A stretch of DNA of 64,000 nucleotides, taken from positions 434,001 to 498,000 of the forward strand of contig NZ_CANDOB010000002.1 in the NCBI RefSeq assembly GCF_947387515.1. The letters run 5' to 3'. Below the pieces are notes generated by a model. That model did not search any database. It saw only the letters and a list, made by a program, of their open reading frames with translations, and was not told the origin of the DNA. The DNA is from Alkalihalobacillus sp. CinArs1. GTDB lineage: Bacteria > Bacillota > Bacilli > Bacillales > Guptibacillaceae. Positions within the stretch are counted from its first letter, which is position 1, and the number at the start of each line of letters is the position of its first letter. Made by a program: the position numbers and the translations under genes. Below are positions 1 to 64,000 of this stretch, one piece after another.

Positions 1-325
1 GGCAGGCGAGGTCAGAGTCGCGTTTGACAAGTACATAGCAGAGGACTTTATCCACCATAATCCGTATTTTAAAGGTGATCGCGAATCATTGATGGCCGCG
101 ATGCAAGAGAATGATGAAGCAGCACCTGATAAAGTGTTTGACGTGAAGCATGTGGTCGAGGACGGAGACGTCGTTGCCGTTCATTCCCATATTAAACAAC
201 ACCCTGAAGACCTCGGTGCCGCTGTTGTTCATCTCTTCCGTTTTCAAGATGGTCTTGTCGTAGAAGCATGGGATATCGGTCAAGCAGTGCCAGAGGATTC
301 TCCAAACGAAAATGGTGTTTTCTAG
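1..325 (+). CDS. SnoaL/NTF2-like protein, 3' part only
   Basis: The reading frame is open from the first bases of the window to a TAG at 323-325, so the 5' end lies outside. The visible part (about 107 codons) begins around AFDKYIAEDFIHHNPYF and ends GQAVPEDSPNENGVF. The pattern (an IHHNP-type motif, an alternating beta region with VVEDGDVVAVHSH, then a stretch with HLFRFQDG and a VVEAWDI strand) is that of SnoaL-like small-molecule binding or cyclase folds of the NTF2 superfamily. Such proteins are common and mostly uncharacterised in bacilli; no substrate can be given. The next gene follows closely and may be cotranscribed. Confidence 0.75.
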   Translation, partial: AGEVRVAFDKYIAEDFIHHNPYFKGDRESLMAAMQENDEAAPDKVFDVKHVVEDGDVVAVHSHIKQHPEDLGAAVVHLFRFQDGLVVEAWDIGQAVPEDSPNENGVF

Positions 326-350
326 ACCGTCAAAAAAAGGAGTGTTAAGC

Positions 351-1058
351 ATGGATGCACAAACGGTCTTGCATGAATTAGAAACGCTTGGTAAGGAACG
401 TACGAAGAAAATGTACATCTCAAGCGGTGCACACGAGCCTGTTTTTGGTGTGGCTACTGGGCAAATGAAGCCGATCGCGAAAAAGATTAAGCAAGATCAA
501 GAGCTTGCTGAGCAGCTTTATGCGACTGGGAACTACGATGCGATGTATTTTGCAGGAATTATCGCTGAACCAGAAGCGATGACGGAAGCAGATTTTGAGC
601 GGTGGATCGACGATGCGTATTTTTATATGATTTCAGACTATGTTGTTGCCGTCACGTTAGCGGAAACAGAAATTGCGCAACAGGTGAGTGACAAATGGAT
701 CGCGAGTGGGGAAGACCTGAAGATGTCTGCCGGCTGGAGCTGCTACTGCTGGCTGCTTGGAAATCGGAAGGATGAGGAGTTCGACACGGATAAGCTTTCG
801 AAGATGCTTGATCAAGCCTCAGAATCCATTCATGACGCGCCAGAACGGACAAAGGCATCGATGAACAATTTTATTTCAACTGTAGGCATCTCCTACGTGT
901 CACTCCACGACAAGGCGGTCGAGGTTGCGAAAGCAGTTGGACCGGTTGAGATGAAGCGTGACAAGAAAAAGAGCAGCATCTTGAACGCTTCTGAAACGAT
1001 TCAAAAACAAGTCGACCGTGGGAAGATTGGGTTTAAGCGAAAGTACGTGAGGTGTTAA
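351..1058 (+). CDS. DNA alkylation repair protein, AlkD-like
   Basis: This 235-residue protein resembles the AlkD/AlkC HEAT-like-repeat DNA glycosylases that excise bulky or cationic alkylated bases. It is almost entirely helical, with the early segment GVATGQMKPIAKKIK typical of the family N-terminus and later WSCYCWLLGNRKD and SMNNFISTVGISY segments of helical repeats. I chose ATG 351 rather than the upstream in-frame codon at 312 because AAAGGAG lies just before it and the upstream extension overlaps the previous gene. The family role is base excision repair in the cytoplasm; whether this paralogue is catalytically active cannot be told, since many bacillar AlkD-like proteins are untested. 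Confidence 0.75.
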   Translation: MDAQTVLHELETLGKERTKKMYISSGAHEPVFGVATGQMKPIAKKIKQDQELAEQLYATGNYDAMYFAGIIAEPEAMTEADFERWIDDAYFYMISDYVVAVTLAETEIAQQVSDKWIASGEDLKMSAGWSCYCWLLGNRKDEEFDTDKLSKMLDQASESIHDAPERTKASMNNFISTVGISYVSLHDKAVEVAKAVGPVEMKRDKKKSSILNASETIQKQVDRGKIGFKRKYVRC

Positions 1059-1085
1059 TACAATACGCTACGAGGTGGGATACAC

Positions 1086-1562
1086 ATGGAAAAGCTCGAT
1101 GCGGTGAAGATCAAGGGTGTAGAAGAAATCGGTGAAAAGAAGCTGGTCGGTTTTCGGGTTGTGTGCAAAGATATGGCTGGATATGCGGAAGAGATTCCTA
1201 AAGCCTCGCAGTTACTCGTTCGTCGAAAAAATGAGATCAAGCATCTCGTTCAACCGGTGAAGCTCATCGGTGCCTTTAAGGCGGCGGAATCTACAGAAGA
1301 TGATGGCTATTGGGTTTGTTTTGAAGTAGAGGAGCATGAAGACATTCCGGAAGACATGGTTTCGCTTACTGTTCCGAAAGAAAAACGTGCTGTTCTAACG
1401 TTTAAAGGGTATGCATCTGACATTTTTAAAGTTTATTCTCATTTGCATGAATGGATCGATGAGAATGGTTATAAAAGGGTTCCGGAAAAATGGACGCTGG
1501 AACTGTATTCAAAGTGGACGGAAGATGAGGATGTCGTAGAGCTTTGTGATCCGGTGCGCTAA
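1086..1562 (+). CDS. GyrI-like / AraC effector-binding domain protein
   Basis: A 158-residue stand-alone effector-binding protein. The N-terminal strand-rich part (EIGEKKLVGFRVVCKDM), the central YWVCFEVEEHEDIPEDMVSLTVPKEKRAVLTF and the C-terminal IDENGYKRVPEKWTLELY stretch match the duplicated beta-alpha-beta-beta layout of the GyrI-like small-molecule binding domain found at the C-terminus of BmrR and Rob and as single-domain proteins such as SbmC. There is no DNA-binding domain, so it is likely a ligand-binding or hydrolytic protein rather than a regulator. It starts 28 bases after the AlkD-like gene with GAGGTGGG upstream, suggesting cotranscription. The ligand is unknown. Confidence 0.75.
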   Translation: MEKLDAVKIKGVEEIGEKKLVGFRVVCKDMAGYAEEIPKASQLLVRRKNEIKHLVQPVKLIGAFKAAESTEDDGYWVCFEVEEHEDIPEDMVSLTVPKEKRAVLTFKGYASDIFKVYSHLHEWIDENGYKRVPEKWTLELYSKWTEDEDVVELCDPVR

Positions 1563-1636
1563 AATCCGACAAACGGGATCAGATGCGATAGGCGACCTGA
1601 AAATTTCATAAAGGATTTTACTAAGGTTCAAAGCTA

Positions 1637-1673
1637 AACCTGGAGTGCTTACATCCAAGCACTCCAGGTTTCA
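1637..1673 (+). terminator. Hairpin terminator after GyrI-like gene
   Basis: Two perfectly complementary 14-base arms (1637-1650 and 1657-1670) are separated by six bases. Only a short T run follows, so it may act as a modest terminator in either direction. It lies 75 bases past the GyrI-like gene, which fits the end of the operon. Confidence 0.65.
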
Positions 1674-1796
1674 CGTATTCTGAACGACTTTTTCCTCTTT
1701 CTTAGGCTCCAATTTTTTTAATGGAAACCTTTTCTATTTATGATACAATCAATGTGAAGTAATTCACATGATAGTTCTAGGTTATGGGGGAGGAAG

Positions 1797-2717
1797 ATGA
1801 GGGTAAAGACTAAGGTATTATCAGCGTTATTTTCTACTTTACTTATAGGAACGGCTGGGTTGATTCTAGGAACCTTTGATGAGGGGCGAATGCCCAGTAT
1901 TGGTGATTTTGGATTTGTGATGATGGTTATGGTACTAACGGCGATAGGCAACTTCGTCTATGGTATCCCTGTCTCCTTTTTATCTGATTGGGTTTCAAAC
2001 AAAGTCCCGTCGTTTCGCTTCATCATAGCGGCATTTATTCATTTGTTCATGGCAGTTGTTACATTTGTGGCAATCCAAGGGTTGTATTTATTTGCAGTTA
2101 TAGCAGCCGTGTTTTTCTTCATAGCGGAAGAGTGGCAACATCGGAAGCTTCGAACTTTTCGAGTGAAGATAGCAATAGGTAATGCTCTTGTATTATTCGC
2201 ATTGCTATTTGGTATATGGGAGCTTCCGAAACTCGAAATAGCAGAAAAAACGCCAGTTTCTCAACTACACACAACAGAAAAAACGAACAGAACGTACGTG
2301 ATTCCTGAAGGATACGAAGGGACGATCGTGGTTTTATACAATATGCCTGGTGAAGAAGAGCTTAAAAAAGAGAACGATCGAGACGTAGTTTCGTTACATA
2401 TAGCAGAACAGGTCTACACGTATGTAGGAGATGTGGTTCAATATGCAGAGGCAAGAACATCATCTGATAGAACGGAAGGGGAAGTAACCGATACTTACTA
2501 TTATTCCGATGAAAAAGGTGAGCGAATAGCTATTGATGAAGAATGCATTTATCGTGGAATAGCGGGGGATGTCGGTCCATATGAAGAGAATGCAGAATAT
2601 GAAATTTTACAAGTGACGCAAACTTACTGTGGATTTGATTTCATGAGATATGGTAGTGAAGTTTATGAACGGCAGGAAGAAAAGATTATGAGTGAGTTGT
2701 TTACGGTAGAGGAGTAA
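1797..2717 (+). CDS. Membrane protein with C-terminal extracytoplasmic domain, unknown function
   Basis: 306 residues. Roughly residues 1-155 hold four or five hydrophobic segments (ALFSTLLIGTAGLILG; FVMMVMVLTAIGNFVYGIP; FIIAAFIHLFMAVVTF; LYLFAVIAAVFFFIAEE; VLFALLFGIWE), followed by a soluble charged domain. The soluble part opens with YVIPEGYEGTIVVLYN, a motif I associate with small secreted bacillar domains (DUF6843-like), and has two cysteines (DEECIY and TYCGFDF) that could form a disulfide outside the cell. GGGGGAGGAAG precedes the ATG closely. It stands alone between terminators or promoters. No function can be assigned; the topology suggests a sensor or surface protein. Confidence 0.6.
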   Translation: MRVKTKVLSALFSTLLIGTAGLILGTFDEGRMPSIGDFGFVMMVMVLTAIGNFVYGIPVSFLSDWVSNKVPSFRFIIAAFIHLFMAVVTFVAIQGLYLFAVIAAVFFFIAEEWQHRKLRTFRVKIAIGNALVLFALLFGIWELPKLEIAEKTPVSQLHTTEKTNRTYVIPEGYEGTIVVLYNMPGEEELKKENDRDVVSLHIAEQVYTYVGDVVQYAEARTSSDRTEGEVTDTYYYSDEKGERIAIDEECIYRGIAGDVGPYEENAEYEILQVTQTYCGFDFMRYGSEVYERQEEKIMSELFTVEE

Positions 2718-2888
2718 GACACCGATACATATTCCAATTTTAAACTTAAACTTAAAGAAGGTTGAAGCAATACATAAAAGGATGCTTACGTTCCCTAAAG
2801 CCATTAAAGAAGACTAAATGGAATTGTCTATGGTTTAATAGGAGAATCTAAACTCAGCACACCTTTGATTGTGGAAGGAGAGAACGAA

Positions 2889-3659
2889 ATGGAATCAACA
2901 ATTTGGCTAGAGTATGGGTGGGCATTATTAATCCTGATCGGATTAGAAGGGCTGCTATCTGCAGACAATGCGCTCGTACTAGCTGTAATCGCCAAGCACT
3001 TACCAGAAGATGAGAAGAAGAAGGCGATCAATTATGGAATCATCATGGCGTTTGTCTTTCGATTTGGTGCACTCTTTGCAATCTCATTCATCGCAAACGT
3101 ATGGCAGATCCAAGCGATCGGTGCCGCTTATCTTCTTTACTTAGGGTTAAAACACATTATAAAGGCACGCATCAAGCATGAACCGCCTTCTAAGGAAGAA
3201 GAAGAGAAAGCAGCAGGCAAAGGCTTTTGGCCGACAGTTGGGAAGATTGCACTGGCTGACCTCGCATTTGCAATCGATTCGATCTTAGCAGCGGTTGCGA
3301 TCGCACTCGGTCTACCAGATTCCCCTCTAGGCGACTTTGGTGGAATGGACGGCGGACAGTTTACCGTTGTCTTGATCGGCGGTATCGCAGGACTAATCCT
3401 TATTAAGTTTGCTGCAACGTGGTTCGTAAAGCTTCTTACAAAACGTCCTGCACTTGAAACAACCGCGTATGCGATCGTTGCATGGGTGGGTGTAAAACTT
3501 GCCATCATTACTCTTGCACACAAAGATATTGGGATCATCGATCATCATTTCCCACATAGTCTACTTTGGACGCTGATTTTCTATGGTGTATTAGTCGCGA
3601 TCGCACTGATCGGGTGGTTTTCACCTACAAAAGAGTCCGTTCAGGAAGAGTCCACATAA
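2889..3659 (+). CDS. TerC family integral membrane protein, paralogue 1
   Basis: 256-residue TerC-family membrane protein with about seven hydrophobic helices. The family hallmarks are the intramembrane acidic motifs LEGLLSADNALVLA (residues about 20-33) and LADLAFAIDSILAA, thought to bind metal ions. In Bacillus the YceF/YkoY members export manganese to extracytoplasmic metalloenzymes (established for MeeF/MeeY). ATG 2889 is preferred over the upstream in-frame TTG at 2865 because GGAAGGAGAG sits immediately upstream. Unlike the paralogue at 31809-32594, this copy has no recognisable yybP-ykoY riboswitch in its 170-base leader. A strong terminator follows. Confidence 0.85.
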   Translation: MESTIWLEYGWALLILIGLEGLLSADNALVLAVIAKHLPEDEKKKAINYGIIMAFVFRFGALFAISFIANVWQIQAIGAAYLLYLGLKHIIKARIKHEPPSKEEEEKAAGKGFWPTVGKIALADLAFAIDSILAAVAIALGLPDSPLGDFGGMDGGQFTVVLIGGIAGLILIKFAATWFVKLLTKRPALETTAYAIVAWVGVKLAIITLAHKDIGIIDHHFPHSLLWTLIFYGVLVAIALIGWFSPTKESVQEEST

Positions 3660-3679
3660 CTGTATAGTGCGTTTGATTG

Positions 3680-3725
3680 AGCTAAGGTTTTCTCGTGAAG
3701 AGGAGAAACCTTAGCTCTTTTTTTA
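3680..3725 (+). terminator. Rho-independent terminator after terC paralogue 1
   Basis: Stem AGCTAAGGTTT-TCTC pairs with GAGGAGAAACCTTAGCT and is followed by a run of seven or more T residues. It sits 20 bases past the stop codon of the TerC gene. Confidence 0.9.
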
Positions 3726-3926
3726 TGGAGAAATGGTATTGGAATTGTCTGTTTATTTAGAGAGGAACATGGCATATATGGGGTAGCATCAAAACAACAA
3801 TACAAAACTGATTTAAAGTTAAGACGAATAATAAGTAAAGGGTTATGTGAAGGAGTAATTTTAGTCTAAGTCACGGTGTTGAAGCTTATATATAGAGTAT
3901 TGTTTTTTAAAAAAGGGGGGAGCTAA

Positions 3927-4415
3927 TTGAACAACTACTATGCGCCATCAGAAGCGGAAGGGTATTTTGTAATGGCTCTAGTTATCGGGATTGGGTTATT
4001 TGTGTTTTGTGCAATCGTTTGGCAGATATTTTGTGGGATTGGTCTTATGAGAATGGCTGAGAGATTGGGAATAAAGAATGGATGGTTTGCTTTTGTTCCA
4101 ATATTGAATCACTACACAATGGGAGAAGTAGTATCAGAAAAGCTTAAAAATAATGGTGGAACGATTTTGATTGTCATGCTCTTAAGCGCTGCTCTTCTAG
4201 GGTGGATACCGATTTTAGGCATCTTTGTAATCATTGCTTATTTGGTGGTTTATTATATTTCACTTTATTGGATCTATGAAAAATTTTCAAACCAATCGTT
4301 AATCATGCTTATCCTCTCCATAATATTTCCTGTAATTACACCTTTCTTTATATTCGCAATAAGGAAAAATGAAATAAAAAATATTAACAGTACGTATGTT
4401 ACAAACGAAGTTTGA
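3927..4415 (+). CDS. Small multi-spanning membrane protein, unknown function
   Basis: 162 residues starting at TTG 3927 behind AAAAAGGGGGGAG. Four hydrophobic segments are visible: residues about 15-40, 70-87, 88-105 and 120-145. The loop RMAERLGIKNGWFAFVPILNHYTMGEV is typical of bacillar proteins often annotated DUF5684-like, which frequently carry N-W-x-A-F-V/I-P motifs; they are occasionally linked to signal peptidase genes but have no established function. It is a single gene followed by a strong terminator. The start could also be an internal ATG (residue about 16), but the ribosome binding site supports TTG. Confidence 0.6.
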   Translation: MNNYYAPSEAEGYFVMALVIGIGLFVFCAIVWQIFCGIGLMRMAERLGIKNGWFAFVPILNHYTMGEVVSEKLKNNGGTILIVMLLSAALLGWIPILGIFVIIAYLVVYYISLYWIYEKFSNQSLIMLILSIIFPVITPFFIFAIRKNEIKNINSTYVTNEV

Positions 4416-4449
4416 CGGTGAATAATGAAGAATATCAAATGGAGTTGCG

Positions 4450-4489
4450 AAAGCTCCGCAGTCAGCTGGTGACTGCGGAGCTTTTTTTA
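4450..4489. terminator. Bidirectional terminator between convergent genes
   Basis: A 13-base perfect stem (AAGCTCCGCAGTC with GACTGCGGAGCTT, seven-base loop) followed by seven T residues ends the plus-strand membrane gene. A-rich sequence on the other side is too short for a good U-run on the minus strand, but the hairpin is placed to serve the convergent RpiR gene as well. Confidence 0.9.
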
Positions 4490-4492
4490 TCC

Positions 4493-5242
4493 CTAACTCC
4501 CTACACTCTTCTTCAAATAACTCTCAAACAATAAATCGATCAGCAGCATGAGCGTCGATCTTGCTGTGATATCATACCCAGCGAACTTCACTTTCCCAAC
4601 GGTCATGCTGAGGTTCGTGTTGACCATGCTGCCGAGCGTAGAGTCGGATGAGTTCGTGATCGCGGCGGTGTCTGCGACCAAGTACGAGAGCTTTTCTGCT
4701 GCGTGGATGAGCGTTTTTGTTTCGCCGCTTGTCGAGATGAAAAATACGAGGTCGTCTGCCTTCACCATGTTCGGAAGAAGGTCGATCATGTGCGATTCGT
4801 ATGTATAATGCGTCTGTTTGTTCGTCTGCATGAGCAGCTTACTGAAGTATTCGGCCATCATTTTTGACAAACCTACCCCGACGACGATGACGCGATTCGC
4901 TTGATGGATTCGCTCGCTCAGACGGTCGAGCTCATGAAGCTGAATCGTTTCAAACGCTTGAACGAAGCCCTTTTTGTAGCTTTCGATCGGGTTTTCTTCA
5001 AGCTCTCCGCTCTCTTCATCCGCGCTTTTCAGTTTATATTTCAGTTCAGAAAATCCTTCTAACCCTAGCTTATGTGACATCCTGACGACGGTCGTCGTGC
5101 TCACGTTGTTCACTTTTGCGATTTCCGTTAGTGAAAGGTTCTTCGCCTCTGTTAAATGCTGATCGATGTAATAGAGCACCTGCTTTTCTGTCGGCGTTAA
5201 GTTCGCAAGGCTATTACCAAACTGATCAATGATCTTGCCCAT
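4493..5242 (-). CDS. MurR/RpiR family transcriptional regulator of the glycosylglycerate operon
   Basis: 249 residues: N-terminal RpiR helix-turn-helix (about residues 1-80, LTEIAKVNNVSTTTVVRMSHKLG) and a C-terminal SIS sugar-phosphate isomerase domain (IVVGVGLSKMMAEYFSKLL, FFISTSGETKTLIHAAEKLS). RpiR proteins sense phosphosugars. The gene is divergent from the PTS-mannosidase-phosphorylase-kinase operon, and a perfect palindrome lies between them, so it most likely controls that operon and senses a phosphorylated glycosylglycerate or a hexose phosphate derived from it (inference). The start MGKIIDQF at 5242 is chosen because AAAAGGAGC lies upstream; the longer frame to 5356 runs through the promoter and operator region. 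Confidence 0.85.
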   Translation of the reverse strand: MGKIIDQFGNSLANLTPTEKQVLYYIDQHLTEAKNLSLTEIAKVNNVSTTTVVRMSHKLGLEGFSELKYKLKSADEESGELEENPIESYKKGFVQAFETIQLHELDRLSERIHQANRVIVVGVGLSKMMAEYFSKLLMQTNKQTHYTYESHMIDLLPNMVKADDLVFFISTSGETKTLIHAAEKLSYLVADTAAITNSSDSTLGSMVNTNLSMTVGKVKFAGYDITARSTLMLLIDLLFESYLKKSVGS

Positions 5243-5298
5243 GTGATTGCTCCTTTTTTCGATATATGCTCGTTTCAGTATAGCATGCTGACGCGTCA

Positions 5299-5318
5299 GT
5301 CTGTACAATTGTACAGAC
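5299..5318. promoter_or_regulatory. Perfect 20-bp palindromic operator, likely RpiR site
   Basis: GTCTGTACAATTGTACAGAC is its own reverse complement over all 20 bases. A further TGTACAG half-site begins at 5321. It lies between the divergent RpiR gene and the PTS operon, upstream of the -35 of the operon promoter and within the leader of the regulator, so it is a good candidate for autoregulation and for activation or repression of the operon. Confidence 0.7.
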
Positions 5319-5336
5319 AATGTACAGAAACACCCG

Positions 5337-5365
5337 TTGTTTTCATGATAAAACAATAATATAAG
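5337..5365 (+). promoter_or_regulatory. Sigma-A promoter of the glycosylglycerate operon
   Basis: TTGTTT (5337-5342), a 17-base spacer and TATAAG (5360-5365) form a plausible sigma-A promoter 44 bases before the PTS gene start. Confidence 0.6.
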
Positions 5366-5369
5366 AACT

Positions 5370-5383
5370 TGTAAGTGTTTTCA
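5370..5383 (+). promoter_or_regulatory. Candidate cre (CcpA) site
   Basis: TGTAAGTGTTTTCA matches the catabolite response element consensus TGWAARCGYTWWCW with one deviation (T for C at the seventh position). It directly follows the -10 box, a position where CcpA represses transcription, as expected for a sugar PTS operon. Confidence 0.55.
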
Positions 5384-5408
5384 TATCGGAATAGATAGGA
5401 GTGACGAG

Positions 5409-7373
5409 ATGCAACTAAGACAGATGACGAATCATAATTTAATCTTGTTCGACGTTGAAGCAGAGAGTAAAGAACAAGTGATCAAACAGCTTATTTCAAA
5501 TTTAGTAAAGGAAGGCTATGTTGAATCGGAACAGCCATTTTTGGAAGCGGTTTTAAAGCGTGAAGAGCTATCACCGACCGGAATGGAGAGAGGGCTTGCG
5601 ATCCCACATGGAAAATCATCCGCAGTGAAAAAAGCAACGTTCGCCGTAGCGAGACTGAAGACGCCGCTTGAAGATTGGGAGAGCATCGATCCTACGAACA
5701 ACGTACAACTCGTATTTTTGATAGCGATTCCAGAAAGTGAAGCGGGTTCCACACACCTAGAAGTATTGTCCACATTGAGTACGAACTTAATGCGCGAAGG
5801 CTATATGGAAGGGTTGATGGCGACAAATAGCGCAGAGGAATTTCTATCTCGACTAGATATTGAAGAGAAAGAAGAAGTTAGTGAAGAAAAAGAATACACG
5901 AAAACGGTCGTTGCTATCACAGCATGTGCGACAGGTATCGCCCATACGTACATGGCAGCAGAAGCACTTGAAAAAGCGGGGCGAGAACTCGGTATCAATG
6001 TACTCGTTGAAAAGCAAGGTGCAAACGGAATTGAAGATGAGCTTACAGCACCCGTGATCGAAAAAGCTGACGCGGTCATCTTCGCAACAGATATTGCACC
6101 AAAGCAGAAAGAGCGATTTAAAGGAAAGAACTACGTTCAAACGCGCGTTGCTGAACCGTTGAAGCATAGTAAGGACATGCTTCAAAGAGCACTATCGAAA
6201 CCGGACGGTGTTGTCGAAACGAACGGGGAAGAGGAAGAATCTAAGTCCACTGGATCAAACGGTGGCGGATTCCTAAAAGACGCGGTACAAGCGGTTATGA
6301 CAGGGATCTCTTACATGATTCCGGTCATCGTTGCAGCTGGTCTTATGATGGGAATCGCAAAGCTTGGCGCGATGCCATTTGGTCTTGTGAATGAAATTCA
6401 TGAAGCGAAATATGCAACACACTCAAATGAACTATTCGTGATCCTGCACCACCTCGACAAGTTTGGCGTCTTGATCTTTAAGTTCATGTACCCGATCTTT
6501 GCAGCATTCGTCGCGTACTCACTCGCTGACCGCGTTGGGCTAGTGGCAGGCTTTATCGGAGGCGCATTCGCAGGCGGTCTTCACCACACGTTCTGGGGAA
6601 TCGAAGGCATTCCATCAGGATTCTTAGGAGCTCTTATCCTCGGTCTAGCAGCAGGATACATCTCCCGTTTCTTAAATCAAAAGATTCAGCTCAGCAAGAA
6701 CTTCCAGGCGATGAAACCGATGTTCCTCATCCCTGCAATCAGTGTTCTATCGATCTTCTTTTTAAACTTTTATGTAATCGATCCCGTATTTGGAGGACTG
6801 AATGTTGTTCTTCGTAACTGGATCGAATCCGCTCAAGGAACAGGTGACGTTGTGCTCGCGTCGATCATCGCATCAGCAACAGCATTTGATCTTGGCGGAC
6901 CGATCAACAAAGCAGCTGGTGCGATCGCGATCGGACTCGCAGCAGATCAAGTATATCCATTAACAGCACGTGTTCTTGCGATCGTTATTCCGCCAATTGG
7001 ACTTGGACTCGCAACGGTTATCGATAAGTACGTTGTCGGTCGTCGCGTATTTGAAGCTGACCTTCGTGTCGCAGGAAACACGGCATTACTACTAGGATTC
7101 ATCGCGATCAGTGAAGGGGCGATTCCGTTCATGCTTCGTAACCCGCTCATCACGATTCCGATCAACATCATCGGTGCGATCGTTGGTGCGAGTACGGCGG
7201 TTCTACTAGGTGCCGTTCAGTGGCTCCCGCTCCCAGCATTCTGGGGCTGGCCGCTTGTCGATAACCTATGGGCATATCTATTAGGCCTGATCGTTGGTGC
7301 ATCGTTCATCGCATTCGCGAACATCTTCATCCGTTTTGCGATGATCAAAAAACGAGAGCTTCAAGCAAACTAA
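5409..7373 (+). CDS. mngA: PTS EIIABC, fructose/mannosylglycerate family
   Basis: 654-residue permease with domain order EIIA-EIIB-EIIC. EIIA holds the phosphorylation histidine in GLAIPHGKS (H67). EIIB holds the active cysteine in VAITACATGIAHT (C173). From about residue 285 the EIIC membrane domain follows, with PVIVAAGLMMG and GGPINKAAG motifs. The fructose superfamily includes FruA and the 2-O-alpha-mannosyl-D-glycerate transporter MngA; E. coli MngA has the same order and nearly the same length. The neighbouring GH38 mannosidase and the glycerate kinase favour mannosylglycerate, or a related glycosylglycerate, imported and phosphorylated on the sugar. Fructose cannot be excluded from sequence alone, but no 1-phosphofructokinase is nearby. 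Confidence 0.85.
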   Translation: MQLRQMTNHNLILFDVEAESKEQVIKQLISNLVKEGYVESEQPFLEAVLKREELSPTGMERGLAIPHGKSSAVKKATFAVARLKTPLEDWESIDPTNNVQLVFLIAIPESEAGSTHLEVLSTLSTNLMREGYMEGLMATNSAEEFLSRLDIEEKEEVSEEKEYTKTVVAITACATGIAHTYMAAEALEKAGRELGINVLVEKQGANGIEDELTAPVIEKADAVIFATDIAPKQKERFKGKNYVQTRVAEPLKHSKDMLQRALSKPDGVVETNGEEEESKSTGSNGGGFLKDAVQAVMTGISYMIPVIVAAGLMMGIAKLGAMPFGLVNEIHEAKYATHSNELFVILHHLDKFGVLIFKFMYPIFAAFVAYSLADRVGLVAGFIGGAFAGGLHHTFWGIEGIPSGFLGALILGLAAGYISRFLNQKIQLSKNFQAMKPMFLIPAISVLSIFFLNFYVIDPVFGGLNVVLRNWIESAQGTGDVVLASIIASATAFDLGGPINKAAGAIAIGLAADQVYPLTARVLAIVIPPIGLGLATVIDKYVVGRRVFEADLRVAGNTALLLGFIAISEGAIPFMLRNPLITIPINIIGAIVGASTAVLLGAVQWLPLPAFWGWPLVDNLWAYLLGLIVGASFIAFANIFIRFAMIKKRELQAN

Positions 7374-7382
7374 ATCACATAG

Positions 7383-7416
7383 AGGGCGCATCTTGAAAAA
7401 GAGTGCCCTTTTTCTT
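7383..7416 (+). terminator. Intercistronic hairpin between PTS and mannosidase genes
   Basis: AGGGC...GCCCT stem with further imperfect pairing (CTT/AAG), followed by TTTTTCTTTT. It may partly terminate transcription or stabilise the PTS message, giving unequal expression inside the operon. Confidence 0.5.
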
Positions 7417-7441
7417 TTAAAAGGTACTGGAGGGAAACAGA

Positions 7442-10093
7442 TTGAAACAAAAAAAAGTATACGTCGTACCGCACTCCCACTGGGACCGTGAGTGGTATTT
7501 CACAATAGAAGATTCGAACCTTTTACTCGTTGAAAATATGGATCGCTTGATGGACGTGATGGAAAACGACTCGCATTACACGGGCTACGTGTTCGACGCG
7601 CAGTCTTCCATCATCGATGAATATTTACGCATTCGACCAGAGGAAAAAGAGCGCCTTAGCACGTTGATCAAAGAAAAGCGGATCTACGTAGGACCGTGGT
7701 ACACACAGGCAGATTCGCTCCTCGTAAACAAAGAGTCGCTCATACGGAATCTGCTTTACGGAACGCGAATCGCAGAAAAAATGGGTCACAGCATGAACAT
7801 CGGCTACCTCCCAGACATTTTCGGGCAAAACACGTATTTGCCATCGCTATTTAGAGAGTTCGGGATCGACTACAGTATCTTACAGCGTGGTATCTACACG
7901 GATCAGCTGAACGGCGACCTGAACTTTCACTGGACGTCTCCGGACGGTGCGAGCATCAAAGCGAACAACATGTACTTCGGCTATGGACCTGGGAAATTTC
8001 TCTCTTCAGACGATGACTATATGGAAGAGCGCTTGCTTCCGATCTTAGATAAAATTTCAGCGCTGAATAAAAGCACGGATAACCTCTTGCTTCCTTCAGG
8101 CGGTGATCAGGTGCTCGTTCGTGAGCATTTCCCTGAAACCGTGAAGGCGCTGAACGAGAAGGACGACAAGCATGAATACGTGCTGTCAGACTTTGAAACG
8201 TTCATGGAAGAAACGTTTAAGGATGGCGATTTTACAAACGAAATACAGGGCGAACTCATCGCAACTCAGAAATCACGGATCCACAACACGATCCGTTCAC
8301 AGCGCTATGACATCAAGAAGTTGAACGACATCGCTGAGAAGAAGATCATCAACGAACTCGAGCCGCTTGGAAGCATCGCGAGTACGCTTGGCTTCAAGTA
8401 TCCGAAAGCATGGCTCGATGAGATGTGGAAGATGCTGTTCGACGTCCACGCCCACGACAGCATCGGCGGATGTAACTCTGACGATACGAATCAGGAGATC
8501 GTAAACCGACTAACAAAAGTCATCCGCATGGCCGACGGTTGCTTGAACCTACTGAAAAAGCAGATGACAGAAGCGGTGAGCCGAAAGCTCGGAAAAGACG
8601 CCGTACTCGTTTTGTTCCACCTGCTGCCGAGTCCGTTTGAAGGCTCACAGAAGGCGGTTCTTTTCACAAGAGAGAAGGAGCTTTCAGTGAAGACGATGAA
8701 TGGGGAAAACGTTCCGTTCGATACGCTGAATCAAGAGTATATTAGCGGTGGAAAGACGATCGTCGTGACGGCTGAGGGTGAAAAGCAGGTGGAAGCACCT
8801 GGCTACTACAGAAGTGAAGTGCTCCTTCATGAACTTGAGCTGCCTGCGATGGGGTATCAGACGTATGAAGTGGTTGAAGGTGAAGGAGTTACCGCGAGCG
8901 TAGAAACTGAGAAAGAAATTGAAAACGAGGCGTTCTCGATCAGCGAGGAAAACGGTACGCTTCTACTTCACATCAAAGCGAACGATGTGACGATTCCGAA
9001 CTTCCTGCGCTTTGAAGACGTTGCGGACGCAGGTGATTCATATGACTTCTCCCCGTTAGATGGCGACGAGCCGATCTTCACTTCTGAAGTGGATCGAGTT
9101 TCTGTTACGAAGCACGCTCGCGTAGAAGTGATGGATGTTCAGCATTCGCTAACGGTACCAGCTGATCTTGAAGAGCGAAAAGCTGGCATCACGACGAAAG
9201 AGCTCGTGATTCGCTCAAGCTTCGAGCTTCACCAAAACGAAGCGTTCATTCGAGTGAACCATCACATCGACAACGACGTGAAAGACCACAGAGTAAGCGT
9301 GCTGCTAAAAACGTCGCTTGAAAAACCGGAGAACTCTTTCGGTGATCAAGGATTCAGCTTGATTCAGCGCCCGACGGTTAACCCGTACATGGCGAACTGG
9401 AGAGAGCAGAAGTTCGCAGAAGCACCTGTCCCGATCTATCCGCTCGAAAACCTTGCTGGTGCGACGAATGGCGAGCTAACGTCAGCTGTTGTGACAAAAG
9501 GGATCAAAGAGTATCAGCTTTTAAAAGAAACAGGAGAACTCGCGCTAACCCTATTCAGAAGCGTTGGCCTGCTTGGAAGAGACAACCTCGCATGGCGTCC
9601 TGGTCGCGCATCAGGGATCAACAACAAAGTCGTGTATACACCTGACGCCGAGATGCAGGGCGAGATGACGTTCGAATACGCGCTTCATTTTGCAGAAGGA
9701 TTCGATGAGTCTTCACTATTCCGTCTCGTCGATCAGTACAACGACCACGGTGTGAGCTATCAGAAGCAAAACCTGAACACATTTGAAGAGCGATTGGATC
9801 GCTTTGAAATTCCGTATCCGGTCGATGCGCTGCCAACAGAATTCAGCTTGTTGAACGCTTCGAACGAGAATGTTTTCTTTAGCTCGATAAAACAAGCGTA
9901 CGATGATCAAAATCTTATTCTTCGCCTGTTTAACCCGACGAACGAAGAACAGCTCGTTGCGCTAACGAGTGATTCGATCGAGTCGATCATGCAAACGAAG
10001 CTCGATGAAAAGGATGGAAACGTGATCGAAGGCGACGTAACAGTAGCGCCGAAAGGGTATGTGACGCTTAACGTAAAGGTGGATGTGCGATGA
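7442..10093 (+). CDS. mngB: Alpha-mannosidase GH38, mannosylglycerate hydrolase type
   Basis: 883-residue glycoside hydrolase of family 38. The N-terminal catalytic domain shows zinc ligands in PHSHWDREW (residues 10-18), the nucleophile aspartate in GYLPDIFGQ (D125), and the DVHAHDSIGGCNSDDT motif near residue 340; beta-rich domains follow to the C-terminus. Family members that work with a PTS hydrolyse phosphorylated mannosides: E. coli MngB (877 aa) cleaves 2-O-(6-phospho-alpha-mannosyl)-D-glycerate to mannose 6-phosphate and glycerate. Length and operon context match this. It starts at TTG 7442 behind CTGGAGGG, and its stop overlaps the next gene's ATG by four bases, indicating translational coupling. 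No signal peptide, so cytoplasmic. Confidence 0.88.
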   Translation: MKQKKVYVVPHSHWDREWYFTIEDSNLLLVENMDRLMDVMENDSHYTGYVFDAQSSIIDEYLRIRPEEKERLSTLIKEKRIYVGPWYTQADSLLVNKESLIRNLLYGTRIAEKMGHSMNIGYLPDIFGQNTYLPSLFREFGIDYSILQRGIYTDQLNGDLNFHWTSPDGASIKANNMYFGYGPGKFLSSDDDYMEERLLPILDKISALNKSTDNLLLPSGGDQVLVREHFPETVKALNEKDDKHEYVLSDFETFMEETFKDGDFTNEIQGELIATQKSRIHNTIRSQRYDIKKLNDIAEKKIINELEPLGSIASTLGFKYPKAWLDEMWKMLFDVHAHDSIGGCNSDDTNQEIVNRLTKVIRMADGCLNLLKKQMTEAVSRKLGKDAVLVLFHLLPSPFEGSQKAVLFTREKELSVKTMNGENVPFDTLNQEYISGGKTIVVTAEGEKQVEAPGYYRSEVLLHELELPAMGYQTYEVVEGEGVTASVETEKEIENEAFSISEENGTLLLHIKANDVTIPNFLRFEDVADAGDSYDFSPLDGDEPIFTSEVDRVSVTKHARVEVMDVQHSLTVPADLEERKAGITTKELVIRSSFELHQNEAFIRVNHHIDNDVKDHRVSVLLKTSLEKPENSFGDQGFSLIQRPTVNPYMANWREQKFAEAPVPIYPLENLAGATNGELTSAVVTKGIKEYQLLKETGELALTLFRSVGLLGRDNLAWRPGRASGINNKVVYTPDAEMQGEMTFEYALHFAEGFDESSLFRLVDQYNDHGVSYQKQNLNTFEERLDRFEIPYPVDALPTEFSLLNASNENVFFSSIKQAYDDQNLILRLFNPTNEEQLVALTSDSIESIMQTKLDEKDGNVIEGDVTVAPKGYVTLNVKVDVR

Positions 10094-11754
10094 AGTTTAA
10101 AGAGAAGGTCGAGAGTTTACTCCAAACCATTTATGGTGAGGAGTATTCTCCGTCATACAAAGAAGAAATCGTGAACATCGTCGAGGAATGGAAGAAGAAG
10201 GATTGGAAGGACATTTCTCCATTAACAGAGAAGAACGTGTACCTCATTACGTATGGAGACGCGATTCGTCAGGGTGATGAGCCTACGCTTCAGACGCTCA
10301 ATACGTTTATAAACGAATACGCAAAAAATGAGATCACGGACGTTCATCTGCTGCCGATGTTCCCGTATACGTCTGACGATGGGTTTTCGGTTGTGGATTA
10401 CCGTGAGATTCATCCGGATCTAGGCGACTGGTCTGATGTCGAGCGTCTTTCAGAGAACTACCGTCTTATGTTTGATTTCGTGACGAACCACATGTCGAAA
10501 TCAAGCAAGTGGTTTCAAGGGTACTTGAACGATGATCCGACGTATGCGAACTATTTTATCCGTGAAGAAGAAGGTTTCGATGCGTCGAACGTTGTTCGTC
10601 CGCGTACGTCCCCCCTTTTCCATCAGTACGAAAACGGTAAAACAGCATGGACAACCTTCAGTGAAGATCAGGTCGACATCAACTTCAGGCATTTCCCAGC
10701 GTTACTTGAGATGACGACGATACTGCTAGAGTATGCGTATCGCGGCGGGACGAGCATCCGACTCGATGCGATCGGGTTTATGTGGAAGGAATCCGGCACA
10801 ACGTCGATCCACCTGCCGCAGACGCATGCGATCATTCAGTTGTGGCGTGAACTGTTAGAAGAGCTTGAGCTCAACACGATTCTCATCACGGAGACGAACG
10901 TTCCGCACAAAGAGAACATCAGCTATTTCGGTAACGGAGAAAACGAAGCGCATATGGTGTATCAGTTCTCGCTGCCGCCACTCGTGCTCCACACGTTCAC
11001 AACACATAACACCCGTACGCTCACGGACTGGGCGAAAACGATCGGTAAAGTGTCTGATCAAGCGACGTACTTCAATTTTCTCGCGAGTCACGACGGCATC
11101 GGTATGCGTCCGACGGAAGGAATTTTAGAAGAAGAAGAGCGGGTTGCGCTTGCGGATAAAGTGCTAGCGAACGGTGGACGCGTTTCGTATAAAAGTAACC
11201 CTGACGGCACAGAGTCACCATATGAGCTGAACATCAATTACATGGATGCGCTCATCAATTCTGATGAGCAAGATGAAGATACGCAGATTCAAAAAATGCT
11301 AGCTGCGCACTCGATTCTCTTTTCAGTGATGGGTGTCCCAGCCGTTTACTACCATTCTCTGCTAGGTTCTGAGAATGATGATGAGGGACTGGAGTCTTCT
11401 GGGATCAACCGACGGATCAATCGTGAAAAGTTTCAGTATGATGCACTTGTTGAAGAGTTAGAGTCGTCAAAGAGGCGTCATGATGTTTTCAATGGTATGA
11501 AAAACTTGATTCGTCTTCGCCAGAATGAACCAGCATTTTCTCCTTTCGCAGAACAAGAAATCATCGACGTGGACGAAAAGGTATTTTCATTGATTCGTAG
11601 AAGTGAAGGTGATGAGGTTCTGTTCGTTGTGAATGCAGCGAATGAGGAGGTTTCGGTCGAACTTCCGTATGGTGGGCATGATGTAATCAGTAAGAAAAAC
11701 GTTGAGAAGTCTATCACACTATCTCCTTATCAATACATGTGGATTAAATCGTAA
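10090..11754 (+). CDS. GH13_18 phosphorylase, probable glucosylglycerate phosphorylase
   Basis: 554-residue alpha-amylase superfamily enzyme of the sucrose-phosphorylase subgroup. The nucleophile lies in SIRLDAIGF (D226), the acid/base in LITETNVPH (E268) and the third carboxylate in SHDGIG. The family converts glucosides plus phosphate to glucose 1-phosphate; characterised members use sucrose, glucosylglycerol or glucosylglycerate (E. coli YcjM acts on glucosylglycerate). With a mannosylglycerate hydrolase upstream and a glycerate kinase downstream, glucosylglycerate is the best prediction; sucrose phosphorylase is the main alternative. It overlaps the previous gene by four bases and ends 11 bases before the next. 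No signal peptide. Confidence 0.8.
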   Translation: MKFKEKVESLLQTIYGEEYSPSYKEEIVNIVEEWKKKDWKDISPLTEKNVYLITYGDAIRQGDEPTLQTLNTFINEYAKNEITDVHLLPMFPYTSDDGFSVVDYREIHPDLGDWSDVERLSENYRLMFDFVTNHMSKSSKWFQGYLNDDPTYANYFIREEEGFDASNVVRPRTSPLFHQYENGKTAWTTFSEDQVDINFRHFPALLEMTTILLEYAYRGGTSIRLDAIGFMWKESGTTSIHLPQTHAIIQLWRELLEELELNTILITETNVPHKENISYFGNGENEAHMVYQFSLPPLVLHTFTTHNTRTLTDWAKTIGKVSDQATYFNFLASHDGIGMRPTEGILEEEERVALADKVLANGGRVSYKSNPDGTESPYELNINYMDALINSDEQDEDTQIQKMLAAHSILFSVMGVPAVYYHSLLGSENDDEGLESSGINRRINREKFQYDALVEELESSKRRHDVFNGMKNLIRLRQNEPAFSPFAEQEIIDVDEKVFSLIRRSEGDEVLFVVNAANEEVSVELPYGGHDVISKKNVEKSITLSPYQYMWIKS

Positions 11755-11765
11755 AGGGTGATGAA

Positions 11766-12908
11766 ATGAACATCGTCATCGCACCAGATTCATTTAAAGA
11801 GAGTTTAACAGCGAAAGAAGTGTGCGACGCTGTACAAAAGGGGTTTCTGAAGGTGTATCCTGAAGCCTCCTTTACACATCTTCCTGTCGGAGATGGTGGT
11901 GAAGGAACGGTTCAATCGGTCGTCGATGCGACAGAGGGTAAGATCGTCACGCAAGAAGTCACAGGTCCACTTGGAAAAAAGATAGAAGCCTTCTACGGAA
12001 TAACGGGTGACGGGAAGACAGCGATCATCGAGATGGCAGCTGCTTCTGGGCTTCATCTCGTTCCAAGAGGTGAGCGGAACCCGCTCGTGACGACGACGTT
12101 TGGAACCGGTGAACTGATTCTAGGCGCACTGAATCACGGTGTCGAACGAATCGTGCTCGGTCTCGGAGGCTCCGCGACGAACGATGGTGGCGCAGGCATG
12201 GCACAGGCTCTCGGTGTTAGGTTGCTAGATTCAAAGGGTGAAGAACTGCCTTTTGGGGGCGAAGCATTAGCGAAACTTCATTCCATCGATGCGACTAGAC
12301 TCGATAGCCGCTTGAAAGAAGTTTCGATCGAAGCTGCGTGTGATGTGACGAACCCATTGACGGGGGAAAGCGGTGCATCTGCCGTATTCGGGCCGCAAAA
12401 AGGAGCTACACCAGAGATGGTTAGCGAACTAGATGCGTGTCTTGCTCATTACGCGAAAGTAATTCAGAGAGACTTAGGGAAATCCGTTGGTGACAAGAGC
12501 GGTGCTGGGGCGGCCGGAGGGCTTGGTGCTGGCATCCTCGCTTTTCTTGACGGAGAATTACGTAGCGGTATCGACCTAGTGCTCGATGTAATTGGATTTG
12601 AAAACCGCATCAACGGTGCTGACCTTTTAATAACAGGAGAGGGACGCATCGATTCACAGACGATTCATGGAAAAGCGCCGGTTGGTGTTGCAAAACGAGC
12701 GAAGGCGCTTCAGCCTAACCTACCAGTCATTGCGATTGCAGGAAGTATTGGAGAGGGTTATGAAGCGGTCTTTGATCACGGCATCGATGCCGCATTTAGC
12801 GTGGTGAATGGTGTGGTGACGCTTGATGAGGCGCTTCGGAATGGAGCTCTGAATGTGGAGAGGACTGCGGAGAATGTTGCGCGAGTATTGAAGGTTAATA
12901 GAAAGTGA
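11766..12908 (+). CDS. glxK: Glycerate kinase (GarK/GlxK family)
   Basis: 380 residues beginning MNIVIAPDSFKESLTAKEVCDAV, the conserved family N-terminus, followed by PVGDGGEGTVQSVV, LGLGGSATNDGGAGMAQALG and GAAGGLGAGILAFL. These are type-II glycerate kinases that make 2-phosphoglycerate (bacterial GarK family) in the cytoplasm. Glycerate is the common product of mannosylglycerate hydrolysis and glucosylglycerate phosphorolysis, so this enzyme closes the pathway into lower glycolysis. It has a GGGTGATGAA leader 11 bases past the previous stop and is the last gene of the operon. Confidence 0.92.
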   Translation: MNIVIAPDSFKESLTAKEVCDAVQKGFLKVYPEASFTHLPVGDGGEGTVQSVVDATEGKIVTQEVTGPLGKKIEAFYGITGDGKTAIIEMAAASGLHLVPRGERNPLVTTTFGTGELILGALNHGVERIVLGLGGSATNDGGAGMAQALGVRLLDSKGEELPFGGEALAKLHSIDATRLDSRLKEVSIEAACDVTNPLTGESGASAVFGPQKGATPEMVSELDACLAHYAKVIQRDLGKSVGDKSGAGAAGGLGAGILAFLDGELRSGIDLVLDVIGFENRINGADLLITGEGRIDSQTIHGKAPVGVAKRAKALQPNLPVIAIAGSIGEGYEAVFDHGIDAAFSVVNGVVTLDEALRNGALNVERTAENVARVLKVNRK

Positions 12909-12983
12909 TTATAAGAAGATAAATTGAGGGAAGAGCAGGCACTGGGGTATCTAGTTAGTGACCCTCTTGTTCACCTTTCAAGA

Positions 12984-13019
12984 ATCAGGCAGCCAAAAAA
13001 GCTGCCTGAATTTTTATTT
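12984..13019 (+). terminator. Terminator of the glycosylglycerate operon
   Basis: TCAGGCAGC pairs with GCTGCCTGA around a CAAAAAA loop and is followed by ATTTTTATTTTT. It lies 75 bases past the glycerate kinase stop. The rest of the 12909-13167 gap holds the promoter of the next operon. Confidence 0.85.
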
Positions 13020-13097
13020 TTACAGAAGAAACCCCAATAAAAGCGCGCTTCCTCAGCTAATAAGACAGCCCAAAAACAAATATTTACAAAAAACCGA

Positions 13098-13126
13098 TTG
13101 ACTCTTCTAGGATACCAGTGTACTAT
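13098..13126 (+). promoter_or_regulatory. Sigma-A promoter of the ABC/GntR operon
   Basis: TTGACT (13098-13103), exactly 17 bases, then TACTAT (13121-13126), 42 bases before the first gene of the operon. Confidence 0.75.
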
Positions 13127-13140
13127 GTAACTAATACACC
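13117..13140 (+). promoter_or_regulatory. Candidate YtrA-type GntR operator
   Basis: AGTGTA and TACACC half-sites flank the -10 box with a 12-base spacer. This resembles the AGTGTA/TACACT boxes bound by YtrA-family GntR repressors, although the spacing is shorter than in the B. subtilis sites. The operon encodes such a regulator. Confidence 0.5.
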
Positions 13141-13167
13141 AACACATTAATTAAGGGGAGTTGTAAA

Positions 13168-13938
13168 ATGATGAATTGGAGTGGGCTTTTTCGGAAGGAA
13201 TTTCGCGTGACGAGAACGTTTTTATTTGCCGTGATTGCGTTTGACATAGTGATGATGATCGGTATCTTTGTGGCATCAGAAAGATGGGAAGTGCCCTATC
13301 TGACCGCAATAGTTGGAGGCGTACTCGCTTTTATGCACATGTTCTTCCTGCCCATTTACTTATTGATTAGTTTGAACAGTGAAGGACGGAAGCTGCATCT
13401 TTGGCTTCATAATCCACAGTCTGGATCGCGTCTTATTGGCGCAAAAGTGCTGAATGGATTACTCGCACTGTTGATTTCACTCGTTGTTGTCAGTGTTCTG
13501 TCTCTCATAGCGTTTAACCTTGAGACAGCTGACATTGTGCTTCCGATCGACAACGTTTGGCTGCTAGGAGCTTACGTTTTAGCCGTCATTTTGGCAGGTG
13601 CCCTCACGATGGGGATTTGGGTTACCTTTTATTGGACGGCGTATCAAGTGTTGAAAACGTATATCGGGCGCTGGGCGCTGCTTGTTGTTCTTGTGCTCAT
13701 CGGTTTAATCAGCTGGTTTGGAGGATGGTTTAGCGGAACGCGTGCTGGAGAAGCATTGATGGACTGGGGTTACGTTCAATTTCCGTCTCCATTAAGTATG
13801 GAAGTGACGCAGGAAGCGTTTGAAATATCCACGTCTACGGTTCCATTTCCAATTGGAAACGTGATTTTCGATACAATCCTCTTAGTCGTTATTTTCTTCG
13901 TAACAAGTTGGTTACTTGATCGAAAAGTGGAGGTGTAA
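13168..13938 (+). CDS. ABC transporter permease-like membrane protein
   Basis: 256 residues with six predicted helices: LFAVIAFDIVMMIGIFVA, GVLAFMHMFFLPIYLLIS, LLALLISLVVVSVLSLIAF, VWLLGAYVLAVILAGALTMGIW, LLVVLVLIGLISWFGGWF and VIFDTILLVVIFFVTSWLL. The architecture matches ABC-2-like permeases of Ytr-type transporters. AAGGGGAG lies upstream of the ATG pair at 13168/13171. It is the first gene of a three-gene operon with a GntR repressor and an ATPase, the classic arrangement of YtrA-controlled exporters that respond to cell-wall-active agents in B. subtilis. The substrate cannot be read from sequence. Confidence 0.75.
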   Translation: MMNWSGLFRKEFRVTRTFLFAVIAFDIVMMIGIFVASERWEVPYLTAIVGGVLAFMHMFFLPIYLLISLNSEGRKLHLWLHNPQSGSRLIGAKVLNGLLALLISLVVVSVLSLIAFNLETADIVLPIDNVWLLGAYVLAVILAGALTMGIWVTFYWTAYQVLKTYIGRWALLVVLVLIGLISWFGGWFSGTRAGEALMDWGYVQFPSPLSMEVTQEAFEISTSTVPFPIGNVIFDTILLVVIFFVTSWLLDRKVEV

Positions 13939-13941
13939 GGA

Positions 13942-14322
13942 ATGGGAGAAGAGTTTAATCCCTCAAAGCCGATTTACTTGCAGCTCGTAGATCGCATTAG
14001 CTGGGAAATCATTAAAGGCGAAAGGAAAGCCGGTGAAAAGCTTCCTTCTGTAAGGGAAATGGCGATTCAATCGGGTGTGAATCCAAATACAGTGTCACGC
14101 ACTTACAATGAACTGGAGAGGATGGAGATCGTGGAGACAAAACGAGGGCAGGGAACGTTTGTGACCGAGGAAAAAGAAAGGCTTAGCGAACTTCGAGAAG
14201 AGCTGAAGCTCAACCACATCCAGAATTTTATTGAAGAAATGAAGCAGATGGGATTTTCATCAGAAGATATGATCGATGGCATCAGAACGTACGTCACGAA
14301 TGAAAAGGAGAATAACGCATGA
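13942..14322 (+). CDS. GntR family regulator, YtrA subfamily
   Basis: 126 residues: an N-terminal winged helix (PIYLQLVDRISWEIIKGERKAGEKLPSVREMAIQ is the signature region, then NPNTVSRTYNELERMEIVETKRGQGTFV) and a short C-terminal helical dimerisation part of about 50 residues. The short tail defines the YtrA subgroup, which controls ABC transporter operons and binds no known small ligand. It starts three bases after the permease stop and overlaps the ATPase start by four bases, so the three are translationally coupled. It probably represses its own operon through the AGTGTA/TACACC element. Confidence 0.88.
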   Translation: MGEEFNPSKPIYLQLVDRISWEIIKGERKAGEKLPSVREMAIQSGVNPNTVSRTYNELERMEIVETKRGQGTFVTEEKERLSELREELKLNHIQNFIEEMKQMGFSSEDMIDGIRTYVTNEKENNA

Positions 14323-15017
14323 TTACTTTTGAGAACGTATCGAAACGGTATTTAACAAAACGTGCCCTGTCAGATGTGAATGTAACGATCCCAGAAGGAA
14401 AGCTCATCGGTCTCGTTGGATCGAACGGCAGCGGGAAATCGACGTTTATGAAGATGATCGCAGGCCTTGTTGGACCTACTGAAGGAAACGTAACGATCGA
14501 CGAAGTGCCTGTCACGAGGCGAACAGCAGATAAAGTTGCATACCTCTCAGAGTTAGATGAATATTACTCCTTTTATTCTGTGAAAGAAACGATCTCCTTC
14601 TTTGCAAGTCAGTTCGCTGATTTTAATACAGAAAAGGCATTCGAAATTCTTGATTTTATGGAAGTTGATCGCGAACAGAAGGTAAAGCATCTCTCGAAAG
14701 GGAACCGCGGAAGGGTGAAGATCGCCCTCACGCTTGCGCGAGATGTTCCGATCATTCTAATGGATGAGCCGCTATCCGGACTTGACCCTATGGTAAGAGA
14801 TTCAATTGTAAAAGGGTTGCTTTCTTTTATTGATCTAGAAAAACAAACCGTTATCATCACGACGCACGAAGTGGCGGAGATCGAGCCGTTGCTCGAGATG
14901 GTCATTGCGATTCGAAATGGGAAAGTTCTTGCGCTTGAAGACGTTGAAACAATTCGTGAGCGCGATGGCATGAGAATCGTCGATTGGTTGAAGAAGCAGT
15001 ATCAAGCGGAGGCTTGA
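14319..15017 (+). CDS. ABC transporter ATP-binding protein
   Basis: 232-residue ATPase subunit with Walker A GLVGSNGSGKST (about residues 32-43), signature LSKGNRGRVKIALTLAR, Walker B IILMDEPLSGLD and H-loop TTHEV. The signature is LSKGN rather than the usual LSGGQ, a variation common in YtrB/YhaQ-like ABC-2 ATPases. It pairs with the permease at 13168. The start overlaps the regulator stop (ATGA). A strong terminator follows. Confidence 0.9.
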   Translation: MITFENVSKRYLTKRALSDVNVTIPEGKLIGLVGSNGSGKSTFMKMIAGLVGPTEGNVTIDEVPVTRRTADKVAYLSELDEYYSFYSVKETISFFASQFADFNTEKAFEILDFMEVDREQKVKHLSKGNRGRVKIALTLARDVPIILMDEPLSGLDPMVRDSIVKGLLSFIDLEKQTVIITTHEVAEIEPLLEMVIAIRNGKVLALEDVETIRERDGMRIVDWLKKQYQAEA

Positions 15018-15028
15018 TCTACACATCT

Positions 15029-15065
15029 GAGGTGGTCAGGAACATACCTGACCACCTCTTTTTTA
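15029..15065 (+). terminator. Terminator of the ABC/GntR operon
   Basis: GAGGTGGTCAGG and CCTGACCACCTC form a perfect 12-base stem around AACATA, followed by TTTTTT, 12 bases past the ATPase stop. Confidence 0.93.
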
Positions 15066-15140
15066 TCCTACAACACCCAAACAGAACCAATTGTTGTTTT
15101 GGGGTGAGGGGATCTTGAGTGGTCCACTACATCCCGACAG

Positions 15141-15170
15141 TCCCGTTTTATCCCGTTTCATTCTCGTTTT
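15141..15170 (+). promoter_or_regulatory. Tandem 10-bp repeats, candidate upstream activator sites
   Basis: Three consecutive decamers, TCCCGTTTTA, TCCCGTTTCA and TTCTCGTTTT, lie about 60-90 bases upstream of the sigma-54 promoter. One-turn spacing on one face of the helix and the position fit an enhancer for the sigma-54 activator encoded at the end of the operon (inference). Confidence 0.5.
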
Positions 15171-15230
15171 ACTAATCTCTCCAAACAAAGAACCCCCTTT
15201 GTTTTCACCGTTTTTTGAAGAATTAAAATG

Positions 15231-15247
15231 TTGGCACGGAACTTGCT
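15231..15247 (+). promoter_or_regulatory. Sigma-54 (-24/-12) promoter
   Basis: TTGGCACGGAACTTGCT carries GG (15233-15234) and GC (15245-15246) separated by ten bases and matches the TGGCACG-N4-TTGCW consensus for SigL/RpoN very closely. It lies 40 bases before the NhaC-like gene, and the operon encodes a sigma-54-interacting activator, which makes the call strong. Confidence 0.88.
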
Positions 15248-15287
15248 TGTATAAAAGTAGCGGTAAAAATAAAAGGGGGAACTATTC

Positions 15288-16742
15288 ATGAAGAGAAAGC
15301 CAGGATTTTTGTTAGCCATACTTCCAATTGTCTCGATGTTGCTGTTGCTAGGTATTGGGTACGGGGTGTTTCATCTACGTGCTGAGCCATTATTGATTAC
15401 AGCGGCTATCATTGCAGCGATCATCGGAAAGTCACTTGGCGTGTCGTGGAATGAGATGCAGGATGGCATAGTCGAAAAGACGGCGAAAGCGATGCCGGCG
15501 ATTCTGATTTTGATCACGGTTGGTGTGTTGATTGGGACGTGGATGTTATCTGGGACGATCCCATTGATGATCTTCTACGGAATTGAACTCATCAATCCTA
15601 GTTACTTGTTGATCACAGCATTCATCGTAACAGCAGTCGTATCGACGTTCACAGGAACGTCTTGGGGCTCTGCGGGTACGATCGGTGTTGCGATCATGGG
15701 GATCGCGATCGTTCAAGGTGTGTCGTTACCGATGACGGCAGGAGCGGTAGTCGCGGGTGCTTACTTTGGTGACAAGCTATCACCACTTTCTGATACAACG
15801 AACCTTGCACCAGCTGCAGCGGGAAGTGAGCTGTATGAGCATATCAGACATATGCTGTACACCTCGATTCCAGCAGCGTTAGTCGGCTTGATTATTTATT
15901 TCTTTGTTGGGAAATCTGCGCTGACGGGTGATAGTGGGAACGAAGAAAAGCTTGAAATGATGACGTCGACGCTAGGGACGATGTTTGATTGGAACATTTT
16001 ATTGATACTACCTGTCATCATCGTGCTCGGTGGGTCGATCATGAAGTTTCCAACGATTCCAGTTATGCTTACGTCTTCCATCGTTGCGATTCTTCTTGGA
16101 CTCGTGTTCCAAGGTGTGACGCTTGAAAGTGCGTTTCTTGCAAGTGTGAATGGATTTAACGTTGAGATGATGGCAGCATCGATGGATCCAGCTACCATTG
16201 CGCCAGAAGTTGCGAACTTGATGAACCGTGGCGGAATGAGTTCAATGATGGGCACCACGCTGATCGCGTTTTGTGCGTTTTCCTTTGCTGGGGTGTTGAG
16301 TAAAATCGGCGCGCTTGAAGTTGTACTTGCAAAGGTTAATGAAAAAGCGAAGTCAACAGGCAGCATGGTCCTTGCGACAGTGCTTTCGTGTATTACGATG
16401 GCGGTCACCACGGGTAGTTCTTATCTATCGATCTTGATTCCAGGTGAACTCTTTAAAAATGTTTACAAAGAGCGAGGTCTTCACGCAAAGAACTTATCTC
16501 GTACGCTTGAGGATTCCGGAACAGTGGTCGTGCCGATCGTGCCATGGTCACTCGCTGGTGTGTACATGTCGAGCACGCTCGGAGTACCGGTTATCGAATA
16601 CTTACCATGGGCAATCATGTGTTACGTCGGATTCATTTTTGCGATCTTGTTCGGGTTCACAGGCTTTTCGATTACAAAAGTAGAGAAACAGCCTGGGGCG
16701 ATGAAGGTCGATTCAGAGCAAGAAGCACAGTATAAAATTTAG
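15288..16742 (+). CDS. nhaC: NhaC-family Na+/H+ antiporter-like transporter
   Basis: 484 residues with about eleven hydrophobic segments. GTSWGSAGTIGVAIMGI, GAVVAGAYFGDKLSPLSDTTNLAPAAAG and TTGSSYLSILIPGELFKNVY are hallmark blocks of the NhaC family, which includes Na+/H+ antiporters and antiporters for organic anions such as malate/lactate (MleN). An AAAAGGGGGA ribosome binding site precedes the ATG. Sigma-54 control and cotranscription with an isoaspartyl dipeptidase argue that it moves an organic amino-acid-related solute, or exchanges it for sodium, rather than serving general pH homeostasis; that is inference. Confidence 0.82.
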   Translation: MKRKPGFLLAILPIVSMLLLLGIGYGVFHLRAEPLLITAAIIAAIIGKSLGVSWNEMQDGIVEKTAKAMPAILILITVGVLIGTWMLSGTIPLMIFYGIELINPSYLLITAFIVTAVVSTFTGTSWGSAGTIGVAIMGIAIVQGVSLPMTAGAVVAGAYFGDKLSPLSDTTNLAPAAAGSELYEHIRHMLYTSIPAALVGLIIYFFVGKSALTGDSGNEEKLEMMTSTLGTMFDWNILLILPVIIVLGGSIMKFPTIPVMLTSSIVAILLGLVFQGVTLESAFLASVNGFNVEMMAASMDPATIAPEVANLMNRGGMSSMMGTTLIAFCAFSFAGVLSKIGALEVVLAKVNEKAKSTGSMVLATVLSCITMAVTTGSSYLSILIPGELFKNVYKERGLHAKNLSRTLEDSGTVVVPIVPWSLAGVYMSSTLGVPVIEYLPWAIMCYVGFIFAILFGFTGFSITKVEKQPGAMKVDSEQEAQYKI

Positions 16743-16766
16743 TACGGGACGACAGGAGGATCATTC

Positions 16767-17927
16767 ATGCTGAAGTTAATACAACAAACAAACGTCTACG
16801 CACCGGACTTTTTAGGAAAAAAAGATGTGCTGATTGCGGGTGACCGTATCGTCACGATCGAGGATTCGATCGAGTTGAGCGGCGTGGAGTTTGAAACCAT
16901 CGATGGGACAGGCACCTCGTGCGTGCCTGGTTTCATCGATCGACACGTTCATATCACAGGCGGTGGAGGTGAAGGGGGCTTCTCCTCTTCGACCCCTGAA
17001 GTTCAGCTAGGTACGCTCGTTAGAAGCGGGATCACGACGGTCGTTGGATTGCTTGGAACAAACGACATCGGACGAAACACGAAGAACTTGCTGTCGAAGG
17101 CGAAGGCGTTAAGGGAAGAGGGCATGAACGCCTACATGTTAACCGGTGGCTATGGGTATCCATCGAATACCATTACCGGCGACCTGCGTGAAGATATTCT
17201 TTTCTTTCAAGAAGTGCTCGGATTGAAGCTTGCAATCGAGGATCATCGTTCTTCTTACGTCACGAACGAAGAACTGAAGCGTCTTGCTAGCTACACGAGG
17301 GTTGCTTCGATGCTCGCTAAGAAAAAAGGATTCGTTCACCTTCACATGGGAAGCGGGAAGAATCACTACGAGCAAATCTATGAAGTACTTGAAGAAACAG
17401 ATTTTCCGATCAGCCTCTTCAGTCCAACGCATATTAATCGAACGGAAAGTCTATTGGAAGCTTCCATCGAGTTTGGCCGTCGCGGTGGATTGCTAGATAT
17501 CACGACGAACACGGTCACGAAAACAAGTACCGGGTCGTTAAGCCCAGCACAGGCGATGCAGTACCTTATTGAAAACGGGGTGCCGACAGAGAACATCACG
17601 ATGAGCTCCGATGCGAATGGTAGTCTTCCATCATTTGATCATGATGGAAACTTGAACGGCCTTGCGGTGGCAGGATTTGAACCATCGCTACAAGCGTTCA
17701 AAGAACTCGTTCAAGGATGCGGACTTCCATTAGAAGAAGCGCTCAAACCGTTTACGATCACGCCTGCAAAGGGACTTGGACTAGCTGATGAGCGTGGCTC
17801 ACTCCTTGAAGGAAATTACGCAGACATACTTCTCCTTGATGAAGAGCTGAACATAAAGGACGTATATATCAACGGATCTGCTTTTATGAGAGAATACGAG
17901 ATAACAAGATCAGGCGTGTTCGAATAG
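16767..17927 (+). CDS. iadA: Isoaspartyl dipeptidase (beta-aspartyl peptidase)
   Basis: 386-residue amidohydrolase-superfamily enzyme. The N-terminal metal ligands are in FIDRHVHITGGGGEGGFSSSTPE, with GITTVVGLLGT, LTGGYGYPS and the later HLHMGSG (metal histidine) and TMSSDANGS (catalytic aspartate) motifs, matching E. coli IadA (390 aa). It hydrolyses beta-aspartyl dipeptides from damaged proteins to aspartate and an amino acid. GACAGGAGGATC lies before the ATG. It sits 24 bases after the NhaC-like gene and 25 before the activator start, so the three form one sigma-54-driven operon for scavenging beta-aspartyl peptides. Confidence 0.9.
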   Translation: MLKLIQQTNVYAPDFLGKKDVLIAGDRIVTIEDSIELSGVEFETIDGTGTSCVPGFIDRHVHITGGGGEGGFSSSTPEVQLGTLVRSGITTVVGLLGTNDIGRNTKNLLSKAKALREEGMNAYMLTGGYGYPSNTITGDLREDILFFQEVLGLKLAIEDHRSSYVTNEELKRLASYTRVASMLAKKKGFVHLHMGSGKNHYEQIYEVLEETDFPISLFSPTHINRTESLLEASIEFGRRGGLLDITTNTVTKTSTGSLSPAQAMQYLIENGVPTENITMSSDANGSLPSFDHDGNLNGLAVAGFEPSLQAFKELVQGCGLPLEEALKPFTITPAKGLGLADERGSLLEGNYADILLLDEELNIKDVYINGSAFMREYEITRSGVFE

Positions 17928-17952
17928 ATACAGAATGAGAGGTAGCTTGCAT

Positions 17953-19959
17953 ATGAAAGAACTCATCGTCATTTCATTAGGAGAAAATACATTACATAGT
18001 GTCGTCGAACAGGTAAAACGGTATCTCGGGAACAACGTGGTCGTGAAAGGGTATGCGATTGAAAGAGGCATTCATCAACGCTTTGAAAACAGCGTTGTCC
18101 TCGTCACAGGTGAAACTGTTTTGAACCTTGCTGCTGACTATATAAAAGGGGCGAAGAAAATTATCGTCGCGAGAAGAGCTCTTAGCTATGATTTTATCGA
18201 ACCTGTATTTTCGCTAAAAGAAAAGACGGATGTTCTTCTTGTGAACGATACGAAAGAAAGCTGTCTCGAAGCGATGGATCAGTTGAAGAGCCACGGTTTT
18301 CAATCGCTTTCGCTCCATCCTTACTATCCAGGCATCGATGGCTATCCAACGTGCCAGGTCGCAATCACACCAGGGGAGAGCCAGCTTGTTCCGAAAGAAA
18401 TACATGACGTGATCGACATTGGAAATCGTCAGGTGGACATCACGACGATTACTGAAATCATGTTTGAGCTCGATCATCTGCACGAAGCAGGAACGCTCGC
18501 ATCGTCTGAGTTCGTAAGTGATATCATCGGCTTAACGAAATACCTATCAACGTTGAACCAGAAGTACGATCAATCGAACCTCCTGTTAACGACGATTTTT
18601 GATAAGTTCGGAAAGGCCTTGCTGTTCTGTGATGATGACGGAAACATCATGTATTCGAATGAAAAGATGAACTGGATGCTGAACGATACGCCTCGGAAGC
18701 AGCCTACGATCAGCGATTTTCTTGGAGAAGAATTTCAGTTTAAAACGGATGGCGAACATGAGGACGAAGTGGTCGAACTTAACGGGAATACGTACATCGT
18801 CTCCGTCGATCGGGTCGAGAATGAAGAAGGCGTCATCTGCTATTTACTTGAGATTGAAAACTACGATACGTTAAAGGAACTCGACACGGTCATTCGATCA
18901 AAAATCAAAAACAAGAAGTTTGTCGCGCGCTACGATTTTCATCACCTTTATTCGCGAAATGAAAAGATGATGGAGATGACAGCGTTAGCGAAGCGAATGG
19001 CGAAACGTCATGCGGCAATTTTGATTCAGGGCGAAAGCGGGACTGGAAAAGAGCTGCTCGCTCAGGCGATCCACAATGAATCGCTCCGGTCACACCAGCC
19101 CTTTGTTCCGGTGAACTTCGCTGCGCTATCGCCAACTATTTTAGAAAGTGAGCTGTTCGGTTACGAAGAAGGCGCGTTTACTGGGGCTGTGAAAGGTGGA
19201 AAGCGGGGCTTGTTTGAAGAGGCGCACAACGGCACGATCTTCATGGATGAAATCGGTGATGCGCCGCTCGATCTTCAGGTGAAGCTATTGCGGGTTCTCC
19301 AAGAAGGAAGCGTGAGACGCGTCGGTGGAACGGAACAAGTGCCGATCGACGTGAGGATCATAGCCGCGACGAATCTTGATCTTGAAGAAAAAGTTCAAGA
19401 AGGCTCGTTCAGACAGGATCTCTACTACAGGCTTAACGTGTTACCGTTGAACACCCTTCCACTGCGGGAAAGGCGAGAAGATATTCTCCCGTTGATGCAT
19501 CACTATCTTAATACGTTCACGGAAGAAGAAGTGTATCACGCCAATGAATATATTGAGAAAGATGCCGTGGATTTCTTGATCCAACACCCATGGCCAGGGA
19601 ACGTGAGAGAGCTGATCAACGTTGTTGAATACATCGTGAGCATGAAGCTCCCAAATGAACGAATTGCGCTCCGTGATCTTCCGCGCTATTTCTTGAAGGA
19701 AGCGGAGGTATCGCCACGCCCGGTCAGTGTATTAAGTGAGAAGGAAGAAGTTCTTCTCATGATTCATAAAAAATATGGCATCGGCCGAAGAAAAATCGTA
19801 TCGGAGCTTAAGAACAAAGGAATCGTGATAGGAGAGGGGAAAGTAAAACGTGTGCTCAGTGAGCTCCGCGATAAAGGGTTTATTGAAGTGAACAAAGGCG
19901 TTAGGGGATGTATGATTACGGATGATGGTGTTAATGAAGTACGGGCGTTGTTGAGGTAG
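17953..19959 (+). CDS. Sigma-54-dependent transcriptional activator
   Basis: 668 residues in four parts: an N-terminal PrpR-like sensory domain (about 1-170), a PAS-like segment (about 205-310, LLFCDDDGNIMYSNEKMNW), the AAA+ sigma-54 interaction domain (Walker A GESGTGKE near 360, the sigma-54 contact loop GAFTGA near 407, Walker B FMDEIGD) and a C-terminal DNA-binding region. The last part is not the usual Fis-type helix-turn-helix but a winged helix (EEVLLMIHKKYGIGRRKIVSELK...). I prefer ATG 17953, ten bases after AGAGGTAG, over ATG 17935. It probably activates the sigma-54 promoter at 15231, sensing a beta-aspartyl compound or amino acid. Confidence 0.88.
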   Translation: MKELIVISLGENTLHSVVEQVKRYLGNNVVVKGYAIERGIHQRFENSVVLVTGETVLNLAADYIKGAKKIIVARRALSYDFIEPVFSLKEKTDVLLVNDTKESCLEAMDQLKSHGFQSLSLHPYYPGIDGYPTCQVAITPGESQLVPKEIHDVIDIGNRQVDITTITEIMFELDHLHEAGTLASSEFVSDIIGLTKYLSTLNQKYDQSNLLLTTIFDKFGKALLFCDDDGNIMYSNEKMNWMLNDTPRKQPTISDFLGEEFQFKTDGEHEDEVVELNGNTYIVSVDRVENEEGVICYLLEIENYDTLKELDTVIRSKIKNKKFVARYDFHHLYSRNEKMMEMTALAKRMAKRHAAILIQGESGTGKELLAQAIHNESLRSHQPFVPVNFAALSPTILESELFGYEEGAFTGAVKGGKRGLFEEAHNGTIFMDEIGDAPLDLQVKLLRVLQEGSVRRVGGTEQVPIDVRIIAATNLDLEEKVQEGSFRQDLYYRLNVLPLNTLPLRERREDILPLMHHYLNTFTEEEVYHANEYIEKDAVDFLIQHPWPGNVRELINVVEYIVSMKLPNERIALRDLPRYFLKEAEVSPRPVSVLSEKEEVLLMIHKKYGIGRRKIVSELKNKGIVIGEGKVKRVLSELRDKGFIEVNKGVRGCMITDDGVNEVRALLR

Positions 19960-19979
19960 GAGTCGCCCGAACCTACCTC
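19953..19979. terminator. Hairpin overlapping two convergent gene ends
   Basis: GAGGTAGG (19953-19960) pairs with CCTACCTC (19972-19979). It overlaps the ends of both convergent genes and lacks a long T run, so it is at best a weak bidirectional terminator. Confidence 0.35.
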
Positions 19980-20508
19980 ACAACGTATATTCTAACTGAA
20001 GATCCAGCGGTTCACGGTTGTAAATGTCTTCGTTCATTTCTTCCGCGAGCACGCACCCCATACTGAAATAGAAGCGCTGCGTTTCGATCGACGGGTGCGC
20101 GCCTATGTACAATTTCTCAGCACCAAGCTGCTTTGCGACGTTGGTCACGACGTTGAAAAGCTTCCTGCCAATACCATTCCCGCGATGTTCTGAAGAGACG
20201 TGGATGTAGGATAGCTCTCGGTAGCGGGATCGGTCTCCGAATACTTCTGATTCGATGACGGCAAAACCTACAACAGTCGTATCCATATTCGCAATGATCA
20301 CTGCGCCACCGCCTTCAGTCACATCTCGAAAGTGCTGGACGATTTCTCGCTTACGGGTTAGGGACCATTTGTCTTTGAAGTGATCTTCTTTTTCGACGAG
20401 ACTTCCATTTTCGTTCACGAGCACGCGCGATGTTTCTTGGTTTCTATTAAACGTGTCTAGCATAGAAGGGTATAGATCAGACGGGGTGATTTGCTTGATC
20501 GTGAGCAT
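19978..20508 (-). CDS. GNAT family N-acetyltransferase
   Basis: 176 residues with the acetyl-CoA-binding motif A SSEHRGNGIGRKLFNVV (R/Q-x-x-G-x-G/A) in the middle and the C-terminal LYIGAHPSIETQRFYFSMG block. The substrate is unknown; GNAT enzymes transfer acetyl groups to amines of small molecules or proteins. AGGAGTG precedes the ATG (minus strand). It is downstream of, and in the same direction as, the CGNR regulator gene. Confidence 0.8.
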   Translation of the reverse strand: MLTIKQITPSDLYPSMLDTFNRNQETSRVLVNENGSLVEKEDHFKDKWSLTRKREIVQHFRDVTEGGGAVIIANMDTTVVGFAVIESEVFGDRSRYRELSYIHVSSEHRGNGIGRKLFNVVTNVAKQLGAEKLYIGAHPSIETQRFYFSMGCVLAEEMNEDIYNREPLDLQLEYTL

Positions 20509-20530
20509 TGTTTCACTCCTCTACAGAAAA

Positions 20531-20562
20531 TAAGGATGAGGTCCCAAGTGGCCTCATCCTTT
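20531..20562 (-). terminator. Terminator between CGNR and GNAT genes
   Basis: AAGGATGAGG and CCTCATCCTT form a ten-base stem that overlaps the stop codon of the minus-strand CGNR gene; on that strand it is followed by ATTTTC. Confidence 0.6.
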
Positions 20563-21123
20563 GTTTTGGGACATTTTTGTTTTTTGATAATGCTTCTTCG
20601 CCTTCGTGCGATTTCCGCAAACCTCCATGGAGCACCATTTTCGCTTTCCTTTTTGATTCACAAAAAAAGCGAGGCATTCGTCATTTTCGCATGCTTTAAC
20701 CTTTGTTAACGTCCCACTTTCCTGAAGCTCCAGCATTGAAAGCGCGATGATCGAGAGAAGTCCGTTCGTACCACCTTGTGAAGGGAGTGGAGTTAGGCTT
20801 CCGTCTTCTATGATAAAAGAAAGCGGTGCTGTTTCCGTCATCGTGCTCAGCACGCCGATCACGTTTTCATCTTCCTCAGCAAAGTACGCGCGACACTGAT
20901 CACGAAAGTTTCTAAGATCGTTCATATGGAGAGGACCTTCATTGATCCGCTCTACCTGTCTAGTTGTTAGTAATCCCTTTTCCCTCATCAACTCGATCCA
21001 TTCCAAGCCATCCGATGCTGTTGCTAACAGATCTGTCGGACTACTTTCATGCATCTTCATCGTGTTCATCAAGTTGATGAAGAGGTGATCAGAGAAATGT
21101 GGAAAATTCGTTTGTTGATTCAT
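20554..21123 (-). CDS. CGNR zinc-finger / ABATE domain regulator
   Basis: 189 residues. The C-terminal zinc finger ACENDECLAFFVNQKGKRKWCSMEVCGNR is the CGNR motif (four cysteines), and the N-terminal 120 residues are the ABATE ligand-binding-like domain. The family is believed to be stress-responsive transcriptional regulators in actinobacteria and bacilli, with no well-characterised ligand. The start MNQQTNFPHFSDH at 21123 has AAAGGTG upstream and avoids overlap with the thioredoxin promoter. It is divergent from thioredoxin; the palindrome in the intergenic region may be its binding site (inference). Confidence 0.85.
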   Translation of the reverse strand: MNQQTNFPHFSDHLFINLMNTMKMHESSPTDLLATASDGLEWIELMREKGLLTTRQVERINEGPLHMNDLRNFRDQCRAYFAEEDENVIGVLSTMTETAPLSFIIEDGSLTPLPSQGGTNGLLSIIALSMLELQESGTLTKVKACENDECLAFFVNQKGKRKWCSMEVCGNRTKAKKHYQKTKMSQNKG

Positions 21124-21149
21124 TATGAGACACACCTTTTGCGTTATCT

Positions 21150-21178
21150 TTGACAACGATTATAACATAATGTATTAT
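21150..21178 (+). promoter_or_regulatory. Sigma-A promoter of trxA
   Basis: Consensus TTGACA (21150-21155), exactly 17 bases, then TATTAT (21173-21178), 54 bases before the thioredoxin start. Confidence 0.8.
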
Positions 21179-21210
21179 TCTAACCACTAAATAAATTTTT
21201 AGTAGTTAGA
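21179..21210. promoter_or_regulatory. Inverted repeat in the trxA leader
   Basis: Arms TCTAACCACTAAA (21179-21191) and TTTAGTAGTTAGA (21198-21210) pair at 12 of 13 positions. The element starts right after the -10 box, the place for a repressor operator or a 5' mRNA hairpin. Confidence 0.5.
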
Positions 21211-21231
21211 TTCAAAAAGAGGAGAGATAAC

Positions 21232-21543
21232 ATGGCAGTACAACAAGTAACAGACCATAACTTTGAAGCAGAAACAAAAGAAGGACTCGTTTTAGCAGAT
21301 CTAGGTGCACCTTGGTGTGGCCCTTGTAAAATGATCGCACCCGTTCTCGATGAACTTGATGAAGAAGAAAAAGACCTAAAAGTCGTAAAGCTTGACGTCG
21401 ATTCAAACCCTGAAACAGCACGCAAGTACGACGTAATGAGCATCCCGACGCTACTATTCTTTAAAGACGGCGAACTCGTTGATAACGCAGTTGGCTTCCG
21501 TACGAAAGAAGAACTAGCATCGATCGCGAAGAAACACGGCTAA
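21232..21543 (+). CDS. trxA: Thioredoxin
   Basis: 103 residues with the active site LGAPWCGPCKMIAP (cysteines about 29 and 32), the LDVDSNPETARKYDVMSIPTLLFFKDGE cis-proline region and a C-terminal helix. It reduces protein disulfides in the cytoplasm using thioredoxin reductase. AAGAGGAGAGAT precedes the ATG. The AP before the CGPC motif (rather than AE or AT) is a small deviation, so this may be one of several thioredoxins in the genome. A strong terminator follows. Confidence 0.93.
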   Translation: MAVQQVTDHNFEAETKEGLVLADLGAPWCGPCKMIAPVLDELDEEEKDLKVVKLDVDSNPETARKYDVMSIPTLLFFKDGELVDNAVGFRTKEELASIAKKHG

Positions 21544-21553
21544 ACGATAAAGA

Positions 21554-21592
21554 AAGTAGCGCCTCTTATGGAAGTGGCGCTACTTTTTTTGT
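21554..21592 (+). terminator. Terminator of trxA
   Basis: AAGTAGCGCC and GGCGCTACTT form the stem, followed by seven T residues, ten bases past the stop. It could also serve the convergent XRE gene. Confidence 0.9.
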
Positions 21593-21606
21593 ATGTATGC
21601 TAGTTT

Positions 21607-22197
21607 CTACATTCTTCCTGCAATATTCGAACCTATTGCCAACAAAATGATAGCAGCCATCATAAATTGGAAGAAAAACAGAACAGAAATTGTTTCGTGG
21701 CCAAGGTAATCAAGGGTGATTCCATTGATTGTAAAGATACCGATTGCGACCGTTAAGAAAATGGTTGTGAATTTGCTTACCCTCGCATCTACTCGTTCAT
21801 CACGACTAGGATGCTTCGGTTTTTCCTGTTTAGACTTGTAGTTTGATATTCCTATTCCAATGAGAGAACCAACTAGTCCTGCCAATATAGGAGCGAAGTA
21901 GTCTAGGCTTCCTGTAAAGTAAGCGATAAAAAACAGAACAACAATTGCAATGAGGGTAAAGGGAACAGCCTTACTCTTTTTCTTCTCCTTTTGCTTACTC
22001 TCATCAAATTGAAATAATTCTTCCACAGATGTATTGAGATATGTACTAATCTTTAAAGCTAGTTCCAAGCTAGGGTGATACTTATTTTCTTCGAACGCGA
22101 TGATGGTTCTCTTCGTCACTTGTATTTCTTCTGCCAAATCTAGTTGTGAAACGTTGAGCTGTCTTCTTACTTCCTTAATACGATTTTCAACGAGCAA
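21607..22197 (-). CDS. XRE-family regulator with membrane-spanning C-terminus
   Basis: 196 residues: an N-terminal helix-turn-helix of the short YgzD/XRE type (RIKEVRRQLNVSQLDLAEEIQVTKRTIIAFEENKYHPSLELALKIS) then a basic linker and four hydrophobic segments (FTLIAIVVLFFIAYFTG; FAPILAGLVGSLIGIGI; FTTIFLTVAIGIFTING; VLFFFQFMMAAIILLAIG). Membrane-bound XRE regulators of this layout are widespread in Firmicutes, usually beside small membrane proteins. The start is taken as TTG 22197 because GGAGGTG lies nine bases before it; the longer frame to 22236 includes the ribosome binding site. No partner gene is evident. Confidence 0.8.
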   Translation of the reverse strand: MLVENRIKEVRRQLNVSQLDLAEEIQVTKRTIIAFEENKYHPSLELALKISTYLNTSVEELFQFDESKQKEKKKSKAVPFTLIAIVVLFFIAYFTGSLDYFAPILAGLVGSLIGIGISNYKSKQEKPKHPSRDERVDARVSKFTTIFLTVAIGIFTINGITLDYLGHETISVLFFFQFMMAAIILLAIGSNIAGRM

Positions 22198-22391
22198 TGG
22201 TGAGAGCACCTCCAGAAATATAGGTTGATAGATCAATCATAAGGTTATTAGCCAGAAAATGTAAGGTGTGAATTTTTAGGCAACTAGATCGGTGTTTTTG
22301 CAGCGAGTGTGCTGCCTCTTTCTGAATAGGTGTATGATAGGATGGAAGTAACGTTATACAGTAATCCATCGGGTTGTGAAAGGAAGCGGTA

Positions 22392-22856
22392 ATGATAAAT
22401 CATTCTAAGAAAGACATCATCCTAGCTCCATACCATCCAACGTACGGGGAACAAACGGTTTCGATGTGGAGGGAAAGTAAGGAACGAGCGTTAGGGCAGA
22501 AAGAAATTCATACGTTTGAAAACCATCTCCATTTCCTTAATCATGTTCTTTATAAGCAGTATGTGATTGAAATTGCGCTGCTGAATGATAAGGTTGTTGG
22601 TATGATTGTGTACAATCAAAACGAGATCAATCAGCTCTATATTCATGTCGATTATCAAGGGTTCGGGATTGGAAATGCTCTTCTACATAAAGCGAAAGCA
22701 CAGTCTGAAAGACTTACACTCTATACATTTGAAGTGAATACGAACGCACAGCGTTTTTACGAAAAGCACGGGTTTACGATCAACGGTCGAGGACATGAAA
22801 ACGAGGAGAATCTTCCTGATCTTTTGTATGAGTGGGTGGATGAAGAACGAGCTTGA
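22392..22856 (+). CDS. GNAT family N-acetyltransferase
   Basis: 154 residues with motif A YIHVDYQGFGIGNALLHKAKAQS (G-x-G at the acetyl-CoA site) and a C-terminal TFEVNTNAQRFYEKHGFTING block typical of GNAT enzymes. GTGAAAGGAAG precedes the ATG. It is monocistronic between an XRE regulator and an RND pump. The substrate is unknown. Confidence 0.8.
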   Translation: MINHSKKDIILAPYHPTYGEQTVSMWRESKERALGQKEIHTFENHLHFLNHVLYKQYVIEIALLNDKVVGMIVYNQNEINQLYIHVDYQGFGIGNALLHKAKAQSERLTLYTFEVNTNAQRFYEKHGFTINGRGHENEENLPDLLYEWVDEERA

Positions 22857-22860
22857 TAGA

Positions 22861-22907
22861 AAAGAAGAGCCTGGAGCGGCAGTCGCCACGTCCAAGCTCT
22901 TCTTTTT
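22861..22907. terminator. Bidirectional terminator between GNAT and RND genes
   Basis: AAGAAGAGCxTGGA and TCCAxGCTCTTCTT form a stem flanked by A-rich and T-rich tracts on both sides (AAAGAAG on the left, TTTTT on the right), between convergent genes. Confidence 0.85.
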
Positions 22908-25900
22908 AATTCGCGATCGTTTCTTGTTTCACATCTACCTGCGCAATTCGCTGTTTTTTCGATTTCTTAAAGTACAACAACTCATAAAACACTGGAACAA
23001 TTACAAGCGTCAGTACTGTCGCAACGGCAAGACCACCGATGACAACCACTGCGAGTGACTGCGAAACGAGGTTTCCGTCTCCTGCGTGGCCGAATAGGAG
23101 CGGGATCATCGCACAAATCGTTGCGATCGCGGTCATGATAACCGGGCGAAGGCGCGTTCCGCATGCTTCGATGATAGCGTCGCGGATGATCATCGTTTCT
23201 TCGTTTTGCTTCACGCGGTCGATCAAGACGATCGCGTTTGTGACGACGATTCCGATCAGCATCAGTGCTCCGATCAAGGCGGTTGCGTCCGCTGGAACGC
23301 CGGAGATGAGAAGTCCGAGCACGGCACCGATCGATGCGAGCGGAAGGGTAACAAGGATCGCGAGCGGTGCACGAAGCGTTTTAAACGTCAGCACCATCAC
23401 AAGGTATACGATTAAAATGGACGCAAGCATCGTGAGTCCAAGATCCTGGAAGTCGCTCGCCTGCTGCTGGGAAGCGCCTCCGGTATCGATGCTCATGCCT
23501 TCTGGTAAGTCGAGGTCGTTGATGATTTGCTGAATATCTTTTGAAACAACAGAAAGCTCTTCAGGCGTCACTTCTGCGGTCACCCTCGCATACAGGTCAC
23601 CATCTTTATGAAGAACCGTACTTGGCTTTTCCTCTTGCGTGATCGATGCGACGTCAGAAAGTGGTACGACCCCAGCGTTCGTTGTGATCGATAGCTCTTC
23701 TAGATCGCCTAGTGTATCCGGGGTAACGCCAGCGTTTAGAAAGACTGGTGTCGTTTGCTCATCGAGAGTGACCGTACCGAGCGGCTGCGGGTTCAGGAGG
23801 CTTCTGATCTGCATCGCTGCTTGCTGAGTGTTCGCTTTTTCAGTATCGATCTCGACTGTGTAGACAGGAGTCGTTTTATCCTGGTTGCTCGATACTTTCT
23901 GGACACCGTCAACGCCTTCGATCTTTTCCATGAGTGTTTCAGATGTGTTCAATATGTCTTTCGTGTCGTTTCCAACGACATCATACGTGATGGAGGAGTT
24001 GGAAGATCCGCCGAACATGGACGTCGGGTACGCTTCGATCTCCACGTTCTTTTCATCTTTTTTCGCTTCATTCACGTCTTCAATGAAGGCTTCCGCATCA
24101 GCACCTTCTTCCATGATGAAGGTGTACATGACCGTATCAGGATCGCTTACTTCGCCATACTGAGCGGCTTCTGTACTCGAGCCATACTGCGTGATGAAAT
24201 GCTCATAGCCTTCAATGTCTGTGAGTTCTTTTTCAAACGACAACATGCGTTCTTTGATTTCCTCTTCCGGCGTATCGCTCGGGAAGACCATGTCGACGAC
24301 AACGATAGAAGCGTCGCTAGCACCAGTTGCCGCTTTTGGCATGCTTACGTAAAGGCCGATTGAACCGAACAGGACGACGACCGCGACAAGAATCGGTACG
24401 AACTTATGGTTCAGTGACCATTTCAATACGCGCAAGTAGCCTTCAGGTCTCCGGTGTGGAGGAAGGGTCGTGTTCTTCAGCATCGCGCGGCTCAAGACCG
24501 GTACGACAGTAAGCGCAACAAGAAGCGATGCGAGCAATGAGTACGATACCGTTAGTGCGAACGGAAGGAGGAAAGCTTTTAGCGATCCGTTCACAAGTCC
24601 CATCGGAAGGAACACCGCAACGGTGATCAGTGTTGAAGACGTAATCGCCCGAGATACTTCTTTCGTTGCGTCGATGACGGTTGCTTTTGATAATCGTTCG
24701 TTCTGACTTTTTCTAAAGATGTTCTCGACAACAACGATGCTGTCATCCACGAGTCGCCCGACGGCTACCGCAATCCCACCAAGCGTCAGGATGTTAAGCG
24801 TGACGCCTGATAGCCAGAGAAGGAGCAGCGTGATGCCGAGTGAGAGCGGAATCGAGATCGCTGTCACGATCGTTGGCTTTAGTTTTCGTAAAAAGAGCAA
24901 AATCACGAGCGTCGCGAACAAGGCGCCGAGTCCAACTTCACGCACCATGCTGTTGACGGAACTCTTTACCATATCACCCGTTGTAAAAAGTGTCTGTGCT
25001 TCTACGTTACCATACGTGCTGTTGATCTCTTCAACGGTATCGACGACCTGATTCCCAGCCGTCACAGCACTCGCGTCGGTTTCTTTAAAAAGAATAACGG
25101 CGAGCGCTTCTTTTCCGTTCACTCTTGTGACCATGCTGTCTGATTTTACTTTTTCAACAGACGCAACGTCCGAGAGCTTAACGGCAGGCGCATCAGGGAT
25201 CTGAAGCGGCAACGCAAGGTTCTCAATTCCTTCTAACGAATCAAGGTCATCCGTTACGTTGATCGTGCTTTTCTGACCATCGATGTTACTCGTTCCTGCG
25301 GAGGCTGAGATGCTTTGTCCTTGGAGGACACCCATCACCGCATTCACAGGGATACCAAGTTCGGTCATCTTATCATTATCAAGGTTGATCTGAACGCGAG
25401 ACGTGTTTTCGCCCATCACGCTCGCTTGAGAAATCACATCGGTATTCTCAAACATCGGTCGGATCTCGTCTTTTACAAGTTCCGTGTTTTCTTTCGTTAA
25501 TCCGTCTTCAAACGTGACCGACACTTGACCGACTGGAATCATCGAGGTGTTCAGCTGAGAGACTTGAGGTGCTGAAACACCTTCTGGAAGCGAGATTGAT
25601 GCGATCGCATCGCTCACATTGTTCTTTGCGTCTTTCATCACCGTACTCGAGTCAAAGTTGATGACAATCTGTGAGTACCCTTCACCCGTGGTGGATAGGA
25701 CACTCGTTTTTCCTTCGATCGATGCGACGGCTTGCTCGATCGGTTCCGTGACAGATGACGTCATGGACCCAGCATCGTATCCTTGCCCAAACGTGACGAC
25801 GGTTACTTGCGGGTTGTCTGCTTCAGGCAAAAACTCCATCGGCAGCATGAAGTAGCTCACGGTTCCGACAAGCATCGTAATGACGATGAACAACCCCATC

Positions 25901-25941
25901 GCAGCTTTGTTTCGAAACGCCCAATTCGTGATCGCTTGCAT
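22906..25941 (-). CDS. RND family efflux transporter (AcrB/SwrC-like)
   Basis: 1011-residue resistance-nodulation-division pump with 12 predicted membrane helices in two halves, each with a large extracytoplasmic domain. The N-terminal FRNKAAMGLFIVITMLVGTVSYFMLPMEFLPEADNPQVTV, the segment VGRLVDDSIVVVENIFR (proton-relay aspartates in helix 4) and GVPADATALIGALMLIGIVVTNAIVLIDRVKQN are diagnostic. The closest Bacillus example is SwrC/YerP, which exports surfactin and other amphiphiles. No membrane fusion protein is adjacent, as usual in Gram-positive RND genes. It is divergent from the FatR-like TetR regulator, which could affect both; its promoter lies in 25942-26177. Confidence 0.9.
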   Translation of the reverse strand: MQAITNWAFRNKAAMGLFIVITMLVGTVSYFMLPMEFLPEADNPQVTVVTFGQGYDAGSMTSSVTEPIEQAVASIEGKTSVLSTTGEGYSQIVINFDSSTVMKDAKNNVSDAIASISLPEGVSAPQVSQLNTSMIPVGQVSVTFEDGLTKENTELVKDEIRPMFENTDVISQASVMGENTSRVQINLDNDKMTELGIPVNAVMGVLQGQSISASAGTSNIDGQKSTINVTDDLDSLEGIENLALPLQIPDAPAVKLSDVASVEKVKSDSMVTRVNGKEALAVILFKETDASAVTAGNQVVDTVEEINSTYGNVEAQTLFTTGDMVKSSVNSMVREVGLGALFATLVILLFLRKLKPTIVTAISIPLSLGITLLLLWLSGVTLNILTLGGIAVAVGRLVDDSIVVVENIFRKSQNERLSKATVIDATKEVSRAITSSTLITVAVFLPMGLVNGSLKAFLLPFALTVSYSLLASLLVALTVVPVLSRAMLKNTTLPPHRRPEGYLRVLKWSLNHKFVPILVAVVVLFGSIGLYVSMPKAATGASDASIVVVDMVFPSDTPEEEIKERMLSFEKELTDIEGYEHFITQYGSSTEAAQYGEVSDPDTVMYTFIMEEGADAEAFIEDVNEAKKDEKNVEIEAYPTSMFGGSSNSSITYDVVGNDTKDILNTSETLMEKIEGVDGVQKVSSNQDKTTPVYTVEIDTEKANTQQAAMQIRSLLNPQPLGTVTLDEQTTPVFLNAGVTPDTLGDLEELSITTNAGVVPLSDVASITQEEKPSTVLHKDGDLYARVTAEVTPEELSVVSKDIQQIINDLDLPEGMSIDTGGASQQQASDFQDLGLTMLASILIVYLVMVLTFKTLRAPLAILVTLPLASIGAVLGLLISGVPADATALIGALMLIGIVVTNAIVLIDRVKQNEETMIIRDAIIEACGTRLRPVIMTAIATICAMIPLLFGHAGDGNLVSQSLAVVVIGGLAVATVLTLVIVPVFYELLYFKKSKKQRIAQVDVKQETIAN

Positions 25942-26177
25942 CGTATTTTCCCCCTTGTTTTTAATTTCTCCCCCAAGATGTCTTCACTTAAAATGGACTT
26001 CAAACGTTTTCCATTTCCCTAAGCCCAAAGACTTAGAACGCTGTTATGTACACGTACGATTGTACGATAGAAAGGTTTCAACTATTCCACTAAAACCGAT
26101 TCGTTTACAAACTCTTCACGCTTTCTAGTACTTCTGCTTCATTGTTAATGTTTTCCTTGGTAGGTAAAATAAAGATA

Positions 26178-26195
26178 GGAATGAATGTTCATTCC
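26178..26195. promoter_or_regulatory. FatR-type operator upstream of the TetR gene
   Basis: GGAATGAATGTTCATTCC is palindromic except at the centre and starts 42 bases upstream of the TetR start. It shares the GAATGAAxGTTCATTC core with a second site before the P450 gene. The TetR regulator FatR of B. subtilis acts at a comparable place. Confidence 0.75.
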
Positions 26196-26219
26196 GCATG
26201 ATTTCGAAATGAAAGGGGG

Positions 26220-26798
26220 ATGACTGTGACGACCCTAAACAAACGAGATACGATCGTCAGCAGCGCGCTCGAACTCTTCGCTGAACGTGGCTTTGATGCG
26301 ACAACGGTTCCGATGATCGCTACTTCTGCCAATGTTGGAGCTGGAACGATCTATAGATATTTTGAAAACAAAGAGGTGCTCGTGAACACCCTTTTTCAAG
26401 AATACGTTGGAACGTTTATGAAGACGATCGAAGAGGGCTTTCCATACCATGAGTCCATTCGTGACCAGTTTCATCATCTTTTTAAAAATATGATTCTATT
26501 TACGAATCAACATGAACATGCGCTTTATTTTATTCGAAAACATAGTGCCGGCCATTTTCTTGATGAACAGAGCCGGGAAGACTTCACACAGCTTTTGGAG
26601 TTATTCAGTACGTTTTTTGATGAAGGAAAAGAGAAGAACGAGATTCGGAACTTGCCTTCCAAAGCGCTGATCGCCATTTTGTATGGCGCATTCCTCGAGC
26701 TTCAAAACCTTATTCGAGCAGGCGAGCTTGAACCATCTCCTGAACTTTCATCTGGAGTAGAAGAAAGCCTTTGGGATTCCGTTCGCCGTCATACGTGA
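26220..26798 (+). CDS. fatR: TetR family regulator, FatR-like
   Basis: 192 residues: N-terminal TetR helix-turn-helix (IVSSALELFAERGFDATTVPMIATSANVGAGTIYRYFENKEVLVNTLF) and an all-helical ligand-binding part. It starts with ATG 26220, or GTG 26226, behind GAAAGGGGGATG. It is directly upstream of a CYP102A fusion gene with operator copies before both, the same arrangement as fatR-cypB (yrhI-yrhJ) in B. subtilis, where unsaturated fatty acids release the repressor. The prediction is repression of both genes with fatty-acid induction. Confidence 0.87.
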   Translation: MTVTTLNKRDTIVSSALELFAERGFDATTVPMIATSANVGAGTIYRYFENKEVLVNTLFQEYVGTFMKTIEEGFPYHESIRDQFHHLFKNMILFTNQHEHALYFIRKHSAGHFLDEQSREDFTQLLELFSTFFDEGKEKNEIRNLPSKALIAILYGAFLELQNLIRAGELEPSPELSSGVEESLWDSVRRHT

Positions 26799-26826
26799 AG
26801 AGCAGCTGCTCTTCATAATATGGAAT

Positions 26827-26842
26827 GAATGAACGTTCATTC
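26827..26842. promoter_or_regulatory. FatR-type operator upstream of the P450 gene
   Basis: GAATGAACGTTCATTC is a perfect 16-base palindrome 30 bases before the CYP102A start. Together with the site at 26178 it shows that both genes are regulated by one repressor. Confidence 0.75.
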
Positions 26843-26872
26843 CGCACAACTTATAGATGAGGTGATCCATTC

Positions 26873-29800
26873 ATGTTAGCTAAGAAATCGATTCCACAAC
26901 CGAAGACATACGGCCCGTTAGGAAGCCTTCCTCTAATTGATAAAGAGAAACCGATTCAATCGTTTATGAAACTCGCAAAAGAGTTTGGACCAATCTATCA
27001 ATTTCAGTTTCCATCTCGGACGAGTACGTTCGTTTCAAGCGCAGCGCTTGTAGAAGAAATCAGCGATCAAACGCGTTTTGATAAAAAGGTAGGCCCCGTT
27101 CTTCAAAAAGTTCGCGCGTTCGGAGGCGACGGCTTGTTTACAAGTGAAACCGAAGAGCCGAACTGGCAGAAGGCGCATAATATCCTTCTGCCTAGCTTCA
27201 GCCAGCAGGCGATGAAAAACTATCATACGAAGATGGTCGATCTTGCGACGCAGCTCGTTCAGAAGTGGGCAAGGTTAAACCCTGATGAAGAAGTTGACGT
27301 GGCAGAAGACATGACGCGCTTAACGCTCGATACGATTGGGCTATGCGGCTTTAATTTTCGCTTCAACAGCTTCTACCGTGAAAACAATCATGAATTCATC
27401 GACGCGATGGTCCGTGCGATGGATGAAGCGATGTCGCAATCACAGCGCCTCGGCGTTCAAGATAAACTCATGGTGAAGTCGAAGAAACAGTTTCGAGATG
27501 ACATTCAGTATATGTTTTCACTTGTTGATGATCTCATCGCAGATCGTAAGAAGAATGGCGATGGAAACGAAGGCGATCTTCTTTCACTCATGCTAAAAGG
27601 AGTAGACCCTGAAACGGGTGAAGCGCTCGATGACGAAAACATCCGCTTCCAAATCATCACGTTCCTGATCGCCGGGCATGAAACGACGAGCGGGCTGCTG
27701 TCGTTCGCGCTTTATTATTTGATGAACAACCCTGAAAAGCTCAAGAAAGCGCAGGAAGAAGTGGACCGTGTTGCAGGGGACAGCATTCCTGACTACAAAC
27801 AGGTGAAGCAGCTAAAGTATGTGCGCATGATCCTGAACGAGACGCTTCGCTTATGGCCGACGGCACCAGCGTTTTCACTTTATGCGAAAGAAGGTACGAC
27901 GCTCGGTGGAGAGTATAATGTTGAGAAGGGAGACGTCTTTACACTGCTTCTTCCTGAACTTCATCGCGACAGGTCGATCTGGGGAGAAGATGTAGAATCC
28001 TTCGTTCCAGAGCGGTTTGAAGATCCATCCGCCATCCCGCAGCATGCGTACAAACCGTTTGGAAACGGCCAGCGTGCCTGTATCGGTCAGCAGTTTTCCT
28101 TACATGAAGCAACGCTTGTACTCGGAATGGTCGTTCAGCATTTCGACCTGATTGATCATGCGAACTATGAGCTAGAGGTAAAAGAAACGCTCACGTTAAA
28201 GCCGGAGGGCTTTAAGATGAAGGTGAATCCGAGAAAAGAATCGCTTTCCTTTGCGGTGCAAACGACAAAGCCTGAAAAAGAAAAGAAAGAAGTCTCAACG
28301 CTGCCAGAAAACGCACACGGTACGCGACTTCTCGTTTTATACGGTTCGAACTTAGGAAGTGCTGAAGGAATAGCACGCGACCTCTCTGAAAGCGGCCGGA
28401 AGCTTGGCTTTCATTATAAAGTGGCACCGTTGAATGATTATGTGAACGAGCTTCCAACAGAAGGCGCGGTCCTCATCGTGTCGGCATCGTACAACGGAAA
28501 TCCACCTGATAATGCAGATGAGTTCGTCACATGGCTCGATGAAGCTGAACAAGGTGCGTTCGCAGGCGTTCAATATGCGGTGTTCGGATGTGGCGATCGG
28601 AACTGGGCGAACACGTATCAGCGTATTCCTTCACTCATCGATGAAGAGCTCTCGCAAAAAGGAGCGAAGCGTATCACAGAAGCAGGATTCGGTGATGCGA
28701 GCGATGACTTTGAAGGCGACTTTGAGAAATGGGAAGCAACATTGTGGGAACCACTTGCAGATGCGATGAACATCGAACTTCACGAAAACATTGAAGAGAA
28801 CAGCGCGATCTCGATGAGCTTCGTGAGCGGTGTGAGTGATACGCCTGTAGCAAGGACGCATCATGCGTTCACGGCGATCATCAATCGAAACGTGGAGCTC
28901 CAGCATACCGAAAGTGGTCGCAGTACGCGTCATATCGAACTTATGCTTCCTGATGGGGTATCTTACAGGGAAGGCGATCATGTCGGCATCCTTCCTCAAA
29001 ACCGAGACGAGATGGTGAACCGCGTTCTTGATCGTTTCTCATTAAACGGTGAAGACCACGTGCTGTTGACTGGCGATCTCGGAAAAGCAGCGCACCTTCC
29101 AACCGATAAACCGGTGAAGCTGCAGGAATTGCTATCGTCTTACGTCGAGCTTCAAGAACCTGCGACACGCTCGCAAATTCGTTCGCTCGCAAAACACACG
29201 GTGTGTCCGCCACACGTTGTGGAACTCGAGCAATTGCTTGAAGATGAAACCTATAAAAAAGAAGTGCTCGAAAAGCGTGTGACGATGCTTGAACTTGTAG
29301 AGCACTACATGGCGTGTGAAATGCCGTTCGAGCGGTTCATCGCACTGCTGCCGCCGCTAAAAGCACGCTACTATTCGATTTCAAGTTCACCGAAGCACCG
29401 CGAACGAGAAGCGAGCATCACCGTGAGCGTCGTACGCGACAATGCTTGGAACGGAAAGGGAGAGTATAAAGGAGTGGCGTCTAACTACCTTGCAACGCGA
29501 GAGTTTGGCGATAAAGTCGCGTGTTTTATCAACACACCGCAATCGAACTTCCAGCTCCCAGAGAAACCGGAAACTCCGATCGTCCTTATTGGACCAGGAA
29601 CAGGTGTCGCTCCGTTCAGAGGTTTCGTGCAAGCACGACGAGAGATGAAGAGAGAGGGTGCTACGCTCGGTGAAGCGCATCTTTACTTCGGCTGCCGCAA
29701 TCCTGAACACGACTTTTTGTATCAAGATGAATTGAAGCAGGCGGAAAATGAAGGACTCATCACGCTTCATACGGCATTTTCGCGCTGTCCTGATCAGCCA

Positions 29801-30037
29801 AAAAGGTATGTGCAGCATCGTTTAACTGAAAACGCCCCTGATATTTTACCACTATTAAAAGAAGGCGGACGCTTGTACATCTGTGGTGACGGAAGCAAGA
29901 TGGCGCCAGAAGTGGAACAAGCGCTCATCATGAGCTTCGCTTCGCTCTATGGGACGACCGAAGAAGAAGCGGTTGAGTGGTTAGAAGAACTGGAACGCGA
30001 AGGCCGATATGCGAAAGACGTATGGGCTGGAGTGTGA
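26873..30037 (+). CDS. cypB: Cytochrome P450/NADPH-P450 reductase fusion (CYP102A)
   Basis: 1054-residue self-sufficient fatty acid hydroxylase. The P450 domain (about 1-470) has the I-helix [11 protein letters not shown], the ExxR motif in [10 protein letters not shown] and the heme loop [12 protein letters not shown] (cysteine near 402). An FMN flavodoxin domain begins near 480 ([19 protein letters not shown]), and an FAD/NADPH reductase domain fills the rest ([43 protein letters not shown]). Length and order match P450 BM3 (CYP102A1, 1049 aa). It hydroxylates fatty acids at subterminal positions with NADPH. AGATGAGGTGATCC precedes the ATG. Expression is probably controlled by the FatR-like repressor. 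Confidence 0.95.
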
Positions 30038-30042
30038 GGAAT

Positions 30043-30068
30043 GACGGCGTGAACGCGCCGTCTTTTTC
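30043..30068 (+). terminator. Terminator of the CYP102A gene
   Basis: GACGGCG and CGCGCCGTC form a GC-rich stem around a TGAA loop, followed by TTTTTCT, six bases past the stop. Confidence 0.88.
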
Positions 30069-30156
30069 TATGAAAGAAGATTGATTTGAGAATTCCAGTA
30101 ATTTCTGGAATAATGGCGATCGTGTAAAAAAAGACAAATGATTGGAAGTGGAAGAT

Positions 30157-30303
30157 ATGGGTACTTTGTTTATCATTTTAGTGATTGTTGGGATTTTTGC
30201 GATATACGGTGCGTTACTAAAGATCAATACCACCATCAAGGAACAGACGGAAGAGATTAAAAGGATTGGATTAGAAGGTAAGCAGAATAAAGAACACCAA
30301 TGA
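30157..30303 (+). CDS. Small membrane protein, 48 aa
   Basis: ATG 30157, behind GGAAGTGGAAG, opens a 48-residue frame: one hydrophobic helix (GTLFIILVIVGIFAIYGALL) followed by a charged amphipathic tail rich in K, E and Q and ending GKQNKEHQ. The pattern of a TM helix with a short coiled-coil-like tail recurs in small bacillar membrane proteins. No function can be assigned. Its stop codon coincides with the start of a stray terC fragment on the other strand. Confidence 0.6.
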   Translation: MGTLFIILVIVGIFAIYGALLKINTTIKEQTEEIKRIGLEGKQNKEHQ

Positions 30304-30386
30304 AGAGAAGAACTGTCCAGAAGATGATTTTCCACGTTGCGCCCTTAGGAGAGCTCTCGGATAAAATCGTAAGTTCAGGGTGAGCG
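30304..30386 (-). pseudogene. terC fragment (copy of part of paralogue 2)
   Basis: This 83-base stretch matches 31889-31971 of the TerC gene at 31809-32594 with only three substitutions and no gaps, in the same orientation. It encodes HPELTILSESSPKGATWKIIFWTVLL on the minus strand against HPELAILSESFPKSATWKIIFWTVLL in the intact gene. Beyond 30386 similarity fades. It has no start, riboswitch or other terC sequence, so it is a relic of a partial duplication, with luxS between it and the source. Confidence 0.8.
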
Positions 30387-30518
30387 TGAGTATAGAGCGA
30401 ATTGTCCGGTGTTGATCGTGAAATAGAAGTGGGGGGAGGTCCGAATTTCCTCCATGTAAATAGGACTGCGTGAACGAACGGGTACTTGAGCACAAAAACT
30501 AAAATCTCGTATAAAATG

Positions 30519-30552
30519 GAGCATCAAACCCCATTGGAATTGGTGCTCTTAT
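30519..30552 (+). terminator. Hairpin with short T tail
   Basis: GAGCATCAA pairs with TTGGTGCTC (one G-T pair), followed by TTATTTCT. Apart from this and the terC fragment, I see nothing recognisable in 30387-30727. Confidence 0.5.
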
Positions 30553-30727
30553 TTCTGGTGAGCTAATTGAGAGACCATTAAACTACCAGACAATGAAGGA
30601 AACTAAATGAGTATGGTGAAATATAGGAAGTAATTCATTAGTTAACGAGCAGGTTAATCTGAAAACTCAATGTGGTATTACTACAAAAAGAGTTAGACGA
30701 TTACGTATTACAAATTGGAGGTGTACG

Positions 30728-30883
30728 ATGCAAAAGGCTATCACTGTGAAATATCAATCCGATAAAAACAATAACGTAGATGAGTTAAATCAACTTCTTC
30801 AAGAGGGATGGAAGGTTGTTTCTCAGAGTCCAGTTGGATTGGTACCATCGATTTCTTCACTTGTTATTCTGGAGAAAAATTAG
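30728..30883 (+). CDS. Small cytoplasmic protein, 51 aa, DUF4177-like
   Basis: ATG 30728 follows TTGGAGGTGTACG, an excellent ribosome binding site. The 51-residue product begins MQKAITVKYQSD, continues through ELNQLLQEGWKVVSQSPVG and ends SLVILEKN. The motif x-LN-x-LL-x-EGWK-V-x-S and a final beta strand resemble the DUF4177 family of small proteins of unknown role. It precedes luxS but has its own spacing and is probably independent. Confidence 0.65.
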   Translation: MQKAITVKYQSDKNNNVDELNQLLQEGWKVVSQSPVGLVPSISSLVILEKN

Positions 30884-31048
30884 GAAACAAATCGGCATTC
30901 GTTGAATAAAGAAAACCATTAGCGCTTTTTCAGACGGCGTTTTTTTGTAAGAAAAAGCAAAATCGAAAGCACTTATTCAGACAAAACAGATGAAATTTAT
31001 CGGAATTGAGTGTATGATGAAATTAGACGTAATAAAAGGAGTGGTACT

Positions 31049-31522
31049 ATGCCATCAGTAGAAAGCTTTGAGCTTGATCATAACGCAGTTGTTGCCCCGT
31101 ATGTGAGGCATTGCGGCGTTCATAAAATAGGAACAGACGGACTTGTAAACAAATTTGATATTCGCTTTTGCCAGCCGAATAAACAGGCGATGAAGCCAGA
31201 CGTAATCCACACACTTGAGCATCTGCTTGCCTTTAATATCCGCACGCATGCAGAAAAGTATGATCACTTTGAGATCATCGACATTTCGCCAATGGGCTGC
31301 CAGACAGGCTACTATCTGGTAGTAAGCGGTGAGGCGAAAGTTGAAGAAATCATCGATCTTATAGAAGACACACTGAAAGATGCCATCGAAATCACTGACA
31401 TTCCTGCAGCGAACGAAAAACAGTGTGGCCAGGCTAAACTTCATGACTTAGAAGGTGCTAAGCGCCTTATGCGTTTCTGGCTTAATCAGGATAAAAAAGA
31501 ATTGGCAAAGGTATTCGGATAA
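31049..31522 (+). CDS. luxS: S-ribosylhomocysteine lyase (autoinducer-2 synthase)
   Basis: 157 residues, the standard LuxS length. The iron ligands are in HTLEHLLAF (H-x-x-E-H) and the GQAKLHDL cysteine neighbourhood, and MGCQTGYYL holds the catalytic cysteine near residue 84. It cleaves S-ribosylhomocysteine to homocysteine and DPD, the AI-2 precursor, in the activated methyl cycle. ATG 31049 lies behind AAAAGGAGTGG; the frame extension to 31010 is upstream of that site. TATGAT at 31014-31019 may be the -10 of its promoter. Confidence 0.95.
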
Positions 31523-31530
31523 GAAATGAA

Positions 31531-31564
31531 AGCAGTGTCCTGCGATGCGGGGCGCTGTTTTTTG
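31531..31564 (+). terminator. Terminator of luxS
   Basis: CAGTGTCCTGC pairs with GCGGGGCGCTG (G-T pairs tolerated) around GAT, followed by TTTTTT, ten bases after the luxS stop. Confidence 0.85.
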
Positions 31565-31666
31565 TCTGCCATCCGTTATGCTAGACAAGGTATTAAGGCA
31601 CAGACTATCTGAAGCTGTTTTAAAGGTACTCGGGTGAAAGGGAGCGTTGATTAAACACGTCCATAT

Positions 31667-31705
31667 AAAAAAACGGTTAGTGGCTACTGCCGCTAACCGT
31701 TTTTG
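31667..31705. terminator. Bidirectional terminator between luxS and terC paralogue 2
   Basis: AAAAAAACGGTTAG-TGGC and GCCG-CTAACCGTTTTT form a stem of 13 pairs with A-rich and T-rich flanks, so it can end transcripts from either side. It follows the minus-strand TerC gene by about 100 bases. Confidence 0.85.
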
Positions 31706-31808
31706 TTTGGTGGTTTTCTAGTTCTTTGAATCGCTGATTAGATAGCCATTCACATGAACAATTGTAGTTGTGTACATCAAGCAGTACTGGAACGGTCCTT
31801 TTTCTTCA

Positions 31809-32594
31809 TTAGTTGGCTTCAACAGTTTGATTCGATTTTACTTCTTCTTTCTTTTCTTTAGACATCAACCAACCACCTACACCGATGGAGAGAAGAACTG
31901 TCCAGAAGATGATTTTCCACGTTGCGCTCTTAGGAAAGCTCTCGGATAAAATCGCAAGTTCAGGGTGAGCGAGTGTGTAGACTGCTAACTTCACACCAAC
32001 CCACGCAACGACAAGGTATGCAGCCGTTTCAAGACCAGGTCTTTTATCAAGGATACCAACAAAGTAACCAGCGGCGAATCTCATGATCACAAGACCGATG
32101 ATTCCACCAGTAAGGATAATCGCGAAGTGACCTCCATCTAACCCACCGATTTCAGGAAGACTTGTAGGAGATAGCGTAACAGCTAGAGCTACTGCTGCAA
32201 GGATTGCGTCGATGGCAAAAGCGATGTCAGCAAGCTCAACTTTGATAACCGTTACCCAGAAGCCAGAACCCTTTGATTTCTTTACAGCTTTTTCAAGCTT
32301 AGGTTTTAATACGTGCTTCTTAAGAAGGTGATACGCAGCGATACCGAATAAGTAGAGTGCACCGATCGCCTGCACTTGCCAGATGTGAACAAGGTAGGAA
32401 ATGATGAAGAGTGAACCGAATCGAAAAACAAAAGCACCAGCGAGTCCGTAGTATAAAGCTTTTTTACGCTTGTTTTCAGGAAGGTGCTTTACCATTGTAG
32501 CAATCACAAGCGCGTTATCCGCTGCTAGGATCCCTTCCAAACCAATCAGGATAAGCAATACCCATCCGTACTCCATTACTAGCGCTAAATCCAT
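31809..32594 (-). CDS. TerC family manganese exporter-like protein, paralogue 2
   Basis: 261 residues, seven predicted helices, with the acidic motifs LEGILAADNALVIA and LADIAFAIDAILAA. It is paralogous to the protein at 2889-3659 over its whole length. The leader carries a yybP-ykoY manganese riboswitch and terminator, as for ykoY (meeY) in B. subtilis, which exports Mn(II) or metallates secreted proteins. The same role is predicted here. The ATG at 32594 is preceded by AGGGAGAA on the minus strand. Part of this gene has been copied to 30304-30386. Confidence 0.9.
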   Translation of the reverse strand: MDLALVMEYGWVLLILIGLEGILAADNALVIATMVKHLPENKRKKALYYGLAGAFVFRFGSLFIISYLVHIWQVQAIGALYLFGIAAYHLLKKHVLKPKLEKAVKKSKGSGFWVTVIKVELADIAFAIDAILAAVALAVTLSPTSLPEIGGLDGGHFAIILTGGIIGLVIMRFAAGYFVGILDKRPGLETAAYLVVAWVGVKLAVYTLAHPELAILSESFPKSATWKIIFWTVLLSIGVGGWLMSKEKKEEVKSNQTVEAN

Positions 32595-32628
32595 TTAACA
32601 TTCTCCCTTAATCGAATTTTGACCAAAT

Positions 32629-32662
32629 AAAAAACCTTCACCAACAAATGTGGTAAAGGTTT
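32629..32662 (-). terminator. Riboswitch expression-platform terminator
   Basis: On the minus strand ACCTTTACCA and TTGGTGAAGGT pair and are followed by TTTTTTATTT, just after the aptamer. The hairpin can compete with the aptamer's closing sequence, consistent with transcriptional control of the TerC gene. Confidence 0.8.
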
Positions 32663-32679
32663 GGATGTACGTATATATC

Positions 32680-32825
32680 CCTTTACCAAAATTGGCAAAG
32701 GTCTCGCAAACAACATTTCTGTTGCCAGTTAAGCCGGTGATGTATCATCACGTAATGTCGACATAACTGTAAGCTACTCCCCTTTGGAGTGTTATAAGCT
32801 CTTAGTGAGCACAGTTTTTACTCGG
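32680..32825 (-). promoter_or_regulatory. yybP-ykoY manganese riboswitch
   Basis: Minus-strand leader of TerC paralogue 2 contains the two most conserved blocks of this class: AAAGGGGAGTAGCT near its 5' end (32772-32786) and GCGAGACCTTTGCC near its 3' end (about 32690-32704), separated by paired regions. This class binds Mn(II), and transcription or translation turns on with metal. A terminator follows directly. The first block and the final ACCTTTGCC are read from sequence; the fold is inferred from the known family. Confidence 0.9.
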
Positions 32826-32838
32826 TAACTGTAAGATA

Positions 32839-32867
32839 ATCATATGCGGTTTTGATGGAATAGTCAA
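32839..32867 (-). promoter_or_regulatory. Sigma-A promoter of the riboswitch-terC transcript
   Basis: On the minus strand TTGACT (32867-32862), a 17-base spacer and TATGAT (32844-32839). Transcription would start near 32832, immediately before the aptamer. Confidence 0.8.
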
Positions 32868-32931
32868 TCTATTTTTTTCGGCATTTTGTGAGCTCATTCG
32901 GGTGGTGACAGGCACCGTGATCAGGTACCAA

Positions 32932-34473
32932 TCAGTTACCCTTCAAAACTACTTGATACGGCCGCATCATCTCATAATCCTCGTGCTCTAATATATGACA
33001 GTGCCAAACGAACAAACCGGCATACGGGGTGAACTTCATGATGATCCGCGTAATTTCTTTTGGGTTCGCTCTTACTGTATCCTTCCATCCTCGCTCGTTT
33101 AAATCAGGTTTCACCCTAGGCCCAGTCGTTTCGATTCTTCCTTCTTTCTCATACACGTCCCCATCAAACGGCTGCCGATCGAGAATTTGAAACTTCACGA
33201 GATGAAGGTGGATCGGGTGCGTCGCTTTCGATAAATTCACGAGGCTCCAGATTTCCGTATCACCTAACCCTGGCTTTTCCGTAATTGGATCTATCCAAAG
33301 GTCATCGTTTAAAAGGTGGATTTCACGTCCATATTGATCTGGCCTCATGCCTAATGTAAGGCTTCTTTCATTGTTTGCCTGCTTCTCACTCATCACATGA
33401 TAGTTTGATAAAACGTAAGGAACGCTGCTTTGGTCCTTTGAAGCAAGCTCTTTCTTAACACGAAACTGCATCACAACACCAGTCGTTTTCGGGTTTGGCT
33501 TTTTTCCTTGAGGAAAAGGAGAGGCAGCATCATTCTTCATCACGATTTCTTCACCAGCAGAAGAACTGAAATCAATCACCACATCCGCACGCTCAGCTGG
33601 CGCAAGCAGCAAGTAGGGCACTGTCACAGGGTGTTCCAACAATCCTTGATCCGTTCCAATCTGTACAAAAGGGAGTCCGTTCGAAAGCGATAACCCATAA
33701 AACCTTGCATTCGCCCCGTTTAATATCCGAAAGCGATACTTCCGAGGTTCCACTTCAAGATAAGGCCAAACCTTTCCGTTCACAAGATTCGTTTTACCAA
33801 AAAAATCAGGAATAACAGACGGATCAACGCCTTCCACTGGAGGAGTAGGTTCTGAAGGGTAATACAAAGACCCATCATCGTGAAAAGACCGATCTTGTAT
33901 AATTAGCGGGATTTCATACTCTCCTCGTGGTAACGGGAGAGACAGTTCAACCTCATCATGCACGATATACATCCCGGCAAGCCCAGCATATATGTTCAAC
34001 CTTGTGATGCCCATCGCATGGTCATGGTACCAGAGGTTCGTCGCAGCCTGACCGTTCGGATACTCATATACCACATTTGTGAAATAGGGACCAACCTGTT
34101 GAAATCCCGGCGTAAACCATGCTTCAGGATATCCGTCGCTCGTATCAGGCGTCACCCCGCCATGTAAGTGGACAACCGTACGCACTTTCGGAGCACCATG
34201 ATTCGCCCCATGAACGGTCGTATCGATTGGAAGAAAGTGCTTTTGAGGGAGATCGCTTTTCCAAAGAACACGCACAGGGTGATCGCGAAACACCTGAAAT
34301 GTAGGACCTGGAAACAGACCGTTATACCCCCAGACCCGCGTCGGAGGCAAATCACGATGAAGCTTCAGTAAGCTTTCTTTCATCGTCACTTCATAAAAAG
34401 GAATCTGATCTTTAAACGATTGAGGTTGAATCACTGGCATGATGGGGAGGCGATCCACAAACTGTTCGAGCAT
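32932..34473 (-). CDS. cotA: Spore-coat multicopper oxidase (CotA-like laccase)
   Basis: 513 residues, exactly the length of B. subtilis CotA. The four copper-binding blocks are visible: VHLHGGVTPDTSDG, NLWYHDHAMGITRLN, THPIHLHLVKFQILDR and FVWHCHILEHEDYEMMRPYQ, the last with type-1 copper ligands H-C-H and axial M. No signal peptide, as expected for a coat protein made in the mother cell. It oxidises phenols and bilirubin-like pigments and makes brown spore pigment. The start is MLEQFVDRLP at 34473 behind AAGGAGTGG; the frame open to 34758 is upstream noncoding. A GGTGACAGGCACC-type repeat lies just beyond its stop. Confidence 0.92.
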   Translation of the reverse strand: MLEQFVDRLPIMPVIQPQSFKDQIPFYEVTMKESLLKLHRDLPPTRVWGYNGLFPGPTFQVFRDHPVRVLWKSDLPQKHFLPIDTTVHGANHGAPKVRTVVHLHGGVTPDTSDGYPEAWFTPGFQQVGPYFTNVVYEYPNGQAATNLWYHDHAMGITRLNIYAGLAGMYIVHDEVELSLPLPRGEYEIPLIIQDRSFHDDGSLYYPSEPTPPVEGVDPSVIPDFFGKTNLVNGKVWPYLEVEPRKYRFRILNGANARFYGLSLSNGLPFVQIGTDQGLLEHPVTVPYLLLAPAERADVVIDFSSSAGEEIVMKNDAASPFPQGKKPNPKTTGVVMQFRVKKELASKDQSSVPYVLSNYHVMSEKQANNERSLTLGMRPDQYGREIHLLNDDLWIDPITEKPGLGDTEIWSLVNLSKATHPIHLHLVKFQILDRQPFDGDVYEKEGRIETTGPRVKPDLNERGWKDTVRANPKEITRIIMKFTPYAGLFVWHCHILEHEDYEMMRPYQVVLKGN

Positions 34474-34570
34474 GTGTGCCACTCCTTCCAAAACACGGCT
34501 TTTTAAAGCATATGTGTTGGAAGTGATATTTTGCGTCTTTAAGAAGAGAAGGGGGAGAAAGAGAGAAGGA

Positions 34571-34873
34571 TTAGGCTGCGCTAATCCCAACCCATATAAA
34601 GTAAAGCGTGATGACAACGTTGAAGATCGTAAAAAGAAGCGCAATACTCGCAAGTCCTTTTTTCTCATCACTCGATCGAAAAACGATAAAAGCGAACAGT
34701 ATAGAAAGCGCACAACCAACAAAGATAAAGATGAGGACATTGAGGGCAAGGGCTTCACCTGAGTTGTTTGCGATCGGATCGATCAGGAACATCGCGAGTG
34801 TTGTTAACAGGCTTATGATTAAGAAGAGATATGATTTCCAGGTCGTCATCTTTGATCGGTACATGTTGTACAT
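34571..34873 (-). CDS. Small membrane protein, 100 aa, unknown function
   Basis: Three hydrophobic segments (SYLFLIISLLTTLAMFLI; ALNVLIFIFVGCALSILFAFIVF; SIALLFTIFNVVITLYFIWVGI) in 100 residues starting MYNMYRSKMTTWK. ATG 34873 lies behind AAAGGAGCC on the minus strand. It reads toward cotA and ends about 100 bases upstream of it, so it may be cotranscribed or share sporulation timing, but nothing in the sequence proves it. Function unknown. Confidence 0.6.
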   Translation of the reverse strand: MYNMYRSKMTTWKSYLFLIISLLTTLAMFLIDPIANNSGEALALNVLIFIFVGCALSILFAFIVFRSSDEKKGLASIALLFTIFNVVITLYFIWVGISAA

Positions 34874-35041
34874 GAGTGGGCTCCTTTCCAAGTTGACCGG
34901 TGTAAGTGACATCGTAAGGAATACGTTTTAAACGATAGTTTATGTAAGTGAAGTTAAATGAATACGCTTTAATTCTTTTATCTATTTGATCGTAACATAA
35001 TTATATGAAAAGAGACGAACCAATGACTTACCTATTGTTGG

Positions 35042-35060
35042 GGGACAACGGACCTGTCCC
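35042..35060. repeat. Dispersed GGGACA...TGTCCC hairpin repeat, copy A
   Basis: GGGACAACGGACCTGTCCC carries inverted GGGACA/TGTCCC arms around a GACC-containing loop. Related elements occur at 35863-35907 and 57165-57183, all in intergenic DNA. Confidence 0.55.
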
Positions 35061-35157
35061 TGCTTGCATAGTCCTCAAGGATATAACAGATAGTACGTAT
35101 AGATGTTATGCAATCTATTCATAGTGTGGACTGTTTACGATAGAAGGGTGTTTTAAG

Positions 35158-35856
35158 ATGAGTATGTCAGAATTATTACTTCGATTAGCGGTTACATTCG
35201 TTGTCCTATTTGCACTCGCGAGATTAGCCGGCAGGAAAGAAATCAGTCAGATGACGTTCTTCAATTGGGTATCATCCGTCGCAATTGGATCTCTAGCTGC
35301 GGATATCGTGGTCAATAAGGAACTAAGTTTGTTCCAAGGTGTAATCGTGCTTGTGGCATGGCTTGCAATCCCGATTTTGATTGGATTTATTGATATAAAG
35401 TTCAAATGGGCACGTAAAGTAACGACAGGTGAGCCAGTCATAGTCGTTCGGGAAGGCAAAATTCTGGAACATTCTCTTCGCCGAACCCGTTTGGATATCG
35501 ATACGCTGCGAACGCTTCTAAGAGAAAAAAATGTCTTCCAATTATCAGAGGTTGATCTTGCGATATTTGAAACGAATGGAAAGCTGTCTGTTTTGAAAAC
35601 CGATCCTCATCAGTTCGTTACGAGAAATGATATGAATGTTTCGAGCAAACCAAAACAGTTTCCTATTGCGACGGAAGTCATCTCAGATGGTGCCGTTAAC
35701 TTTAAGAACTTATTGCTGTTGAATCTGGATGAGAAGTGGTTGACTGAACAAATGGAGAGAGCGGGAGTTACTTCACCTTCTGAAGTGTTCTATGCTGAGG
35801 TACAGCAAGATGGGACAATACATCTAGATATGAAGGATGGTTATGGTGTTCGTTAG
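35158..35856 (+). CDS. DUF421 family membrane protein (YetF-like)
   Basis: 232 residues: three N-terminal helices (LLLRLAVTFVVLFALARLAG; MTFFNWVSSVAIGSLAADIVV; LFQGVIVLVAWLAIPILIGF) followed by the cytoplasmic DUF421 domain with GEPVIVVREGKILEHSLRRTRLDIDTLRTLLREKNVF. YetF-family proteins are membrane anchored and in bacilli are linked to spore and envelope functions, but no biochemical activity is established. GAAGGGTG precedes the ATG. Between two dispersed hairpin repeats; it is probably monocistronic. Confidence 0.85.
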   Translation: MSMSELLLRLAVTFVVLFALARLAGRKEISQMTFFNWVSSVAIGSLAADIVVNKELSLFQGVIVLVAWLAIPILIGFIDIKFKWARKVTTGEPVIVVREGKILEHSLRRTRLDIDTLRTLLREKNVFQLSEVDLAIFETNGKLSVLKTDPHQFVTRNDMNVSSKPKQFPIATEVISDGAVNFKNLLLLNLDEKWLTEQMERAGVTSPSEVFYAEVQQDGTIHLDMKDGYGVR

Positions 35857-35862
35857 GGGGGA

Positions 35863-35907
35863 GGGACAAAGTAGGAAAGCTGGACGATGAACCTGTCACT
35901 TTGTCCC
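35863..35907. repeat. Dispersed GGGACA hairpin repeat, copy B (long)
   Basis: Arms GGGACAAAGT (35863-35872) and ACTTTGTCCC (35898-35907) are perfectly complementary over ten bases; the loop contains GATGAACCTGT, also found in copy C. It may act as a terminator for the DUF421 gene, but no T tail follows. Confidence 0.6.
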
Positions 35908-35989
35908 TGTAACTGGATATTTATGTTAATATAGTTGTAACACTTTTTGGAAATCAGCTCGATTCGAAGAAAGAAAGGATGGGGTCTTG

Positions 35990-36280
35990 ATGAAAATCAA
36001 CATCACTTACATCATCAATTCGATTATTAGTGGCGTGCTGGCAGTCCTGATCTCTACCTTTTTTGCAGGTGGGGCGATTGCCGAGAACTATACGGATAAA
36101 ACGTGGGTTGCACCCGAGTTTTTTGTGATTCTCCTTATCTGGGCGCTGGGATTACTAGTCTGTCTGCTCATTTATCGTGGAAAAGCTCGTGGGATGTATT
36201 TGTTTTTGTCTATTTTAATCACCTGGGCATCGATTCCACTCGTAGTACAGTTGGGCGCTCGTTTAGCTACAGCATCGTAG
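35990..36280 (+). CDS. Small membrane protein, 96 aa, unknown function
   Basis: Three hydrophobic segments (YIINSIISGVLAVLISTFFAGGAIA; APEFFVILLIWALGLLVCLLI; MYLFLSILITWASIPLVVQLG) starting MKINITYIINS at ATG 35990, behind AAAGGATGGGG. The residues between segments are short and charged. No family recognised. It is the last gene with core-like composition before the AT-rich island. Confidence 0.55.
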   Translation: MKINITYIINSIISGVLAVLISTFFAGGAIAENYTDKTWVAPEFFVILLIWALGLLVCLLIYRGKARGMYLFLSILITWASIPLVVQLGARLATAS

Positions 36281-36322
36281 GTTTATAGTTTTTTAGATTG
36301 AAATAATCATGTTAAGAGGTAA

Positions 36323-36517
36323 ATGATGTTGCGCAACATCGATGTGGGATCGAACTATGCAGGGAAAAAGGACTTTTATTTTTCGTTGTTAGTACTCGAT
36401 GAAAAGCAGTCCCCTAAAGGTGTGAGGAAAGTTAATGAGAACTATGAAGAGATTGTCCAGGATAGGGAAAAATTTGTAGAGCATTTTCAATATATCATAA
36501 ATTTATGGGATTTATAA
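36323..36517 (+). CDS. Hypothetical 64-aa protein at island left edge
   Basis: A 64-residue frame starts at ATG 36323 behind AAGAGGTAA. Its sequence (MLRNIDVGSNYAGKKDFYF... EIVQDREKFVEHFQYII) is soluble and charged. I do not recognise it. It may be a small gene of the island or the tail of a decayed gene, because the DNA composition here already changes to AT-rich and the region up to the helicase has no other support. Confidence 0.3.
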   Translation: MMLRNIDVGSNYAGKKDFYFSLLVLDEKQSPKGVRKVNENYEEIVQDREKFVEHFQYIINLWDL

Positions 36518-36607
36518 GAAATATAATCCAAATTATGGTTGTTTATATTAGTTCGATGTATAATCGTATTTATATTTCGGAATATCGATATAAGGGGGAT
36601 GAGACAT

Positions 36608-38041
36608 TTGCCATTACCTACTCCAGAGGGAAGACAAAAAGAAGTATTATGTTTACCAGAAAAAGGCCATTATGTTGTTCTAGGGACAGCTGGGAGTGGT
36701 AAAACCACTTTAGCAATTCATCGAGCGGCCTATTTAGCAAAACGTACAAAATCGAAAGAAAAGGTTTTGTTAGTTACGTTTAATAAGTCTCTAGTAACCT
36801 ACTTAAATTCACTTGCAGAAAACAATTTATATAAAGTTGATGTTAGAAATTACCACTGGTTTGCCAGAGGGTATCTAGCTCATAGAGGTATGCTTAGCTG
36901 GGGGGATATAGTCCCATCTATGGATTACAATAAAGAAAATAAAAAGCTTACTTTTATTAAACAAGCAATTAATGAAGTTACTGAAGAACAAGGTGAAAAC
37001 TCTACACTAACAAGAGCTCCTGAAGTGTTCTATGAAGAAATATCGTGGATACAGAAAATAGGTCTTTCTTCGGTAGACGAATATATTGAAGCAGAGAGAA
37101 TCGGCCGTTCAGGTACAAGGGTTACTAGAGACAAGAGGAAATATTTCTTTGCAGTGTATGAAAGGTATCTTGATATTAGAGAGAGAAATGGATATCGTTA
37201 TGATTGGGACGATCTTGCTCATACAGTTAAAAGTGAACTAGACAATGATGAAAATGATAAAATGTACAAGCATATTATTATTGATGAGGGACAAGATCTT
37301 TCGCCGGTAATGCTTCAGTCTTTGGCATTAGCAGTGCCAAAAGATGGAAGTATAACTTTTTTTGGAGATGTGGCTCAACAAATATATGGGGGGCGTATAT
37401 CTTGGAGAGATGCTGGTCTTAATGTCACTCGAAGTGAGACTTGGAAATTTGATCAGAACTATAGAAATAGTACTGAAATAGCAGATTTAGCTATTGCTAT
37501 TTCTAAGCAACCGTTCTTTAAGCAAAGTACAGATTTAGTCACACCAAAAGCGCCTGTTGCTTCTGGTCCAAAACCTGTTTTAGCTGTATTTAATAATGAG
37601 GATAGCGAATTAAAGTGGGTTGTTCGGAATGCTGCTAAACTTGGTGAAAGACAGACTGTTTCTATTTTGATGAGAACTAGACAATCACTCAAAAAGCTTA
37701 GAAAATTATTAAGAGAACAACGTATAATTCCTCAAGAGTTAGATGGAGAATTAAAGAGATGGAATGGCAAACCAGGGATTTCTATTGGAACATACCACTC
37801 TGCAAAAGGACTGGAATTTGATGCTGTAATGATTCCGTATTGTAGTGCTGAAAGATTACCAGATGAAGATAAAATCACTGCATTAGAAGACAGAGATGAA
37901 GCATTAGGTGAAGAATCAAAACTTATTTATGTTGCAGTTACTCGAGCTAGGCGTTTGTTAGCTATGAGTTATACAGGTGAAGGGACTGAAATTATCCCTC
38001 AAGACGATTCTCTTTATTCTAAAAGAGAAATAGAAAAGTAG
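36608..38041 (+). CDS. UvrD-like superfamily 1 helicase of the ADP-ribosylation module
   Basis: 477 residues if started at TTG 36608, nine bases after AAGGGGG; ATG 36599 is in frame but touches the ribosome binding site. The product begins MPLPTPEGRQKEVL, a common start of this helicase group. Motifs: Walker A GTAGSGKT (26-33), Walker B IIIDEGQDLSP, motif III FFGDVAQQIYG, motif V TYHSAKGLEFDAVMIP and motif VI YVAVTRARRLL. The protein is compact, with no UvrD C-terminal extension or nuclease domain. It should unwind or translocate on DNA in the cytoplasm. The next two genes encode ADP-ribosyl transfer and removal enzymes in the same direction with an 11-base gap and then an overlap. Confidence 0.85.
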   Translation: MPLPTPEGRQKEVLCLPEKGHYVVLGTAGSGKTTLAIHRAAYLAKRTKSKEKVLLVTFNKSLVTYLNSLAENNLYKVDVRNYHWFARGYLAHRGMLSWGDIVPSMDYNKENKKLTFIKQAINEVTEEQGENSTLTRAPEVFYEEISWIQKIGLSSVDEYIEAERIGRSGTRVTRDKRKYFFAVYERYLDIRERNGYRYDWDDLAHTVKSELDNDENDKMYKHIIIDEGQDLSPVMLQSLALAVPKDGSITFFGDVAQQIYGGRISWRDAGLNVTRSETWKFDQNYRNSTEIADLAIAISKQPFFKQSTDLVTPKAPVASGPKPVLAVFNNEDSELKWVVRNAAKLGERQTVSILMRTRQSLKKLRKLLREQRIIPQELDGELKRWNGKPGISIGTYHSAKGLEFDAVMIPYCSAERLPDEDKITALEDRDEALGEESKLIYVAVTRARRLLAMSYTGEGTEIIPQDDSLYSKREIEK

Positions 38042-38051
38042 GTATGAGTTT

Positions 38052-38738
38052 ATGGATGGATCTTTAAAAAGACAAGAATATCAAGGTAGAAATATTACTC
38101 GATTATGTCACATCACTCGTTCACAAAAAGCTATGCATATATTAAGTTCTGAAGATGGGATAAAGGCTGTTGATTTCCTGGATGAGAGTCTATATGATGC
38201 TAATGATGAAATACGGTTGGATGGTAAAAAAGATTTTATAAATTGCTCTATCGAATACCCGAACCATTGGTATTGGAAAAGAGTAAAGGGGAAGGATCCA
38301 CTATTTAAAGATTGGGTTATCTTATTAATCAATCCTGAGATACTAACATTAAAAACTACTAAGTTTTGCCCAGTTAATGCAGCTAAAGGCAGAGGGGCTT
38401 ATATAAATGACGGATATGTCGGTTTTAAAGAACTTTTTGATGAGAGGGTCCAAACTCGTTTTAGGTCTTCTCAGATGCTTCCTTGTTGCCCGACAGATGA
38501 TCAAGCGGAAGTATTGGTGTATAAAAATATATCAAGAAAAGATATTATAGGTGTAGTGGTACCAAATGAAGACCAAGGCGAAAGTGAAATTGTTAGATGG
38601 GAATTATTGAATATTCCTAAGTTTGATATATTTATTGCCCCTGACTTATTTAATGGTGAATGGAGTACAAAAGTTCGTAGAGGTATAAGGCCAGTAGAGT
38701 ATAAGTATCGAGGAGGTGAGTTACTTGGAAAAGAGTGA
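38052..38738 (+). CDS. DarT-like (DUF4433) ADP-ribosyltransferase
   Basis: 228 residues. ITRLCHITRSQKAMHILSSEDGIKA near the N-terminus is the NAD-binding start of the DarT family (a histidine in a HiT context), the middle FINCSIEYPNHWYWKRV aligns with the region after it, and CPTDDQAEVLVYKNISRKDIIGVVVP supplies the catalytic glutamate (E153) in the A/QAExLV motif. DarT enzymes use NAD+ to ADP-ribosylate thymidine (DarT2) or guanosine (DarT1) in single-stranded DNA. A DNA-directed toxin or regulator role is therefore likely, but target and base are not readable. It starts 11 bases after the helicase stop, and its 3' end overlaps the next gene. Confidence 0.75.
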   Translation: MDGSLKRQEYQGRNITRLCHITRSQKAMHILSSEDGIKAVDFLDESLYDANDEIRLDGKKDFINCSIEYPNHWYWKRVKGKDPLFKDWVILLINPEILTLKTTKFCPVNAAKGRGAYINDGYVGFKELFDERVQTRFRSSQMLPCCPTDDQAEVLVYKNISRKDIIGVVVPNEDQGESEIVRWELLNIPKFDIFIAPDLFNGEWSTKVRRGIRPVEYKYRGGELLGKE

Positions 38739-40389
38739 GAATAATAAGCTAGACAAATGGCTAGGAGCTTTGGTAGGGGCTGCTGTAGGTGACGCACTAG
38801 GATGGCCCAATGAACAAAATAGTAAAAATATTAGTAAGGCTCAACATAAAGAACAAGAGATGTTTCAAAAATGGGTAAGGCGTGATGGTGGCAGGTTCTG
38901 GTCGCATAATGAAGAGATACATCCAGGGGAATATAGTGACGATACACAGTTAATTATTGCAACTGCTCGAAGTTTAAGATATGGATCTAGTTGGAATAAG
39001 TTCTTTTCAAAGGTAGAGCTCCCAGCTTGGGTTTCATATGAAAGAGGTGGCGGAGGCGCTACTAAAAGAGCTGCTGAAACTTGGAGAAAAGGGAGCAATC
39101 CTTGGAATGTAGAAAAAGAAAGCAAGGCTGATGTTCAAAAGTATTTTAACGCTGGTGGAAATGGCGTAGCAATGCGTATCTTACCCCATGTTTTTAGGCG
39201 TGAAGGAACATGGTCTGAGGTTAAACACCAGGTTTTCTTAAATGGTATCTTTACACATGGACATCCAAGAGCATTAGTTGGTGCATTAGTTTATGCAGAT
39301 GCATTAACTTACCTCCAAAACATTGAGAAGACACTCGGATATGGGGAGCTTGTTGATTACCTGTTAGATAGGAAAGAGGAATGGGGTTCATTTCCAAATG
39401 TGCAAAAGCTTGATAAATGGATGGACGTTGCAAATGCAATATTTCAGAATAATTATATGAATTTGTGGAATGAAGTGACAGAAGAAGTTATTGAGCAATT
39501 GCGAATTGTTAAAGAAGGACTTGACGAAGGTGCTTTAGATATGGGAGATGAAGTCCTTGAAAAATTAGGTTGCTTTGATAGAAAGGTTAATGGATCAGGA
39601 ACAGTTACAGCGGTTGCTTCGATTTATCTTTCATCAAAATTTGCATCAAGCCCACGCTTAGCCATAATTGAAGCGGCTTATTTGAAAAATGCTGATACCG
39701 ATACATTAGCTTCAATGGTAGGTGGTCTGTTAGGTATTTTACATGGTTCAGAATTCCTTTCAGTTTCATGGCTCGACGTTCAGGATTATGACTACCTTAA
39801 GAGTCTCCTTAATCAAGAACCAAAGGATGATACAAAACTTGGTGGTCCATTGTTTGATTATTACAATCCTGAGATGAAAGCGAAAATTAAGCACTTACAA
39901 GTTGGGGACCAATTAAAAGCAGAACCTTTTGGGAAATTAACGCTAAAAGATAAGCGCCTAGATCAACCAAATGCGAAAAATGCAGTTGTTAATACATTGA
40001 AATTTGTTACTGAAGAAGGACAGCATATATTTGTTAAAACCTATGAAAAAGGATCTGTAGGAGATGCATATCTACCACAAGATAACAGAAACAATGGGCA
40101 GACTAATCCATTCAATACTAGGCAACAACAGCAAACACAGCCTTTAAGATATCCAAATAAACCAGTTCTAGACTCTAAAAAGATTAGAGGTTTATTAAAC
40201 ATTCTACCTGAAAAGTTAGAATTTGATTTATGTTTGCAATTTATTGCCGATGTTATGGATGAGATTGAACGAAATGGAGACGGTGGTATAAATCAGAGTG
40301 GTTTCAACTTTCTTAAGCAGCGATGGATTAAACATCAAATTGATATGAAAGACATAGAGAAAGCTGTGAAAGCTATCTTAAAATATTAA
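38725..40389 (+). CDS. ADP-ribosylglycohydrolase (DraG/ARH-like) with C-terminal extension
   Basis: 554 residues from TTG 38725, which follows AGGAGG by eight bases and overlaps the DarT-like gene by 14 bases; the GTG at 38716 is inside that ribosome binding site. The N-terminal 380 residues are the ADP-ribosylglycohydrolase fold: GALVGAAVGDALGWPNE, the metal ligands in EYSDDTQL (71-74), GGNGVAMRILPH and NADTDTLASMVGGLLG (D323, D325). These enzymes remove ADP-ribose from proteins or nucleic acids. The last about 170 residues form an unrecognised extension with a low-complexity QQQQ linker. It is the presumed antidote or recycling partner for the DarT-like enzyme, where a macrodomain DarG is usual. 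Confidence 0.82.
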   Translation: MEKSENNKLDKWLGALVGAAVGDALGWPNEQNSKNISKAQHKEQEMFQKWVRRDGGRFWSHNEEIHPGEYSDDTQLIIATARSLRYGSSWNKFFSKVELPAWVSYERGGGGATKRAAETWRKGSNPWNVEKESKADVQKYFNAGGNGVAMRILPHVFRREGTWSEVKHQVFLNGIFTHGHPRALVGALVYADALTYLQNIEKTLGYGELVDYLLDRKEEWGSFPNVQKLDKWMDVANAIFQNNYMNLWNEVTEEVIEQLRIVKEGLDEGALDMGDEVLEKLGCFDRKVNGSGTVTAVASIYLSSKFASSPRLAIIEAAYLKNADTDTLASMVGGLLGILHGSEFLSVSWLDVQDYDYLKSLLNQEPKDDTKLGGPLFDYYNPEMKAKIKHLQVGDQLKAEPFGKLTLKDKRLDQPNAKNAVVNTLKFVTEEGQHIFVKTYEKGSVGDAYLPQDNRNNGQTNPFNTRQQQQTQPLRYPNKPVLDSKKIRGLLNILPEKLEFDLCLQFIADVMDEIERNGDGGINQSGFNFLKQRWIKHQIDMKDIEKAVKAILKY

Positions 40390-40396
40390 TATAATA

Positions 40397-40438
40397 AAAG
40401 GGATTGGATATTATTTGAAATATCCAATCCCTTTGTTG
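40397..40438 (+). terminator. Terminator of the helicase-DarT-ARH operon
   Basis: AAAGGGATTGGATATT and AATATCCAATCCCTTT form a 16-base perfect stem with six-base loop, followed by GTTGTT. It directly follows the ARH stop, so the three genes share one transcription unit. Confidence 0.88.
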
Positions 40439-40529
40439 TTCATCGTTTGTAACTGTGTTCTTTGATTCAGTCTATTACAATATCAATGAGCAGTTTGTTC
40501 ATATCTACGGGCAACCACTAAATACCAAA

Positions 40530-40684
40530 AAATCTTGCTTGCAACGGATGAAACAGAACATTCCAAGAGAGCTACGGAAACCACTGTAAATATTGCAAAC
40601 TGTTAAGAAGTATCAAAGCTAAGTATACGTCGTCGATGTAGATCGAGCAAACAGCGATGTTCTCACACACTGGAATTCAGTTGA
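40530..40684 (+). pseudogene. Universal stress protein remnant
   Basis: Frames of this stretch read KILLATDETEHSKRATETTV then a stop, and, after a gap in another frame, VYVVDVDRANSDVLTHWNSV. The first piece is the start of a UspA-type protein (KILLATDGSEHSxRA) and the second its second strand and following loop (VVYVVD-x-x-K/N-SDVL). Stops and frameshifts show that it is decayed. Confidence 0.6.
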
Positions 40685-40705
40685 AGGAAGTTACTAGGAA
40701 TACTT

Positions 40706-40912
40706 GATAAATCTCAATAACATGCTGATGTTGAAGAAGTTGAAATCACCTTAAGTGGTTTACATATATGGAGCAACTATGCAGTAGTTGCCGTCGATAA
40801 AATCGTGTCTAACTTTAAAGCAAAAGGAAAAGTCGTGACCATAACAGGATTAAACGAGGAGTATAACAAGTTAGTAAGGAATTTAGCAGTTTTTTTCGAA
40901 AATTATTCAGTT
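40706..40912 (+). pseudogene. SulP transporter STAS-domain remnant
   Basis: The frame beginning at 40721 reads HADVEEVEITLSGLHIWSNY and continues with the AVVAVDKIVSNFKAKGKVVTI and TGLNEEYNKLVRN segments, which match the C-terminal STAS domain of SulP sulfate or bicarbonate transporters (LSGxHxWDxxAVxAIDKVVxKFRxKG, then VTVxGLN). A stop (TAA at 40718) is just upstream and there is no transmembrane part, so only the tail remains. It likely predates the defence genes. Confidence 0.65.
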
Positions 40913-41153
40913 AAATACAACGAGCTTTAAGCGATCACGTTTTTAAATAAATATAATTGTTTTAACCTACGTATAGGAAAAAAAGTGAATGTTACTAAGA
41001 GCTGAGAAAAAGTTCTTTGCTAATATTAATTAGTAAAATAATAGAATTTTTATAAAATATTGATATAATATACATAATAATCCAAGACAAGTTTGGAAAA
41101 CTGGAGATTTATCTCATCTTTACATTAAATATCAAAACAGGGGGCTTAGTAAT

Positions 41154-41966
41154 ATGAGCTTTAAAAAACTTGATTTAACGAAAATGTATAATACATTTAA
41201 AAATCAATACGAGGACGTATACAAATTTAATTCAACACGTAAATTTTATTCTAAAGAAGTAATAAAATATGAGTATGTTGCACTAAGTTTTTCATTTGCA
41301 TATGCAATGGCATATTCTGAAGAAGGATACCATCGCAGAGAAAGATCAGGCGGATCTAAATCGAGAGAAGATTTTGACGTCTTTTGTGATACTTTTCTTG
41401 GAAAGCTAGGTGAATATGGAGCTTATCAATATCTAAAGGATAATATTAAAGACATTAAGCTATCCTTACCAGATAATACTATTGAAGGGAAAGGGAAATG
41501 GGATAGTTATGACCTTACGTTTGAACATGAAAAAAAGACAAGAAATATAGGTGTTAAAACTACTAAGCATTTTGGCCAGTTATTGATGTTAGAGACTGAG
41601 GATTGGGATGAAGAAGGAAAGTATATCCCTAATAAAGAAAAGGAAGCAGATGAATATACAGGTTTCTTTTTTGTTAGAGTTAGTTATGATTTAATCAGAA
41701 ATTTACAAGGGAGATATTTTTATCAAGAAAAAAATATAAGCCCTGAATCATTTGCATCAGTTTTATCAGATGCACATTATAATTTTGATATCCATTACAT
41801 ACCTATGGAATATATCAAAAGTGCAATAAAAAATGAAATGATAGTTTTAAAAGATAATTATTTGAACAACTTGGCCAAAGCTAATGAACTTGATGCAAAT
41901 AATTATTATATACAGTGTGGTGACATGATCTACCAAGATAAAATATTGAGTGCGATGCAAGTTTAG
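41154..41966 (+). CDS. Probable PD-(D/E)XK-like restriction nuclease, 270 aa
   Basis: 270 residues with a GGGGGC ribosome binding site before the ATG. No clear family hit by eye. KWDSYDLTF followed by TRNIGVKTTKHFGQLLML resembles the D-...-x-x-K core of restriction nucleases, but the residue two before the lysine is glycine, not the usual acidic or Q residue, so the assignment is tentative. The neighbourhood (restriction enzyme, m5C methyltransferase) and the presence of a decayed copy of its 3' end beside the methyltransferase (43590-43935) suggest that it is a restriction enzyme partner. Low-GC, lysine-rich like the rest of the island. Confidence 0.5.
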   Translation: MSFKKLDLTKMYNTFKNQYEDVYKFNSTRKFYSKEVIKYEYVALSFSFAYAMAYSEEGYHRRERSGGSKSREDFDVFCDTFLGKLGEYGAYQYLKDNIKDIKLSLPDNTIEGKGKWDSYDLTFEHEKKTRNIGVKTTKHFGQLLMLETEDWDEEGKYIPNKEKEADEYTGFFFVRVSYDLIRNLQGRYFYQEKNISPESFASVLSDAHYNFDIHYIPMEYIKSAIKNEMIVLKDNYLNNLAKANELDANNYYIQCGDMIYQDKILSAMQV

Positions 41967-42084
41967 TCATTTCGACATACAATATTTTTAAGAGGAAATC
42001 CCTAATGCTATGAGTTTAGTAGAGAGAAACTAGACTATAAAAAAAACAGAGACTTAAGTATTAAGTATAATAGAGGTTAATTTG

Positions 42085-42250
42085 CTTATGACCGATCACA
42101 GAAAATAAAGAGCGCTTAGAATTGAGTTCTCTATAAGGTAAGAAACTATTATTTAAAAATCCAGATTTGCTTGAGAATAATTGGTTACCAACATATAAAC
42201 TTATTCTTGATGGAAAGTTGATTGTACATCCTAAATTAGGGTTGTTTTAG
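42085..42250 (+). other. Possible gene remnant upstream of the restriction gene
   Basis: Within the 404-base gap 41967-42370 one frame (about 42136-42250) reads NPDLLENNWLPTYKLILDG then KLIVHPKLGLF before a stop, protein-like but too short to place and interrupted upstream by stops. Otherwise I see an inverted repeat at 42221-42260 and a hairpin with T run near 42309-42342. Confidence 0.25.
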
Positions 42251-42260
42251 GATGTACAAT
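42221..42260. repeat. Perfect 15-bp inverted repeat
   Basis: ATTGTACATCCTAAA (42221-42235) and TTTAGGATGTACAAT (42246-42260) are exact reverse complements with a ten-base loop. No T run follows, so it is either a bidirectional RNA hairpin or an operator-like site upstream of the restriction gene. Confidence 0.6.
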
Positions 42261-42308
42261 AAGAAGTAATTACGGTAATTTGCTGTGAATTCTCGTAAAG
42301 TTTAATAG

Positions 42309-42342
42309 AGGACAGAAGTACTTTCTCTGTTCTTTTTTTTAA
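42309..42342 (+). terminator. Weak hairpin with long T run
   Basis: GAGGACAGA and TCTCTGTTC can pair imperfectly and are followed by TTTTTTTT. It would terminate transcription entering from the left, ahead of the restriction gene. Confidence 0.45.
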
Positions 42343-42370
42343 TGTATATATACTCTTATACAAATGTTTA

Positions 42371-43543
42371 ATGGTGAATAAAGAAAAGGAGGTAATTAAG
42401 GTTTATAAAAAGCAGTCAAGAGAACAGCAAGAAAACTACATTAAATTGTTGCAAGTGGTTGGTTCTCTATCAAACCTATTTAGTGAAAGTAAAACGCCAT
42501 ACTTATATTATCGCGCAGCAGAAAATATTTTCTGTAAGGCCTTAGGTGCAAATAATCTTGCGAGAGGGGACGTATCCTTTGATGCATTCAAAGGCAATGT
42601 AGGGGTTGGATTAAAAACATTCGTGCATGGAAACGGCAAGAAATTTGAGAAAATCGCAGAATTTAATAAAGATATAGACAAGTTCCGATGGTTAAACAAT
42701 GAGGAAACGGTAAGGAAAATTGCTGAGTTACGTAATGATCGAATAGCTGCTACTGAGCGTGCACACGGAACTGATGAAATGATCTACCACCTAGTCACAA
42801 GGAAAGAAGGTGAATTTGAGATACATGAAGAAGACATGCATTACATTGACTTTAAGACCTTAAAGTTAGATGAAAGGAAGACGACAGATAAAAATATCTT
42901 CTTTAGAGATAAACATTCAAATTATAAGTTTTATATTGCGAAAAGTACATTGTATAAACAGTTCTATTGTGATGACCCAGTTACTTCATTTGATGTGGAG
43001 ATTCTGAATAATCCTTTTGAATTTTTAATATCAGAAGAATCAAAGCAGTACATGGTTCACGATTTAGAAGAAGAGAAATACGAGCAAATCTTCTTACCTC
43101 TTTATTCAGCAAGAAGTGGTCAAGTGGAGGAAAAAAGTGGATTGAACCAGTGGAATGCGGGTGGCAGATCAAGGCATGTCGATGAGATTTATATCCCAAT
43201 CCCCTCATGGATTCATAAACAGTTTGAAGGCTTTTTCCCGTATGACAGACATACAGGAGAAAAAACGCCTTTTATATTAGTTCTACCTGGTGGTAAAGAA
43301 ATCGATGCTAGCATTTGCCAAAGCGGCGGTAAAGGATTTATGAGCAATCCAAATAAAGAATTAGGGTATTGGATACTTCGTACCATTTTACAAATACCAA
43401 TAGGTCAACTTGTAACGTATTCTGATTTAGATCGTGTAGGTATAGATTCAGTTCTTATTACAAAATACGATAGTTATTGTTTCAGTATCCGGTTTGCTTC
43501 AATAGGATCTTATTCTGAATTTGAAGGTGATTTTAAGGAATGA
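42371..43543 (+). CDS. Type II restriction endonuclease with NgoFVII/B3-like C-terminal domain
   Basis: 390 residues. Residues about 240-385 (IFLPLYSARSGQ, SGLNQWNAGGRSRHVDEIYI, PIPSWIHKQFEGFFPYDRHT, DLDRVGIDSVLITKYDSY) match the C-terminal DNA-recognition domain of NgoFVII/BfiI-type restriction enzymes (B3-like fold). Instead of their N-terminal PLD nuclease, the first about 230 residues carry a different domain with DVSFDAFKGNVGVGLKTF and KKFEKIAEFN, suggestive of a PD-(D/E)XK nuclease. It likely cuts the site protected by the m5C methyltransferase at 44029. AAAGGAGG lies inside the frame, after ATG 42371, and no good start follows it, so the start is uncertain. Confidence 0.7.
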   Translation: MVNKEKEVIKVYKKQSREQQENYIKLLQVVGSLSNLFSESKTPYLYYRAAENIFCKALGANNLARGDVSFDAFKGNVGVGLKTFVHGNGKKFEKIAEFNKDIDKFRWLNNEETVRKIAELRNDRIAATERAHGTDEMIYHLVTRKEGEFEIHEEDMHYIDFKTLKLDERKTTDKNIFFRDKHSNYKFYIAKSTLYKQFYCDDPVTSFDVEILNNPFEFLISEESKQYMVHDLEEEKYEQIFLPLYSARSGQVEEKSGLNQWNAGGRSRHVDEIYIPIPSWIHKQFEGFFPYDRHTGEKTPFILVLPGGKEIDASICQSGGKGFMSNPNKELGYWILRTILQIPIGQLVTYSDLDRVGIDSVLITKYDSYCFSIRFASIGSYSEFEGDFKE

Positions 43544-43589
43544 TAGGAACTAACCATGGGATACAAACTTAATGATATAAATATAAAAA

Positions 43590-43935
43590 GGACAATATAT
43601 TCCTAATGTAAATAAAGTTAATGCAGATTGTGATTACTTCTAACTTGTTAGGGTGAAGTATGGTACAGAAACTAGACTAAGAAAAAGAAAGATGCTTGGA
43701 AATAACATCTTCCAACCAAAACTCCTAGGGAAAGAACTGGCGGATTTTTTATATGAATTTAAAATTCTTTGTGTTCCTGTTAACTTTATAAGACAAGTAA
43801 TAACTAATTCGAAAATTGTTCTTAAAGGTAATTACTTCAGAACTATAGGACTAAAATCGAGGCTGTTAATTATTACATCCAATCTGGTGATATGTACGAA
43901 ATTCTTAACTTTATAGAGTACCATTTAGGAAATTA
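43590..43935 (+). pseudogene. Decayed copy of the 3' half of the 41154 nuclease gene
   Basis: Translated pieces align with the protein at 41154-41966: GQYIPNVNK...LVRVKYG against GKYIPNKEK...FVRVSYD; YEFKILCVPVNFIRQVITNS and KIVLKGNY against YNFDIHYIPMEYIKSAIKNE and MIVLKDNY; then, after a frameshift, NYYIQSGDMY against NYYIQCGDMI. Stops and frame changes show it is dead. It sits between the restriction gene and the methyltransferase. Confidence 0.75.
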
Positions 43936-43991
43936 AGCGTTGGGGGCAGCCAAAAATGTCGAAACATGATACAATAAAGTATGCTTAAATT

Positions 43992-44006
43992 AACCGAACG
44001 TCGGTT
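43992..44006. promoter_or_regulatory. Palindrome upstream of the methyltransferase gene
   Basis: AACCGA and TCGGTT are inverted around ACG, with the methyltransferase ribosome binding site (TGGAGGTG) 14 bases beyond. m5C methyltransferases often autoregulate by binding such sites; there is no separate controller gene. Confidence 0.4.
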
Positions 44007-44028
44007 CGTATGGAGGTGTACTTTTACA

Positions 44029-45162
44029 ATGACAATAGAGAATGATAATAAATATACTGTATCATCCCTTTTTGCAGGAGTGGGAGGGATTGATAAAGGG
44101 TTCGAGCAAGCAGGAGCAAGAATTATTTGGGCAAATGAAAATAATAAAAAGGCCTGCCACACTTATCGTACTAACTTTAAGGAACATCCTCTTTTGGACG
44201 ATGATGTGCGGGATGTGCATGAGTTTTTAATGCCAGATACAGATATTATTACTGCCGGTTGGCCATGTGTAGCATTTTCCGTAGCTGGTCAAAGACACGG
44301 CATGAAATATCAATGCCATGATTGTGGTCATGAACATATGGTAACCTACGATGAATATGTTCAGGGTGCGACTTGCCCTAACTGTAATGGTCACACTGAA
44401 GCTATAGACCCAAGGGGAACATTATTTTATGATGTGGTTCGTTTTATTCGTGCAAAAAGACCTAAAGCTTTCTTTTTAGAGAATGTGAAGAATTTACATG
44501 GTCACGATGAAGGAAGAACATTTAAAGTTATTAAACAGATGTTAGAAGATAGCGGGTATTATATAGATGACAGAATTTATAATACTATGACTCATGGAAA
44601 TGTTCCACAAAACCGTGAACGTGTGTTTATTGTTGGCTTTAAGAATAAAAAGGCATTTCAAAAGTTTATATGGCCTGACGAGCAAATTGAGTTAACTAAT
44701 ACAATAGATCATGTTTTAGATCGTCATGAAAAGCAAGATGAAAAATATTATTATCGCGAGAGTTCACAATACTATCCTATGCTACGTGAAGCCATTAAAC
44801 GAAGGGATACGGTTTACCAACTTCGCCGTGTTTATGTAAGAGAAAATCAAAGCAATGTTTGTCCAACCTTGACCGCTAATATGGGGGGGGGAGGCCATAA
44901 TGTCCCTTTAATTCTTGATGATTGGGGAATAAGGAAATTAACACCCAAGGAGACTTTCCGCTTCCAAGGTTTCCCTGTTGATCATGATTATTTTCTCCCA
45001 CAGGATATGGCTAACTCTCATTTATATATGCAGGCTGGTAATGCTGTAAGTGTTCCAGTTATTAAACGGATAGCAGAGCGACAACTAGAAGCACTTGAAA
45101 AAGTTTATAAGAAGCAAACAAAAAATAATACACAGAATAAAGAAGAATTGACAACAGCTTAA
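44029..45162 (+). CDS. DNA (cytosine-5) methyltransferase with zinc-ribbon insert
   Basis: 377 residues with m5C motifs: I SLFAGVGGIDKGFEQAG, IV AGWPCVAFSVAGQRHG (catalytic C80), VI FFLENVKNL (E151), VIII QNRERVFIVGF, IX PTLTANMGGGG and X QAGNAVSVPVI. Between IV and VI there is an insert with four cysteines in two CxxC pairs (C96, C99, C116, C119: YQCHDCGHEH and ATCPNCNGH), a zinc-ribbon that is not part of the minimal family. It transfers a methyl group from S-adenosylmethionine to cytosine and should protect the host from the adjacent restriction enzyme. ATG 44029 is chosen, after GGAGGTG; the frame opens earlier at 43981. Confidence 0.93.
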   Translation: MTIENDNKYTVSSLFAGVGGIDKGFEQAGARIIWANENNKKACHTYRTNFKEHPLLDDDVRDVHEFLMPDTDIITAGWPCVAFSVAGQRHGMKYQCHDCGHEHMVTYDEYVQGATCPNCNGHTEAIDPRGTLFYDVVRFIRAKRPKAFFLENVKNLHGHDEGRTFKVIKQMLEDSGYYIDDRIYNTMTHGNVPQNRERVFIVGFKNKKAFQKFIWPDEQIELTNTIDHVLDRHEKQDEKYYYRESSQYYPMLREAIKRRDTVYQLRRVYVRENQSNVCPTLTANMGGGGHNVPLILDDWGIRKLTPKETFRFQGFPVDHDYFLPQDMANSHLYMQAGNAVSVPVIKRIAERQLEALEKVYKKQTKNNTQNKEELTTA

Positions 45163-45190
45163 AAGACTCGTTTTGGCGGGTCTTTTATTT
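45160..45190 (+). terminator. Terminator of the methyltransferase gene
   Basis: AAAAGACTCG and CGGGTCTTTT form the stem (one G-T pair), followed by ATTTAATTT. It lies directly after the stop codon. Confidence 0.75.
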
Positions 45191-45238
45191 AATTTCTTTC
45201 CCTAGTTGCAATTTTAATATAAAAGAGGTTAAGTCATA

Positions 45239-45601
45239 ATGGATAAAGTTGATTTGAATGTTATGAAAGAAAGTTATGGTTACTTGTTTGAAGTTGAAAA
45301 TTACCTTAGAAAATTCATTGAGCATAATATGGAACTAAAATATGGCACTAATTGGGAGGTGATTGCTCATAAACTATACAATAATTCCCTGACAAATAAG
45401 CAGGTTAATGACCTTTATTATCATGAATTACTTGCTTACATTAGCTTGTTTAACTGTTTGAATATACTGATGCCACCAAAAGTCTTTGTCCAACTAAAAT
45501 CAATTAAAACGATTAGGAATAAAATAGCCCATAATTACTGGTTAGATAAAGGTGAAGTTATTACTCTTTACAATATATATCAAGATATAATTGGACGGTA
45601 A
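45239..45601 (+). CDS. HEPN-domain protein (Swt1-like), possible RNase
   Basis: 120 residues, all helical. The diagnostic motif is RNKIAHNYW near the C-terminus (R93 and H98, an R-x4-H of the HEPN superfamily), preceded by a long helical bundle with YLRKFIEHNMELKYG, typical of Swt1-like HEPN domains. HEPN proteins are often RNases acting as toxins or defence effectors, or non-catalytic partners of nucleotidyltransferases. There is no MNT antitoxin adjacent. It has AAGAGG upstream and lies between the methyltransferase and the GmrSD-like gene; a link to either is inference. Confidence 0.7.
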   Translation: MDKVDLNVMKESYGYLFEVENYLRKFIEHNMELKYGTNWEVIAHKLYNNSLTNKQVNDLYYHELLAYISLFNCLNILMPPKVFVQLKSIKTIRNKIAHNYWLDKGEVITLYNIYQDIIGR

Positions 45602-45793
45602 TTGTTCTTCTACCGAATGTAACCCTTAGCGAGAATTATCATACCCACCTACAATTAACTCATTCGAGATATTATCCTCAAATTAATTAACCACAGGAAA
45701 GACTTAAAGTAATTATAGACTTCTGAGCACCTCTTATCATTTATTATAAAACGTGTTACAACCCACATTGATGAATTATTGAAAATAAGTAAT

Positions 45794-45817
45794 CTCGCTT
45801 ATATTGCTTGGAGCGAG
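45794..45817. promoter_or_regulatory. Inverted repeat near candidate promoter of the GmrSD-like gene
   Basis: CTCGCT (45794-45799) and AGCGAG (45812-45817) flank a 12-base centre, followed by TATAAT at 45820-45825. It could be an operator over a sigma-A promoter, but no convincing -35 box is placed 17 bases before. The remainder of the 45602-45900 gap shows nothing recognisable. Confidence 0.35.
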
Positions 45818-45900
45818 TTATAATAAGGTTGTCAATAGTATACATGGTACTTATTATTAAAATAGATATATGTATTACATATAGAAAAAGGAGAATGAAA

Positions 45901-47565
45901 ATGGGCATTAAGAATTTTGGATTTGAAACTGTAGAAACCTACTTACAAAAAGGAGTTTTCTATATCCCTGATTATCAAAGAGAATACTCTTGGATTAAAG
46001 ATGATCAGGTGGAAGACTTTTGGACAGATCTTGATCATTCGGTAAAAGAAAATACAGATACACACTTTTTTGGTCAAATTGTTATTCATGATGACAAAAA
46101 TGAAAACAAAAAATATATTATTGACGGCCAACAGAGAACTACAACTTCTGTTATTTTTTTAGCAGTTCTTAGAGACTTATTTGAAGAAGTATACAAGGAT
46201 ACTGATAATTCAAGCTCTAGAAATAAGTTTGAAGATATAAGGTTGAAGTATATTGGTAGGTGGTCTGAAGAAGAGGATGAATTAAGGTTAACCTTAGGGA
46301 GAATCGATAAAGATTACTTCAGAGAAAATATTCAAATTAGTAGCCCGTTAGAATTAGAACCTTCACAAGATTCCCATAAACGTATAAAAGAAGCATATAA
46401 ATATTTTGAAACCAAAATGCGTGAAAAGATTTCAAATAGATCAAATGATCGAGATAAATATTCCATATTAGTTGAATATTATAATAAGTTCATTAACGGA
46501 TTTCAACTTATGTATGTAGAAACTGATGAAATTAATGAAGCATTCATTATATTTGAAACTTTAAATGCAAGAGGAAAGGATTTGGAAACTTCTGATCTGT
46601 TAAAGAATCATTTATTTCGTTCTTCGGGTAATTTAATTGATCAAGTGAAAAATAAATGGTTAAAAACAGTAGATAATTTAGATAACATAGATATTACAAA
46701 ATTCTTACGTCACTTTTGGAATTCTCAATACAAATTCACAAGAGAAAAAGACCTCTACAAAAAAATTAGGACTCATATTAATTCTCCAAAAAAATCAGAA
46801 GAATTTGTGGATAATTTATTTAAAATGTCTGATACTTACAAGGCATTAGTAAACCCTTCAGAAGAATATCATTTTACTAATTCTGAAACTCAGAAAGTAT
46901 TGACTAACTTAAAAACTTTAAAAGCAAGCTCATTTTACCCTATAATACTAGCAATGAAAAACAACGATTTTGTAGAAAATGATATTAGGTATGTATTAAA
47001 TCTAATAGAAACTTTTATAGTTAGAAATAATGTAGTCGCTGGGAAAGTTGCAAATAAATATGAAGTGCTTTTTGCTAAGATTGCACATAATATTTCTGAA
47101 AAAGAATTAATAACAATAGATCAAATATATAAAGAATTTAAGCATGAACTATTAAGTGATGAAGAGTTTGAAAATTTATTTGCATCTTTTAGTGTGAAAT
47201 CAAATACAGTTGCAAAATACATATTAAAAGAAATTAATGATTTTACTGAAAATGAGGTTAATGTAATTGGAGATGGAAGAGTTCATTTAGAGCACATAAT
47301 GCCTAAATCGTTAGGAGATTGGGTCATTGATGAGGAGACGCACAGAAAGTATTTAAATAGAATTGGAAACTTGACTTTACTAGGAAATGAGTATAACAGA
47401 AGCATACAAAACAAGGTATTCACAGTAAAAAAAGGTGTATATGAAAGATCAAATATTAATATTACTAAACCATTGAGCAAATATACTCAGTGGACTCTTA
47501 AAGAAATAGAAAATAGACAAATGGACTTATTTAAGATAGCTGTGGAAAGATGGAAATTGTGTTAA
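45901..47565 (+). CDS. GmrSD-like DUF262/DUF1524 protein, type IV restriction
   Basis: 554 residues starting at ATG 45901, after AAAAAGGAGAATG; the longer frame upstream to 45808 has no ribosome binding site. N-terminal DUF262 (ParB/Srx-like NTPase) with IPDYQREYSW and the signature YIIDGQQRTTTS (DGQQR 75-79); C-terminal DUF1524 with the HNH-type nuclease motif VHLEHIMPKSLG (about 460-471) and RIGNLTLLGNEYNRSIQNK. GmrSD and BrxU of this architecture cleave glucosylated or otherwise modified phage DNA in an NTP-dependent way. Predicted role: restriction of modified phage DNA. It is a single gene with its own hairpin terminator. Confidence 0.85.
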   Translation: MGIKNFGFETVETYLQKGVFYIPDYQREYSWIKDDQVEDFWTDLDHSVKENTDTHFFGQIVIHDDKNENKKYIIDGQQRTTTSVIFLAVLRDLFEEVYKDTDNSSSRNKFEDIRLKYIGRWSEEEDELRLTLGRIDKDYFRENIQISSPLELEPSQDSHKRIKEAYKYFETKMREKISNRSNDRDKYSILVEYYNKFINGFQLMYVETDEINEAFIIFETLNARGKDLETSDLLKNHLFRSSGNLIDQVKNKWLKTVDNLDNIDITKFLRHFWNSQYKFTREKDLYKKIRTHINSPKKSEEFVDNLFKMSDTYKALVNPSEEYHFTNSETQKVLTNLKTLKASSFYPIILAMKNNDFVENDIRYVLNLIETFIVRNNVVAGKVANKYEVLFAKIAHNISEKELITIDQIYKEFKHELLSDEEFENLFASFSVKSNTVAKYILKEINDFTENEVNVIGDGRVHLEHIMPKSLGDWVIDEETHRKYLNRIGNLTLLGNEYNRSIQNKVFTVKKGVYERSNINITKPLSKYTQWTLKEIENRQMDLFKIAVERWKLC

Positions 47566-47657
47566 TACTTAGATTAGTAATTGAGACTCATACTTTAATA
47601 AGGGTTTGATAAGTTGACGATTATTACCACTTAATTCATCCAGTTTATCTAAAGGGG

Positions 47658-47703
47658 GATCAGGCGAACCAATAAATATCTATGGTTTGTCTGATCTATT
47701 TGT
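47658..47703 (+). terminator. Terminator of the GmrSD-like gene
   Basis: Arms 47658-47671 (GATCAGGCGAACCA) and 47683-47696 (TGGTTTGTCTGATC) pair over 14 positions with two G-T pairs, followed by TATTTGTTGTT, about 90 bases past the stop. Confidence 0.75.
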
Positions 47704-47895
47704 TGTTACACTAAATAAAATAAACTAGCATCTAACTACGCTAAGTTGCTTATCAAGAAATATATTTAGAGAGTCGAAGTGTCAGGTGTATATTTTTTCT
47801 TCATTTAGGATGAGTAGAAATCTTCTCGCGTGGAAATTTAGTTTTATATTGAAAGGAGATTTCTCCAAAAATTAGGCTTCGATAACCTTTAACAT

Positions 47896-48018
47896 TCAGT
47901 TTGCCAAATTGAAAAAGTTATTAGTTACTCAAGAGGTGTTGCATGGTAAAATAATGGGAATGAAGAACTATTTGAATATATAAAATTATTGCTTTTTAGT
48001 TTTGATGATTTTAATTGA
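47896..48018 (+). pseudogene. Short decayed coding tail
   Basis: One frame reads VCQIEKVISYSRGVAW, a stop, then NEELFEYIKLLLFSFDDFN before a TGA. It has coding-like amino acid use but an internal stop and no start; I cannot name the family. Elsewhere in the 47566-48091 gap only the terminator above is visible. Confidence 0.3.
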
Positions 48019-48091
48019 TACTTTATTTATTGCTAATTTACTTCATTTATCATAAACAAATCAATTACATATATAGAGGTGGTTTGTAAGG

Positions 48092-50020
48092 ATGTTACAT
48101 ACACTTAGAAATAACAAGTGGAAATTTTCGCCTATACCTAACATAGAAGAATCAAATTTCAATAAAACCTTAGAACGCTTTTACAACATGGGAGTAGTAG
48201 GTTTAGTTAGAGAGAATATACAAAACTCCCTTGATGGACGTTTAGTTAACTACGATGGTCCAGTTGTAGTTAAAGTTAAAACAGGATCTATCAAAAAGAA
48301 GTACATACCGGGTATTGATGATGTGGAAGAGCGTATTATGAGCTTAGAAGGCCGAAATAGTTATACGAATGAAACCATCAATCATATGAAGAATAAAATA
48401 AATCAGGAAAAAGTTAGATATATTTCTTTTGAAGACATCAACACAAGAGGATTGACTGGAGCACGAAATGGTCAAAGTAATTCCAAGAAAGACACTTGGG
48501 GCATTTATGCCTACAATAAAGGAGTTCACTTTGAAGAAGAGAATAGCCAAATTGAAGTTTCAAGAGGTGGCTCTCACGGAGTGGGGAAAATTGCTTCAAA
48601 CGCAGCGTCAGATTTGCATGTGATGTACTTTGCAAACTGTGATGAAAATGGGGATCAGCACCTTGGTGGGACTGTTCAATTAATTGAACATTTGTATAAG
48701 GGTCAGGCCTATAGATCATCTGGGTATTTTACAGATATCGAAGTCTATGATGACAACAAGTCGAAATTTTACCCCTATGAAAATACTTTTCATGATGTGT
48801 TTAAGAAAGATACAAGAGGATTGAAAATCATCATTCCATATTTTCGTAGTGGATATGATGATGAAACAGCAATTATAAAAAGTATTTGTGACAGCTTCTT
48901 CGTTTCAATCCTAAACAACAAGCTTGAAGTTCATATAAATGAAAAAGAAGTAAATAAAGAAACCATACTAGACTATGTTAAAGATCAAGACTATTACATT
49001 CAGGAAATTGCAGATGCCAAGAAGGAATTCACACCACTATACCTAGATACATATTTGGATGCTCCTTCTCAAGGAATTACAGTATCAAACGGATCAGAAG
49101 AATTTCAATTCCAACTCTACTTTAGATTCGATGAGCGGATACCAAAAGGAAGAGTTGCTATTGTAAGAACTATTGGAATGAAAATTGAGGATTTTAAAGT
49201 CCAAGGTAGTGCTACAAAACCATTTAATGCTGTGCTTATTGGTGGACCAAAAGAAGACGCTTACTTGAAGTCGCTAGAAAATGAATCCCATACAAAGCTA
49301 TCAAAGGATCATTTTAATGATGCATCATTAAAGAGACGTGCTACAAGGTTCATTAATAATTTATCGAAAGAAATCTCCAAAGTAATTGAAAATGCAATTA
49401 AAGAAAACAATCCTACAGACGGAATAATGGATACACAAGACCTTCTCTATGTAGTAGAGACACAGTTCAAAAAAGACTTAGAAAAATCAATTGGAACTGT
49501 TAAAGTCAACCAGGGTAAATCGTTAGTAAAATCTACAACAGCCCCATCTAAGAAGGAAAAGCGGAAAGAAAAGGATAAGGAAGGTAGAGAAGAGAGTAAG
49601 GAGAAAAAGAAACCTAAAAAACGCGATCCTTTAAAATGGCAGAAAAGTGAGGAAGAGAAGGAGAATAATGAGGAAGGAAAAGAACGATATAGTGCACACC
49701 CTGAGATGGTAGAGAGAATTATCTTGACTGAAAAAGAAATGATTAAATTTGACTTTACTAAGAGCGAAAAATTAGGGGATGCGAAGAACTGCGATATCGC
49801 TTTATCACTCATTGATGGAATGGGTGTAGAGTACAAAGATGAATTTAAAATTCAGAATAACTATATAAATATTATTGATGTTAATTCAGGGGGAAGCTGC
49901 TCCTACAGAAAAAATGTAATTAAGGGTGTTCAAATTAATAATGGAGTAGCTCAGCTTAATTTAAAATTGAGGGACACCTTCAACAGATCATTAAAATTTG
50001 TTTATTATGTGGAGGTGTAG
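48092..50020 (+). CDS. GHKL-type ATPase, first gene of an unrecognised three-gene system
   Basis: 642 residues. The N-terminal 330 residues carry a GHKL/MutL-like ATPase core: N-box GLVRENIQNSLDG (E41, N45, D48), the D-x-G-like ISFEDINTRGLTG (113-123) and the lid GGSHGVGK (159-166). A low-complexity lysine/glutamate linker follows (about 480-560, many KEKKK and EEKE runs), then a C-terminal domain of about 110 residues that I do not recognise. GAGGTGG precedes the ATG by nine bases. GHKL ATPases in defence loci act as ATP-driven clamps or switches (MutL-like, Mza or Z1 loci). Here they are joined by two unfamiliar proteins rather than a Z1, AIPR or methyltransferase gene. Confidence 0.7.
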   Translation: MLHTLRNNKWKFSPIPNIEESNFNKTLERFYNMGVVGLVRENIQNSLDGRLVNYDGPVVVKVKTGSIKKKYIPGIDDVEERIMSLEGRNSYTNETINHMKNKINQEKVRYISFEDINTRGLTGARNGQSNSKKDTWGIYAYNKGVHFEEENSQIEVSRGGSHGVGKIASNAASDLHVMYFANCDENGDQHLGGTVQLIEHLYKGQAYRSSGYFTDIEVYDDNKSKFYPYENTFHDVFKKDTRGLKIIIPYFRSGYDDETAIIKSICDSFFVSILNNKLEVHINEKEVNKETILDYVKDQDYYIQEIADAKKEFTPLYLDTYLDAPSQGITVSNGSEEFQFQLYFRFDERIPKGRVAIVRTIGMKIEDFKVQGSATKPFNAVLIGGPKEDAYLKSLENESHTKLSKDHFNDASLKRRATRFINNLSKEISKVIENAIKENNPTDGIMDTQDLLYVVETQFKKDLEKSIGTVKVNQGKSLVKSTTAPSKKEKRKEKDKEGREESKEKKKPKKRDPLKWQKSEEEKENNEEGKERYSAHPEMVERIILTEKEMIKFDFTKSEKLGDAKNCDIALSLIDGMGVEYKDEFKIQNNYINIIDVNSGGSCSYRKNVIKGVQINNGVAQLNLKLRDTFNRSLKFVYYVEV

Positions 50021-50023
50021 AAG

Positions 50024-50872
50024 GTGATTTATAGAAAAGACGCAAATTTCCCTTACCCTGTTCTTGCTAATACTTCATACAGCTATGCAACCAACTCTTT
50101 TGATTTGGATGTAAATGTTATAGAGAATGCAGAGTACTACCACTTTGACTTTGAATATATGATAGATTCAGAGTTTATTAGAGAACAGATTAAAAGAAGG
50201 AATGCTCAGTTAATCTTAATCATTCAATCTAAAGACAATAAATTTGTTAAATTAAATCCAGACCAAAAAACTGTGAAGATCCACAAGTCTCGAGTGTCCT
50301 TAAATAAACGGACTTCTATTCAATTGCACATCCAAGCTCTGGAAGATATAAGTTTCGAGAACAATGAAGACTTGAGCGAATTCTACCTGCAATTCAAAGA
50401 AGAAATAATTGTTCCTAAGTTCTCGTTATTAGGATATTCGAGTGTTATTGTTTTCGATGGTAGTATTACAAAGCCTTTTGATCTGTTTGAGAAAAAAGTC
50501 AATGAGAACTTGAAATCAGATATAAAAGTTGAATTGGGTAACGAAACAATTATCATTCACTATAAAAATCCTGAATATCAATTTAACAACTTACCAAAAA
50601 GCAATGTACTAAATAATCCATATATTTATACAGGTTTGTCAAAAGCTCTTCAGACTTTTATTACTAATAATAGTAACGATGGTGATGTTGATATTCAAGA
50701 GATGCAGGAACCTGAAGGATCTTTGGATTTTAAATTATATAACCTAATGAAGAGTAAAAAAGTTACAGAGTTAAATATGGAAAATATTGATGAAGTGATC
50801 TATATGATTTCTGATCGTATTATAGAAAAGTTTACTACTGCTTTGGGGGGACTAGTAACGGATGGAAGTTAG
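50024..50872 (+). CDS. Unrecognised protein, second gene of the GHKL operon
   Basis: 282 residues starting at GTG 50024, eight bases after GGAGG that is embedded in the end of the ATPase gene, so the two are translationally coupled. The first part, starting MIYRKDANFPYPVLANTSYS, is rich in beta strands with many aromatic and Asn/Asp residues; a middle segment is KISRVSLNKRTSIQLHI-like; the last 50 residues are helical (YMISDRIIEKFTTALGGL). No transmembrane segment or catalytic signature. Its stop overlaps the next start by 11 bases. I cannot give a function; a DNA-binding or scaffolding partner of the ATPase is possible. Confidence 0.6.
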   Translation: MIYRKDANFPYPVLANTSYSYATNSFDLDVNVIENAEYYHFDFEYMIDSEFIREQIKRRNAQLILIIQSKDNKFVKLNPDQKTVKIHKSRVSLNKRTSIQLHIQALEDISFENNEDLSEFYLQFKEEIIVPKFSLLGYSSVIVFDGSITKPFDLFEKKVNENLKSDIKVELGNETIIIHYKNPEYQFNNLPKSNVLNNPYIYTGLSKALQTFITNNSNDGDVDIQEMQEPEGSLDFKLYNLMKSKKVTELNMENIDEVIYMISDRIIEKFTTALGGLVTDGS

Positions 50873-52049
50873 ACTACTAGCTAATGGGTATAAAAACTCA
50901 GAGACGTTGTATCAGGATTTTTTAGATGGGAAATTAATTGAAAAAGACGAATATTTCTCAAATGACTTTGTCTTTGTTAAAGAAGCCCCTGACTTCCCAT
51001 TCTATATGGGTAAAGGGAGTGAAGAAGAAAAAAAGCAAGGTTTTCTTAAAGCTTTTAAAGTCATATCTCAATCATATTTAGATATGGATAGAGCACATCT
51101 TCTAGATGAGACGTTTTGGCACTCGTTACTGCTAACACAGAAAAGAGATTTTATTTTGAATAGCTATTCAGATGTTCAAAATGGTAAGAATGTATTTAAC
51201 AATATTGTGCTAAAGAAATTTGATTGGGAGAATTATATCTATAAAATCATCTTAGGAGCGCAATATGTTGTTGATAATATCCAGGATGATAACGAACGTA
51301 ACAGATACTATGGATTAATTGCTGAAAACCTTGATCTTTACAATTACATTATTAAATATGAAATTTTCAGGAATGACAAGTTTCTAATTAATATATTGAG
51401 TATTATAGATGAACTAGACCTATCAAAAGTACTGAAGGCAAAAATCAAAGGACGAGAAGACCTAGGTGACGATGAACGTGTAGGAAGAAGAGTAATATTT
51501 GAATTTAACAAAAGCTATCCAGTAATTATGTCGCCAATGCTCGAAAAGGATGAGCTTAAGAAGCTTTTTGTAGAGTACTTAAGTTATTATCATGAAGTAT
51601 CAGAGCAAGAGGTTTCGTTTAAAGGTGTAGACGGAGAAAGCTATAAAAATGCAGAATCCGTTCAAGTAGATAAGTATGATCCTTATGAAGTAGAGAATAA
51701 TTACTATGAACCAGTAGGATTATCTGGAAAAGACAATCAAGCCAATGCATTTGTAAATGAAGACTTTGTATCCGTTAGTAGTGTTACAAGCACTCAAGTT
51801 AAAGAACCTAGTAAACCAAGTGTAGAAAGTGACACTGAAGAAAAAGATCTTTTGATTGAATATTTGCAAAAACATGATTTGGAGTACATAGATAAGCGTC
51901 ACAAAGGCGGATCTATTTGGGTAATAGGGGATAAGCGGATTGGCTCAATCTTGAAACCTTTGGAAAACTTAGGTATGTACTTTAGGTATAAGGCAGTTGG
52001 GGGGAGAACTTCCAGGTTTAGGTCAGCATGGTTTTGGTATGAGAAGTGA
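50862..52049 (+). CDS. Unrecognised protein, third gene of the GHKL operon
   Basis: 395 residues from ATG 50862, overlapping the previous gene by 11 bases. The first about 240 residues are helical and charged; a spacer of low complexity (about 255-330) follows; the C-terminal about 65 residues (LLIEYLQKHDLEYIDKRHKGG then SIWVIGDKRIGS and FRSAWFWYEK) form a compact basic domain with conserved-looking tryptophans. I associate similar K-GG-x-LWV modules with tails of defence-related proteins and suspect nucleic-acid binding, but this is not established here. No nuclease motif is obvious, so the effector of this system may be hidden in gene 2 or 3. Confidence 0.55.
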   Translation: MEVRLLANGYKNSETLYQDFLDGKLIEKDEYFSNDFVFVKEAPDFPFYMGKGSEEEKKQGFLKAFKVISQSYLDMDRAHLLDETFWHSLLLTQKRDFILNSYSDVQNGKNVFNNIVLKKFDWENYIYKIILGAQYVVDNIQDDNERNRYYGLIAENLDLYNYIIKYEIFRNDKFLINILSIIDELDLSKVLKAKIKGREDLGDDERVGRRVIFEFNKSYPVIMSPMLEKDELKKLFVEYLSYYHEVSEQEVSFKGVDGESYKNAESVQVDKYDPYEVENNYYEPVGLSGKDNQANAFVNEDFVSVSSVTSTQVKEPSKPSVESDTEEKDLLIEYLQKHDLEYIDKRHKGGSIWVIGDKRIGSILKPLENLGMYFRYKAVGGRTSRFRSAWFWYEK

Positions 52050-52123
52050 AAATAATTTCACATTTCATTATAGGTTTCTTTTAAACTTACTAATTTTTAA
52101 ATGATATAAAAAAGGAGAATTAT

Positions 52124-52450
52124 ATGCCAACATACAACAAACTCATTAGAGATAATATTCCACAAATTATTAAAGCCACAGGGAAAGACTTCAATACTAA
52201 AAATCTTAATGATGTTGAATACAAAGAAGAACTCCAAACAAAGCTCAAAGAAGAACTGGAAGAATATCTAAAAGCAACAAAAGACAACGAGTCTATAGAA
52301 GAACTAGCGGATATGTTAGAAATAATCTATTCTTTAACTACTATTCACCATTCTTCAATTGAGAAACTAGAAAAGGTAAGGAAAGAAAAGAAAGTTAAAC
52401 GCGGAGGATTCGAAAAAAAAATTTATTTGATTGATGTGGAAGATGAGTAA
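52124..52450 (+). CDS. MazG-like nucleotide pyrophosphohydrolase
   Basis: 108 residues starting MPTYNKLIRDNIPQII, the typical start of the phosphoribosyl-ATP pyrophosphohydrolase-like branch. The metal-binding EExxE...ExxD pattern is in LKEELEEYLKA and SIEELADMLEIIYSL. The all-alpha NTP-PPase superfamily hydrolyses nucleoside triphosphates or (p)ppGpp-type molecules. AAAAAGGAG precedes the ATG, and its stop overlaps the next helicase start by eight bases. In defence loci such proteins may deplete nucleotides or clear modified NTPs; here it may modulate the helicase-nuclease (inference). Confidence 0.75.
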   Translation: MPTYNKLIRDNIPQIIKATGKDFNTKNLNDVEYKEELQTKLKEELEEYLKATKDNESIEELADMLEIIYSLTTIHHSSIEKLEKVRKEKKVKRGGFEKKIYLIDVEDE

Positions 52451-54866
52451 GGTTCAACTAGTATCTGAAAGACTGTACGACTACCTTGTTCCAGAGATAG
52501 ATCGCTCTGATTCTATTTATATTCTAACTTCATTTGTAATGCGTTCAGGAGTTGATTTACTATATCCCTATTTAAAAGAAGCACTTAAAAGAGGAGCAAG
52601 TGTTAAATTGTGCGCTGGTGATTACCTTTTTGTTACGCAGCCGAAAGCATTAAACTTGTTACTAGAACTTGAAGGAATTGAAGTCCGCTTGTTCCAAAGT
52701 AATGGCCGATCTTTTCATCCAAAAGCTTATCTGTTCGGACAGGAGAAAGGGAATGGAGCATTCTTTGTAGGTTCATCAAATCTATCAAAATCAGCACTTA
52801 CTGGTGGTGTAGAGTGGAACCTCTATGTTACTGAGAGTAGTGCACCATCGACATATGAAGAAGCAGAAGATCAGTTTCTACATACCTTCTACCATGAAAA
52901 CACCATTCCTCTAAATGATGAAACTTTAAAGTCTTATTATAATAGGTACGAACAGTACCATTTAAACCATCCTGAGCTTCATCAAACTTGGACTGATTTA
53001 GAAGAAATCGATATGACAATAGGTGTTCCCTCTTCACAAGATAAGATAAAAGAACGCGGTGAGGTATATGAGGTGAATACACAAACTGAGTTAACACCTA
53101 GACCAGCTCAAAGAGAAGCTCTCGAAGCGCTAGAATCAACTCTTGAAGAGGATTATACAAGCGCAATGGTGGTATTACCAACTGGAATAGGGAAGACATA
53201 TCTAGCTGCTTTTTTTGCTCGTTCGTTTAAAAGGGTTCTTTTTATTGCCCATAGAGAAGAGATTTTGTATCAAGCGAAGCGTTCCTTCCATCATGTTATT
53301 CACAATCGTTCTACAGGTATTTACAATGGTAAGGAAAAAGAGATGGCTGATATGATGTTTGCTTCTGTTTTCACTATCGGACAGGAAAAGAATTTACATC
53401 GCTTTTCTCCTGATGAATTTGATCTTATTGTGGTGGATGAATTTCACCACGCAGCTGCACCTTCTTATCAAGGGATAATAGATTACTTTAATCCTAAGTT
53501 CCTATTAGGTATAACCGCAACCCCTGACAGGATGGACAACAAGGACGTCTATGCACTGTGTAATGGAAATGTGGCTTATAACATGCATTTTATAGAAGCA
53601 ATTGAGCAAGACTGGCTGACTCCATTTCGTTACTATGGTGTTTATGATGAGACAGACTATTCGAGCATTACCTGGTTGGGGAATAAATACGATAAAGAAG
53701 AGTTGTTACAAGTACAACTTAAGGAAGAATTAGCCCAAAAAATCCTGGAAGCATGGCTTCAATATAAGCAAACAAGGTCGATTGGATTTTGTTCTTCAAT
53801 CAGACAAGCCGTGTTTCTAGCTAATTATTTCAATCAGAATGGCTATAAAGCTATTAGCTTACATTCCAAATCGGATTATAATAGAGCAGAAGCGATCCAA
53901 AGTTTATCTTCTGGTGAAATAGACATAATTTTTACGGTAGATCTATTTAATGAAGGTGTGGATATTCCCCCTGTAGATACTTTGCTGTTCGCAAGACCAA
54001 CTGAATCATTGACCGTCTTTACCCAGCAGGTGGGTAGAGGGCTGAGGTTATTTGAAGGTAAATCTTATTGTAATATTATCGACCTGATTGGAAACTATCG
54101 TAATGCTGATATTAAACTCTCTTTGTTTGATACGGCCCCGGCTAAAGATACTAGAACAAATAATGTTGAACCTGTTGTCCCAGCTAATTGCGAGTTAAAC
54201 CTGGACTTAAAAGTTATTGATTTACTGCAGGAGCTTAATCGCAAAAAGCAGCCACGTAAGGAGAAGTTGTATGATGCTTATTATAATGTAAAGCTAGAAC
54301 TTGGGGGGCGTCCAAGTTATACAGAGCTCCACCGGAAAGGCTCTGAAGAAAGTAAAGGATATAAGCAGGAGTTTAAGTCATACATAGGTTTTCTTGATTG
54401 GGCAGACGAACTGGATGAGAACGAAAAGGAAGTATTTAATAAGCATAGTAAGTGGATTACAGAGGTTGAGCGAACAAACATGACCAAGAGTTATAAGATG
54501 GTCGTTCTTAAGTATATGTTAAGTAGAGGGGTAGAACATTGGTTAGATTCTGTTGCGCCAACCGAAGTAGCTCCCTTTTTCCACCAATACCTTACTGAGG
54601 TGGACTACCGAAAATTAAAAGATTTCTCAGATAAAACAACGAAAAAATTATGGGTATATGATGAAAAGAAAGTAAGTAATTTGATTGCAATCATGCCGAT
54701 GACTAAGTGGAGTGGTAGTTCCAAGGGGTTAGTTTTATTCGAAGATAATGTATTTCAATTTAATGTTGAAGTTGCTAATGAAGAAGAAAACAACTATTTA
54801 TACAACTGGACAAAGGAAATATGTGAGTATCGATTGCGTGAGCACTTTGAGAAAAAAGCTAAATAA
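52443..54866 (+). CDS. PLD-nuclease/SF2 helicase fusion, probable restriction protein
   Basis: 807 residues if started at ATG 52443, which overlaps the MazG-like stop; ATG 52434 and TTG 52431 are in frame. The N-terminal about 170 residues are a phospholipase-D-type nuclease domain with one H-x-K motif (SFHPKAYLFGQ, H92 and K94) followed by VGSSNLSKSAL. A superfamily 2 helicase follows: Walker A VLPTGIGKTY, Walker B VVDEFHHAAA, GITATPDRMDN and QQVGRGLRLFEG. The C-terminal 200 residues are of unknown type. SauUSI and related type IV or DUF3427 proteins share this plan and cleave modified or foreign DNA; the present protein is shorter and lacks a recognisable SRA domain. Confidence 0.78.
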   Translation: MSKVQLVSERLYDYLVPEIDRSDSIYILTSFVMRSGVDLLYPYLKEALKRGASVKLCAGDYLFVTQPKALNLLLELEGIEVRLFQSNGRSFHPKAYLFGQEKGNGAFFVGSSNLSKSALTGGVEWNLYVTESSAPSTYEEAEDQFLHTFYHENTIPLNDETLKSYYNRYEQYHLNHPELHQTWTDLEEIDMTIGVPSSQDKIKERGEVYEVNTQTELTPRPAQREALEALESTLEEDYTSAMVVLPTGIGKTYLAAFFARSFKRVLFIAHREEILYQAKRSFHHVIHNRSTGIYNGKEKEMADMMFASVFTIGQEKNLHRFSPDEFDLIVVDEFHHAAAPSYQGIIDYFNPKFLLGITATPDRMDNKDVYALCNGNVAYNMHFIEAIEQDWLTPFRYYGVYDETDYSSITWLGNKYDKEELLQVQLKEELAQKILEAWLQYKQTRSIGFCSSIRQAVFLANYFNQNGYKAISLHSKSDYNRAEAIQSLSSGEIDIIFTVDLFNEGVDIPPVDTLLFARPTESLTVFTQQVGRGLRLFEGKSYCNIIDLIGNYRNADIKLSLFDTAPAKDTRTNNVEPVVPANCELNLDLKVIDLLQELNRKKQPRKEKLYDAYYNVKLELGGRPSYTELHRKGSEESKGYKQEFKSYIGFLDWADELDENEKEVFNKHSKWITEVERTNMTKSYKMVVLKYMLSRGVEHWLDSVAPTEVAPFFHQYLTEVDYRKLKDFSDKTTKKLWVYDEKKVSNLIAIMPMTKWSGSSKGLVLFEDNVFQFNVEVANEEENNYLYNWTKEICEYRLREHFEKKAK

Positions 54867-54944
54867 TGGCTATATATTACCGATATAGAAAGTATACACA
54901 CCTTTAAAGATTACTAAATCAGTTAGAAGGTAGGTAATATATTC

Positions 54945-55055
54945 ATGTATTCTTTCTTAGTAAAATCAGCTAAAGCTGGATTTGTTGTTAATGTCATTTT
55001 AGGTACAGTAGTAGGAGCTCTAGCATTTTTTGATTTGATTCATATATCTTTCTAA
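54945..55055 (+). CDS. Short hydrophobic peptide, 36 aa
   Basis: ATG 54945 opens 36 codons to TAA 55053-55055: MYSFLVKSAKAGFVVNVILG followed by TVVGALAFFDLIHISF. It has a single hydrophobic helix and a basic N-terminus. AGAAGGTAGG lies upstream. A terminator follows at 55091. The size and character fit a type I toxin-like or stress membrane peptide, but no antisense RNA gene is evident and the call is weak. It is the last candidate gene of the island. Confidence 0.4.
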   Translation: MYSFLVKSAKAGFVVNVILGTVVGALAFFDLIHISF

Positions 55056-55090
55056 TTCTTTAAAAAGTAATGCTATTAGTTACCTAATAA

Positions 55091-55118
55091 AAACGCTCAG
55101 GCATCTGAGCGTTTTTTA
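55091..55118 (+). terminator. Terminator at island right edge
   Basis: AACGCTCAG and CTGAGCGTT form a nine-base stem around GCAT, then TTTTTATT. Almost the same element (AACGCTCA...TGAGCGTTTTTTATTATGA) stands at 62957-62985 before the intact metal-dependent hydrolase, so the terminator was duplicated with the gene. Confidence 0.9.
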
Positions 55119-55229
55119 TTATGAAATCTGAAGGTTTGTATGTAGCTAAATCGAATATTTAAAGAGCAGGTGGACATTTATAGAGTCTCATTTTTAAAAT
55201 GTTTGTTAAACACCTTAGGGTGGGTTTCT

Positions 55230-55742
55230 ATGAAAATCACACGCCTTGGTCACGCCATGTACCTATTAACAAGTAAGTCTGGTAAATGACATCTAATCGA
55301 TCCTTTCTTCGATATGAATCCTGGCTGTCCGGATGAGTATCAGACAGAGGAATTTATGAAGAGCATCTATACGGTGTTTTTAACACATGGGTATTTTGAT
55401 CATACGAGCGGGCTTGAGAAACTGCTTGTACATAACCCTGAATGTATAATTGTTGCCCAGTATGAGCTTGCGATGATTTTTATTGCAAGAGGGGGTTCAG
55501 AATGCTTTTTCGCTTAATTTCGGTGGCACGTGTCAGTTAGAAGACGTGGCAACAACGATGGTGCAAGCAAAGCATACATCGAGCTACAAGGAAACAGAGG
55601 GGACGCTGGTCTATGCTGGAGAAGCGGCAGGATATGTGTTTGATTTTACAGATGACCTATATGCTCTATCATTCTAGAGACACTGCCCTCATGATAGACA
55701 TGAAGTTGATTCAAGATGTCTATGAACCTACTATTGCAATTC
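55230..55742 (+). pseudogene. Broken copy of the metal-dependent hydrolase gene
   Basis: The sequence follows the intact gene at 63082-63855 closely: MKITRLGHAMYLLTSKSGK, then a stop where the intact gene has KRYLVD, then IDPFFDMNPGCPDEYQTEEF. The metal motif is THGYFDHTSG against THGHFDHASG, so one ligand histidine is lost. A frameshift near 55490 and further stops follow. It ends at DVYEPTIAIL, where the homology stops abruptly and an unrelated sequence begins. Confidence 0.9.
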
Positions 55743-55966
55743 TATAGCGACGCTGGTTTAAGGGAGGATCCACGGCGTTTATGCTGACTTCGGCGCTGTA
55801 TCATCGTAATGGTGAAGATTCTGTCGCGCTTTCCGTGTTCGTTCAAGATGAGAAGCGGTACGAGTTGTTGTGGATTCGGAATGTTTTTCATGATTTTTTG
55901 AAGGCGATGGTCGAAGATCGTGATTTTAGAGAGAGGGCAATTCATAAGTTAGGGAATATGAACTAG
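55743..55966 (+). pseudogene. C-terminal fragment of an unrelated (serine hydrolase-like) gene
   Basis: Directly after the hydrolase relic, an open frame reads RRWFKGGSTAFMLTSALYHR then NGEDSVALSVFVQDEKRYEL and ends with RERAIHKLGNMN at TAG 55964-55966. It is not part of the hydrolase. The KGGS strand and WFKGGS-to-helix order resemble the C-terminus of beta-lactamase-like serine hydrolases, but this is a guess. The fragment lacks a start and is followed by a perfect terminator, which suggests that it is the intact 3' end of a gene whose 5' part was replaced. Confidence 0.6.
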
Positions 55967-55967
55967 G

Positions 55968-55999
55968 TGGTCTGGCATTATGCCAGACCATTTTTTTTT
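55968..55999 (+). terminator. Terminator after the chimeric pseudogene
   Basis: TGGTCTGGCAT and ATGCCAGACCA form an 11-base perfect stem with a one-base loop region, followed by nine T residues. Confidence 0.93.
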
Positions 56000-56164
56000 G
56001 CGATAGAGGGGCTTTCTCCATTTAGAAAGCTGCTACTCCGGAAACATGGGGATGTCGTTGAGAGGTAGAAAGACCTATTTTAAGCTGGCATCCATAAAGA
56101 CCTGCATTTTCGTTGGTGAGGTACATAGCTTTAATAGAGCTATGGTGGAAGGAGGAAGTGGTCG

Positions 56165-56998
56165 TTGAAAAAAACGCTCGTTGTTTTGCTTATTGTTTTA
56201 CTAGTTGGAGTGGGAGGGTTTGCGGTTGATCAGTTTTTAGATGATGAATCAGTACCTGAGGTGTCTGAGGTCGAGGAAAATGAGCGAGTGGAAGAGGAAG
56301 CGGAGGAAACCTTAGAACCAGCTGTTGAAGTGAAGCCAGGTGACTTAACAGGCAAATGGACTCGGAATATCCTCCATTACACGGGACATCTCAACATACT
56401 AGACGTAACGGAAGAGCGTTTTCGATTCACGCTGAATGTCATCGCAGGTGCGAATGTTGGGGGTATGGAAGGGGAGGCGGTGATTTCAGGCGACAGTGCT
56501 ACATTCAAGACGTCTGAAATCAATTGTGAGCTTACGTTTCATTTTTCAGAGGACCTCATCACGATCGAACAAAGTGATGAATGCATGATCTGGGGTGGTG
56601 TCGGAACGTTCTTCAACGGAGAGTATGAGCGAGGGGATGTGAAGATCGAGACAGATCTCATCGAGCAAGGCGTTCTCTCTGAATCAGAAGATCACCTTTT
56701 TAAAGATGTGGTTGGAAACGACTATGAGCTGTATTTAAATAATTTCAATGTCTATATGGAAGTTGAAGATCACGATGGACTTGAAACAAAAGTGATAAAG
56801 GGGTTTGTGAGAGGAATCGCCGCTTCAAATGGCGGAATCATCATGATCAACGAGCAGTATGTTTATGCTGCTGTGACGGATTCTGATGTGATTCGTTATC
56901 ACTCAAACGATCCAGAGTACAAAGGAAAATTGCCGGTAACGATTTCGGAGTGGGTAGATGAGATGGTGATGGATGAGGTTGTGATGGAGAGTGACTAG
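56165..56998 (+). CDS. Membrane-anchored extracytoplasmic protein, unknown function
   Basis: 277 residues from TTG 56165, with GGAAGGAGGAAG upstream. The N-terminal hydrophobic helix (KKTLVVLLIVLLVGVGGFAV) has no lipobox cysteine, so it is a signal anchor or cleavable signal. An acidic linker (about 27-60, EVEENERVEEEAEETLE) leads to two beta-rich domains; the first (KWTRNILHYTGHLNILDVTE) resembles lipocalin-like or Gram-positive extracellular beta sandwiches and contains two cysteines (INCELT and DECMIW). The protein probably faces the cell wall. No family is recognised. Confidence 0.6.
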   Translation: MKKTLVVLLIVLLVGVGGFAVDQFLDDESVPEVSEVEENERVEEEAEETLEPAVEVKPGDLTGKWTRNILHYTGHLNILDVTEERFRFTLNVIAGANVGGMEGEAVISGDSATFKTSEINCELTFHFSEDLITIEQSDECMIWGGVGTFFNGEYERGDVKIETDLIEQGVLSESEDHLFKDVVGNDYELYLNNFNVYMEVEDHDGLETKVIKGFVRGIAASNGGIIMINEQYVYAAVTDSDVIRYHSNDPEYKGKLPVTISEWVDEMVMDEVVMESD

Positions 56999-57010
56999 CT
57001 AGTACCAAAA

Positions 57011-57050
57011 AGAAGAGCCTGGGGGTATGCTGCCATTCCAGGCTTTTCGA
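57011..57050. terminator. Hairpin terminator after the anchored protein
   Basis: AGCCTGG and CCAGGCT form the stem with a long loop, followed by TTTTC; A-rich flank on the left. It may serve both this gene and the convergent IclR gene. Confidence 0.65.
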
Positions 57051-57164
57051 TATAACAGTAGCGTTGTAGCTTCTTCTTTCTGCTAAAACTACTAAATCTA
57101 AAAAGAGTACAAAGAAAAAAACAGCAATCCAGAAAGTGTCCCAGTTTTAATATAACAGGTGAGA

Positions 57165-57183
57165 GGGACAATGAACCTGTCCC
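57165..57183. repeat. Dispersed GGGACA...TGTCCC hairpin repeat, copy C
   Basis: GGGACAATGAACCTGTCCC, with inverted GGGACA/TGTCCC arms, shares the AATGAACCTGT loop with copy B. Located between the anchored protein gene and the iclR gene. Confidence 0.55.
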
Positions 57184-57198
57184 TGTGTCCCTAGACGG

Positions 57199-57957
57199 CT
57201 ATTTAGACGAATAACCAAGCCTTTTTGAGATTTCATTTCCTGCTTCCTGTAAGATAGGAAGGAATTCTGCAAGGTGCTGTTCAGTCATTTGTTGCACTGT
57301 ACCTGTTATACTGACTGCGTATGTTGGTTTACCTTGGTGGTCAAAAATCGGTACGGCGATACATCGGATGCCTTCTTCGTGTTCTTCATCGTCGATTGCA
57401 TAACCGCTTTCTCTGATTCTCGCTAACTCCGCTTCGTAACGCTCTTTGCTCGTGATTGTATGATCAGTGAAACGTGTTAGTTCTCTCGTTTCAAAGAAAT
57501 CTTTAAGCTGATCGCTAGTGTAGTAGGCTGAAATCGCTTTTCCTACTCCTGTGCAGTGAAGTGGAGCTTTTCTCCCGGTGCGGGAGTAGATGCGAATGGT
57601 CGATTGTGATTCTACTTTATCAATGTAAATCACTTGATGATCTTCCTCGATCATCACGAGGTGTGAAATCTTCTGTGTTCGTTCACTTAATTGCTCGAGC
57701 ACGTCTCGTGCAACGTCCAATATGTTTAAATTATCAACGACGACGTGATACATCTCAATAAATTTCAGGCCGAGCTGGTAAGAGCTATGATCAGGTGTTC
57801 GTTGAATATACTGATGTGACTCGAGCGTGGAAACAAGCCGGTGGATGGTGCTTTTGGCAACGTCCAGCTTATTCGCGAGCTCAGTAATGCCGAGTCCTCC
57901 TTGGTGTTCTTTTAATATATTTAATATCTGAAGTGATCGATCAACTGACTGTATCAT
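57199..57957 (-). CDS. kdgR: IclR family transcriptional regulator, KdgR-like
   Basis: 252 residues: N-terminal winged helix (SVDRSLQILNILKEHQGGLGITELANKLDVAKSTIHRLVSTLE) and C-terminal IclR effector domain (HCTGVGKAISAYY, GYAIDDEEHEEGIRCIAVPIFD). IclR proteins that lie next to KDG kinase and KDPG aldolase genes control sugar-acid use and respond to 2-keto-3-deoxygluconate; the same is predicted. It is the last gene of the minus-strand operon, so it also regulates itself. The operators are expected to be the two tandem palindromes at 62661-62697. Confidence 0.85.
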   Translation of the reverse strand: MIQSVDRSLQILNILKEHQGGLGITELANKLDVAKSTIHRLVSTLESHQYIQRTPDHSSYQLGLKFIEMYHVVVDNLNILDVARDVLEQLSERTQKISHLVMIEEDHQVIYIDKVESQSTIRIYSRTGRKAPLHCTGVGKAISAYYTSDQLKDFFETRELTRFTDHTITSKERYEAELARIRESGYAIDDEEHEEGIRCIAVPIFDHQGKPTYAVSITGTVQQMTEQHLAEFLPILQEAGNEISKRLGYSSK

Positions 57958-58002
57958 AAAACCCTTCCTTTCTCGGACTGGTGGCCGCTCAAATTCTTTA
58001 CT

Positions 58003-58662
58003 TTAGTTCGAACTGACCAATGCAGCACGTCCTTTTTGAACTTCTTCGGTATAGTCCCTTGCGAGTGTTTCAAGATCTCCCCACCGCTCTTGGTCGATTA
58101 ATTCTTTTTGTAAAAGGGAGCCGCCGACACCTACAGCAACTGCGCCAGCACGAATGTATTCTGCCGTATTATGTAGGTTGACACCACCAGTTGGCATCAT
58201 GTTCACATGATTCAGCGGGCCTTTCACATCTTTGATGAATTTAGGTCCAAGTACGCTTGCTGGGAATACTTTCACAAGGTCAGCCCCGCATTCTTGGGCA
58301 TTTAATATTTCGGTTGGTGTGAAAACGCCTGGTATCACAATTTTACCATAACGGTTTGCCAATTTTATGGTGCCTTCATCAATTGTCGGTGCGAAGATGA
58401 AGTCTGCCCCAGCGTGAATGGCTATGTTCGCTGATTGCTCATCGAGTACGGTACCTGCACCGATGACGGCTCGACCTCTGAAGGTTTGACTTGCTTCCTT
58501 AAGGACACCAAGGGCATCCTCCGAATCTAGTGTGACTTCTACTGCAGTAATTCCCCCGTCGATGAGGCATTCAATCACTTTAATGACCTTGTTGCGATCG
58601 ATTTTACGAACAACAGCTACAATTCCACCATCCATCATTTTGGTAAGGTTCTCCTGTTTCAT
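58003..58662 (-). CDS. kdgA: KDPG/KHG aldolase
   Basis: 219 residues with the family signature GGITAVEVTLDSEDALGVL, GAGTVLDEQSA and DLVKVFPASVLGPKFIKDVKGPL (Schiff-base lysine in VKVFP). It cleaves 2-keto-3-deoxy-6-phosphogluconate to pyruvate and glyceraldehyde 3-phosphate (or works on 4-hydroxy-2-oxoglutarate) in the cytoplasm. ATG 58662 lies behind AAAAGGAGTGG; the extension to 58722 overlaps the upstream kinase gene. It follows the KDG kinase with a 13-base gap. Confidence 0.92.
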   Translation of the reverse strand: MKQENLTKMMDGGIVAVVRKIDRNKVIKVIECLIDGGITAVEVTLDSEDALGVLKEASQTFRGRAVIGAGTVLDEQSANIAIHAGADFIFAPTIDEGTIKLANRYGKIVIPGVFTPTEILNAQECGADLVKVFPASVLGPKFIKDVKGPLNHVNMMPTGGVNLHNTAEYIRAGAVAVGVGGSLLQKELIDQERWGDLETLARDYTEEVQKGRAALVSSN

Positions 58663-58675
58663 ACGCCCACTCCTT

Positions 58676-59638
58676 TTATCGTAGTACATCCTGTTTATTT
58701 GTTCGGAAAGCTTCAATTTCACGACTCGTTGGGAGGCCTTCGATGTCTCCGCTTACGGAAACGACCATTGAGCCAATGAGAGATCCGCGATCGATGGCTT
58801 CTTCGAACGTGCTCCCGTTTAATAGACCAGAAAGGACACCGGTTGCAAATCCATCTCCAGCTCCAATTGGGTCAATTGCTTTTGAAACAGGATAGCTTTT
58901 TACGAAACCTCGTTCGTTATCAGACGTTGCATAGTAGGTACCGATCGCACCATTTTTGATTGCAATTTTTTTGACCCCAGATGCTAAGAAGAAATCTGCA
59001 ATCTCATCATAATCTCTTGTGCCAAGTAAGTATTCTGCTTCTTCCAACCCGGGGAGAAGGATGTCTGCCCTTTTTGCAAAATCCATTAATCGTTCTTTGC
59101 CATTTGGGACCTTTTCCAAAAGTTTATGACGTAGGTTAGGATCAAAGGAGACAGGGATCGCATGTTTTTTTGCAAAATGAAACAGTTCATCAACAAGATT
59201 AAAACAAGATTCACTTAACAGGGGGGTAATACCAGTTAAATGAATGATTTTCGTATTTGATAGATACTCCCAATCGATGTCTGAAGAGGCCATTTTACTA
59301 GCTGCAGAACCTTGACGATAATAATAAACTTGGTTTCGATCCGTTAGTTTTTCCTTAATATATAATCCTGTGCGTTCGGTGGGATCTAGAACCACTCTTG
59401 AAATATCAACGCCTTCTCCGCGTATTGTATTGATCATATAATGCCCGAGTTCTTCATCGCCGATTTTGCTGACCCAGCCGACCGAATGACCTAGTTTGGA
59501 TAGTCCGATTGCAACATTGGATTCCGCTCCGCCAATTCGCTTATTGAATTGATTTACGTATCGGAGTGGACCATTTGAACCGGCATCAAATAAGACCATT
59601 GTTTCACCGAGCGTTATAACGTCTAGTTGAGTGTTCAT
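58676..59638 (-). CDS. kdgK: 2-keto-3-deoxygluconate kinase (PfkB family)
   Basis: 320 residues with the two PfkB signatures: GGAESNVAIGLSKLGHSVGWVSKIGDEELGHYM and the catalytic DPIGAGDGFATGVLSGLL (aspartate base in GAGD). The family phosphorylates KDG with ATP to KDPG, the substrate of the aldolase encoded next. It follows the transporter genes by ten bases. Alternatives (other sugar kinases of the PfkB family) are less likely given the adjacent aldolase. Cytoplasmic, no signal peptide. Confidence 0.9.
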   Translation of the reverse strand: MNTQLDVITLGETMVLFDAGSNGPLRYVNQFNKRIGGAESNVAIGLSKLGHSVGWVSKIGDEELGHYMINTIRGEGVDISRVVLDPTERTGLYIKEKLTDRNQVYYYRQGSAASKMASSDIDWEYLSNTKIIHLTGITPLLSESCFNLVDELFHFAKKHAIPVSFDPNLRHKLLEKVPNGKERLMDFAKRADILLPGLEEAEYLLGTRDYDEIADFFLASGVKKIAIKNGAIGTYYATSDNERGFVKSYPVSKAIDPIGAGDGFATGVLSGLLNGSTFEEAIDRGSLIGSMVVSVSGDIEGLPTSREIEAFRTNKQDVLR

Positions 59639-59648
59639 TGAAAGCCTC

Positions 59649-61145
59649 CTAGTTTAGTTGTTCGATTGTCTTTCGCTTCTTAAACATGATCGGCACCACG
59701 AGTGATAGTGTTGCAAGAATGATGAGTACGGCAGCGATCGGACGAGTGAAGAAGATCGAGTAAGCACCTTCTGACATGACGAGGGACCTTCTAAACTCAC
59801 TTTCTGCCATTGGACCTAAAATCAAAGCAAGTACGACTGGTGATGCAGGGAAGCCGTGTTTTTTCATGAAATAACCTATTATTCCTGAAACGAGCATTAC
59901 ATACACATCGAAGAAATTATTGCTGATGGCGTAAGCCCCGATTACGGAAAGCACAAGAATAATGGGGATGAGAATGTTCTTCTTCACCTTTAATATCTTT
60001 GTGAACAAACGTATTCCAAGGAATCCAAACAGCATCATGAGAAGCGTGGCTAGAAACATTCCTGCAAAAAGGGTGTAGACAAGGTCGCTGCTTGTTGTAA
60101 AAAGCTGAGGACCAGGTTGAATGCCTTGAACAACCAATGCTCCAAGAAGAACAGCCGCAACAGCATCTCCTGGAATACCTAGTGTAAGGAGAGGGACCAT
60201 TGCACCGCCTGTCACACCGTTATTCGCTGCTTCCGCAGAGGCGACGCCTTTCGGATTCCCATTACCGAATGATTCCTTTTCTTCTTTCTTAGAGAATCGC
60301 TTTGTTTCGTTGTAAGCGACATAGGCTGCAATATCAGCTCCAGCACCAGGTATGATTCCGATAAATGTGCCGATGAACGAAGAGCGGAGCATCGAACTGA
60401 TGAGTCGTTTCACTTCATGCCATTTTGGTAATACGTAGCTTGCGATAACCTTATTTATTTTTTTACTGCCGCGAAGCTGCTCTTCAAGCCCAAGGAGAGC
60501 TTCTGAAACTGCAAACAAGCCGATCATAACTGGGATAAAGGAAACACCGTTTAATAATGAAAGTTGATCGAACGTAAATCTGGGAAAACTTGTCATAGGA
60601 TCCATTCCAATCGTTGCGATGATCAGCCCAACAACGCCTGCAATCAACCCTTTTAATACCGACTTACCGGAGATACTCGAGATGATACTAAGACCGAAGA
60701 GGGCGAGTGCAAACATCTCGGGGGCACTGAAATTGAGTGCGACCCTAGCAAGTTGAGGGGAAATAAATGTCAGCATCAATACGCTTACAATTCCGCCCAT
60801 ACCAGAAGCAATAACCGCAATTCCAAGCGCTTTCCCGGCCTCTCCTTTCTGTGTCATCGGGTACCCATCCATCGCAGTTGCGGCAGAAGCAGGAGTTCCA
60901 GGAGTATTCAATAGAATCGCTGCGATTGAACCTCCATAGATCGAACCAAAATAAATCCCGATCAGAAGCAGTAATCCATTTACAGGATCCATTCCAAACG
61001 TTACGGGTAAGAAGAGAGCGACTCCCATGGTGGAGGTCAATCCTGGAAGCGAACCGATGATAATCCCAGCAATTACTCCAGCCACAAGAAGCAATATGAT
61101 ATCAACATGAAGTAGTCTTTCAAATCCTAGGAGTAACAGATCCAT
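59649..61145 (-). CDS. tctA: Tripartite tricarboxylate transporter large permease (TctA family)
   Basis: 498 residues with about eleven helices. The N-terminal GIIIGSLPGLTSTMGVALFLPVTFGM and internal GIIPGAGADIAAYVAYNETKRFSK motifs (PGxxxT/A-type and G-x-IPGAGAD) are the two conserved substrate-linked loops of the TctA/TTT family. ATG 61145, with AAGGAGGTT upstream; TTG 61148 is alternative. With TctB and TctC it should import an organic anion by ion coupling. The KDG enzymes suggest a hexuronate or aldonate-type acid, but the substrate is not readable. Confidence 0.9.
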   Translation of the reverse strand: MDLLLLGFERLLHVDIILLLVAGVIAGIIIGSLPGLTSTMGVALFLPVTFGMDPVNGLLLLIGIYFGSIYGGSIAAILLNTPGTPASAATAMDGYPMTQKGEAGKALGIAVIASGMGGIVSVLMLTFISPQLARVALNFSAPEMFALALFGLSIISSISGKSVLKGLIAGVVGLIIATIGMDPMTSFPRFTFDQLSLLNGVSFIPVMIGLFAVSEALLGLEEQLRGSKKINKVIASYVLPKWHEVKRLISSMLRSSFIGTFIGIIPGAGADIAAYVAYNETKRFSKKEEKESFGNGNPKGVASAEAANNGVTGGAMVPLLTLGIPGDAVAAVLLGALVVQGIQPGPQLFTTSSDLVYTLFAGMFLATLLMMLFGFLGIRLFTKILKVKKNILIPIILVLSVIGAYAISNNFFDVYVMLVSGIIGYFMKKHGFPASPVVLALILGPMAESEFRRSLVMSEGAYSIFFTRPIAAVLIILATLSLVVPIMFKKRKTIEQLN

Positions 61146-61157
61146 CAAACAACCTCC

Positions 61158-61589
61158 TTAGTAGAGTAGCCCATGTGGGATGGGGACTCTTAGTAAGTAT
61201 TCAAATGCGAAGATAACTGATGCAGGTAGTAGGGTAGAGGTTGTTAGTAAAACCCACCATTTTCGAATTTTCATCAGCCACATCCAGCCAATCGTAACGA
61301 GAAGGGTTGCAACACCGAAACCGATCAGTTGAATGATGGCAACATACAGAATCACCATTAGTACACCTAATGAAAAAAAGATCTTTCCACGCTTATCAAG
61401 TCCTTCACTATGACGATTTTCTTTAGTTAGCATCAATGAGATTGATAGGATGAGTAATAACACAGCTAGCATTTGAGGGAAAAGAGCTGGTCCTGGTCCA
61501 CTTGTATTTTGTTCAGGGAATGCACCTGCCAGCATCCATACCGTTCCTGAAAACAGAATGAGTCCAAGACCTAGTAACCGATTGAACAT
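61158..61589 (-). CDS. tctB: Tripartite tricarboxylate transporter small permease (TctB family)
   Basis: 143 residues with four helices: LGLGLILFSGTVWMLAGAFP, ALFPQMLAVLLLILSISLM, FSLGVLMVILYVAIIQLIGFGVATLL and TLLPASVIFAFEYLLRV. The length and four-helix plan, and position between TctC and TctA, match TctB. GAGGTTAC precedes the ATG. It ends 13 bases before the TctA start. Confidence 0.88.
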   Translation of the reverse strand: MFNRLLGLGLILFSGTVWMLAGAFPEQNTSGPGPALFPQMLAVLLLILSISLMLTKENRHSEGLDKRGKIFFSLGVLMVILYVAIIQLIGFGVATLLVTIGWMWLMKIRKWWVLLTTSTLLPASVIFAFEYLLRVPIPHGLLY

Positions 61590-61636
61590 AATGTAACCTC
61601 CAGAAAAATAGGCTAGTAAGCTAGCCTATTCGATTA

Positions 61637-62629
61637 TCATTGATTCAGATTAAGAGAAGGGATGAGCTCTTCGAATAATTCGTCCTGTTCTTTAAGTAGT
61701 TCAGAAAAGCCTTCAGCATTTTCATAGCGATATCCGATTCCGAGTTTGGTAAGGGTATCTTTAAACTCTTCTGTTTGAGCTGTCTCTTTGAAGGATTCCT
61801 GTAATGTATTAACAGCGTTTTCAGGAGTATCTGCCGGTACAGCAAGACCTCTCCATGTACCAATCGATAGATCGATTCCACTTTCTTTCAAAGTTGGTAC
61901 TTCAGGTAAAGAGTCGACGCGATTATCCGCCATGACACCGAGTACCTTTAGTTCTCCAGACTCAACTTGAGATTTCACTTCTGCTGGGCTAACAGATACT
62001 GCATCTACGTGGCCGCCAAGTAACGCATTCACTGCCGGTGCAGCTCCTTCAAAAGGAACATGGTTCAATTCTCCACCAACTTCTTGCTCAAGTGCTGCAG
62101 CTGCGAGATGCCAGATTGCCCCAGTTCCTGAGTTTCCAACTTTCAACTTATCCCCTGACTTCATTTCTTCAACGAAATCTTCTAATGTATCCCAAGGTGC
62201 ATCAGCTTTTACTGTAATCGCAGCAGGGTCTTCATTTAGCAAAGCGATTGGCTGGAGATCTTCATAAGAGAACTGTGCAAGACCAGAGTGAGGTAGTGTA
62301 AGAAGTTCAACGGTAACCATCGTAACGGTATGGCCATCCGCTTTCGCATTCATGCCATTTTGCATTCCAACAGCACCCCCGCCACCTTCACGGTTTACAA
62401 CTGCGATCGATTCACCAAGATTTTCTTCAGCTTTGTCAGCAAAAGAGCGTGCTAGGGAATCAGTCCCACCCCCAGCTGCATACGGAACGATTAATTCCAA
62501 TGATTGAGTAGGGAAATCACTTGCTTGTTCATCGTCTCCTGCACTACCCGAAGAAGCAGAATTACTGCATGCGCCCAAGACAAGTACCAGTGACATTACT
62601 AATGTGAAACGAATCAAATTCATACTCAT
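61637..62629 (-). CDS. tctC: Tripartite tricarboxylate transporter substrate-binding lipoprotein (TctC/Bug family)
   Basis: 330 residues: lipoprotein signal VMSLVLVLGACSNSA (lipobox LGAC; lipidated cysteine near residue 21), then the Bug-fold solute-binding protein with QSLELIVPYAAGGGTDSLARSFADKAE, NREGGGGAVGMQNG and a beta-alpha domain containing LPEVPTLKESG. It captures the substrate outside the membrane and delivers it to TctAB. The start is ATG 62629, about ten bases after AGGAGGAG, or ATG 62623. It is the first gene of the six-gene minus-strand operon and directly follows the repressor-type promoter region. Confidence 0.92.
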   Translation of the reverse strand: MSMNLIRFTLVMSLVLVLGACSNSASSGSAGDDEQASDFPTQSLELIVPYAAGGGTDSLARSFADKAEENLGESIAVVNREGGGGAVGMQNGMNAKADGHTVTMVTVELLTLPHSGLAQFSYEDLQPIALLNEDPAAITVKADAPWDTLEDFVEEMKSGDKLKVGNSGTGAIWHLAAAALEQEVGGELNHVPFEGAAPAVNALLGGHVDAVSVSPAEVKSQVESGELKVLGVMADNRVDSLPEVPTLKESGIDLSIGTWRGLAVPADTPENAVNTLQESFKETAQTEEFKDTLTKLGIGYRYENAEGFSELLKEQDELFEELIPSLNLNQ

Positions 62630-62660
62630 ACCCTTTAATCTCCTCCTAAAATTAAGTCTT

Positions 62661-62697
62661 GTTCCTTAATAAGGAACGTTGTTCTTTATTATGTAAC
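62661..62697. promoter_or_regulatory. Two tandem palindromic operators of the sugar-acid operon
   Basis: GTTCCTTAATAAGGAAC (62661-62677) is a perfect 17-base palindrome with a single central base. GTTCTTTATTATGTAAC (62681-62697) is a second, less regular copy 20 bases further on. Both lie just after the promoter -10 (minus strand), as expected for repression, probably by the IclR protein encoded at the end of the operon. Confidence 0.7.
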
Positions 62698-62698
62698 A

Positions 62699-62727
62699 AG
62701 CATAACTGGTTATGAAAACGGTGTCAA
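62699..62727 (-). promoter_or_regulatory. Sigma-A promoter of the sugar-acid operon
   Basis: On the minus strand TTGACA (62727-62722), exactly 17 bases, then TATGCT (62704-62699). Transcription would start next to the tandem operators. Confidence 0.75.
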
Positions 62728-62819
62728 TGAGAATTTTTTGTTTTTGTTCACACCAAAATGAAACGAAATATTGTTCTGTTCGTATATAAAGTAAATTAAC
62801 GATCATAAGGTGGGGTAGC

Positions 62820-62897
62820 GTGGATACTGCTTTCTGGATTGCTGTTTTCTTTGTACTCTTTTTAGCGTTCAGTAGTTTTCGAAGGAAGAAGAAGTAG
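62820..62897 (+). CDS. Possible 25-aa membrane peptide
   Basis: GTG 62820 follows AAGGTGGGGTAGC and opens 25 codons to TAG 62895-62897: one hydrophobic helix (AFWIAVFFVLFLAFSSF) and a basic tail (RRKKK). The ribosome binding site is the main support. It ends about 60 bases before a terminator, so the pair could form a small unit. No function can be given. Confidence 0.4.
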   Translation: MDTAFWIAVFFVLFLAFSSFRRKKK

Positions 62898-62955
62898 TTG
62901 TGGTAGTTCATTTTCATATCTAATGGAACAAACAAATTACTAAAAGACGATCCAG

Positions 62956-62984
62956 AAACGCTCAAAAATTTGAGCGTTTTTTAT
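62956..62984 (+). terminator. Terminator upstream of the intact metal-dependent hydrolase
   Basis: AAACGCTCAAA and TTTGAGCGTTT form a perfect 11-base palindrome stem with two-base loop, then TTTATTATG. It is a near-copy of the terminator at 55091-55118. Confidence 0.9.
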
Positions 62985-63081
62985 TATGACTTGATGGAAG
63001 GTTTAGATCGAAGTACACCGAAGTTTTATTAAGTGAAATAGGATTTTAAGTCTGAAGGTATTATTCAAAGGAGGAATTCGT

Positions 63082-63855
63082 ATGAAACTCACTCGTCTTG
63101 GTCATGCGATGTACTTGTTCACAAGTAAAGGTGGAAAGCGGTATTTGGTCGATCCATTCTTTGATATGAACCCTGGGTGTCCGGATGACTATCAAACTGA
63201 GGAATTTATGAAAAGTATCGATGCGGTGTTTTTGACGCATGGGCATTTCGATCATGCAAGCGGGCTTGAGAAATTGCTTGTACATAATCCGGAGTGTACT
63301 GTTGTGGCGCAGTATGAACTAGCGATGATTTTGATCCAAGAGGGTGTTCAGAATGCTTATCCACTCAATTTCGGTGGAACGCTTCAGCTAGATGATGTGG
63401 CAGCAACGATGGTACAGGCGAAGCATACTTCGAGCTACAAGGAAACAGAGGGGACCCCGATCTATGCTGGGGAGTCAGCAGGTTATGTGTTTACTTTTAC
63501 AGATGACCATACCGTCTATCATTCAGGTGATACCGCGCTCATGATGGATATGAAGCTGATCCAGGATGTGTATGAACCGAACATCGCGATCCTGTCATCT
63601 TCCGGCCAGTTTACGATGGGACCTAAGGAAGCGGCGTACGCGGTGAAAAACCTATTGAATGTGGAAACGGTTATTCCGAGTCATACCTTTCCGACGAAAG
63701 AAACAGCTGCCCAACCTGAAACGCTAGAAAAATTGTTAGATGCGTTTCCTGTTGTTCAAAGCATGATGGGGAGAGATGATGAGCTTGCGCATGAGTTGGC
63801 GGGAACGAATACGAAGGTTCTCGTGATGGGGTACGGGGAAGAAGTTGAGCTGTGA
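63082..63855 (+). CDS. Metal-dependent hydrolase, MBL fold (UPF0173/YtkL-like)
   Basis: 257 residues. The metallo-beta-lactamase motif FLTHGHFDHASGLEKLL (H-x-H-x-D-H) near residue 53, GETxTIYAGESAGYVF-type and TVYHSGDTALMMDMKLIQD give the dinuclear site. These proteins are general phosphodiesterase or hydrolase-like enzymes of unknown substrate in most bacilli (family UPF0173, close to YtkL). AAAGGAGGAATTC precedes the ATG. A broken copy of the same gene is at 55230-55742. It is a little longer than typical YtkL. A hairpin follows at the window end. Confidence 0.85.
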   Translation: MKLTRLGHAMYLFTSKGGKRYLVDPFFDMNPGCPDDYQTEEFMKSIDAVFLTHGHFDHASGLEKLLVHNPECTVVAQYELAMILIQEGVQNAYPLNFGGTLQLDDVAATMVQAKHTSSYKETEGTPIYAGESAGYVFTFTDDHTVYHSGDTALMMDMKLIQDVYEPNIAILSSSGQFTMGPKEAAYAVKNLLNVETVIPSHTFPTKETAAQPETLEKLLDAFPVVQSMMGRDDELAHELAGTNTKVLVMGYGEEVEL

Positions 63856-63929
63856 TTGAAATCAGCTTTGATGTAAACTAGTGGATATTTCTTATTTTAT
63901 AGAGATTGTAAAAGGTACTACTACCTAAT

Positions 63930-63965
63930 GACCAGGCTGGTCAACTTTCAGCCTGGTCACTTTAG
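63930..63965 (+). terminator. Terminator at window end
   Basis: GACCAGGCTG and CAGCCTGGTC form a ten-base stem, nine-base loop, followed by ACTTTAGTT. It follows the hydrolase by about 75 bases. Confidence 0.75.
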
Positions 63966-64000
63966 TTATCCTTTATTAATTGATAATTAAACGTTAGTGA

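Follow-up and report, generated by a model that had tools for sequence, protein, structure and literature searches.

A MazG-like gene overlapping the gene of a SauUSI-like nuclease-helicase in Alkalihalobacillus sp. CinArs1 points to a putative two-part defence system

The window analysed here is a 64,000-nt stretch of Alkalihalobacillus sp. CinArs1 (NZ_CANDOB010000002.1, positions 434,001-498,000 of the forward strand; GCF_947387515.1). It contains a gene for a small MazG-like protein that runs into the gene of a large nuclease-helicase, with the following features:

52112..52117, + strand: AAGGAG, Shine-Dalgarno sequence of the MazG-like gene and the strong ribosome site within the pair (sequence; anti-SD pairing -8.9 kcal/mol)
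52124..52450, + strand: MazG-like protein, predicted all-alpha NTP pyrophosphohydrolase, 108 aa, ATG start (ORF; PF01503; invariant acids; AF2 model)
52443..52450, + strand: 8-nt overlap ATGAGTAA of the MazG stop and the helicase start (sequence)
52443..54866, + strand: PLD nuclease, SF2 motor and coupler protein, 807 aa, ATG at 52443 (ORF, Pfam, motifs, alignments)
52494..52877, + strand: PLD-like nuclease domain (residues 18-145) carrying H92-P-K94 and, at 110-113, GSSN (PF13091, 2.9e-8)
53091..53531, + strand: first RecA-like domain of the SF2 motor, with Walker A GIGKT and DEFH (PF04851, 1.2e-37; motifs)
53739..54047, + strand: second RecA-like domain of the SF2 motor, with QQVGRGLR (PF00271, 4.8e-13; motifs)
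54120..54863, + strand: coupler-like C-terminal region, residues ~560-807 (hhalign to the coupler of SauUSI-like paralogues, E 1e-13)

Both ORFs and their 8-base overlap are as the sequence-only reading had given them; the mechanical ORF call for the helicase opens earlier, at an in-frame TTG (52431). The helicase ATG has the weaker Shine-Dalgarno sequence, pairing with the anti-SD at -3.3 kcal/mol, and across 34 loci, picked without a check of the helicase frame, the signal was stronger at the MazG start in 32. Mean anti-SD pairing was -4.8 kcal/mol at helicase starts versus -2.3 kcal/mol at random ATGs, so that some independent initiation of the helicase is possible.

The Pfam domains of the helicase are PLDc_2, ResIII and Helicase_C, and the single PLD H-x-K and the SF2 motifs reported earlier are all present. 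H92, K94 and G110-N113 of the PLD domain were invariant in 18 aligned sequences, and motifs of the GIGKT, DEFH and QQVGRGLR type (Walker A, DExH and motif VI) were found in 60 of 60 rows, the window included. Residues 8-654 match the structure 7clg through the nuclease and the motor (E 4e-80), with no alignment past residue 654. This entry is labelled 'Putative helicase' and we take it to be SauUSI, which fits its 953 residues and the H119/K121 of the alignment, in which the window HxK region is aligned with FHAK. The features of a SauUSI-type Type IV enzyme present in the window protein are the PLD domain with HxK and GSxN, the SF2 ATPase and the helical coupler, SauUSI likewise having one HxK per protomer. 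SauUSI cuts 5mC and 5hmC DNA (PMC7913695 and PMC3874153, both in part) and extends into an SRA-fold TRD at residues 806-953 (PMC7913695, in part), whereas the window protein ends at the coupler.

By the sequence tests applied (Pfam, the 7clg match and the tail alignment), the C-terminal SRA-fold TRD/DUF3427 of SauUSI type is absent from the window protein; Pfam gave neither DUF3427 nor SRA at E 0.1. In hhalign, columns 1-265 of the 282 in the tail matched columns 1-249 of the 415 in a paralogue template (E 1e-13); the final part of the tail, aligned alone, was in register with the paralogues at a non-significant E of 0.073. The protein stops where the last ~166 columns of the SauUSI-like paralogues, their SRA/DUF3427 TRD, start. 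The earlier claim that the helicase has no recognisable modification reader, unlike SauUSI, holds at the level of sequence, at which it has the SauUSI chassis but lacks the known reader. A reader of diverged sequence may lie in the tail, the structure of which, predicted from one sequence, was too poor to judge the fold (pLDDT 44). Profile comparison of the tail (27 members) with Pfam and the PDB gave nothing convincing, no viral relatives of it were found among 20 candidate stretches, and a search of genome contigs for the helicase returned one distant helicase only. DUF3427 was found in three of the four long relatives scanned, and an S24-like domain in one of these four, Pseudoalteromonas L143; the window protein has no S24-like domain. 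The best PADLOC models for the helicase were mREase_IV (E 2e-91). Assignment to Mokosh was rejected (MkoB covers residues 24-121 only, at E 8e-4, among the matches listed, 25 families), as was assignment to Dnd/Pbe and Dpd, for which motor or PLD matches were incomplete and ranked under mREase_IV; RadD, EcoAI and other NCBIfam models were all far under their cut-offs. A homology of the tail ('SKSYKM' region) to parts of MazG-linked HNH nucleases was also rejected (profile alignment E 0.16 and 0.084; global mode empty).

MazG proteins carry an acidic metal-binding motif, EExxE ... ExxD, which is present in the window protein as E43, E44, E47, E60 and D63. These residues and K40 were invariant among 23 helicase-coupled MazG sequences (of 51) and also among 53 sequences (that of the window and 52 viral ones), so catalysis seems to be under selection. 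The PF01503 match is barely over the cut-off (21.7 versus 21.3 bits), and the AF2 model is confident (pLDDT 93.8). VIA-align gave iMazG as the best match of the model (Z 8.1, rmsd 2.2, 68 aligned), and 8 of its top 11 rows were named MazG, PRA-PH or pyrophosphatase; a ferritin domain stood in the same list at Z 7.4, and values below ~13 are soft for helical bundles. Foldseek returned nothing at E <= 0.001 (best E 0.34), and a profile search of structures gave 0.0038 to 7bgm as its best value and 0.075 to iMazG (2q73). The helical fold and the invariant acidic motif are common to the window protein and the all-alpha NTP pyrophosphohydrolases iMazG, MazG and DCTPP1, from which it differs in that a single-sequence search of solved structures gave no significant match (best 0.28). 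The MazG label rests on the marginal PF01503 match, the invariant acids and the confident model with its mostly MazG and PRA-PH matches; the predicted all-alpha NTP-PPase fold is assigned on these grounds, at a Z modest for a helical bundle.

The genes were compared across 60 loci from 60 genomes, the window copy counted in, which form a non-random set of better-scoring full-length matches (55 of ~90 such rows, plus 5 from another search) with some near-copies (L035, L037 and L038 share an identical MazG). A MazG gene lies just upstream on the same strand in 51 of these loci, the window included, and a HIT gene takes its place in five more. The 8-nt overlap, checked for the helicase frame, recurs in 32 of the 51, and a 1- or 4-nt overlap in eight. 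With the same gene upstream in 51 of 60 loci and an identical overlap in 32 of 51, the link goes beyond chance. The pair geometry persists between proteins just 50-60% identical, and MazG and helicase distances are correlated (r 0.76, 50 pairs; 0 of 2000 permutations). In distant relatives the order is reversed, a MazG, HIT or small methyltransferase gene (the last a class I SAM methyltransferase in some loci) overlapping or closely following the helicase 3' end at 15 of 16 testable loci; the remaining one, L363, has no partner. Locus L043 combines an open helicase ORF with a disrupted MazG frame; another MazG-like gene (G114:C8, 42% identity) is present in that genome.

The two genes are coupled, and the pair, on whose conservation the sequence-only reading had staked itself beforehand, is conserved in both gene orders. 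Comparison of loci supports their functional pairing well; the part of that earlier proposal that does not stand is MazG as the obligatory partner, given the HIT and methyltransferase swaps and the broken frame in L043. The pair is spread across many families, and the short form is patchy within the genus of the window (5 of 14 genomes among the matches listed).

The SauUSI/DUF3427-type paralogues were represented by 40 of at least 54 paralogue rows, about 5 of the 40 being truncated or split genes. They have the same nuclease, motor and coupler as the window protein and, like it, a small nucleotide hydrolase as neighbour: a MutT/NudG-like NUDIX gene lies within 250 bp in 30 of the 40 loci. 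This partner is often on the opposite strand, whereas the window has an overlapping MazG, a geometry seen at 0 of 40 paralogue loci. MutT homologues also adjoin SauUSI homologues in Streptococcus according to a figure legend in PMC7641849, and a single polypeptide suffices for SauUSI (PMC3874153, in part), whereas the window helicase has a co-translated MazG.

About 66 of 106 related MazG rows are not beside a short helicase. From these, 40 mostly top-ranking rows were taken, of which two gave no MazG ORF (n=38); G051, in which the MazG gene is flanked by a HIT gene on one side and a decayed PLD-helicase (L158) on the other, was omitted. A PT-DNA restriction-type HNH gene adjoins 8 of the 38 (two of these are fragments only), another HNH nuclease adjoins 6, and neither nuclease type is found beside 24. 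The sister of the window MazG clade consists of two MazG linked to PT-DNA HNH enzymes (support 93). Some of these phosphorothioated-DNA-binding HNH restriction endonucleases (NF045808; one representative scanned) share a same-subfamily MazG neighbour with the window nuclease, but theirs is an unrelated HNH nuclease without a motor, and that of the window is a PLD with an SF2 motor.

The genes around the window pair are of restriction and other defence types, including GmrSD and R-M-like genes, and the stretch is not shared by the sibling genome G020. A trio upstream (48092-52049) was rejected as part of the module, the family of its first gene occurring in just 5 of 60 loci. A C5-cytosine methylase gene (43981-45162, PF00145) is also present in the window, so that a nuclease acting on 5mC regardless of context would attack its own host.

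The reading we favour, at a probability of roughly 0.4, is a single co-translated module in which a motor nuclease attacks DNA bearing an abnormal feature and MazG clears the matching non-canonical (d)NTP. Its parts are shown by comparison of loci: a PLD nuclease half-site, an SF2 translocase motor and a coupler without SRA/DUF3427, plus an adjoining or overlapping small nucleotide-handling gene, usually MazG and interchangeable with HIT or a methyltransferase. The feature attacked in invading DNA may be a non-canonical base or a replication or end structure, which either the chassis or another factor would read. By taking the matching nucleotide out of the pool, MazG would keep the mark out of host DNA and the nuclease would spare the host; in addition, MazG may starve a phage of the modified precursor it needs. 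Through termination-reinitiation coupling, nuclease output would follow that of the cleaner. HIT enzymes are best known for acting on nucleoside phosphoramidates and ApnA, not dNTPs, and with methyltransferases as partners in some distant loci, 'pool cleaning' must be stretched to fit all partners. Hydrolases of 5-methyl-dCTP are documented in the NUDIX (Orf135/NudG) and MazG-type (DCTPP1) families (PMC10742078, in part), and mycobacterial MazG removes 5-OH-dCTP (PMC3855555, in part). Such 5-methyl-dCTP hydrolases speak for the module, as do the mycobacterial activity on 5-OH-dCTP, the cutting of 5mC and 5hmC DNA by SauUSI, the conserved coupling, the reversed order, the Shine-Dalgarno strengths, the correlated distances, the invariant MazG acids, the NUDIX genes beside paralogues, the HNH genes beside MazG relatives and the defence-type surroundings. 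Against it are the activity of SauUSI without any partner (PMC3874153, in part), the broken MazG frame in L043, the 24 of 38 MazG relatives with neither nuclease type, the C5-cytosine methylase of the window, the possible independent initiation of the helicase and the partnerless L363.

Restriction might instead read the nucleotide pool and not the DNA, a rather unlikely arrangement in which a co-translated MazG, HIT or methyltransferase licenses or restrains an indiscriminate motor nuclease. The partner would bind the nuclease 1:1 and hold it inactive until an infection-specific nucleotide is met or a product passed on, and the nuclease, once released, would degrade DNA without sequence choice; that such a gate operates here strikes us as doubtful. 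In its favour, the known reader is missing in the family with a tight partner, the gene overlap favours matched synthesis, both gene orders exist and all partner types come from families of nucleotide- or SAM-binding proteins. On this reading a SauUSI chassis would have lost its base-reading domain, and the partner would sense or process such a nucleotide. Against the gate, the L043 helicase ORF is open beside a broken MazG frame (though with the second MazG-like gene), the invariant acids suggest selected catalysis, and the SauUSI/DUF3427-type paralogues keep a NUDIX neighbour despite having the reader.

Decidedly unlikely is a housecleaning and repair couple outside defence, in which MazG would remove damaged precursors and the PLD-helicase would process DNA containing them. 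Housecleaning is the classical role of the MazG, HIT and NUDIX folds, the motor resembles the repair helicases RadD and XPB (below NCBIfam cut-offs) and the pair is present in many families; however, it is patchy in the genus, the stretch around the window copy is variable and contains GmrSD and R-M-like genes, and among characterised relatives the best match is a restriction enzyme. We consider it quite improbable that the pair is an abortive-type effector, in which (d)NTP depletion by an infection-boosted MazG and DNA cutting by the PLD-helicase would stop replication by two routes. MazG is a predicted, unvalidated defence domain (PMC13092281, in part) and its catalytic site is intact here, but related MazG occur away from such nucleases in the same order (~66 of 106 rows) and are seemingly tolerated, and HIT and methyltransferase would not deplete dNTPs. 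That the genes merely drifted together is very improbable, since, although defence islands mix genes and MazG is also found alone, the geometry is kept at 50-60% identity, is rebuilt in reverse order in distant relatives and is missing from all 40 paralogue loci.

The module favoured here would join two loose ends, the MazG-type predicted defence hydrolases (PMC13092281, in part) and SauUSI, a Type IV nuclease that works alone (PMC3874153, in part). A widespread family that keeps nuclease and motor, has dropped the known reader and has a near-constant yet swappable small partner offers a testable case of DNA restriction and nucleotide-pool chemistry operated as one system. No paper on a MazG-PLD-helicase pair was found by title or abstract start among the matches listed, subscription journals and preprints being outside that scope. 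The closest literature among these matches is the PMC7641849 legend placing MutT next to SauUSI homologues and, in the part of PMC13092281 concerned, the listing of MazG as a predicted defence domain.

The window pair consists of two overlapping genes:

52124-52450, + strand: MazG-like ORF, 108 aa
52443 (ATG) to 54866 (stop), + strand: PLD-SF2 helicase ORF, 807 aa

Both ORFs lie where the sequence-only reading had placed them, with the MazG-like stop and the helicase start sharing the overlap ATGAGTAA. Its description of the helicase as carrying a single PLD HxK motif together with SF2 motifs also holds, as HxK occurs once and is accompanied by GSSN, GIGKT, DEFH and QQVGRGLR; Pfam detects PLD (PF13091), ResIII and Helicase_C domains. 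A Shine-Dalgarno sequence is clear for the MazG-like gene and weaker for the helicase. The putative MazG assignment rests on a PF01503 match (Pfam) just above cut-off, acidic residues invariant across the aligned sequences, and a confident structure model (pLDDT 93.8). VIA-align of this model ranked iMazG and PRA-PH best (Z 8.1) and also returned other MazG enzymes, with a ferritin domain in the same list at Z 7.4; Foldseek gave weak E-values (best 0.34). By eye, a short hydrophobic ORF of 36 aa (54945-55055) lies 3' of the helicase, followed by an intrinsic-terminator-like hairpin ACGCTCAGGCATCTGAGCGT and then T's (~55088-55117).

When 397 genomes of the order were searched with the helicase, 197 gave a match at E <= 1e-60. 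Among the matches listed, at least ~90 rows represent the short form, i.e., helicases like that of the window (identity >= 50%), the remaining rows being partial hits or longer paralogues. Sixty loci from 60 genomes were sampled: 55 of those ~90, including the window's own, and five others drawn from the class and phylum at large. The functional pairing proposed earlier gains support from conservation of the pair, as MazG lies directly upstream of the helicase in 51 of the 60 loci, eight of which also carry a HIT gene; HIT without MazG occupies this position in five more. In L061 (genome G110), MazG lies 0.9 kb further upstream with another ORF (291 aa) between, in L072 HIT lies further upstream beyond a GmrSD-like gene, and neither gene was found upstream of the helicase in L092 or L093. 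MazG is present in 29 of the 30 best loci, the exception being genome G042 (L046, same as L021), with HIT. In the helicase frame, 32 of the 51 MazG-preceded loci show an 8-nt overlap, another 8 overlap by 1 or 4 nt, and in the remaining 11 the two genes are mostly <=25 nt apart; no helicase start was found within 40 nt of MazG in L043 or L070. The MazG frame of L043 closes after 47 codons, and the adjacent helicase frame is open. Translational coupling is favoured, though the helicase start is not bare, because mean anti-SD pairing across 34 loci was -8.4 kcal/mol at the MazG start and -4.8 at the helicase start versus -2.3 at random ATGs. Distances among the MazG proteins are correlated with those among the helicases (r 0.76), an effect that species descent alone could partly produce.

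Among more distant relatives found by a phylum search (38-44% identity), 17 of 28 rows were examined, L092 and L093 among them; the other 15 loci were newly fetched. In these relatives the partner gene sits 3' of the helicase and either overlaps the helicase stop codon or begins no more than ~20 nt away (the methyltransferase start of L362 is unsure).

Genes 3' of the helicase in 17 distant loci
MazG: 4 loci (L352-L355)
HIT: 4 loci (L356, L357, L360, L364)
HIT then MazG: 2 loci (L358, L361)
Class I SAM methyltransferase: 5 loci (L362, L365, L366, L092, L093)
No partner found: 1 locus (L363)
Locus truncated by contig end: 1 locus (L359)

The three partner methyltransferases scanned match Methyltransf_11/25 and, more weakly, TehB. 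The helicase-partner association is probably functional, since it is found in both gene orders, which is the best evidence for it. An Aeromonas helicase relative has a methyltransferase gene directly 5', as does a Pseudoalteromonas relative (L143, 4917-7868; methyltransferase annotated); the latter carries a C-terminal S24 (LexA-like) peptidase domain after a tail that resembles the window's by eye.

The best solved relative of the window helicase is 7clg (E 4e-80, residues 8-654 of the window helicase), listed as 'Putative helicase', which we take to be SauUSI, a Type IV restriction enzyme; its length of 953 and H119/K121 are consistent with this. Tail profiles of the short family (58 sequences) and of the long, SauUSI/DUF3427-type paralogues (35) aligned with E 1e-13 over columns 1-265 of 282 versus 1-249 of 415, leaving the final ~166 paralogue columns without a counterpart in the short family. 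The first half seemingly contributed most of this score; taken by itself, the last part was in register yet not significant (E 0.073). DUF3427 was present in three of four long relatives scanned, and Pfam did not find it in the window helicase. Judged by these comparisons, the window helicase is a SauUSI chassis without the known reader, because its tail alignment ends before those last columns and DUF3427 is absent; the earlier claim of no recognisable modification reader is thereby supported at the level of sequence. In contrast, SauUSI adds to the matched region an SRA-fold target-recognition domain at 806-953, with a coupler at 618-805, according to an excerpt of PMC7913695. A diverged reader may lie within the last 150 residues of the window helicase.

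As a control, 40 of the 54 paralogue rows among the matches listed were examined. Of these 40 loci, 30 have a MutT/NudG-like NUDIX gene within 250 bp and 34 within 1.8 kb, and six lack one; two such proteins scanned against NCBIfam scored highest with MutT- and NudG-type models, all below cut-offs. MazG occurs within 1.8 kb in 5/40, and the MazG geometry of the short pair was found in 0/40. Four same-genus loci (L035-L038) hold a tandem of long PLD-helicase, NUDIX and MazG-short helicase pair, and therefore both systems side by side; DUF3427 is present in the two long helicases scanned (L035, L036).

MazG relatives occur in 97 of 150 genomes searched in the order (106 rows); ~39 of these rows touch a short helicase and ~66 do not. 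Forty of the latter were fetched and the MazG ORF obtained in 38. Within this MazG set, L190 and L185 are overlapped by the paralogue loci L259 and L261. An HNH gene of the phosphorothioated (PT)-DNA restriction type lies within 1.3 kb of MazG in 8 of the 38, two as fragments only (L192, L194), with one representative scoring 389 bits (cut-off 180). Another HNH nuclease (HNH_4) lies within 400 bp in six, and 24 have neither type nearby. Ten ~330-aa HNH nucleases share a 'STYKF'-like N-terminus (L187, L188, L195, L200, L205, L206, L209, L213, L234, L257), seven with MazG within 400 bp; the one scanned matched HNH_4 and, weakly, IscB/Cas9 HNH models (NCBIfam). Resolution is poor in a tree built from 94 MazG proteins, 46 of its 89 inner branches being open; on it, helicase-linked members cluster without forming a single clade (22 label changes versus a shuffled mean of 31.2). 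The partner nuclease of MazG appears to have been exchanged, because the window MazG forms a group with four genes from its genus that are linked to a helicase (support 82), two PT-HNH-linked genes being sister to this group (93).

Conserved coupling, a swappable partner, intact catalytic motifs and a missing known reader are thus established at the level of sequence. We tentatively propose, at a probability of about 0.4, a motor nuclease acting on abnormal DNA with a pool-cleaning partner: the nuclease would destroy such DNA, and the partner would clear the nucleotide pool of the matching precursor. Excerpts of earlier work offer precedent, in that MazG-family DCTPP1 and NUDIX NudG/Orf135 both hydrolyse 5-methyl-dCTP (PMC10742078; PMC3744803), mycobacterial MazG removes 5-OH-dCTP (PMC3855555), and SauUSI cuts 5mC/5hmC DNA (PMC7913695, PMC3874153). 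Against pool cleaning, HIT and methyltransferase partners fit loosely, a C5 methylase gene is present in the window itself, and L043 has a broken MazG frame. Also against it, such a nuclease is lacking beside most of the free MazG genes examined, and SauUSI is active without a partner (PMC3874153, in excerpt). That the partner instead senses the nucleotide pool and gates the nuclease seems unlikely. PADLOC (2023) recognises the helicase as mREase_IV only, over its first 558 residues, and gives the MazG partner only a weak DpdC match. MazG is among the predicted, unvalidated defence domains of DefensePredictor (PMC13092281), and MutT homologues adjoining SauUSI homologues are mentioned in a figure legend from 2020 (PMC7641849). 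Nothing on a MazG-PLD-helicase pair or a missing reader was found in titles and abstract openings among the matches listed.

Judged from gene content, the window copy lies in a defence-type neighbourhood:

42371-43543: protein with NgoFVII C-terminal B3-like domain (NgoFVII_C), R-M-like block (42371-45601)
43981-45162: C5-cytosine methylase, same block
45239-45601: small HEPN gene (Swt1-like, below cut-off), same block
45901-47565: single-chain GmrSD-type restriction enzyme (PADLOC HEC-06, 6e-185)
48092-52049: three adjacent genes, PDC-M33A (8e-57), PDC-M33B (4e-11) (PADLOC) and a third gene

The third gene has a DUF6339-like middle just below cut-off and a C-terminal ZorC-like stretch (1e-6, PADLOC), and may be a missing M33 component. 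Some other helicase loci also have GmrSD-like neighbours, as judged by eye. The sibling genome G020 matches the window in the right flank at 55.7-57.0 kb (91%) and over a short left stretch at 40.5-40.9 kb (74-77%), these lying ~34 kb apart in G020, where no DNA match to the window stretch between the flanks was found. Searches among the G020 ORFs between the flanks found a relative for the window HEPN gene alone; some of the other ORFs there resemble a Dnd phosphorothioation cluster. The window also encodes an ADP-ribosylglycohydrolase-domain protein (38716-40389) and a UvrD-type helicase (36539-38041), both close to the upstream edge of its unmatched stretch.
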